From a virus, in IMG/VR virus record IMGVR_UViG_3300045049_000305, positions 1 to 25,749 of that record: a DNA stretch of 25,749 nucleotides, one strand, 5' to 3'. Positions 1-25,749 of this stretch are shown here, one piece after another; within the stretch, counting starts at the first letter, position 1, and each line of letters begins with the position of its first letter. The position numbers and the translations under genes were made by a program. The notes beneath the pieces are model-generated. The model searched no databases, was not told the origin of the DNA, and saw nothing but the letters and a program-made list of their open reading frames with translations.

Positions 1-869
1 GGTGCCTGCGTCCACAGCAGACGCACCACGGCGATCTCGACCTCGTTGCGCAGCACGGTGCACGACGTCGGCGCGCCGAGCGAACTGGCGGCGGACTGGA
101 TGTCCCAGTTCTTCGTCTGCCAGCCGCCCCCGGTGTACGCCGACACCTGGAGCACACCGTTGCTCGTCAACGGGGTAACACGGACGAGGGAGTTGTGCAG
201 CGTCCACCCGGTCGCCGCCACGCTGTAGTTGATGCCAGCCCGCTCCAGCGAGTTCTGGTCAATGAACCGCACCCGGCCGTTGAGGTAGGAGCCGACCGGG
301 CAGCCCCACCGCGGGTTGTAGCCGGTCTGGAGTCGCCGGTAGACGGTCATTGCCCCGTCGCTGCCGGTTCGGGTCACTGTGGACGGCTGGGACGGTCCGG
401 CCCAGTACGCGTAGTGCCCTATCGGCGGGCAGTGCCACCGCTCCCCCGTCGCGCTGAAGCTGTTGTTGCGGGCGGTCGCACCGGTCAACCTGGACTCCAG
501 GTCGACCTCGGTGTCCGTGCCGACCCGGATGAGGTTCGCCGACCAGTCGCACGTGATGAGCTCGCCCGTCCAGTTCATCAACGCGGCCTGCGCCGCGGTG
601 AGCCGGTAGTAGCCGTTCCGGTCCTGCTTGTTCGTGAACGTCACCGGCTGGATCGAACTGCCGGCCATACCGGTCAGGTCGTCCTCGACCTGCGCCAGCG
701 CCGCCACCGACAGGCCAGCCGACGGCGCGGTGGAGGCGTTCACCTCCTGCCCGGTCAACGCGAGGGTGCGGCCGGTGGCGTTGGTCGAGTCGACCGCGTC
801 CGTGGCCGTCGTGATGGCCTCCCGCAACGACAATCGGCCGATCTGCGTGGTCCCGAAGTTCGTGGTCAT
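1..869 (-). CDS. Distal tail / minor tail protein (3' end beyond window)
   Basis: An open frame starts with ATG at 869 and runs without a stop to base 1, so at least 289 residues are visible and the C terminus is missing. The start overlaps the tape-measure stop in an ATGA junction, which supports it. The protein begins MTTNFGTTQIGRLSLREA and is rich in Thr, Trp, Tyr and Gly with beta-type alternation, for example around NGYYRLTAAQAALMNWTGE and AYTGGGWQTKNWD. Position directly after the tape measure is where siphoviruses encode the distal tail (Dit) or first minor tail protein, which forms the baseplate hub at the tail tip. I recognise no specific domain, so the role is inferred from order. 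It could also be a larger minor tail protein with host-binding parts farther on. Confidence 0.75.
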   Translation of the reverse strand, partial: MTTNFGTTQIGRLSLREAITTATDAVDSTNATGRTLALTGQEVNASTAPSAGLSVAALAQVEDDLTGMAGSSIQPVTFTNKQDRNGYYRLTAAQAALMNWTGELITCDWSANLIRVGTDTEVDLESRLTGATARNNSFSATGERWHCPPIGHYAYWAGPSQPSTVTRTGSDGAMTVYRRLQTGYNPRWGCPVGSYLNGRVRFIDQNSLERAGINYSVAATGWTLHNSLVRVTPLTSNGVLQVSAYTGGGWQTKNWDIQSAASSLGAPTSCTVLRNEVEIAVVRLLWTQA

Positions 870-3800
870 GAGTACTGGCCCTCCACGACTCGCAGGGCGT
901 TGCGGAGCTCGAAGACCATCTTTCGGGCGTTGGCGGTCATCGCGTTCGGGTCGGTGAGGTCGACGATCCCGGTCACGTTGACGTTCTCGATCGTGATGCC
1001 GCCCTGCCCGGCCGTGGTCGACGAAGTCGCGCCGGCCAGGCCCTGAGCGGACACGAGCGGCGCGCCGCCGGACACCATCACGCCCCGCGCCGCGGCGAGC
1101 ACACCAGCCGCCATGGTCCGCGACGCGGCGACGGCCTGACCCTGCGTCTGCTGCATACCCACCACGAGGCCGGTCGGGATGTGTTGGCCCACCTCTTCGG
1201 CCATCACCCGCGACGGCGACGAGATCCCCAGGGCGTCCTTGATTGGGCCCGGGATCACGCTCTTGATCCAGCCCCACACGTGGTCATAGAGCCACTGGCC
1301 CATGCCCTCGATGCCGTGCCAGATGCCCTCGACGATGTTCTTGCCGATGTCAAAGATGCCGGAGATCGCGTCCCACACCGCGCGCACAGCGCCCTTGACG
1401 ATGTCGACGATCGCGTTCCAGATGCCGCCGAACACGTCCTTGATGCCCTGCCACACCTGGCCCCAGTTGCCGGAGATGATGCCGGTGACGACCTCGATCA
1501 CGCCCTTGATCACCTGCATGACGTCCTTGACGATGTCGGCGATCGACCCGAACACGTCCTTCACGACGGGCAACAGCGCCTTGATCACCGGGACCAGGAT
1601 GTCCACGATGATCTGTATCAGCGGCTGGATCACTGGCACCAGATCCGAGATCAGCTGAGCCACGAGCCGCAGGATCGGCATCAGAGCCTGGAGGATGTCC
1701 AGCAGCGGCGGGATCGCGGCCTGCACGATCTGCATCAGCGCCGGGAACAGCGGCGCCGCTGCCTGGAACACGCCCTGCATCAGCTGGCCCCAGGCGTCCA
1801 GGATCGGCATCAGCGCGGGGAACACGCCGGACACCGCGTTCGCGACGGTAGTGATTAGCTGGACGAGGATCGGCAGCAGCGGCGAGATCGCCGTCCACAC
1901 CGCGCTGAACGCGGTCGATAGTGCCTGGCCGACGACGTGCGCCAGCTGGGTCACCACGTTGATGATCGGCGGCAGGATCGGCAGCAACCCAACCAGTAGC
2001 TTCGCGACGAAGTCGGTGATGGGTGGGATCAGCTGCAGGATCGCGCCGACCAGCTGACCGAACGCCGGCATCGCCGGGGCGAGCGCCTTGAGCACGGAGT
2101 CGAGCTGCTGGGCCACCACGGTCAGCACCGGGCCGAGCGCGGCCAGAACCGGCTTCAGCAGGGCGACGATCATGTTGGCCAGGTCGGAGATCACCGGAAC
2201 CAGCGCGGCGAACACCGGCGCGAACGCCTGCGCGATCAGCGTCACCAGCTGGCCGAGCGGCGCGCCGAGACTGCCGATGGCCTGCCCCAGCGACTGCAAC
2301 ATCGACCCCAGCGGGGCCATCGCCGGCGCCAGCGCGGCCATCATCTGGTTGAGGCCGCCACCGATCGCGTTCAGCCCGGCACCCAGGCCGGACGTCACCG
2401 GCCCGGCGACCGAGCCGAGCTGCACGAGCCCGGTGAACACCTGGCCCAAGCCGCCGAGCAGCCCCTGAAACAGCGGGACGGCGTTGGCGAACAGCGCCTG
2501 CAACTGGCCCTGGAACAGCGGCGTCTTGAACAGGTTCCCCGCCTGCACCGCAGCGTCCGAGAACACGTGCCCCATGGACGCGATGCCAGCGTTGAAGATG
2601 GGGAACAAGCCCACGGAGTCCTTGAGCATGGTGGTCATGCCCGGCAGGAAGCTGTTCTCCGAGGTGGCCTTCAGCCCGTCCACCAACGGTTTCATCGACA
2701 GCAGCTGGTTGACGAAGTCTCGGCCGGCCGGGGTCAGCTTCGCCATAGCCGCCGCGAACTGGCTGGCGGCACCGGCGGACTGCGCGGCTTGCGCCGCTTG
2801 CTGTGCCTCCGTGTCGGCGAGGTTCTGCTGCGCCTTCGCCACCGCTTCGGCGGCGTCGGCTTCCTGCCGGGAGGCGTCGACCTGCGCCTTGGTCAGCGCC
2901 TCCTGCGCGTTCTGCACGCCCTCGTTCGCGGAGATCAGGGAGTTCTTGGCGTCAACGACTTGCTTGTCGCCCTCGACGCCCTTGGCATTGGCGTCGGCGG
3001 CCTGCTGTCGGACCTGCTCGTCGCGCTGCTTCAGGTCGTCGAGCTGCTGCTGGGCGTTCTTGACGTCGTACTCGGCCTGCCGCTTCTCCAGATCCGTGGA
3101 CAGCGGGTTGGCCAGGACCTGCTTGAGTCGCTGCTGCGCCTGCTCGACGGCGAGGCTCGCGCCCTCCTCGTTGACGGCCATGTCGCTCACCTGTTGGTTG
3201 AGCGACTCGATCTGCTGCTGGGCGGCCTTCCGGGCGTCGGTGAGGTTCTGCGTCGCGATCTGGTCCTGCCGCTGCGCATCCGTGACCCGCTGCTCGGCCT
3301 GCGCGATGGACAGCGCGGCGTCCTCGTACACGCGGGCCTGCTGCTTCTGGGCGTCCGCGATCGCCTGCTGCGCGTTGCGGATCGCGATCGCGTTGCTGAG
3401 CTGGGTCGAGGCCGCAGAGTTCGACGCCGACGCGGCGGCCTTCTGGTCCGCCGAGTATCCCTTCAGCGCCTCCGATACACCGTGGAACGCGAACCCGATC
3501 CCAGCGAGCGCCGCGCCAGCCCCTGCTGCGGCTGGTCCGATCGCCGCGATGGCCGCAGCCGCAACAGCCGCGAGCGCCGGGATGGCGCCGAGTCCCATCG
3601 CCGCGAACCCGCCGATCCCCGCGAGCGGCCCGGACAGGCTGGATGCCGAGAAGCCCGCCTTGTCCACTGACGACGATGCCTGCTCGGCCTTCGTCTTGAC
3701 GTCGTCCAAGCCGGAGCCGTCGCCCTGGATGGCGACCCGCTTGGCCTTCAAGGTGTCGACGCGCGCGTTGAGCTGATCCAGCTTCGCCTCGGCGGCCGCG

Positions 3801-4288
3801 ATGTCGGCGTCCACCTTCGGGGAGGCCCGCTTGGCGTCGAGCTCCTGGATCTTCAGCTGGACGCGTTCCAGGTTGATGTTCGCGGCCTGGATGTCGGCGT
3901 CGACCTTCGGCGATGGCCGCTCCTGGTTCAGCTCCTCCAGCTTCGCCGTGATCTGCTGGGCCTTCAGCTCCGCGGCGGCGATCTCGACGTCGATCTTCGG
4001 GTCGGTCTTGCGGGACTTCAGGTCGTCCAGCCGTGCCTTGACCTGGTCGATCTGGGCGGTGGCGGCAGCGATGTTCGCGTCGATCGTCGCCGTGGCGCGC
4101 TTGTTGTCGATCCGCGTGCGGACTTCGTCGGCCTTCGTCTCGGCGGGGGCCACATCCGCGTCCACCTTGATCTCGGCTGGTGCCTTGCCGCGCACCTTGG
4201 CTTCGATCTTGGCCAGGTCGTCCTCCGTCGAGTCCTTCAGCTTGACCTCGACGTACGCCTCGGCGATCTTGAAGCCGTCGCCGGCCAT
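866..4288 (-). CDS. Tape measure protein
   Basis: This 1140-residue protein is the longest in the window and lies in the standard place between the tail assembly chaperones and the distal tail gene. Residues about 40-186 are a charged, coiled-coil-like array of 30-residue repeats. Residues about 215-270 are strongly hydrophobic (Ala/Gly/Ile-rich). Residues about 290-500 are Gln/Ala/Asp-rich coiled coil. The C-terminal half alternates hydrophobic runs of the PLLPILVQLI type and ends in a Gly/Trp-rich part. This is the usual make-up of tape measure proteins, which set tail length and take part in DNA delivery. ATG at 4288 follows GGAGGTGA by a few bases. At about 0.15 nm per helical residue the tail could be up to roughly 170 nm; that figure is inference. 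The C terminus shows no obvious peptidase domain. Confidence 0.95.
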   Translation of the reverse strand: MAGDGFKIAEAYVEVKLKDSTEDDLAKIEAKVRGKAPAEIKVDADVAPAETKADEVRTRIDNKRATATIDANIAAATAQIDQVKARLDDLKSRKTDPKIDVEIAAAELKAQQITAKLEELNQERPSPKVDADIQAANINLERVQLKIQELDAKRASPKVDADIAAAEAKLDQLNARVDTLKAKRVAIQGDGSGLDDVKTKAEQASSSVDKAGFSASSLSGPLAGIGGFAAMGLGAIPALAAVAAAAIAAIGPAAAGAGAALAGIGFAFHGVSEALKGYSADQKAAASASNSAASTQLSNAIAIRNAQQAIADAQKQQARVYEDAALSIAQAEQRVTDAQRQDQIATQNLTDARKAAQQQIESLNQQVSDMAVNEEGASLAVEQAQQRLKQVLANPLSTDLEKRQAEYDVKNAQQQLDDLKQRDEQVRQQAADANAKGVEGDKQVVDAKNSLISANEGVQNAQEALTKAQVDASRQEADAAEAVAKAQQNLADTEAQQAAQAAQSAGAASQFAAAMAKLTPAGRDFVNQLLSMKPLVDGLKATSENSFLPGMTTMLKDSVGLFPIFNAGIASMGHVFSDAAVQAGNLFKTPLFQGQLQALFANAVPLFQGLLGGLGQVFTGLVQLGSVAGPVTSGLGAGLNAIGGGLNQMMAALAPAMAPLGSMLQSLGQAIGSLGAPLGQLVTLIAQAFAPVFAALVPVISDLANMIVALLKPVLAALGPVLTVVAQQLDSVLKALAPAMPAFGQLVGAILQLIPPITDFVAKLLVGLLPILPPIINVVTQLAHVVGQALSTAFSAVWTAISPLLPILVQLITTVANAVSGVFPALMPILDAWGQLMQGVFQAAAPLFPALMQIVQAAIPPLLDILQALMPILRLVAQLISDLVPVIQPLIQIIVDILVPVIKALLPVVKDVFGSIADIVKDVMQVIKGVIEVVTGIISGNWGQVWQGIKDVFGGIWNAIVDIVKGAVRAVWDAISGIFDIGKNIVEGIWHGIEGMGQWLYDHVWGWIKSVIPGPIKDALGISSPSRVMAEEVGQHIPTGLVVGMQQTQGQAVAASRTMAAGVLAAARGVMVSGGAPLVSAQGLAGATSSTTAGQGGITIENVNVTGIVDLTDPNAMTANARKMVFELRNALRVVEGQYS
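3731..4171 (-). repeat. 30-residue (90-bp) tandem repeats in tape measure N terminus
   Basis: Residues 40-186 of the tape measure contain nearly five consecutive units with a 30-residue period. The best units start PKIDVEIAAAELKAQQ, PKVDADIQAANINLER and PKVDADIAAAEAKLDQ, and a further one starts ATIDANIAAATAQIDQ. Each unit has the pattern PKhDxxIAAAxxxhxxhxxxhxxLxxxRxx, so it is probably a helical hairpin or coiled-coil unit. The repeat is clearer in protein than in DNA. Confidence 0.85.
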
Positions 4289-4307
4289 TCGCTGTCACCT
4301 CCCTCCG

Positions 4308-4987
4308 TCAGTCGACGATTCCGGGGAACTGGGCCTTGAACTGGTCGAGCGGGATCACGTCCGCGCCGGCTGCTCGCTGCTGCTGTGGCTCGCGCGTTGG
4401 TGGCTGGTAGGTCTCTTCCTCGTCCTGGAGATGCCGGTACCGGGCGGCCATGACCCCGTCGTACGCGAAGACCCGGCGGGCCAGGTTGAAGAACCGCGGC
4501 CCGTCGATGTCGGCGGCGTCCAGGTCGATGCCGTAGCAGGCAAGGAAGTCGGCGTCGAGGTCATCGAGGTAATCCGGTATCCAGGCGATCTCCTCTAGGC
4601 GCTCGCCGAGCGTCCTTTTGGGACGTCCAGCGCGCCCATGGCCTGCTTGACCACGATCTGCATGAGCTGCTCCAGATGCTCGGGTTCGAGATCGGGGTAG
4701 TTGACGAGCGCGTCGTACGCTTCCTCGCCGATGACCTCTTCGAGCAGCTCGGCGGAGGCGACGTCGAGGCCCTGCCTGCGCATGGTGCGGATCACCCGCA
4801 GGCCCAGGTTGGGCGGGAACCGTCGGGGGATGGTGAACTCACGGCCATCCAGGGTGAATAGGACGGCGCGCTCCTCCGGCGCCCGGTCCTCCGGCCGCTT
4901 GGTGGTGAGGTGCAGCGGCTCGAAGTCGCCGTTGTCGACGACGCGCACTGGGGTCTTGCGCTTGACGGTGCGGGCGTTGCTGGCCAT
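4308..4987 (-). CDS. Tail assembly chaperone, frameshifted (GT-type) fusion
   Basis: A -1 slip on CCCAAAA (4622 to 4616) joins residues 1-124 of the short chaperone to a 102-residue extension read from 4616 down to a TGA at 4308-4310, giving about 226 residues. The extension reads RTLGERLEEIAWIPDYLDDL, then LDADFLACYGIDLDAADID, RFFNLARRVFAYDG and a Gln/Pro-rich tail ending FPGIVD. The acidic DxxxxYGxDL core followed by an aromatic F-F-N-L-A-R-R stretch is the pattern seen in actinophage T-frame products. The extension ends 19 bases before the tape measure start and has no ATG or ribosome site of its own near its beginning. The fusion is expected at low frequency relative to the short form and recruits major tail subunits to the tape measure. 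Confidence 0.88.
4595..4987 (-). CDS. Tail assembly chaperone, short (G-type) product
   Basis: This 130-residue protein starts with ATG at 4987 behind AAGGAG. It sits between the major tail protein and tape measure, where siphoviruses encode the paired tail assembly chaperones that bind the tape measure during tail building. Its central part (FTIPRRFPPNLGLRVIRTMR, then EEVIGEEAYDALV and LEQLMQIVVKQAMG) is a helical layout typical of actinophage G-type chaperones, which carry a hydrophobic C-terminal helix before the frameshift. The in-frame stop (TAG) comes six codons after the slippery heptamer CCCAAAA. No separate start is evident for the downstream T frame. Function is assigned by position, size and the frameshift. 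Confidence 0.9.
   Translation of the reverse strand: MASNARTVKRKTPVRVVDNGDFEPLHLTTKRPEDRAPEERAVLFTLDGREFTIPRRFPPNLGLRVIRTMRRQGLDVASAELLEEVIGEEAYDALVNYPDLEPEHLEQLMQIVVKQAMGALDVPKGRSASA
4616..4622 (-). promoter_or_regulatory. Programmed -1 ribosomal frameshift slippery site CCCAAAA
   Basis: On the minus strand the zero frame reads GTC CCA AAA GGA. The heptamer C CCA AAA fits the canonical X XXY YYZ rule in exactly the right phase. A -1 shift opens the 102-codon T frame; without it, translation stops at TAG six codons later. I could not assign a clear downstream pseudoknot by eye. Confidence 0.9.
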
Positions 4988-5013
4988 GGCGGGCTCCTTG
5001 CTGTGGCGGGGGT

Positions 5014-5046
5014 TGCGCGGCCGGGCGCTCGGTTCCCGGCCGCGCA
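5014..5046 (-). terminator. Strong hairpin after major tail protein gene
   Basis: The arms TGCGCGGCCGGG and CCCGGCCGCGCA are a perfect 12-bp inverted repeat around a 9-base loop. The hairpin begins a few bases after the major tail protein stop and ends before the chaperone ribosome site. There is no T run after it, which is common for actinobacterial terminators. It probably reduces readthrough from the abundant major tail transcript into the chaperone and tape measure genes. Confidence 0.7.
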
Positions 5047-5049
5047 GGA

Positions 5050-5613
5050 TCAGGCGGTCTGGTCGACGACGTGCACGATCGCGATCGACGGGGACACGTA
5101 GTGCGCGCCGAACTGGACAGGGATGAACGTCTGCTTGTCCTTGCTGTACTGGGACTCGACCTTGCTGACGTTCAGCACCCGGCGGGCGATCACCCTGCGC
5201 CGGAACGCATTGCCGGGCGCGTAACCGTCCATGATCGCCGCGAAGTAGTTCGGCTGCGTCGCGCTGGTGACGTTCAGTGGCTCCAGCGAGGAGTAGTTCG
5301 CCCCGGTCGCCGAGGTACCACCGTTGATCGCCTGCTGCAGGTTGACCAGGGTGGGCTCGGCGAGGTTGGTCTCCAGGGTGATCTCGCGGCTCGTGAGCCG
5401 CCGCCCGACGACGTCAACGAGCTGGTCGCACTGGAGCATCGCGAACTTCTGGTCGACGGACACCTTCACGCCACCGTCGGTGCCACCCACGTCGGTCCAC
5501 GCCGACGCGGCCGGCGCCGAGTTGACGGCGGAGTCGAGGGGCTCGGTCGCGCCGAACAGGCCGGTGTAGAGCGTGCCCGGCCCCATCGTGAGGTTGCTCG
5601 CGGTCACGGACAT
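5050..5613 (-). CDS. Major tail protein (tube)
   Basis: This 187-residue protein starts with ATG at 5613 behind a perfect AGGAGG six bases upstream. A longer upstream frame exists but has no support. The N terminus MSVTASNLTMGPGTLYTG, the VGGTDGGVKVSVDQ segment, the DVVGRRLTSREITLETN strand pair and the later aromatic strands are the beta-rich layout of phage tail tube proteins. Position just before the chaperones and tape measure, and the strong hairpin after its stop, fit the most abundant tail protein. It forms the hexameric tube that DNA travels through. Confidence 0.9.
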   Translation of the reverse strand: MSVTASNLTMGPGTLYTGLFGATEPLDSAVNSAPAASAWTDVGGTDGGVKVSVDQKFAMLQCDQLVDVVGRRLTSREITLETNLAEPTLVNLQQAINGGTSATGANYSSLEPLNVTSATQPNYFAAIMDGYAPGNAFRRRVIARRVLNVSKVESQYSKDKQTFIPVQFGAHYVSPSIAIVHVVDQTA

Positions 5614-5623
5614 GGTCCGCCTC

Positions 5624-5911
5624 CTACTTCTTCTTGCCGGACTTGATGCCGGTGACGTTGATCGACGGGTACTTGCGCGCCACGCGCTGCTGGATCTGCT
5701 TCTGCTGCGCCGGGGTCGCGTTCTTGGCGGCGCGGCCGAGAGCGGCGCGCGCGTGCGCTGCGTCATCCAGGCGGTACTTCTTCTGCTTGGGCAGACCGAA
5801 GTCGGAGGCCGGCATCTTCGCCCGGCCGCCCTTGGTGTTCTTCTTCGCGTTCGCCGCCTTGGACAGTGGCGACTTCATCGGCTGCCCGTTGTGCCTGCTC
5901 TTGCCGGCCAT
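5624..5911 (-). CDS. Small basic phage protein, LP.....KKY..DDAAHARAAL type
   Basis: This 95-residue protein is very rich in Lys, Arg and Ala. After a basic N terminus (MAGKSRHNGQPMKSPLSKAA) it has a conserved-looking core, GLPKQKKYRLDDAAHARAAL, followed by QQRVARKYPSINV. I have seen the pattern of an LP-K-Y-D-AHAR-A segment ending in RKYP in many phage and prophage proteins of unknown function, some small and some within larger structural proteins; that family match is from memory. ATG at 5911 follows GAGGAG. It lies ten bases upstream of the major tail gene. A role in DNA or RNA binding or as a minor virion protein is possible but not shown. Confidence 0.75.
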   Translation of the reverse strand: MAGKSRHNGQPMKSPLSKAANAKKNTKGGRAKMPASDFGLPKQKKYRLDDAAHARAALGRAAKNATPAQQKQIQQRVARKYPSINVTGIKSGKKK

Positions 5912-5923
5912 CTCCTCGTCTCC

Positions 5924-6169
5924 TCAGCTCGCGTCTCGGAACTGGTGCCGGTTCAGGTCGCCGTCCAGGTCGAACTGGACCGTGGCGTAGTCGGGGTGCA
6001 TCGCCAGCGGGATGCACTGCGACTCGGGGATGTCGGCCGGCACATCCACGACCCGCGTGCCGGGGTGCATGAACTCCATCTGCCGCCGGTTGTGGTGCGT
6101 GATGATCAGCCCGTTGTAGGTGAGCATCTGTCGGGAGATGGCCCCGTACAGGGCGAAGCGGTCGCTCAT
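5924..6169 (-). CDS. Small hypothetical protein in tail module
   Basis: This 81-residue protein (MSDRFALYGAISRQMLTYNG...) starts with ATG at 6169 in an ATGA overlap with the tail terminator stop, which makes this start more likely than the longer upstream frame. It ends 12 bases before the ribosome site and start of the next small gene. It has no membrane segment and no motif I recognise. Its middle part (HPGTRVVDVPADIPESQCIP) looks like beta strands and turns. Because it is translationally coupled to the tail terminator it probably serves tail or neck assembly, but no function can be named. Confidence 0.75.
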   Translation of the reverse strand: MSDRFALYGAISRQMLTYNGLIITHHNRRQMEFMHPGTRVVDVPADIPESQCIPLAMHPDYATVQFDLDGDLNRHQFRDAS

Positions 6170-6636
6170 GACTGGTCCACCCAATTCAGCGCGAGGTCGA
6201 AGGTGTACGAGGCGTAGAGGCCGATGTCGCCGTAGGACCGGCGCGGCTCGGTCACCACGTACGCCGACAGCACCCGGGCGTTCGGGTAGCCGGCTGGCAG
6301 CGTGAGGAGCCGCGGCACGTTGCGGAGTTCCGCGTCGGTGCGCGGGTAGCAGGCTCGGACGATGCATTCGGCGAGGTAGTTCGCCTTGTTCCACGGCGGC
6401 TTGGTGGACTGGGGCTTGCACGCCCAGGTGTCCACGGTGACGACCGGCTGACGCAGGGCGTTGTCCAGCACCGGCCGGCCGCCGCTCGTGCGCACCGTGA
6501 CGAACCCGGACGCTGCCCAGGTGCTGTTGTCGGACGGCAGTTGGCTGGCGACCATGGCCGGCGTCAGCCCGGTCACGCCGCCGAGCCAGGCGACCGCCAC
6601 CAGGTCCGTGTTCGCGCGCAGCACCGGGGACGTCAC
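6166..6636 (-). CDS. Tail terminator protein
   Basis: This 156-residue protein starts with GTG at 6636 in a GTGA overlap with the DUF1003 gene. It opens with a helix (VAVAWLGGVTGLTPAMVASQ) and continues with beta strands (FVTVRTSGGRPVLDNALRQP, VVTVDTWACKP) and later YVVTEPRRSYGDIGLYAS. The order of an N-terminal helix and then strands including TVRTxGG and VxVDTWA is the familiar layout of actinophage tail terminators (lambda gpU-like fold). This protein caps the tail tube and joins it to the head. Its position between the neck proteins and the major tail protein fits that role. Confidence 0.82.
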   Translation of the reverse strand: MTSPVLRANTDLVAVAWLGGVTGLTPAMVASQLPSDNSTWAASGFVTVRTSGGRPVLDNALRQPVVTVDTWACKPQSTKPPWNKANYLAECIVRACYPRTDAELRNVPRLLTLPAGYPNARVLSAYVVTEPRRSYGDIGLYASYTFDLALNWVDQS

Positions 6637-7097
6637 GACGCACCGCCGACCTGCGCACGAAGCGCCTTCACCTCGGCCAGGAGTGCCGCGTGGTCGGCGC
6701 GCATCTCGGCGATGATCTGACCCTGCTGCACCACGAGCTGCTTGGTGTCCCGGTTGACCTGGTAGTCCGACGCCGCCGCTATGGCCGACACCTGGTCACT
6801 GCGCTTGGCCGCGATCAGCAGGATCGCGCCCTGGAGCGCGGCCACGCAGGACAGCACGAGGTTGAGGAGGATGAACGGGTACGGGTCGAAGCCCTGGCTG
6901 CCGTTGAAGGCCATCCACAGGGCGAGGAACGCGATGGCCGCGAACACGAAGCCCCACGAGCCCATGCCGTTGCGCATCCGGTCCGCAGCCCGCTCACCGA
7001 GGGACAGCTGGTCGTGCGACGGCACCACCGGGTGGTGTCGCCAGTGGTCGGTCATCGCGAAGTACTCGCGGACGAAGGCATGCCAGGCGCGGCGCAT
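6633..7097 (-). CDS. DUF1003-family two-helix membrane protein
   Basis: This protein of about 154 residues contains the DUF1003 signature: GERAADRM near residues 34-41, GSWGFVF near 46-52, FDPYPFILLNLVLS at 70-83 and a DYQVNRDTKQ segment at 111-120. Two membrane helices are visible (about 48-66 and 75-97), followed by a coiled-coil-like C terminus. ATG at 7097 overlaps the previous stop (TGATG); a GTG at 7100 is the other option. The DUF1003 family is common in bacterial chromosomes and its function is not established. Finding it fused by overlaps into the neck cassette, between a gp10-like protein and the tail terminator, is unusual. It could be an injection-related or envelope protein, a holin-like protein, or cargo. 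No function is claimed. Confidence 0.88.
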   Translation of the reverse strand: MRRAWHAFVREYFAMTDHWRHHPVVPSHDQLSLGERAADRMRNGMGSWGFVFAAIAFLALWMAFNGSQGFDPYPFILLNLVLSCVAALQGAILLIAAKRSDQVSAIAAASDYQVNRDTKQLVVQQGQIIAEMRADHAALLAEVKALRAQVGGAS

Positions 7098-7429
7098 CAC
7101 TCACCCCGCTGCCGATAGAGGGCCGGGCGCATGAAGTCCTGCGGCGGCTGGACGCGGCCCGTGTCGTGTTTCCTGCCGTCACGGCCGCGATAGACGATCC
7201 GGTGGCCCTCGTTGACGTACACCGAGTAGTCGACGTCCTTCGACCCGATCCGCACTGTGCTGTCGTCGGTCAGGCCGTAGTCCAGCGAGGCGACGAGCCG
7301 GCCCGTGTCGACAGGGCAACCGGCCTGCATGTCCGAGAGGATCTGCGGCCCGATCTTCTCGTCGAGCAGCTTCGTGCTGGCCTCGGCCACGTGCTCGTGC
7401 CAGCCCTGCGCTACGCGGAACTCGGCCAC
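7097..7429 (-). CDS. HK97 gp10-like neck / tail completion protein
   Basis: This 110-residue protein starts with GTG at 7429 behind GGGAGGTGAGGAAAC. It has an N-terminal helix, then the segment CPVDTGRLVASLDYGL, then VDYSVYVNEGHRI, and ends PPQDFMRPALYRQRGE. The combination of PVDTGxLxxSL, YxxYVxxGH and a C-terminal FMRPAL helix is the signature of the HK97 gp10-like family. These proteins complete the tail end or neck and join it to the head connector. Its location right after the head closure gene agrees with this. The ending FMRPAL is well preserved. Confidence 0.88.
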   Translation of the reverse strand: MAEFRVAQGWHEHVAEASTKLLDEKIGPQILSDMQAGCPVDTGRLVASLDYGLTDDSTVRIGSKDVDYSVYVNEGHRIVYRGRDGRKHDTGRVQPPQDFMRPALYRQRGE

Positions 7430-7499
7430 GTTTCCTCACCTCCCAACGCCTCTACAGCGGTCGGTCATCCGTATGCGGTTGTGCGGAGCGCGCGCCCAT

Positions 7500-7838
7500 C
7501 TACTGGGTTGGCGTGATCCGGGTCAGGTCGACATCGAGGTCCGGTGTCCAGGCGGCGCCGTACTTCTGGGTCACGTCGTTGACCAGGTAGAGCACGTTGT
7601 TGGTGTCGTCCCGCACCTGGTCGCCGGGCTTGACGTCCACGTTGGACTGGCACACGGCCTCGATCGCGCGGACGATCCGCGGCTGCTGCGTGGCCGGGTC
7701 GAACACGCGCTGGTTGACGTCCTCGATGAGGAACGGCACGCCGGTGGCGATGACCGTGCCGGTGTCGACGGTGTCGCCGAACTGATCGACGCTGGTGCCG
7801 CGGAGGATGCTCGCGGTGCACGAGGCGAGGGCGTACAT
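7500..7838 (-). CDS. Head closure / head-tail stopper protein
   Basis: This 112-residue protein starts MYALASCTASILRG with an ATG at 7838 that shares its first base with the previous stop (TGATG). The frame extends farther upstream, but that part overlaps the connector gene in another frame. It is mostly beta (DTGTVIATGVPFLIEDVNQR, VKPGDQVRDDTNNVLYLVND), the small-barrel layout of SPP1 gp16-like head closure proteins, with a GD-x-V-x-D strand typical of them. It would seal the portal/connector after DNA packaging and bind the tail. Assignment rests on size, order and strand pattern. Confidence 0.75.
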   Translation of the reverse strand: MYALASCTASILRGTSVDQFGDTVDTGTVIATGVPFLIEDVNQRVFDPATQQPRIVRAIEAVCQSNVDVKPGDQVRDDTNNVLYLVNDVTQKYGAAWTPDLDVDLTRITPTQ

Positions 7839-8593
7839 CAGCCACCACCCCACGATCCGTAACCCGCGGGCGACCACACCTCGTAGAAGTCGTTGCCGGC
7901 CGAATCGGGGTCGGGCGAGATCGGGGTCATGCCGTCCTGGAACGGCGACCGGATGTGCACCGACCTGGTGCGCAGCCACGACACGCGCGAGAGGGCCTTT
8001 CGCGCCAACGGCGCGATCATCAGCGTCTGTTCCTTCAGGCCGATCGACTTCCGACCCTCGGAGATCATCGTTACGTCGAGCCGCGTGTAGAGGTCCGGCT
8101 GACCGTTGAGCCACACCGCCTCGTAGGCGACAGCGCGCTTCATCCACTCCTGGTCGCGGGTGCCGGTGTTGGCGTAGCCGAGGGCGGCGGTGCGGCGCGC
8201 GAACATCTCGATGATCGAGTTGGCCTGTGCCAGCTGCTGCTGTGTGACCGTGATGCCGGTGATGGCTGCAACGTCCGCGATCTGGGCCCAGGTCGCGGTG
8301 CTCGCTGCGAGGACTGTCACGACCTCAGAGGCCGTGACGGGGTTGCTGTTGTAGGTGGCGTTCCACACGGCAACGTGGTCGCCAAGCACCGCAGCGGCCG
8401 GGACCGCCCACGTGTACTGGTAGACGCCGGTCGTGACGTGCGTGATACCGGTCGAGGTGGTGGCCACGTCGACCGTGCTGTCCGGCGCGGTGATGCCGAT
8501 CGTCAGCCCGGACACGTCCACGGCCGGCCCGCCGGCGTAGGCGTACCACTGGGCGGTGAGGGTGATCGTCTGGCCCTGCGCTACCTGGGTCAT
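7838..8593 (-). CDS. Head-tail connector with N-terminal Ig-like domain
   Basis: This 251-residue protein starts with ATG at 8593 in an ATGA overlap with the fibre gene. Residues about 1-96 look like an immunoglobulin-like beta domain (VAQGQTITLTAQWYAYAGGP, VYQYTWAVPAAAVLGDHVAV, SEVVTVL). Residues about 97-251 look like a helical head-tail adaptor of the gp6/gp15 type (WAQIADVAAITGITVTQQQL, AQANSIIEMFARRTAALG, DQEWMKRAVAYEAVWLN), with a flexible end rich in Gly, Pro and Asp. Adaptors of this kind form a ring below the portal. An Ig-like domain on this ring would be exposed at the head-tail junction, where it could bind neck whiskers or surfaces. The split into two domains is my reading. Confidence 0.72.
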   Translation of the reverse strand: MTQVAQGQTITLTAQWYAYAGGPAVDVSGLTIGITAPDSTVDVATTSTGITHVTTGVYQYTWAVPAAAVLGDHVAVWNATYNSNPVTASEVVTVLAASTATWAQIADVAAITGITVTQQQLAQANSIIEMFARRTAALGYANTGTRDQEWMKRAVAYEAVWLNGQPDLYTRLDVTMISEGRKSIGLKEQTLMIAPLARKALSRVSWLRTRSVHIRSPFQDGMTPISPDPDSAGNDFYEVWSPAGYGSWGGG

Positions 8594-9864
8594 GCCGCAC
8601 CCACCAGCGGGACGTAGCCAGTGTTCGTGCCGGCGCTGGTCGGGTTGAACGAGGCGGGCAGGGAGGTCGCGGTCAGGTAGAACGCCCTGCGATTGCCCGA
8701 GTTGTTGATCGTCTGACCGAGCCACGGCGCGTTGTTGTCGTTGGCTCCCATGGGGAACGGCATCGAGACGCCCGTGAAGCCACCGACGATGTACCCGATG
8801 TACATCCACCGGCCGGTGCCCTGCGCGGCGATGGTGGTGATCGTGCGGGCGGCCCACCCGGCGGTGGTCCACAGGGTGCTGTCGTCGGTGGTGATGCCCT
8901 TCTGGACGCCGGTGTCGTCGTAGATGGCGAGCTGGTTTGGCGTGGCGCTCGACGCGTAGGTGCCGCCGGTCCGGACGGCGGCGCACAGCTTGGAGATCGC
9001 GGTGTTGGCCGGGATCCAGACGCGCGCCATGAACACCGTGTTGGCACTCACCCCGGACTGGTTCTGGAACTCGTTCGGGTCGCCAGATGCCGCGAGCAGT
9101 CCGTAGGCGGACAGCGGGAACACCTCGTCCATCCCGACCGAGCCGCCGCCGGACGCCATAGCCCACTTGACCCCAGTGGTCTGCGTGGAGTCGGCGGTGA
9201 GCACCTGGCCGTCCGAGCCGACGCCGAGCCGGCCGATGGCGGCCGCCGCCGTGGCGACGAGCAGATCACCCTTCGTCGTGGCCGTCGATGCCTGCACGGC
9301 GCCGGTGATCCTGCTGTCGTTGCCCTGCGCCGCAGTCCCGCTCGCGGTGCCGTAGACGACCGCCAGAGTCCGGTCCACGCTCAGGTCACCGCCGCCGGAC
9401 AGGCCAGTGCCGGCGGTGATTAGCCGGGTCGTGGGCGCCTTGCTGGCGAGGCCAGGCACAGTCGGGGACGCCGCAGTGCCTCCGAGGTCCCCGGCGAGCT
9501 GCACGATGCCCTTGGCCAGCGTGGTGGCGTCAGTCGCCGAGAGGGTGCGGTCGGCGGTGAGGTCCCCGCCGCCGGACAGACCGGCGCCGGTGAGGATCTG
9601 GCGGGAGGTACCGACCTTGCTGGTGAGCGCAGGGACGGTCGGCGCAGCCGCCGTGCCGCTCAGGTCGCCGGCCAGCTGCACCTTGCCCTTGGTGGTGGTC
9701 GTCGCGTCGGCCACGCCGGCCGAGGTGACGCTGTCGACGTAGTTCTTGTCGGCGGCCTGCAACGCAGCGGTGGGGTCGCCGGGCAGCACGAGCGCGCCGG
9801 TCATCGTGTCCCCGGCCTTCGAGACCTTGGTCGGGTCTCCGCCGACGTACCCGGTCGCTGCCAT
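8590..9864 (-). CDS. Fibre protein in the head module (head-fibre / receptor-binding-like)
   Basis: This 424-residue protein starts with ATG at 9864 behind GGAGGGGAGGG. Residues about 1-45 have a fibre-type N terminus (YVGGDPTKVSKAGDTMTGAL, then LQAADKNYVDS), a pattern frequent in phage tail and head fibres. Residues 59-176 hold two copies of a 59-residue repeat with KGxVQLAGDL and GLSGGGDL. From about residue 250 a compact beta-rich head follows (SGVSANTVFMARVWIPANTA, TGRWMYIGYIVGGFTG), like jelly-roll tips. The gene lies between an accessory head protein and the connector, not after the tape measure, so I favour a fibre or decoration attached to the capsid or neck. A tail fibre encoded out of place is the alternative. 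Confidence 0.75.
   Translation of the reverse strand: MAATGYVGGDPTKVSKAGDTMTGALVLPGDPTAALQAADKNYVDSVTSAGVADATTTTKGKVQLAGDLSGTAAAPTVPALTSKVGTSRQILTGAGLSGGGDLTADRTLSATDATTLAKGIVQLAGDLGGTAASPTVPGLASKAPTTRLITAGTGLSGGGDLSVDRTLAVVYGTASGTAAQGNDSRITGAVQASTATTKGDLLVATAAAAIGRLGVGSDGQVLTADSTQTTGVKWAMASGGGSVGMDEVFPLSAYGLLAASGDPNEFQNQSGVSANTVFMARVWIPANTAISKLCAAVRTGGTYASSATPNQLAIYDDTGVQKGITTDDSTLWTTAGWAARTITTIAAQGTGRWMYIGYIVGGFTGVSMPFPMGANDNNAPWLGQTINNSGNRRAFYLTATSLPASFNPTSAGTNTGYVPLVGAA
9337..9690 (-). repeat. Two 59-residue (177-bp) repeats in fibre gene
   Basis: Residues 59-117 and 118-176 of the fibre protein align with a constant 59-residue period. Both contain KGxVQLAGDLxGTAAxPTVP, then xLxSKxxTxRxI and GxGLSGGGDLxxDRTL. 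This is a beta-type fibre shaft repeat. A change in copy number would alter fibre length. Confidence 0.85.
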
Positions 9865-9901
9865 ACTGTCCCTCCCCTCCGACTCGCAGGTCGTGCTGCC
9901 G

Positions 9902-10393
9902 CTACTCGGCGGCGTGGATGTCCTGCGCCGTGGTGGTTTCGCCCGGCTCGGTGTCGATGGAGGCCGGCACGACCTGCACCGCGTACCGCAGGTCGGTGTG
10001 CCGCATCCGGCGGGAACCCGAGGCGTTGAGCGGCTCGTCGGTCTCCTCGATGGCGACGAGGTACACGTCGCCCCGCGGGTGGAGGCCGCGCTGCACCGCT
10101 TCCTGCACGACGGCGACGGCGTTCTGTCGGTGGATCGGGTCGTCCTCCGTGACACCGATCCGGCCGACGCGGAACACCTTGTGCCACATGTCCTCGTCGG
10201 CACCGTCGACCGCGCGCTGCGCGACTTCGGTGTGCAGGCCCTCTTCGGTGCCGTCGACTGCGGGGAACTGCTCTGTCACGTCGGAGACCGGCAACTGCGG
10301 TTCCTCCGGGCCCGACTCGTCCACCTCGTCGCTGTGCTCGTAGGCCGGTGATTCGTCGTCGAACACGTCCTCAGCGAGGGTGTCGTCGTCCAC
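9902..10393 (-). CDS. Acidic accessory head protein
   Basis: This 163-residue protein starts with GTG at 10393 behind GGAGAAC. The first 60 residues are very acidic and low in complexity (DDDTLAEDVFDDESPAYEHS...). The rest looks folded: GRIGVTEDDPIHRQNAVAVV, then LHPRGDVYLVAIEETDEP and TDLRYAVQVVPAS. It sits directly downstream of the capsid gene and a strong hairpin, where actinophages often encode a small head or decoration protein. I recognise no named family. The acidic arm could act like a small chaperone or DNA-mimic, but this is speculation. Confidence 0.75.
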   Translation of the reverse strand: MDDDTLAEDVFDDESPAYEHSDEVDESGPEEPQLPVSDVTEQFPAVDGTEEGLHTEVAQRAVDGADEDMWHKVFRVGRIGVTEDDPIHRQNAVAVVQEAVQRGLHPRGDVYLVAIEETDEPLNASGSRRMRHTDLRYAVQVVPASIDTEPGETTTAQDIHAAE

Positions 10394-10418
10394 GGCGTTC
10401 TCCCTGCGTGCGACAGAT

Positions 10419-10452
10419 GGTGGGCGTGGCAGCCGCCACAGCCACGCCCACC
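10419..10452 (-). terminator. Strong hairpin after major capsid gene
   Basis: The arms GGTGGGCGTGGC and GCCACGCCCACC form a perfect 12-bp inverted repeat around a 10-base loop, 14 bases beyond the capsid stop. It lacks a T run. It is probably a terminator or 3' stabiliser of the capsid message that lowers readthrough into the next gene, which has its own good ribosome site. Confidence 0.72.
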
Positions 10453-10465
10453 GGACTGGGTTGGA

Positions 10466-11524
10466 TCAGCTGCCGGAGTTGTCTTCCAGCACGGAGAAGG
10501 CGTTCTCGTGGCCGACGGCGAACGCGCGCCGAGCACGCATCTTGAGGATCGACTCGTCGGTCAAGGCGGCCAATCCATTCCTCCCGTCAATGAAGACGGA
10601 CTCGGGTCCACTGCGGACACCGAGCAGCAGGAACTCCTTCGAGCAGATGACCAGCAGCGGGTTGCCGGTCGGCGTCGCCGTCGGCGCTGCCGAGGTGCGG
10701 GCACCCAGCGTCCACTTGACCGGGTAGCCGAACAGCATGTCCGGGGTGGACGCCTGGCCGCCACCGGGGAAGCCGCCGCTGGACTCCTGGAAGATCGGCC
10801 GGCCGTTGAGGTCCTTGATGCCGCGCAACTTCCTCTTGAACGTCGGGTGCGCGAGCACGAGGGCCTGCTCCTCGTCCCAGTAGTCGCCGGTCTCGACCAG
10901 GCCGACCGTGGTGGACAGCAGGTCGTAGGTGGTGCCACCCGAACCGGTCTTGGTCAGGTTCGTGTTGGCCTGGTAGCCGGTCGCCGAGTCGGTCTGGGTG
11001 AGCGTGTAGTACAGCGAGTCGAACGCGCAGCCAGAGGCCGCCTTCGCCGCGGTGACGCCCAAGCAGGCGTTGTCGAGGCCCTTGGCGTAAGCCGTGGCCC
11101 AGTCGGACAGCTTGGTGTTGACCACGTCCGCCAGGCTGTCGTCGATGTCCTCCTCGGCGATCCGCACGGCCTTGCCGAACTTCTGGACGCTCAGGATGAC
11201 CTGGTCGTTGGTCGACTGGTCCTCGCCGTACGTCCCGCCCTTGGCCACGATGTCGATGCCGACACCGCCGGACCGCGGGGTCGAGCGCGTGGCGGTCTTC
11301 ATCGGGACCCGCTGGCCGTAGGACTCGATCGCCGAGACCTGCTTGACCTTCTGGATGACGTCGGAGCCGAACTCCTCCCAGACCCAGGCGTCGAAGTTGT
11401 TGCGGGCGCTGCCACCGAGGGCGCGGATCGGCTCGCCGTTGCGGCGGTAGCCGAGGATGTCGCCGACGTCGTGCGCCGGAACGGACTCGTCGAACAGGTC
11501 GAGGTCGAACTGGGATGCAGACAC
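10466..11524 (-). CDS. Major capsid protein (HK97 fold)
   Basis: This 352-residue protein most likely starts at GTG 11524, eight bases after GGAAGGG, reading MSASQFDLDLFDESVPAHDV. The open frame extends to 11677, but that extension is proline-rich and lacks a better ribosome site. Features of HK97-type capsids are a long N arm, the E-loop-like segment around GGVGIDIVAKGGTYG, the spine-helix-like region ADVVNTKLSDWATAYAKGLD, and late strands such as GYPVKWTLGARTS and LLVICSKEFLLLGV. There is no 100-residue delta-like prodomain, which fits the separate scaffold gene upstream. The gene is bracketed by hairpins, as expected for the most abundant virion protein. It forms the icosahedral shell. Confidence 0.92.
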   Translation of the reverse strand: MSASQFDLDLFDESVPAHDVGDILGYRRNGEPIRALGGSARNNFDAWVWEEFGSDVIQKVKQVSAIESYGQRVPMKTATRSTPRSGGVGIDIVAKGGTYGEDQSTNDQVILSVQKFGKAVRIAEEDIDDSLADVVNTKLSDWATAYAKGLDNACLGVTAAKAASGCAFDSLYYTLTQTDSATGYQANTNLTKTGSGGTTYDLLSTTVGLVETGDYWDEEQALVLAHPTFKRKLRGIKDLNGRPIFQESSGGFPGGGQASTPDMLFGYPVKWTLGARTSAAPTATPTGNPLLVICSKEFLLLGVRSGPESVFIDGRNGLAALTDESILKMRARRAFAVGHENAFSVLEDNSGS

Positions 11525-11743
11525 GGCGCGTGCCCTTCCGAGTGATGGGTGCGGTGGTGTCCTGCGCCCCATCACGGGCACGTCAGGGCATTTGAATTGC
11601 CCGATCGCCGGTCCTAGCGGGCCGTCCCATCCGGGTGGCCTGCTGTCTCGGAGAATACACGCGAAAGCGCCCGACACGGATAGTGTGGGCGCTTTCTAGG
11701 CGCGTTTCCCCTATTCGTTTTCACACGGTTTAGGGAATTGCGT
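11525..11743 (-). promoter_or_regulatory. Structured leader of the major capsid gene
   Basis: This stretch of about 219 bases separates the scaffold stop from the capsid start and is the largest gap in the minus-strand block. It contains the strong hairpin at 11663-11696, a small stem GGGCA/TGCCC at 11586-11602, an AT-rich part at 11701-11745, and the decamer GTGTGAAAAC on the minus strand (11717-11726). An unsupported in-frame extension of the capsid frame covers part of it. A capsid-specific promoter or a translation-control leader is likely; I cannot pick a convincing -35/-10 pair. Confidence 0.5.
11663..11696 (-). terminator. Hairpin in capsid leader
   Basis: The arms GAAAGCGCCC and GGGCGCTTTC are a perfect 10-bp inverted repeat. 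Inside them ACAC pairs with GTGT after one unpaired base, leaving a five-base loop. It lies between scaffold and capsid genes. It may end scaffold transcription before a capsid promoter, or protect or regulate the capsid message. Confidence 0.65.
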
Positions 11744-12526
11744 CTACCGCATCGAGTTGTGGATCTGCGCGGCGATCCGTTCCCCCGTCGTCTTGAACTG
11801 CGCGGGCGCGGGCTGCTTGTTCCCGGCGTCGATCCGCGGCGCGCGGCGGCGCTCCGGCTTGGCCGGCTCCGGCTCGGCGTCCTTGCCGAACAGCTCGGGG
11901 AACTCGTCGACCAGGTCGTCGATCTGGTCCTCGAGGCCGTCGACCTTCCCGGTCTCGGTGTCGACGTCGAGCTCGTCCATGTCCAGGCGCCGGATCATGC
12001 GGTTCAGGCGCTGCTCGGTGGGGTTGCGGAAGTCCGCCTTCATCAGCGCGGCGATCGCGGCCGACCGGATGGCAACCGGCTTGAACTTCTGCTCGGCGGC
12101 CTCCAGTGCGGCCTGCTCCCGCGCCGCGGCGTCCTCGTCGCCGGCCTGGCCGCCGCCCTGCTCGGCGACGCGAGTGGACTTGCGGAGCTCGCGGACGCGG
12201 AGCCGGTGCTTCTTGGCCTCGGCGTTCGCCTCGGTGAGGGCCTTCTGGGTCTTCTCCCACTCCTCGCGGGTGGGCGGCTTCCACTCGTCGCCCTTGGCCT
12301 TGTCGGCGCCGTCGTCGTGCTCGTCCTCCTCGTCTTCGTCGTCTTCGTCGTCGAGGATGTCCCGGCCGCCGCCGCTGCCCTGCGAGCCGCCGCCCTCCAG
12401 GTCGATCTCGGGGCCGTCGTCGTCATCGTTGGCGCCGCCGAGCGCCGGCCAGACGGGCGTGCCGTCGGAGAGCAGCCCGATGGCGGGCAGGAGCGTGTCC
12501 GGGTGGATGGGCAGGTCGAGCAGCAT
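11744..12526 (-). CDS. Capsid scaffolding protein
   Basis: This 260-residue protein starts with ATG at 12526, eight bases after AAAGGA; an ATG seven codons upstream lacks such a site. After a short N terminus (DGTPVWPALGGAN) it has a run of Asp/Glu at about residues 57-75, then a long charged helical region (TREEWEKTQKALTEANAEAK), a region FRNPTEQRLNRMIRRLDMDE followed by LEDQIDDLVDEFPELFG, and a basic C terminus. This acid-rich, coiled-coil make-up and location between MuF and capsid genes are typical of scaffolds, which guide capsid assembly and then leave. The basic C-terminal end is where scaffolds usually contact the capsid protein. Confidence 0.9.
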   Translation of the reverse strand: MLLDLPIHPDTLLPAIGLLSDGTPVWPALGGANDDDDGPEIDLEGGGSQGSGGGRDILDDEDDEDEEDEHDDGADKAKGDEWKPPTREEWEKTQKALTEANAEAKKHRLRVRELRKSTRVAEQGGGQAGDEDAAAREQAALEAAEQKFKPVAIRSAAIAALMKADFRNPTEQRLNRMIRRLDMDELDVDTETGKVDGLEDQIDDLVDEFPELFGKDAEPEPAKPERRRAPRIDAGNKQPAPAQFKTTGERIAAQIHNSMR

Positions 12527-12543
12527 GGCGGCGTTCCTTTCGA

Positions 12544-13623
12544 TCATGATCGGGCCTTGCGGGGGAAGTCGTTGAACCGGCCGCGGCGGACCGCGGTGCG
12601 GGCACGGGCCTGCACGGACTTCGGCAGGGTCGTGCCGCGGGCGAGCAGCCGAGACGCGGCGCGGAGCCTGGCCGGCTGGGACTCGGACGCCATGCGCCAG
12701 CCGGTGAGGATGCTGCGCTCGGCCTCCCGGCGAAGCGCGGCCGGCAGGTCGGGGCCGGTGTAGCCGGGCACGCTGCCCAGCCACACCGTGATCCGGCACC
12801 GGCAGTGCGGGTGCAGCGGGCATCCGGGCAGGAACATCGGGTCCGGCCACGGCACCAGCGGCTTGTCGCCGAACGTCAGCCCGACCGGGAACCCGTGGCC
12901 GGCTCGCGCGATGTGCCCGGAGTAGGCGAGGCAGTGCACGCACGCGTCCCGCTCCGCGACCCACAGCCGCTCGGCGTCGAGCTGGTCAGCGACCGCGGCG
13001 ACGCCGTCGTTGACGGCCTTGTTCGTGGCCCATGTTGCGGTCGCCTCGGTCGCGGTCGCTGCCTGCTGCGCCGGCGACAGTGCGGTGGCCAGCTCGGCGA
13101 AGTTGTTGCCGGCGATGCGCGTGACGGCGGTTTCGGCGTCGGCGAGCTTGCCGGCGACGGTGGCGTCCACGGCGCGGATCGCGTCCACGGTGGCCTGGTC
13201 GAGGTCGGCCGCTGGCCACTCGAAACGAGCCGCGCGGCGGCCGGTCGCCGGCAGGACGTGCTCGACGGCTCCTTCGGTGGCGTGGAGGTGCAGTTCGTCC
13301 ACGGCCTGCCGCACACCGAGGTCGATGGCCTGCTCCGCGTACCGAGTCAGTTCGTCGGCCGGGGTGAACCGGATGTCGGCGAGGCGGTTGCGTGTCTCGG
13401 TGGCGATGTCGTGCAGCGTGATCGGGTCGGCCGGCTCGTCGACCCGGCCAACCTTCCGCACCCACAAGGCGGAGAGCGTGCGCGTGAGCGCCTTCAGCTT
13501 GGCGCGTAGTGGCGCCGCGACACCGCGGGCCGCCCGCTCGAGGGCCAGCGCCTCGGCGGCGTGCTCCAGCACCAGCTGCAGCGTCGGCTGGTTCGGGGTC
13601 TGCGGCGGCTGCGGGGCGGTCAC
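12544..13623 (-). CDS. MuF-like head morphogenesis protein
   Basis: This 359-residue protein starts with GTG at 13623 overlapping the portal stop by four bases. The N-terminal two thirds are helical and Ala-rich. Residues about 215-285 carry a Cys/His segment typical of phage MuF (SPP1 gp7-like) proteins: ERLWVAERDACVHCLAYSGH, a GFPVGLTFGDKP strand, and GCPLHPHCRCRITVW. The CxxC and HPHCRC motifs probably bind zinc. The protein attaches to the portal and enters the procapsid in small numbers; in some phages it affects DNA ejection. There is no extra toxin-like C-terminal domain, as some MuF proteins have; the C terminus is basic. Confidence 0.9.
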   Translation of the reverse strand: MTAPQPPQTPNQPTLQLVLEHAAEALALERAARGVAAPLRAKLKALTRTLSALWVRKVGRVDEPADPITLHDIATETRNRLADIRFTPADELTRYAEQAIDLGVRQAVDELHLHATEGAVEHVLPATGRRAARFEWPAADLDQATVDAIRAVDATVAGKLADAETAVTRIAGNNFAELATALSPAQQAATATEATATWATNKAVNDGVAAVADQLDAERLWVAERDACVHCLAYSGHIARAGHGFPVGLTFGDKPLVPWPDPMFLPGCPLHPHCRCRITVWLGSVPGYTGPDLPAALRREAERSILTGWRMASESQPARLRAASRLLARGTTLPKSVQARARTAVRRGRFNDFPRKARS

Positions 13624-15278
13624 GCTGTGCCCGTGTCAGGGCCCATGAGCTCGGGCTCGCCGATGATCGAGCTGATCAGCTCCTGCACCTGGCCCTCGTC
13701 GACGATGCCGGTCGAGGCCGCGGCCGAGAGGCCCTGCAACGCGACGGCGATCTCCGAGAGCAGGTGCACGCGGAACGGCAGGTCGTCGTCGTTGTCGCCG
13801 AACCACTCGTCGGTCTGGTCCTTGGTGTAGCCGGCCTCCTGGAACGCCTGCGCCGGCGGGACACCGGCGTCGAGCTTGGCCTGGACGGTCTGCCAGCCGG
13901 TGAGGTCGTCCACGCTGGCCGGGGACTTCCAGTGCACGGTGACCTTGGGGTCGGGGACGCCGGTGATGCGCAGGGCGAACTCGAAGATCTCCCGCCAGGT
14001 CGCGCCGAAGGACAGCTGGCGGTTCACGATCTTCTTGACGAACGGCCCCTCGGCGGTGCGCAGGGACTCGCCGGACGGGGCGTCGCCACTGGGGTCGAAG
14101 TAGTGGAACGGGGTGACGCACAGCTGGGCCATGGCACGCAGGTAGACCTGGAGCGGGCCCATGAACGTCTCGGGGTTGGCCTCGGCGAACTGGCCGACCT
14201 CGGTGACGCCCTGCATGTACCAGAGCGAGCCGGGGTCGCTGGTCAGTTGGGACTGCGGGTCGGATGGCCGGCTGGTGGCGCCGGTGTCGAGGGCGAAGCT
14301 GAACTCGTCCTCGTCGGAGTTGACGGCGTCGGCGGTGTCGGTGTCCGGCGCGGTGAGCGCGTACCGCTGGGGGAAGGCTTGGTAGTCGACGCCAGCCATG
14401 TGGCTGAGGATCAGCTTGTGGATCGCGTCCTGCGGGCCGAACGCGGACAGGTGCTCCGGCTTGCCGTACGGCCGGCTGGCCGCGCGGAAGTGAAAGACGG
14501 GGACCTCGTTGAACGGATTTACGAGCGGCCACTCGTCACCCGGGTTGTCCCGGTACGGGTGCATGTCGCCGGCCTCGACGTTGGTGACGCCCTCCTTGGA
14601 GATGAACCGCTCGATCCGGTCCGGGTAGTACAGGTCGATGCGGACCTGCTGGGTGTTGTTCAAGATCCATTTCTTGACCGCGTACCGCTTCCGCAATGGG
14701 CGCTCGGGGTCGTAGAAGACCCGGCAGCAGTGCGGGCTGTTGTAGAAGATGTCGACGTTGAGGAACCCGTCGGCGTCGGTGTCGAGCAACTGGGGCGAGC
14801 CGTCGCCCTCGAAGTCGTCGGCGCCGTCCGGGGCGGTGGGCCAGACGATGACGTAGGCGTCGCCGTACTCGCACGCCTTGAGCATGATGTGCGGGGCCTC
14901 GAGGTCGAGCTGGTTGTCCCGCCACATGTCCTCGATGCGGGCGTTGCTGTTCTCGTCGGTCGCGGAGACGGCGTTGATCTCCAGGCGGTCGACGACAGCG
15001 TCCACGGGGGTCTTGGCGAAGTTGAACCGGAACCCCACACCGGTGCGGGCCATGGCGCGGCGGAGCCGGATCGAGGCGAAGAACTCGGGGACGGTGCCCT
15101 CGTAGTAGTTCTCGGCGCGCTGGTAGAGCACCGCGGAGGTGGTGAGGGATTCGATCGCGTTCTGCAGGTCCGAGGGCGATGATGGGCGCCATACGCCGTA
15201 GGCAGAATCCGACATGAGGGTAGGGGTGGCCGCGACGCCCATGGTGGCCTGATCGGTCAACGCGAGGTTCTTGTCCAC
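13620..15278 (-). CDS. Portal protein (SPP1 gp6-like)
   Basis: This 552-residue protein starts with GTG at 15278, six bases after AGGAGG. Recognisable parts are the N-terminal region with YQRAENYYEGTVPEFFASIR, the strand-rich wing with LDLEAPHIMLKACEYGDAYV and DLYYPDRIERFIS, the clip/stem region (QDAIHKLILSHMAGVDYQAF), and a C-terminal helical crown followed by EWFGDNDDDLPFR. These fit the SPP1 gp6-like portal family, which forms the dodecameric DNA gate at one vertex. Order (terminase, portal, MuF, scaffold, capsid) confirms it. The length is normal for this family. Confidence 0.94.
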   Translation of the reverse strand: MDKNLALTDQATMGVAATPTLMSDSAYGVWRPSSPSDLQNAIESLTTSAVLYQRAENYYEGTVPEFFASIRLRRAMARTGVGFRFNFAKTPVDAVVDRLEINAVSATDENSNARIEDMWRDNQLDLEAPHIMLKACEYGDAYVIVWPTAPDGADDFEGDGSPQLLDTDADGFLNVDIFYNSPHCCRVFYDPERPLRKRYAVKKWILNNTQQVRIDLYYPDRIERFISKEGVTNVEAGDMHPYRDNPGDEWPLVNPFNEVPVFHFRAASRPYGKPEHLSAFGPQDAIHKLILSHMAGVDYQAFPQRYALTAPDTDTADAVNSDEDEFSFALDTGATSRPSDPQSQLTSDPGSLWYMQGVTEVGQFAEANPETFMGPLQVYLRAMAQLCVTPFHYFDPSGDAPSGESLRTAEGPFVKKIVNRQLSFGATWREIFEFALRITGVPDPKVTVHWKSPASVDDLTGWQTVQAKLDAGVPPAQAFQEAGYTKDQTDEWFGDNDDDLPFRVHLLSEIAVALQGLSAAASTGIVDEGQVQELISSIIGEPELMGPDTGTA

Positions 15279-15358
15279 GGGCGTCCTCCTGTGCGCGGAT
15301 ATGCACAGGGTAAACGCGCTGTGCGGCTATTCCGGTAACGGACCGCAACATTAGCAGT

Positions 15359-15394
15359 GTGTGAAAACAATGCTGTCGAGAATTGTTTGCGCAC
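15359..15394 (-). promoter_or_regulatory. Imperfect inverted repeat between terminase and portal genes
   Basis: The two 13-base arms match at 11 positions, with a 7-bp core AAACAAT/ATTGTTT and a 10-base loop. It begins three bases after the terminase stop, in an AT-rich spot of an otherwise very GC-rich genome. It could be a weak terminator of the packaging operon or an operator. The 119-base gap ends with the AGGAGG site of the portal gene. Confidence 0.45.
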
Positions 15395-15397
15395 GAT

Positions 15398-17002
15398 TCA
15401 AGAGGCGATGTCATCGGCATCGAACCCAGCCGGCGGCAGCACGGTGACCTTCGACTTCTTGCCCGGCTTGAGGAACATGTCGATGCCGGTGCCAATCGCA
15501 TCCACCAGGTCGTCATGCGCGCCCTTGGGGAAGCCGACCATCTGCTCCTCGGCCTGCGTCAGAGGACGCTCGTGTACGACGTACGGCAGCCCGTCCGGCC
15601 GGCGGCGCTGGTACCAGTTCAGGGCGCGGGCGGCCCGGACCTCCTTGGCCTCGCCCTGGTGCACCGGTTTGATCGGCAGCGGGAGTCCCTTGAGGACGCT
15701 GTCCCGCCAGACTTGGCCGCCCTGGTTCGTCTCGACCACCACGCCGCGCGTCTCCGGGAACTCCTCCAGCACCTCCAGCACCCACTTGCGGAGCGGCTCG
15801 CCGGGCTGGACGCGCCGGGCGTGGGCGTAGCGGACGACGACCCGCCGGTGGTGCGCCGAGTAGGCAACGACGGCCAGCGCGGTGAAGTCGCTCTTGCCCT
15901 TGTCGGTGACCGCCGGGTCAATCGACAGCAGCTGGTGCGTGAGTGCAGGCACGGTGGCGTGGACGAAGTCCTCTTCGCGCCAGTACTCACCGTCCCGACC
16001 CATGGGGTCGTTGGCGTAGTTCTTCTTGTAGGCGCGGGTGTGCCGGATCGATTCGAGGTAGGCCAGTGGCCACTTCGCCGGCCACAGGCTCCGCTCGGCG
16101 CCAGTCTCGTCGTCGCGGACGATCGCCGGGTAGTAGTGGACTCGCCAGTGCTCGTCGGCAATCCACGGCGGGTGTTCCTCGCCGGGCTTGGTGACGGTCT
16201 TGACCAAGTCGTGCACGATGGAGCCCGGCATGGTGACGGTGCCGACCAGGACCACGCGGGCATAGACGTTGAGCGGCAGGATCGCGTCGAGCAGTGTGGA
16301 GAGCCGCTTCTCCTTGAGATATGGCGAGTAGTTCGACTCGTCGGGCTCGACGTCGTCCAGCACGATCAGGTCTGGCCGCCGCTCGGCGACCTTCATGCCG
16401 AGGGCGGCGCCGTCGACACCGCGGGCGGCGAACACGAACCCGGACTTGGTGATCAGCATGCCGCGGTTGTCGGACTCGGTGCTTCCGCGCGGCCGGCGGG
16501 CCGGCGTGCACAGCTGGGGGAAGTCCAGCGCCAGCAACGCGTTCTGGTCGAGCTCGCGCTTGAACGTCTGGAGGTGCAACTCGGCCTGCGTGGCGGAGTG
16601 TGCAAAGGCGGCGCAGAACCGGCGGTGCCCATGCGCCGCGGACCAGAGGGGCAGCACGAGGAAGAACCAGGTGCTCTTACCGACGCCGCGGGGGCCGACG
16701 TAGGTATCCCGGTCCTCCGCCGGGTTGTCGGATGGGAGCGCCCACTTCTTCGCCTCGACGACGACGTCCAGGTGGAACTCGCTGAACGTGATGCGCTCGC
16801 CGGTCTCCTTACCCCGCAGGTGGTGCGGCAGATACAGCAAGGCGAACAAGAGCGGGTCGTACTTGGTGAGGAGCCGCCGGCACTCGGCGATCTCCAGCAT
16901 CCGCGGGTCGAACTGCGCGAGGTACGCGTCCAGGTTGAAGCCGACCCCCGACGCCGGGTCTGCCGGGTCGGGGGTCGGCTCGTGATCCTGGACAGCGGTC
17001 AC
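15398..17002 (-). CDS. Terminase large subunit
   Basis: This 534-residue protein starts with GTG at 17002, overlapping the stop of a 44-codon ORF. The ATPase domain has Walker A GPRGVGKST at residues 103-111 and Walker B LIVLDDVE at 212-219, followed by a likely coupling motif in VVLVGTVTM. The C-terminal nuclease domain of RNase H type shows SIDPAVTDKGKSD (Asp362), VVVETNQGG (Glu424) and GAHDDLVDAIG (Asp497, Asp498, Asp501). All catalytic positions are present, so it should be a working packaging motor and nuclease. It docks on the portal. The gene order with TerS and HNH upstream and portal downstream is standard. Confidence 0.96.
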   Translation of the reverse strand: MTAVQDHEPTPDPADPASGVGFNLDAYLAQFDPRMLEIAECRRLLTKYDPLLFALLYLPHHLRGKETGERITFSEFHLDVVVEAKKWALPSDNPAEDRDTYVGPRGVGKSTWFFLVLPLWSAAHGHRRFCAAFAHSATQAELHLQTFKRELDQNALLALDFPQLCTPARRPRGSTESDNRGMLITKSGFVFAARGVDGAALGMKVAERRPDLIVLDDVEPDESNYSPYLKEKRLSTLLDAILPLNVYARVVLVGTVTMPGSIVHDLVKTVTKPGEEHPPWIADEHWRVHYYPAIVRDDETGAERSLWPAKWPLAYLESIRHTRAYKKNYANDPMGRDGEYWREEDFVHATVPALTHQLLSIDPAVTDKGKSDFTALAVVAYSAHHRRVVVRYAHARRVQPGEPLRKWVLEVLEEFPETRGVVVETNQGGQVWRDSVLKGLPLPIKPVHQGEAKEVRAARALNWYQRRRPDGLPYVVHERPLTQAEEQMVGFPKGAHDDLVDAIGTGIDMFLKPGKKSKVTVLPPAGFDADDIAS

Positions 17003-17133
17003 ACCTGCTCCGGCGGCCGGTGAGCGTCACAGCACCCGTCGGCCGTGACCTGGCCAACGCACTCCTCGCTGTCGCGTTGGCACGGCAGGTATTCCTCGTC
17101 GGACACGAGCGGGCGGTCGAACCCGGGGCTCAT
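16999..17133 (-). CDS. 44-residue Cys-rich small protein
   Basis: This short frame starts with ATG at 17133 in an ATGA overlap with the previous gene and stops at 16999 in an overlap with the GTG start of the terminase large gene. It fills the gap exactly, which supports it as a real coupled gene. The product begins MSPGFDRPLVSDEEYLPCQR and contains four Cys (18, 25, 34, 35) and a His at 38. This might be a tiny zinc-binding fold, but no family can be named. An alternative is that it only serves to couple translation into terminase. Confidence 0.65.
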   Translation of the reverse strand: MSPGFDRPLVSDEEYLPCQRDSEECVGQVTADGCCDAHRPPEQV

Positions 17134-17435
17134 GCCGGCCACGCCCAGTTGCCCGGCTGGTCGCCCTCGACGCGCGAGGTCGCCCAGTACTGGCCGTACC
17201 CGTCGAGTTGCACCATCAGGTTGGCCGTGGTGGTCGACGGGTCGAACACGGCGACGATCGTCGCTGGGTAGATCTGGCCGGCGTGGACCGAGTTGCGCTG
17301 GTAGATGTCGTACTCGCCGCCGTCGAGGCGGGTGCCCTTCCGGTGCTGCGGCGCGTAGGAGTCGATGAGGGCAAGGTCGCCCTCGCTGACCTTGTAGAGG
17401 ACGTGCGCGCCGATGCTCGGCTTCTGGTCGGTCAT
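17130..17435 (-). CDS. Small hypothetical protein upstream of terminase
   Basis: This 101-residue protein (MTDQKPSIGAHVLYKVSEGD...) starts with ATG at 17435 behind GGAGAG. It is beta-rich (VLYKVSEGDLALID, YPATIVAVFDPSTTTANLMV, LDGYGQYWATSRVEGD) and ends GNWAWPA. The VLY-V-x-x-G-D-x-x-x-I start and repeated strands suggest a small barrel, as in other actinophage proteins of unknown role. It is coupled by an ATGA overlap to the 44-residue ORF and so to terminase. No function is claimed. Confidence 0.75.
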   Translation of the reverse strand: MTDQKPSIGAHVLYKVSEGDLALIDSYAPQHRKGTRLDGGEYDIYQRNSVHAGQIYPATIVAVFDPSTTTANLMVQLDGYGQYWATSRVEGDQPGNWAWPA

Positions 17436-17459
17436 GTCACTCTCCGTTCATCAGCATTT

Positions 17460-17498
17460 GCAAGTGCGAGTGTTTCGCCGGGGATCTCCGGCACTTGC
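17460..17498 (-). terminator. Inverted repeat after JAMM peptidase gene
   Basis: Outer arms GCAAGTGC and GCACTTGC (8 bp, perfect) enclose an inner imperfect stem around CCGGGGATCTCCGG. It lies between the JAMM stop and the next ribosome site, and on the minus strand it is followed by AAATG. It may be a weak terminator or RNA processing site separating the early part of the packaging block from the terminase part. Confidence 0.45.
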
Positions 17499-17512
17499 GT
17501 CACGGTCAGTTG

Positions 17513-18223
17513 CTATCCAACCCACCGCCACGGCACCGGGTCTGGTCGGAGCGCCGCGTTCAGCGCGTCGTGGTGGACCACGACGGCCGTCCCAGGTGGT
17601 ACGAGCGGGCTGTACCGGATCGGCAGGTCGGGCATCGCGCCGACGGCGACGCGCGTCATCACGGCGGGACCGTCGGCCGCTCGGCAGTAGAGGGCGCGGC
17701 CGGTCAGCTCGGTCGGCTCATGCCGTGCCTGCTGCATGTGGGCAACGGCGACGCGCGCTGCGTCTGCGATGTGCCGCTCCAGCTCGCTCGCCGGCGCGAC
17801 CGCCGCAGGCATGGCCAGCGGGGAGAAGTCGAGCACCTCGACGGGCTCCTCCTCGACGTTCCCCGCGGTGATCCGGTACGACCGCACCTCGGGCTCGTCG
17901 GCGCGGAGCGAGACGATGACGTAGTGCGCGTCCGGTTCGGCGGCGTACCGCACATCCGGCGCGGACGGGTACGCCTCGGTGGCCGGGTGGGAGTGGTAGA
18001 TGACCACCGGTTGCTCGCCGCGCCGGTCCATGTCGAGCCACACGGCGAGCTGCTCGCCGGGGTCCATCTCGTAGCGGCTGCGGGACTGGGCGGCGTTGCG
18101 CATGGGGACGTGCCGCTCGGCGAGCCCATCCCGGCCGGCGAGCACGCCGCACGCTTCGAGGGGTGCTTCGGCGCGGCAGTGGGCGACCATGGCGTCCAGG
18201 AGGTCACGGCGTAGGCGCAGCAC
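17513..18223 (-). CDS. JAMM/MPN metallopeptidase, Mec+ (CysO-cysteine peptidase)-like, with C-terminal extension
   Basis: The chosen start is GTG at 18223, six bases after GGAGG, giving 236 residues; an ATG 18 bases earlier lacks such a site. The first ~135 residues closely follow, from memory, actinobacterial Mec+ proteins: LRLRRDLLDAMVAHCRAEAP, EACGVLAG (Glu23), and the complete JAMM zinc motif H77-S-H79 with S87 and D90 (HSHPATEAYPSAPD). Then come AEPDAHYVIVSL and RSYRI. Mec+ cuts the bond between the ubiquitin-like sulfur carrier CysO and cysteine. About 95 further residues (ELERHIADAARVAVAHMQQA to PVPWRWVG) form an extra domain of unknown type that chromosomal Mec+ proteins lack. No CysO or CysM gene is visible here. 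All catalytic residues are intact, so activity is likely; the substrate is unknown. Confidence 0.88.
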   Translation of the reverse strand: MLRLRRDLLDAMVAHCRAEAPLEACGVLAGRDGLAERHVPMRNAAQSRSRYEMDPGEQLAVWLDMDRRGEQPVVIYHSHPATEAYPSAPDVRYAAEPDAHYVIVSLRADEPEVRSYRITAGNVEEEPVEVLDFSPLAMPAAVAPASELERHIADAARVAVAHMQQARHEPTELTGRALYCRAADGPAVMTRVAVGAMPDLPIRYSPLVPPGTAVVVHHDALNAALRPDPVPWRWVG

Positions 18224-18407
18224 TGGGTGCCTCCGGTTCATCCAGGGCGGCGCGCAGGCCGTCGATGATGTACTGCACGGAGCCCGACGCGCGGTGCTCC
18301 TCGTCGTGCTCCAGCGACGTGATCGCCTCGCGGATCGCGGCGCCGAGCCGGTCGACGCGGCGGCCGAGGATCCGGGCCAGCGCGGTCGAGGTGGCCGAGG
18401 CGCTCAT
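18204..18407 (-). CDS. Small helical protein (67 residues)
   Basis: The start is ATG at 18407 in an ATGA overlap with the preceding small gene, and the end overlaps the start of the JAMM gene by 20 bases. The product MSASATSTALARILGRRVDR... is predicted to be mostly helical (LGAAIREAITSLEHDEEHRA, then VQYIIDGLRAALDEPEA). No known motif is seen. A dimeric helical bundle is a fair guess. The tight overlaps on both sides argue that it is a real gene expressed with its neighbours. Confidence 0.65.
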   Translation of the reverse strand: MSASATSTALARILGRRVDRLGAAIREAITSLEHDEEHRASGSVQYIIDGLRAALDEPEAPSAAPTP

Positions 18408-18601
18408 GCCGGCTTCCCCTTGACCTCGACCCAGTCGACGGCGGTGAGGTTGATGAGGCGCTGGCCGGACGCGTCGTTGATGGTGAGGACGCCACCGAAG
18501 CCGAGGTCGTCGACCAACGCGGTGAACTGCTTCAGCTCGTCGTCGGTGGGGCTGTAGGCGACGGTGTCGCCGTTGCGCATGTGCAGGACGATCGGGATCA
18601 C
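18404..18601 (-). CDS. Small beta-rich protein (65 residues)
   Basis: GTG at 18601 overlaps the HNH stop by four bases (GTGA), and the stop overlaps the next ATG. The product reads VIPIVLHMRNGDTVAYSPTD, then DELKQFTALVDDLGFGGVLT and INLTAVDWVEVKGKPA. The alternation of short strands and one helix, with a final strand WVEVK, resembles small phage proteins of unknown role that bind or modulate partners. No function can be named. The longer frame extending to 18931 is antisense-like noise within the HNH gene. Confidence 0.65.
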   Translation of the reverse strand: MIPIVLHMRNGDTVAYSPTDDELKQFTALVDDLGFGGVLTINDASGQRLINLTAVDWVEVKGKPA

Positions 18602-19074
18602 GGCTGCTCCTTCGAAGCGGGCGGCCACTCGCTGGCCGGCACGAACTCGGCCGGCGGCGGCGCACCCGCGCGCCGATACCGCAGCGGCTCCCAGAACGGG
18701 CCCGGCAGCACGTGCACGCCGAGGTGCGTCCGGTGGTGCGTCGCGCACAGCGGCTCTAGGTTCCCCGGCCCCTCGATCCACGCCTGGAAATCGGCGTCGG
18801 ACTCGAAGTGCAGGCCGAACGCCGCGGCGACCTTGTCCGGGTCCATGTTGTTGACCTCGGAGAACTCGATGTGGCTGTGGTGCAGCTCGATCGGGCCGCC
18901 GCACAGGTCGTCGCCGATGACGCACTTCCACAGGCCCTGCCGATGGAGCCGGGCCTTGGCCTGCATGAACAGGTGGTAGTGCGGGTCGGACTCGCGGGGT
19001 TGGTGCTCCGGGACGTGGGCGAGGATGTGCAGCGTTAGTCGCTGCTCGTGCGCCGGCGTCGGGTGGTCAACCAT
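18598..19074 (-). CDS. HNH endonuclease near terminase
   Basis: This 158-residue protein starts with ATG at 19074, overlapping the previous gene by eight bases. The HNH core is PIELHHSHIEFSEVNN (His65-His66), then GNLEPLCATHHRTH (Asn105, His113-His114), with Cys51, Cys58 and Cys110 as possible zinc ligands. A region before it contains a helix, HLFMQAKARLHRQGLWK. In HK97-like phages an HNH protein next to the terminase is needed with it to cut concatemers at cos ends; this gene is a good candidate for that role. A homing nuclease is less likely because the gene is embedded by overlaps in the packaging operon. Confidence 0.85.
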   Translation of the reverse strand: MVDHPTPAHEQRLTLHILAHVPEHQPRESDPHYHLFMQAKARLHRQGLWKCVIGDDLCGGPIELHHSHIEFSEVNNMDPDKVAAAFGLHFESDADFQAWIEGPGNLEPLCATHHRTHLGVHVLPGPFWEPLRYRRAGAPPPAEFVPASEWPPASKEQP

Positions 19075-19366
19075 CAGTCGGCTCCTTCGGCTTGGCGTCC
19101 TTCAACTCCGCGTCCGCCCACCGGCCCCAGAACTCCGCCTGCGCCTGGGCTATCGCCATCTGGAAGTCGAGCTCGGCCGTGGCCGCCGCCTTCACGGCTT
19201 CCTCGATGGCCTGCACCGTCCGGCACGGCCACGTCTGCGGGTTCTCGCCAGCGCACTCCGCGCAGCTGCCGTACTCCTCGTGATGCAGCCGCAGCACCGC
19301 CGCCGCGACAGGGTTCGCACTCGACACGCGGGCCAGTTCCACCACGCGGTCCCAGTCAGCTGCCAT
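19067..19366 (-). CDS. Small Cys-containing hypothetical protein
   Basis: This 99-residue protein starts with ATG at 19366, overlapping the terminase small subunit candidate by 11 bases. It opens with MAADWDRVVELARVSSANPV, then HHEEYGSCAECAGENPQTWP and CRTVQAIEEA, followed by a long helix (ATAELDFQMAIAQAQAEFWG) and a charged tail. The CAEC...WPC spacing, preceded by His, resembles a short zinc-ribbon used in actinobacterial small proteins. It may bind DNA or a partner of the packaging machinery. No named family. Confidence 0.7.
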   Translation of the reverse strand: MAADWDRVVELARVSSANPVAAAVLRLHHEEYGSCAECAGENPQTWPCRTVQAIEEAVKAAATAELDFQMAIAQAQAEFWGRWADAELKDAKPKEPTDG

Positions 19367-19895
19367 CGACGCCGCCCTTCAACCGGGCCTCGGCCAGCGC
19401 GGCGTCGGCCTTGGCCTTGTTCACCATGTCGATCAGTTCGAGGTCCTGCTGCGTCGTCTCCGTCAGCGTCGCGTCCACCTTCAGCGCGCCCTCCGTGCCG
19501 TGGAGGCGCATCATGCGGCCCACCAACGACTCGGCCCGCCCGATCGCCGCGAGCGTCACGCCCGGGTCCTCGAGCGGGACGCCGTCCGGTCCACGGACCA
19601 CGCGGCCGTCCGACACGAGCGGGTGGGGTGTGCGGATGATCTCGACGGCCCGGTTGAACAGTCGCTCGAGGCGGTCGTGCTGGACGCGGCGGTACTGCTC
19701 GCGGAGCGGGTCGACGGTCTCCCGGATCTCGCACTCCAGGCGCCGGCTGACGGTGGTCTTGGACAGGCCGGTGAGCTCGGCGATCTCGCGGAGGTTGTGG
19801 CCGGCGAGGTACAGCTCGTAGCAGATGCGTTGTTCTTCGGCGAAGTGTGCGTTGGTGTAGCGGGGCTTGCGGTAGGGCTGGATTCCCCCGGCCAT
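19356..19895 (-). CDS. Terminase small subunit candidate (HTH)
   Basis: This 179-residue protein starts with ATG at 19895, eight bases after AGGAGGT. Residues about 34-54 form a clear helix-turn-helix: HNLREIAELTGLSKTTVSRR. A coiled-coil region follows (REQYRRVQHDRLERLFNRAV) and then a helical C terminus (LELIDMVNKAKADAALAEAR). HTH at the N terminus, coiled-coil oligomerisation region and C-terminal helices are the layout of terminase small subunits, which bind the packaging site and recruit the large subunit. Position a few genes before TerL fits, although HNH and the JAMM gene lie between. A transcription regulator is a weaker alternative. Confidence 0.78.
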   Translation of the reverse strand: MAGGIQPYRKPRYTNAHFAEEQRICYELYLAGHNLREIAELTGLSKTTVSRRLECEIRETVDPLREQYRRVQHDRLERLFNRAVEIIRTPHPLVSDGRVVRGPDGVPLEDPGVTLAAIGRAESLVGRMMRLHGTEGALKVDATLTETTQQDLELIDMVNKAKADAALAEARLKGGVDGS

Positions 19896-19930
19896 CGCGT
19901 TCCACCTCCTACGTTCCGTTTGCCGGCGTG

Positions 19931-20161
19931 CTATTTGTTACGTGTGAGTGCGGCCCGGATTCGCGCGGCGCGTGTCCTTGTGGTTCCGTGCCCGGCCTTG
20001 TTCTTAGGGAGTGAGCGGTAACCAGTCTTCTTTCCGCGCTCGGCGACGATCTGCTCGGCCCAGCGGTGCGCGAAGGGCTTCTTCGTGGCGAACATCCATC
20101 GCCACTGAGCTTGCGAGTGGGCTGGACCTGGCGATTTGCGGTGTCCGTGTTCCTTGGGCAT
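19931..20161 (-). CDS. Small basic phage protein
   Basis: This 76-residue, strongly basic protein starts with ATG at 20161 behind GGGGAGG. Its core, AQWRWMFATKKPFAHRWAEQ, resembles a pattern I know from small phage proteins (S-x-AQ-x-R-x-MFA...AHKWA) of unknown role, often near the terminase or within structural proteins; that is a recollection, not a search. It ends with a basic tail of TRTRAARIRAALTRNK. It may bind nucleic acid. Confidence 0.65.
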   Translation of the reverse strand: MPKEHGHRKSPGPAHSQAQWRWMFATKKPFAHRWAEQIVAERGKKTGYRSLPKNKAGHGTTRTRAARIRAALTRNK

Positions 20162-20195
20162 TCACGCCTCCCCGTCGTTGTTTCCCTGGCCAGTA

Positions 20196-20444
20196 TCACC
20201 CGCCGAGGTGCATGAGGGCGTCGGCGTCCGCCGTGGACGGAGTGGGCGCGTCTGTGCTGGTGGCGGGCTGGAGGGCGACGAGTTCGAGATGCAGCGTGCC
20301 CGTGGGGAGTTGGGTGGCGCGGACCTGGTGGTTGTCGGGGAGGAATTCGTTGGGGCGGATGCTGGCGGTTCCTCCGGCGCGGGCGACGAGTACGCAGAGC
20401 ACTGCCTGCGTGATGTCTTTGTCCGTGCTTTCAACTTCGCTCAC
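20196..20444 (-). CDS. First gene of the minus-strand block, hypothetical
   Basis: GTG at 20444 follows AGGAG by six bases and lies just downstream of a good promoter candidate. The 82-residue product starts MSEVESTDKDITQAVLCVLV, continues with beta strands around FLPDNHQVRATQLPTGTLHL and ends in a Pro/Ala/Thr-rich tail DAPTPSTADADALMHLGG. No recognised motif. It may be a small early or structural-block leader protein. Confidence 0.68.
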   Translation of the reverse strand: MSEVESTDKDITQAVLCVLVARAGGTASIRPNEFLPDNHQVRATQLPTGTLHLELVALQPATSTDAPTPSTADADALMHLGG

Positions 20445-20470
20445 GGTGTGCTCCTAGCTATTCGCTGGGC

Positions 20471-20498
20471 GTTATCGCCATCGTGTTCGTGTTATCAA
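20471..20498 (-). promoter_or_regulatory. Sigma70-like promoter for the minus-strand block
   Basis: Read on the minus strand, a -35 candidate TTGATA (five of six to TTGACA) is followed by a 16-base spacer and a -10 candidate GATAAC (four of six to TATAAT). Transcription would begin about 20 bases before the GTG of the first gene, with AGGAG between. The region is AT-richer than its neighbourhood. This is sequence inspection only. Confidence 0.5.
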
Positions 20499-20609
20499 AC
20501 CGTGGCGTGTCGGCGGGTCGGCGGCGTTTGTCTGTGGGTTAGCGTATGCCGAAAGCCGTCAGCCGCCGCGACATCTGATGCCTGTTCGTTGTGCGCGCCG
20601 CTGATTGCT

Positions 20610-20623
20610 TTTCGCACGCGAAA
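20610..20623. promoter_or_regulatory. Palindrome in divergent region (operator-like)
   Basis: TTTCGC-AC-GCGAAA is a perfect 6-bp inverted repeat with a two-base spacer, 10 bases before the start of the HTH gene and overlapping its ribosome-site region. It could be an operator for that HTH protein or another regulator, or a short attenuating stem. Confidence 0.4.
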
Positions 20624-20633
20624 GGCGGTGCTG

Positions 20634-20873
20634 ATGGATCCGCAGACCGAGACGAAGTACGTCACCCCCAAGCAGCTCGGGGAGCGCCTCGGCGTGACGT
20701 CCCAGAACGTGCTGTACCACGTGAGGCGGGGGCACATCGCGGCCGAGCGGCCCGGCGGCCGGGACGTGCTGATCCCGGTGGCGGAGGCGGATCGGGTGGC
20801 CGAGATGTACCGGCCGCACGCCCAGCGGATCTGGCAGGCGCGGCGGCCGAAGCCGGAGGCGCAGAGTGCCTGA
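20634..20873 (+). CDS. Excisionase/MerR-like HTH DNA-binding protein
   Basis: This 79-residue protein starts with ATG at 20634, eight bases after AAAGG. It reads MDPQTETKYVTPKQLGERLG, then VTSQNVLYHVRRGHIAAERP and GGRDVLIPVAEADRV. This is a winged helix-turn-helix of the excisionase family type: a two-turn HTH whose recognition helix is followed by a wing (I-x-A-x-R-x-G-G-R-x-x-L-I-P). Such small proteins act as regulators or excisionase-like recombination factors. It is the first gene of the plus-strand block and lies beside an operator-like palindrome, so autoregulation or control of the divergent promoters is plausible. The longer frame reaching back to 20136 is not supported. Confidence 0.82.
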   Translation: MDPQTETKYVTPKQLGERLGVTSQNVLYHVRRGHIAAERPGGRDVLIPVAEADRVAEMYRPHAQRIWQARRPKPEAQSA

Positions 20874-21456
20874 CGCGACGATGGAGGTCGTGTTCTTCGG
20901 TGGTCCGTACGACGGCCGACCCGAGGTGGTCCCCGCGTACGAGGACAGCCTGATCGGGCAGGTCCCGACCGAGGTTCGCATGCATCGGTTGCCGCCGCCG
21001 GAGTTTCTGCGCTACGACCCGAGCGGCCTGATGCCCCAGCGGCTCGTCTACGAGCGGCAGCATCGCGGCGGCCGGTGGGCGTACGTCTTCTGTGACGCCG
21101 ACCCGGACGATCTCCTGCATGTTCCGCCGCTGACGGATCCGTTGCTGGAGGCCGTGGTCGCTCACGTGCGCAAGGTGTGGCCGCAGCAGCGGGTGATTGT
21201 CCGCAGCCACGCTGTCGATCACCAGGCGCGGATCGAATGCGGCGCGAACCTGGAGAAGCGCGTCCGCTCGTGGGTGCTGCATCAGCTGCACGAGGCGGCG
21301 GCCGAGGAGGACCTGATGCTGTTGGCAGTCGACGGGCCGACATGGGCACCGACGAACAGCGACTACATGGACAAGCTGCTGGTGTCGGCGTGCGCGATTC
21401 CTCGCTTCCGCCCGTTGACGCAGCGTCTGAGCGAGGAGGCGGCGCGTCGTGCCTGA
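20866..21456 (+). CDS. Hypothetical protein, plus-strand operon
   Basis: GTG at 20866 overlaps the HTH gene by eight bases, giving 196 residues. The N terminus, MEVVFFGGPYDGRPEVVPAY after a short lead, has an FFGGPYDG segment that recurs in small actinophage proteins of unknown function, followed by YERQHRGGRWAYVFCDADPD. The C-terminal part changes character (DLLHVPPLTDPLLEAVVAHV, VVDHQARIECGANL-type helices) and resembles a separate helical domain. It could be a fusion of two small modules. No enzyme motif is visible. Confidence 0.75.
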   Translation: MPDATMEVVFFGGPYDGRPEVVPAYEDSLIGQVPTEVRMHRLPPPEFLRYDPSGLMPQRLVYERQHRGGRWAYVFCDADPDDLLHVPPLTDPLLEAVVAHVRKVWPQQRVIVRSHAVDHQARIECGANLEKRVRSWVLHQLHEAAAEEDLMLLAVDGPTWAPTNSDYMDKLLVSACAIPRFRPLTQRLSEEAARRA

Positions 21457-21898
21457 TCCGATCGCACACCACACGGTGACATTCGACTGGCAGAAGGTCG
21501 TCTCGCAGGTGCTCACGGACGCGCCGGGGATCGTTGATGTCGAGTACGAGGTGCGGCCGGAGCTCGTGTTCGACCGCATGGTGCATCAGCTGAAGGCGCG
21601 CGTGCTCAGCCACAAGTTGCCGGCGCACGAGGTGACCGAGCTGCAGCGGGTCGAGTTCGAGTTTCCGGCGTCGCCGTGGCAGCACTGGAAGCAGCGGCAT
21701 GGCGGGTCGTGGTGGCTGCGCTGGTTGGTGCGGTGGCGTCCGGTTCGGACGGAGACGGTGGTGAAGACGGTCGGGTTCACCGCGGTGTGGGAGCAGATGG
21801 CGGTCTACCCGTGGCAGATGTTCGCGCCGACAGCGAAGGTCTTAGGCCGGGCGCAGCGGATCGTTCAGTTCGTGTCCAACCAGGAGATTATCTCGTGA
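21449..21898 (+). CDS. Hypothetical Trp-rich protein, plus-strand operon
   Basis: GTG at 21449 overlaps the previous gene by eight bases; 149 residues. The middle contains an Arg/Trp-rich run (HWKQRHGGSWWLRWLVRWRP) which may be membrane-interfacial, and the rest looks helical/beta mixed (VEYEVRPELVFDRMVHQLKA). A rare TTA leucine codon lies at 21842-21844. No known family. The stop is overlapped by the GTG of the next gene. Confidence 0.72.
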   Translation: MPDPIAHHTVTFDWQKVVSQVLTDAPGIVDVEYEVRPELVFDRMVHQLKARVLSHKLPAHEVTELQRVEFEFPASPWQHWKQRHGGSWWLRWLVRWRPVRTETVVKTVGFTAVWEQMAVYPWQMFAPTAKVLGRAQRIVQFVSNQEIIS

Positions 21899-22200
21899 CG
21901 GGGCTGACGCTGGCTCCGCTGGAGGACCCCAACTACGTGCCGAAGCACCAGCCGTGGCGTGGCTCCGTGCCGGAGGTCGTCGCCCGGTGGGGGTGGCGAA
22001 GCCAGCTCCGCTGGTTCGCCCGGTTCCGCAACCAACTTCGCTTCCAGCAGCCGGAGTATTGGGACCGGTTCTTCATCGACAGCGAGCTGCACCACGGCCT
22101 GTGCTGCGGCTCGTGCTGGAGCGACATCGAGGACGGGTACGAGGAGTACGACCCGCAGCTCTGCTGCTGCCGCGCCGAGCGCAGGAGGACCAGCGCGTGA
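21895..22200 (+). CDS. Cys-rich hypothetical protein
   Basis: GTG at 21895 overlaps the preceding stop by four bases; 101 residues. The first part is Arg/Trp/Phe-rich (RWGWRSQLRWFARFRNQLRF), and the C-terminal part carries CCGSCWSDIEDGYEEYD and LCCCRAERRR, so five or more Cys lie in two clusters. This may be a small metal-binding module. It sits directly before the first glycosyltransferase and may assist it, but no family is recognised. Confidence 0.7.
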   Translation: MTGLTLAPLEDPNYVPKHQPWRGSVPEVVARWGWRSQLRWFARFRNQLRFQQPEYWDRFFIDSELHHGLCCGSCWSDIEDGYEEYDPQLCCCRAERRRTSA

Positions 22201-23282
22201 GGATCTTCGGCTGGCCGGCCGACTTCGCGGGCTGCGCCTACTACCGCATCCACCAGCCACTCGACGAGCTGGGCCGCCACGGGCACGACGTCACCGCGAA
22301 GCGCGTCGCGCTGGGGACCGCCGACGCGGCGATGTACTCGGCTGATGTGGTTGTGGGGCAGCGGATCTGCACGCCGCCGCCGTCGGCCCGGTGGGCGGCG
22401 TTCCGGCTGTACAAGGAGCAGCGGTACCGGGAATGGCTGGCGGCGTCGTGGAGGTCCAACCGGGACCTGGTGCAGATCGTCAAGAAGCTCGACGCCCGCC
22501 CGGCCAGCCGCCCGAAGCTGGTGTTCGAGATCGACGACAACTTGTGGCGGGTTGACCCGTCGTCGCCCCAGGCCTACGAGGCGTTCGCGCCGCCGGAGAT
22601 TCGGCGCCGCCTGGCACAGAACGCGGGGCTGGCCGACACCGTGACGGTCAGCACGCCGACGCTGGGCGACGTCATGTCGCAGTTCAACCGGGACGTGCGG
22701 GTGATCCCGAACTGCATCCCGGCGGCGCTGCTGGAGCACGAGCCGCCGCGGCGCACCGACGGTGTGGTGACGATCGGCTGGGCCGGGTCGCACACGCACG
22801 CGATGGACTGGGCGCAGGTCGACGAGCATCTGGTGCGCGCGCTGAAGAAAGCGAGGCGCACGGAGCTGCACGTGATGGGCGGGATGGATCCGCGGTGGTC
22901 CCGTGTGCCGGCGCACCGGATGCGGGTGACCGGGTGGACGGACTCCGTTGAGGACTACCACCGGAAGCTGGACTTCCACATCGGCATCGCCCCGCTCAAG
23001 CAGCATCCGTTCAACCTGTCGAAGTCGCCGGTGAAGGCCCTGGAGTACGCGGCGCTCGGGATCCCCGTGGTGGCCAGCGATGTCGGCCCGTACCGGGACT
23101 TCGTCAAGCACGGCGAGACCGGGTTCCTGGTGCGCCGGCCGGAGGAGTGGACGCGGTACCTGCTGGACCTGGTGTTCGACGAGGCGATGCGGGAGGAGAT
23201 GGGCCGCAACGCCCGGAAGCAGGCCAGCGAGCACACGATCGAGGCCACCTGGCCTCTCTGGGAGGAGGCCTTGAAGCCGTGA
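22197..23282 (+). CDS. GT-B glycosyltransferase (GT4-like)
   Basis: This 361-residue protein starts with GTG at 22197 (GTGA overlap). It opens MRIFGWPADFAGCAYYRIHQ, the usual start of phage GT-B enzymes that have P-x-x-F-A-G-C-x-Y-Y-R. The second domain holds VTIGWAGSHTHAMDW, an acceptor/donor-binding strand, and the donor-binding segment SKSPVKALEYAALGIPVVAS, with the late Glu of the E-x7-E type region and VGPYRD. It should transfer a sugar from a nucleotide-sugar to a protein, DNA or surface polymer. Next to it lie a GT-A enzyme and a methyltransferase. No signal peptide or membrane segment, so it is probably cytoplasmic. The target is not shown by sequence. Confidence 0.88.
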   Translation: MRIFGWPADFAGCAYYRIHQPLDELGRHGHDVTAKRVALGTADAAMYSADVVVGQRICTPPPSARWAAFRLYKEQRYREWLAASWRSNRDLVQIVKKLDARPASRPKLVFEIDDNLWRVDPSSPQAYEAFAPPEIRRRLAQNAGLADTVTVSTPTLGDVMSQFNRDVRVIPNCIPAALLEHEPPRRTDGVVTIGWAGSHTHAMDWAQVDEHLVRALKKARRTELHVMGGMDPRWSRVPAHRMRVTGWTDSVEDYHRKLDFHIGIAPLKQHPFNLSKSPVKALEYAALGIPVVASDVGPYRDFVKHGETGFLVRRPEEWTRYLLDLVFDEAMREEMGRNARKQASEHTIEATWPLWEEALKP

Positions 23283-23992
23283 CAGCTGACCTGTTGATGA
23301 TCGTGCCGAGCCGTGGCCGGCCGCAGAACGTGGCCGCGCTGCTGGACTCCTGGGCCGAGACCGCGACCGGCGCGGCGGACTTGGTCGTCGCGGTCGACGC
23401 CGACGACCCGGAGTTGCCGGGGTACGAGTCGCTGCGCATGAGCCGATCGTGGCCGGCCGCGTTGGGGAACTTCCACATGCACACCGGCGCGCGGCTGCGG
23501 CTGGGCGGCACGTTGAACTTCATCGCCGAGTGGGCGCTGCTGCACTACCCGATGGTCGGGTTCATGGGAGACGACCACCGGCCGCGCACCGCCGGGTTCG
23601 ACCGCCGCATGGTCGAGGCGCTCACCGAGCTCGGCACCGGCATGGTCTACGCGGACGACCTTTTCCAGCGGCAGAACCTGCCGACCCAGATCGCGATGAC
23701 CTCGGACATCGTGCGGGCGTTGGGCTACATGGTGCCGGGCGGTTTGGTGCACCTGTACGTGGACAACGCGTGGAAGGTGCTCGGCGAGCGGATCGGGCGG
23801 CTGCGGTACCTGCCGGACGTGGTGATCGAGCACTTGCACCCGTCGGCAGGAAAGGCCGACCTGGACGACTCGTACCGCGAGACAAACTCGCAGCAGCAGT
23901 TCGACGCGGACCGTGGGCGGTTCGAGGACTGGCTGCGGTTCCAGGCCGATGCGGACGTGGCCCAGCTCCAGGAGCTGATCCGACGTGGCTGA
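23279..23992 (+). CDS. GT-A glycosyltransferase (GT2-like)
   Basis: This 237-residue protein starts with GTG at 23279 (GTGA overlap). Its beginning MTADLLMIVPSRGRPQNVAA is the typical first strand and basic loop of GT-A enzymes acting on nucleotide-sugars. DLVVAVDADDPE supplies an acidic metal site, and MVGFMGDDHRPRTAGFD provides a second D-D-H motif where the catalytic or DxD-type acids sit. The later DNAWKVLGERIG fits the acceptor region. The length is that of short phage GT2-like enzymes. It probably works with the preceding GT-B enzyme to build a short sugar chain. No membrane helices. Confidence 0.85.
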   Translation: MTADLLMIVPSRGRPQNVAALLDSWAETATGAADLVVAVDADDPELPGYESLRMSRSWPAALGNFHMHTGARLRLGGTLNFIAEWALLHYPMVGFMGDDHRPRTAGFDRRMVEALTELGTGMVYADDLFQRQNLPTQIAMTSDIVRALGYMVPGGLVHLYVDNAWKVLGERIGRLRYLPDVVIEHLHPSAGKADLDDSYRETNSQQQFDADRGRFEDWLRFQADADVAQLQELIRRG

Positions 23993-24581
23993 CGTGCCGG
24001 AGGTCCGGATCAGTCCGGACAGGACGCAGGTTGCGGTCCTCACGGATCCCGGCCAGCACACACCATGGGCCACGGTCAGGGTGCTGATCGGCGGCGTTGC
24101 AACGGACGAGTGGGTGGCTGGATGGACGCCACTCGTCGATGCAACGGAGCAGGCGGTCACTCCTGACAAAGCTGCCGCGCTGGTCCTCTACGAGGCGGCC
24201 GAGTGGGTGGCGTCCTACCGGGACCAGATGAAGCGGGGCTCCGGCGACCGGCGTGCCGCCGAGCGTATCCACGCCGTGCTGGCGGATCGGGCCCGGCGGC
24301 GGCACCTCGGCGAGCTGTACGACCCGGCGATCGCCGTGAGCGGGGAGTTGCTGCGGCAGGAGCTCGCGGCGCGGCCAGCGCCGGTGGACCTGGCTGGGCT
24401 GGCCGACAAGTGGGAGAAGGAGGCGCACGCCATCGCCACTGACGGGTTCGTGCCGCTGTCCATCCGCGACAAGGGAACGCCAGAGGACGCAGCGCAGTGG
24501 CGGAAGCAGGCCGAGGCGCAGGCGTACGGCATGAACTGGTGCGCAGGCGAACTGCGGCGAGCGATGGGGGCTGGCCAGTGA
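23985..24581 (+). CDS. Hypothetical protein between glycosyltransferase and methyltransferase
   Basis: GTG at 23985 overlaps the GT-A gene by eight bases; 198 residues. Residues 1-50 are beta-type (VPEVRISPDRTQVAVLTDPG, ATVRVLIGGVATDEWVAGWT). The rest is helical and Ala/Arg-rich (AALVLYEAAEWVASYRDQMK, then ISGEL-type helices and QAEAQAYGMNWCAGELRRAM). No catalytic motif is seen. It could be an accessory protein of the sugar cassette, or unrelated. Confidence 0.72.
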   Translation: MADVPEVRISPDRTQVAVLTDPGQHTPWATVRVLIGGVATDEWVAGWTPLVDATEQAVTPDKAAALVLYEAAEWVASYRDQMKRGSGDRRAAERIHAVLADRARRRHLGELYDPAIAVSGELLRQELAARPAPVDLAGLADKWEKEAHAIATDGFVPLSIRDKGTPEDAAQWRKQAEAQAYGMNWCAGELRRAMGAGQ

Positions 24582-25180
24582 CCGAGTGGCAGCTGTTCGA
24601 GTCGGGCACCGTGCCGGAGTGCACGACGCCGGCCTGGTACGAGGGCCGCGAGCGTGCGCCGCACGTCGACCAGGACGCGCACCGCGGCCGGCTCGTGCTC
24701 GCCGCCGACATGGTGCGGGACGCGATCGACCAGTACGGGGTGCGGTCCGTTGTGGACCTCGGGTGCGGCGACGGCGGACTCCTGTCGCTGCTCCAGCCGT
24801 ACTCGTTCGAGCACGACGTGCCGATGTGGGGCTACGACCTCCAGCGCTCCAACGTGAACCCGGCCGTGCTGGAGCGCGAGGTCGACGTGCGGTTCGGTGA
24901 CGCGGTGAACGGCGCCGTCGAGTGGGGCGAGCTGGCGGTGTGCACCGAGTTCCTGGAGCACCTGGTCGACCCTCACGGGTTCGTGCGCCGGGTCGGCGAG
25001 CACGCGCGGGTGATCGTGGCGAGCTCGCCGTTTACGGAGACCGACCAGTCGCACTACGAGTTCCACACCTGGGCGTTCGACATGGCCGGGTATCGGGCGC
25101 TGATCGAGCAGGCCGGCTACCACGTCGAGCGGCACGAGACGACGTCGATGTTCCAGGTGATCCTCGGGAGGAAGCCGTGA
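24578..25180 (+). CDS. SAM-dependent methyltransferase (class I)
   Basis: GTG at 24578 overlaps the previous stop by four bases; 200 residues. The SAM-binding motif I is VVDLGCGDGGLL (about residues 58-69); the second acidic position is in WGYDLQRSN, motif IV is in CTEFLEHLVDPHGF, and the rest ends in SSPFTETDQSHYEFHTWAF. The pattern resembles small-molecule or sugar O-methyltransferases of the UbiG/type 11 kind, not DNA N6-adenine (no DPPY) or C5-cytosine (no PCQ) enzymes. It may methylate a sugar placed by the two neighbouring transferases. Confidence 0.87.
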   Translation: MTEWQLFESGTVPECTTPAWYEGRERAPHVDQDAHRGRLVLAADMVRDAIDQYGVRSVVDLGCGDGGLLSLLQPYSFEHDVPMWGYDLQRSNVNPAVLEREVDVRFGDAVNGAVEWGELAVCTEFLEHLVDPHGFVRRVGEHARVIVASSPFTETDQSHYEFHTWAFDMAGYRALIEQAGYHVERHETTSMFQVILGRKP

Positions 25181-25536
25181 CCGACGACGAGAACGACGGC
25201 TGGCGGGCGCATGTCCTGTACGAGGATCGGGTGCTGTACGAGGACGGTGCGCTGCGGATGGCGCTGGGCCGCCGCATCGGTCGAGGGGCGCACGAGTGCG
25301 TGGTCGGTATCGATGCCGCGGGCGGCCTCACGCTGAAGCTGGCCGAAGAGGGCACCCAGGTGCCGACCTTCCTCCTGCCGTCCACCGTTGCCCGCGCGTT
25401 GCTCGATGCGTTGGCGCAGCACTTCGGCGGGACCGGCGACGTGCGGCAGCTTCGGAAGGACCACGATGCCGAGCGGGCCCGCGTGGACAAGCTGATCGCC
25501 ACGCTCTCCACCGTCGCGACGCGGGGGCAGCCGTGA
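25177..25536 (+). CDS. Hypothetical protein
   Basis: GTG at 25177 overlaps the methyltransferase stop by four bases; 119 residues. The first two thirds look like a small beta domain (YEDGALRMALGRRIGRGAHE, VGIDAAGGLTLKLAEEG), and a C-terminal helix or coiled coil follows (DVRQLRKDHDAERARVDKLI). I recognise no family. The overlap places it in the same transcript as the sugar genes. Confidence 0.72.
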   Translation: MTDDENDGWRAHVLYEDRVLYEDGALRMALGRRIGRGAHECVVGIDAAGGLTLKLAEEGTQVPTFLLPSTVARALLDALAQHFGGTGDVRQLRKDHDAERARVDKLIATLSTVATRGQP

Positions 25537-25688
25537 CGCTAAGGCCGTACGTCTGCCGGCGGTGCCAGACGCCGCGCGCCAGCTGGGAGATCTTCGAGGC
25601 AGCCCGGTCCGGCCGCCCGAAGTACTACTGCCTGGGCTGCATCCCGTGGTGGGTGCGGCTGACGATGTGGCTGCGGGGTGTGGAGTGA
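25533..25688 (+). CDS. Small zinc-ribbon-like protein
   Basis: GTG at 25533 overlaps the previous stop by four bases; 51 residues. The product has two CxxC pairs (YVCRRCQTPRASWE near residues 7-20 and YYCLGCIPWWVR near 31-42), a spacing expected of a small zinc ribbon, plus a Trp-rich C terminus (WWVRLTMWLRGVE) that may be membrane- or interface-seeking. It is coupled to its neighbours by GTGA overlaps. Confidence 0.72.
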   Translation: MTLRPYVCRRCQTPRASWEIFEAARSGRPKYYCLGCIPWWVRLTMWLRGVE

Positions 25689-25749
25689 GCGAGCAGCAGC
25701 GCACCGAGCGGACCGCCGTCGAGCAGGCCGTGTACGACACGCTGGCCGA
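25685..25749 (+). CDS. Start of next gene (3' end beyond window)
   Basis: GTG at 25685 overlaps the previous stop by four bases and the frame is open to the end of the window (21 codons: VSEQQRTERTAVEQAVYDTL...). Too short for a functional call, but it continues the chain of GTGA-coupled genes. Confidence 0.6.
   Translation, partial: MSEQQRTERTAVEQAVYDTLA

Follow-up and report, generated by a model that had tools for sequence, protein, structure and literature searches.

A virus contig of 25,749 nucleotides (IMG/VR record IMGVR_UViG_3300045049_000305, positions 1 to 25,749; hereafter the window) encodes, close to its terminase genes, a JAMM protein that by its sequence groups with actinobacterial Mec and not with the tail-tip or head-block JAMM proteins of phages. 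Mec is the bacterial enzyme that frees cysteine from the small carrier protein CysO, and we judge it roughly an even call that the phage-borne homologue releases cysteine from CysO of the host. The probable place of action is the host cell, not the virus particle, and the gene looks like optional cargo without a fixed place in the genome rather than a part of the head.

Gene, start and active site

The JAMM gene lies in the packaging block of the window, in the following arrangement.

15398-17002, minus strand: terminase large subunit, TerL (phrog_38, E 8.6e-68)
16999-17142, minus strand: possible 47-residue open reading frame before TerL, no PHROG
17130-17435, minus strand: 101-residue protein, phrog_19300 (E 3.6e-16), with homologues near TerL in L008 and L074
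17513-18223, minus strand: Mec-like JAMM protein of 236 residues, open reading frame with GTG start and PF14464 match
17516-17698, minus strand: its C-terminal region (residues 176-236), different in L008 and matched only by L002 (about 43% identity)
17699-17830, minus strand: its linker, residues 132-175, absent from L002 in the alignment, with one helix (147-166) at low pLDDT
17831-18223, minus strand: its JAMM domain, residues 1-131, with E23, H77, S78, H79, S87 and D90 (PF14464, alignment, AlphaFold2)
18230-18234, minus strand: GGAGG ribosome-binding site, 6 bases 5′ of the GTG, read from the sequence
18204-18407, minus strand: short gene B, 67 residues, overlapping the JAMM start by 20 bases
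18404-18601, minus strand: short gene A, 65 residues, also upstream of the JAMM gene in L008 and L002
18598-19074, minus strand: HNH-endonuclease-like protein (phrog_8048, E 8.3e-5, weak; no Pfam match)
19067-19366, minus strand: 99-residue protein of the cassette region
19356-19895, minus strand: probable terminase small subunit, terS (helix-turn-helix and weak TerS matches)

The reading frame is uninterrupted from the GTG at 18223 to the stop at 17513, and its first residue aligns with the starts of the L002 (ATG), L008 (GTG) and phage Dryad (ATG) proteins, residue for residue. Because three relatives begin at the equivalent position, the GTG start proposed in the first-pass annotation, with GGAGG six bases upstream, is well supported; an alternative ATG at 18241 was rejected, as its 6 added residues have no counterpart in the relatives. 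In Pfam, only Prok-JAB (PF14464) exceeds its cut-off: over residues 7-118 it scores 107 bits, where 25 are required (E 5.9e-31). The motif E...HSHx7SxxD is complete, comprising the Glu23, H77, H79, S87 and D90 picked out at first sight together with S78, and all six residues are kept in the 12 phage JAMM copies that were aligned. Among the three closest phages the domain has a dN/dS of 0.37-0.41 (a rough Nei-Gojobori estimate), indicative of purifying selection.

An AlphaFold2 model built on five sequences reaches a pLDDT of mostly 70-90 over residues 1-130, with two lower blocks at 41-60. The closest solved structures, from a fold search with the full model that covers residues 1-141, are PfJAMM1 (5lda; 125 residues superposed at rmsd 2.1, Z 17.5) and 2kks, and the bacterial Ubl-deubiquitinase 8tyx is also among the nearest.

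Behind the domain, residues 132-236 form an extension of about 105 residues (not the 95 or so estimated earlier), made up of the linker and a part of about 60 residues. The extension is small or missing in most other phage copies. Searched alone against Pfam, PHROGs, phages and viral contigs, the C-terminal region matched only L002, with no Pfam and no usable PHROG match, and AlphaFold2 on this region alone gave an unusable model (pLDDT 43). Nine weak matches in 396 actinobacterial genomes align to unrelated protein parts and were taken as chance; those in phiT46-1-like prophages, which run antisense to the terminase/portal junction, were discounted. The region has a dN/dS of 0.74 (rough, Nei-Gojobori), against 0.37-0.41 for the JAMM domain. 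The extension is weakly constrained and swappable: one phage shares it, another that is nearly identical to the window has a different part in its place, and no confident fold emerges. Its likeliest origin would be fusion with downstream small genes, and it may perhaps serve as an adaptor that the shorter phage copies can dispense with.

Affinity to actinobacterial Mec

Scored against five group profiles, the window protein reached 166 bits with that of the cysO-operon mecs and 158 bits with that of the other actinobacterial JAMMs (a small margin); the desampylase profile gave 64, the tail-tip profile 47 and the head-block profile 26 bits. A tree of 52 sequences unites the proteins of the window, L008 and L002 (100/98) and places this clade with Dryad and actinobacterial mec (88/92), whereas the tail-tip and head-block JAMMs have clades of their own. 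With eight more phage sequences, a clade of 25 rows containing 12 phage proteins and 11 mecs of cysO operons is recovered at 88/98; its internal branching is mostly unresolved, and the strict subclade of cysO-operon mecs does not include the window lineage. The first-pass annotation had read the N-terminal domain as Mec-like and set a tail-tip affinity against that reading; at 166 bits for Mec and 47 for the tail-tip group, with the tree in agreement, the Mec-like reading holds.

Individual positions refine this placement. E96, H100 and S115 are common to the window protein and all 11 Actinomycetes-type mecs and occur in few or none of 12 other actinobacterial JAMMs, while the window protein departs from Mec-fixed positions at T80 (to P), R88 (to A) and T89 (to P). 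We considered E96 and H100 as a sign of CysO use and rejected them, since L032, L033 and L041 lack H100 yet adjoin cysO-like genes. The two residues mark a clade, not the use of CysO.

Gene order identifies the bacterial rows as true mecs. It reads clpS-DUF2017-mec-cysO-cysM in L007 and mec-cysO-cysM in L004 and L006, in agreement with the actinobacterial operon of Iyer et al. 2006 (PMC1779556), and several further bacterial rows adjoin cysO-like genes ending AVAGG. One 11.85-Mb Nonomuraea record (NZ_LT559118.1) is filed as 'plasmid I', and its size and mec-cysO-cysM operon look chromosomal.

General databases label the domain in other ways. PHROGs calls it 'tail protein', which is misleading in that the library probably consists mostly of tail JAMMs. 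The desampylase model NF041370 gives the window protein 89.4 bits, below its curated cut-off of 130, and true mecs 64-67.

An exchanged cassette beside the terminase

The window and L008 are 99.5% identical in nucleotides over 10556-17002 (TerL to capsid) and 96% over 18625-20874; the stretch between these blocks differs, its JAMM part being 84% identical and the C-terminus different. By rough Nei-Gojobori estimates, TerL dS is 0.01 between the window and L008 and 0.65 between the window and L002; for the JAMM gene it stays near 0.4 whichever two of the three phages are compared. A JAMM divergence that stays constant while that of TerL ranges so widely indicates that the cassette was exchanged between phages.

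Related terminases often stand without the gene. In most TerL relatives terS directly precedes TerL; in L071, whose TerL is 84% identical, terS (5409-5933) is followed by TerL at 6001 with nothing between, and its 11.6-kb fragment contains no JAMM. Among 59 viral loci with a related TerL, only G001 and G002 have a JAMM in the flanks, G002 having come to light in a separate search of its own. PF14464 was found in 7 of the 47 whole TerL-related records searched; among the 16 records exceeding 60 kb, 6 had a match and 10 had none. These absences are provisional, because many records are fragments. Where the gene is present its position varies, lying more than 21 kb from TerL in G420, G440, G442 and G443 and preceding the capsid gene in G400. 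Of three further phages chosen by their JAMM, two have the gene on the terminase side, L133 immediately ahead of terS-TerL and L134 ahead of TerL, so that terminase-side insertion happened more than once. This recurrence is the strongest point for a role in packaging, and a hot spot for cargo explains it equally.

The first-pass annotation placed the JAMM gene between an HNH nuclease and TerL. Both flank it, the former by a weak match, but short genes intervene: two towards the HNH gene (18404-18601 and 18204-18407) and two towards TerL (17130-17435 and 16999-17142). Short gene B has no Pfam family over cut-off and no PHROG. Short gene A was tried as a CysO-like fold and dismissed (HHalign probability 2%). 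Since the JAMM gene overlaps its neighbour and a scan for one promoter type saw no promoter-like site across the cassette, it is likely transcribed late, together with the packaging genes. After TerL follow the portal and a MuF-like protein, and the capsid gene is of HK97 type (PF05065), preceded by an acidic gene whose composition suggests a scaffold. Glycosyltransferase (21954-23282) and methyltransferase (24497-25180) genes lie on the plus strand, opposite to the structural genes.

Several neighbours in the related phages are of separate interest. L002 carries a PLD-family protein (1516-2067; PF13091, 3e-11) that adjoins terS in place of the HNH-like gene of the window, and L008 a VIT1-family membrane protein (7278-7805; 5e-9) between HNH and gene A. 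Another reading frame of L002 (2952-3320; phrog_5845, 1e-33, unknown function) ends 20 bases inside the JAMM gene and has the pattern GNCLQAAVASLL...HAVV...WDPHPSRDG, papain-like by eye. An 82-residue protein with an invariant C-terminal DALMHLGG behind a variable linker (window 20196-20444, minus strand; L002 145-393; L046 10864-11112) was found only in the three phages with this JAMM cassette; as these share the entire block, the co-occurrence proves nothing. As a ubiquitin-like substrate it was rejected (HHalign probability 0.4% against CysO; codon conservation over the greater part of the gene), and the DNA surrounding the 3′ end is likewise conserved.

Possible functions

We propose that a zinc JAMM peptidase was acquired from the actinobacterial Mec lineage and retained as optional cargo. 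Late in infection the enzyme would act on the host sulfur carrier CysO, cutting directly behind its C-terminal glycine, and the cysteine freed from CysO-cysteine would provide an extra supply of cysteine (and thiol) during virus production. CysO is the putative substrate and cysteine supply the presumed benefit; kinship, the intact catalytic set, the cargo behaviour and a pathway common among hosts speak for this reading. Hosts of this actinophage group usually have the pathway, which counts toward CysO: of 296 actinobacterial genomes searched with a model derived from the phage proteins, 168 have a JAMM at E<=1e-5. No ThiS-family (CysO) match occurs in the window, G001 or G002, and no cysM was seen in the phage gene lists, the window being a fragment; the absence of cysO and cysM beside the phage gene concerns the context of the bacterial gene and is not a property of the enzyme. 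Against CysO as substrate, the host would already possess a Mec and the phage brings no CysO; by tree and alignment, the window lineage falls outside the strict mec subclade and differs at Mec-fixed positions. Of the three ideas of the first-pass annotation, the freeing of cysteine from CysO of the host has the most support; it is not new, as viral mec is already reported by VIBRANT.

The same fold could serve to disarm the host. A captured Mec might strip a host ubiquitin-like modifier from a phage or defence protein, for example a CD-NTase, and the swappable C-terminal regions would then be targeting parts. Bacterial defence JAMMs do deconjugate Ubls (Cap3; PMC10097602), the nearest structures include PfJAMM1 with SAMP2 and the Ubl-deubiquitinase 8tyx, and an exchangeable cassette with a faster-changing C-terminal part is what an arms-race gene is expected to look like. 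Yet actinobacterial Mec is a metabolic enzyme, and the PADLOC JAB defence models match the window protein weakly (best E 0.0076) where the Mec profile gives 166 bits; no partner was identified, host partner genes lying outside that search. We consider such counter-defence unlikely, and hold out only a slim prospect for its extended form, in which a Mec core with exchangeable C-terminal parts would be a modular phage deconjugase aimed at different ubiquitin-like defence conjugates.

Distinctly unlikely, in our estimate, is a role in morphogenesis, with the protease processing some protein of the head or of packaging, as is presumed for the Patience-type head-block JAMMs. Location speaks for it: a JAMM lies in the packaging or head block of the window phage, G001, G002 and G400, independent ones precede the terminase in L133 and L134, and some 90 other actinophage records have a JAMM, beside MuF genes where opened. 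An S78 prohead protease was not found in the window, G001, G002, G400 or Dryad, which bears out an earlier remark on the window; with a scaffold-like gene preceding an HK97-type capsid gene, this absence is ordinary and needs no special explanation. However, the Patience-type JAMMs form a separate clade, and the TerL-to-capsid block shared with G001/L008 at 99.5% identity comes with a JAMM that is only about 80% identical and has another C-terminus. The insert-free L071, the four TerL relatives with the gene more than 21 kb away and the 10 of 16 long records without a PF14464 match weigh in the same direction, so that the role on a virion protein suggested at first is weakened.

Relation to known systems

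Viral mec genes have been described before. In VIBRANT, mec is one of the 14 viral auxiliary metabolic genes called 'globally conserved' (PMC7288430), and it recurs in the Baltic Sea (PMC9301287) and in a Roseobacter prophage (PMC11309003). The genes so named (K21140; PMC7288430, PMC9301287) share with ours the annotation and the proposed role in cysteine supply; they differ in that those surveys use KEGG annotation, which could include tail-tip JAMMs, whereas here tree and profiles show the kinship with true mec. As a core auxiliary gene, 'mec' owes its label to KEGG annotation, and the fold in question also serves phages in their tails and heads. Phage JAMMs that truly fall in the mec group, recurrent in actinophages at varied genome positions, make the cysteine-supply claim directly testable. 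We found no paper on this exact protein in the open literature, subscription journals being outside that scope. What is added here is a Mec-clade phage family defined by a tree, the exchange of its cassette beside the terminase, and the swappable C-terminal parts.

With actinobacterial Mec of the mec-cysO-cysM operon the window protein shares the catalytic set, the domain length, E96/H100/S115, the top profile score and the clade; it differs in being phage-encoded without cysO or cysM, in its 105-residue extension and in several changed Mec-fixed positions. The closest named phage counterpart is gp95 of Streptomyces phage Dryad (MT498037), already annotated 'metalloprotease', a Mec-clade JAMM that is 51% identical with the same start; unlike the window protein it lacks the extension, and its gene, far from the terminase, is surrounded by small non-structural genes.

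The JAMMs of Patience/Madruga, Konstantine/Oaker, Troll4 and Gordonia phages likewise stand among actinophage head genes, but they form a separate clade, are at most 33% identical and lie beside MuF. About 90 Mycobacterium, Gordonia and Nocardia phage records carry such a different JAMM, with MuF-type head genes adjacent in the four that were opened:

L009, 8860-9300: JAMM beside head genes
L059, 5977-6435: JAMM beside head genes
L060, 5977-6429: JAMM beside head genes
L061, 5884-6345: JAMM beside head genes

Their labels conflict, ranging from tail protein, head maturation protease and metalloprotease to major capsid protein. The earlier statement that phage JAMMs are mostly tail-tip proteins does not apply to actinophages, given these records. 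Tail-tip JAMM-NlpC/P60 proteins of the lambda gpK type, for which the NlpC/P60 partner and a Ubl-bearing gpI neighbour have been described (PMC1779556), share the JAMM fold and motif; they belong to a tail operon and a separate clade, whereas the window gene lies in a packaging block. Three kinds of actinophage JAMM are thereby separated that databases lump together as tail protein or metalloprotease.
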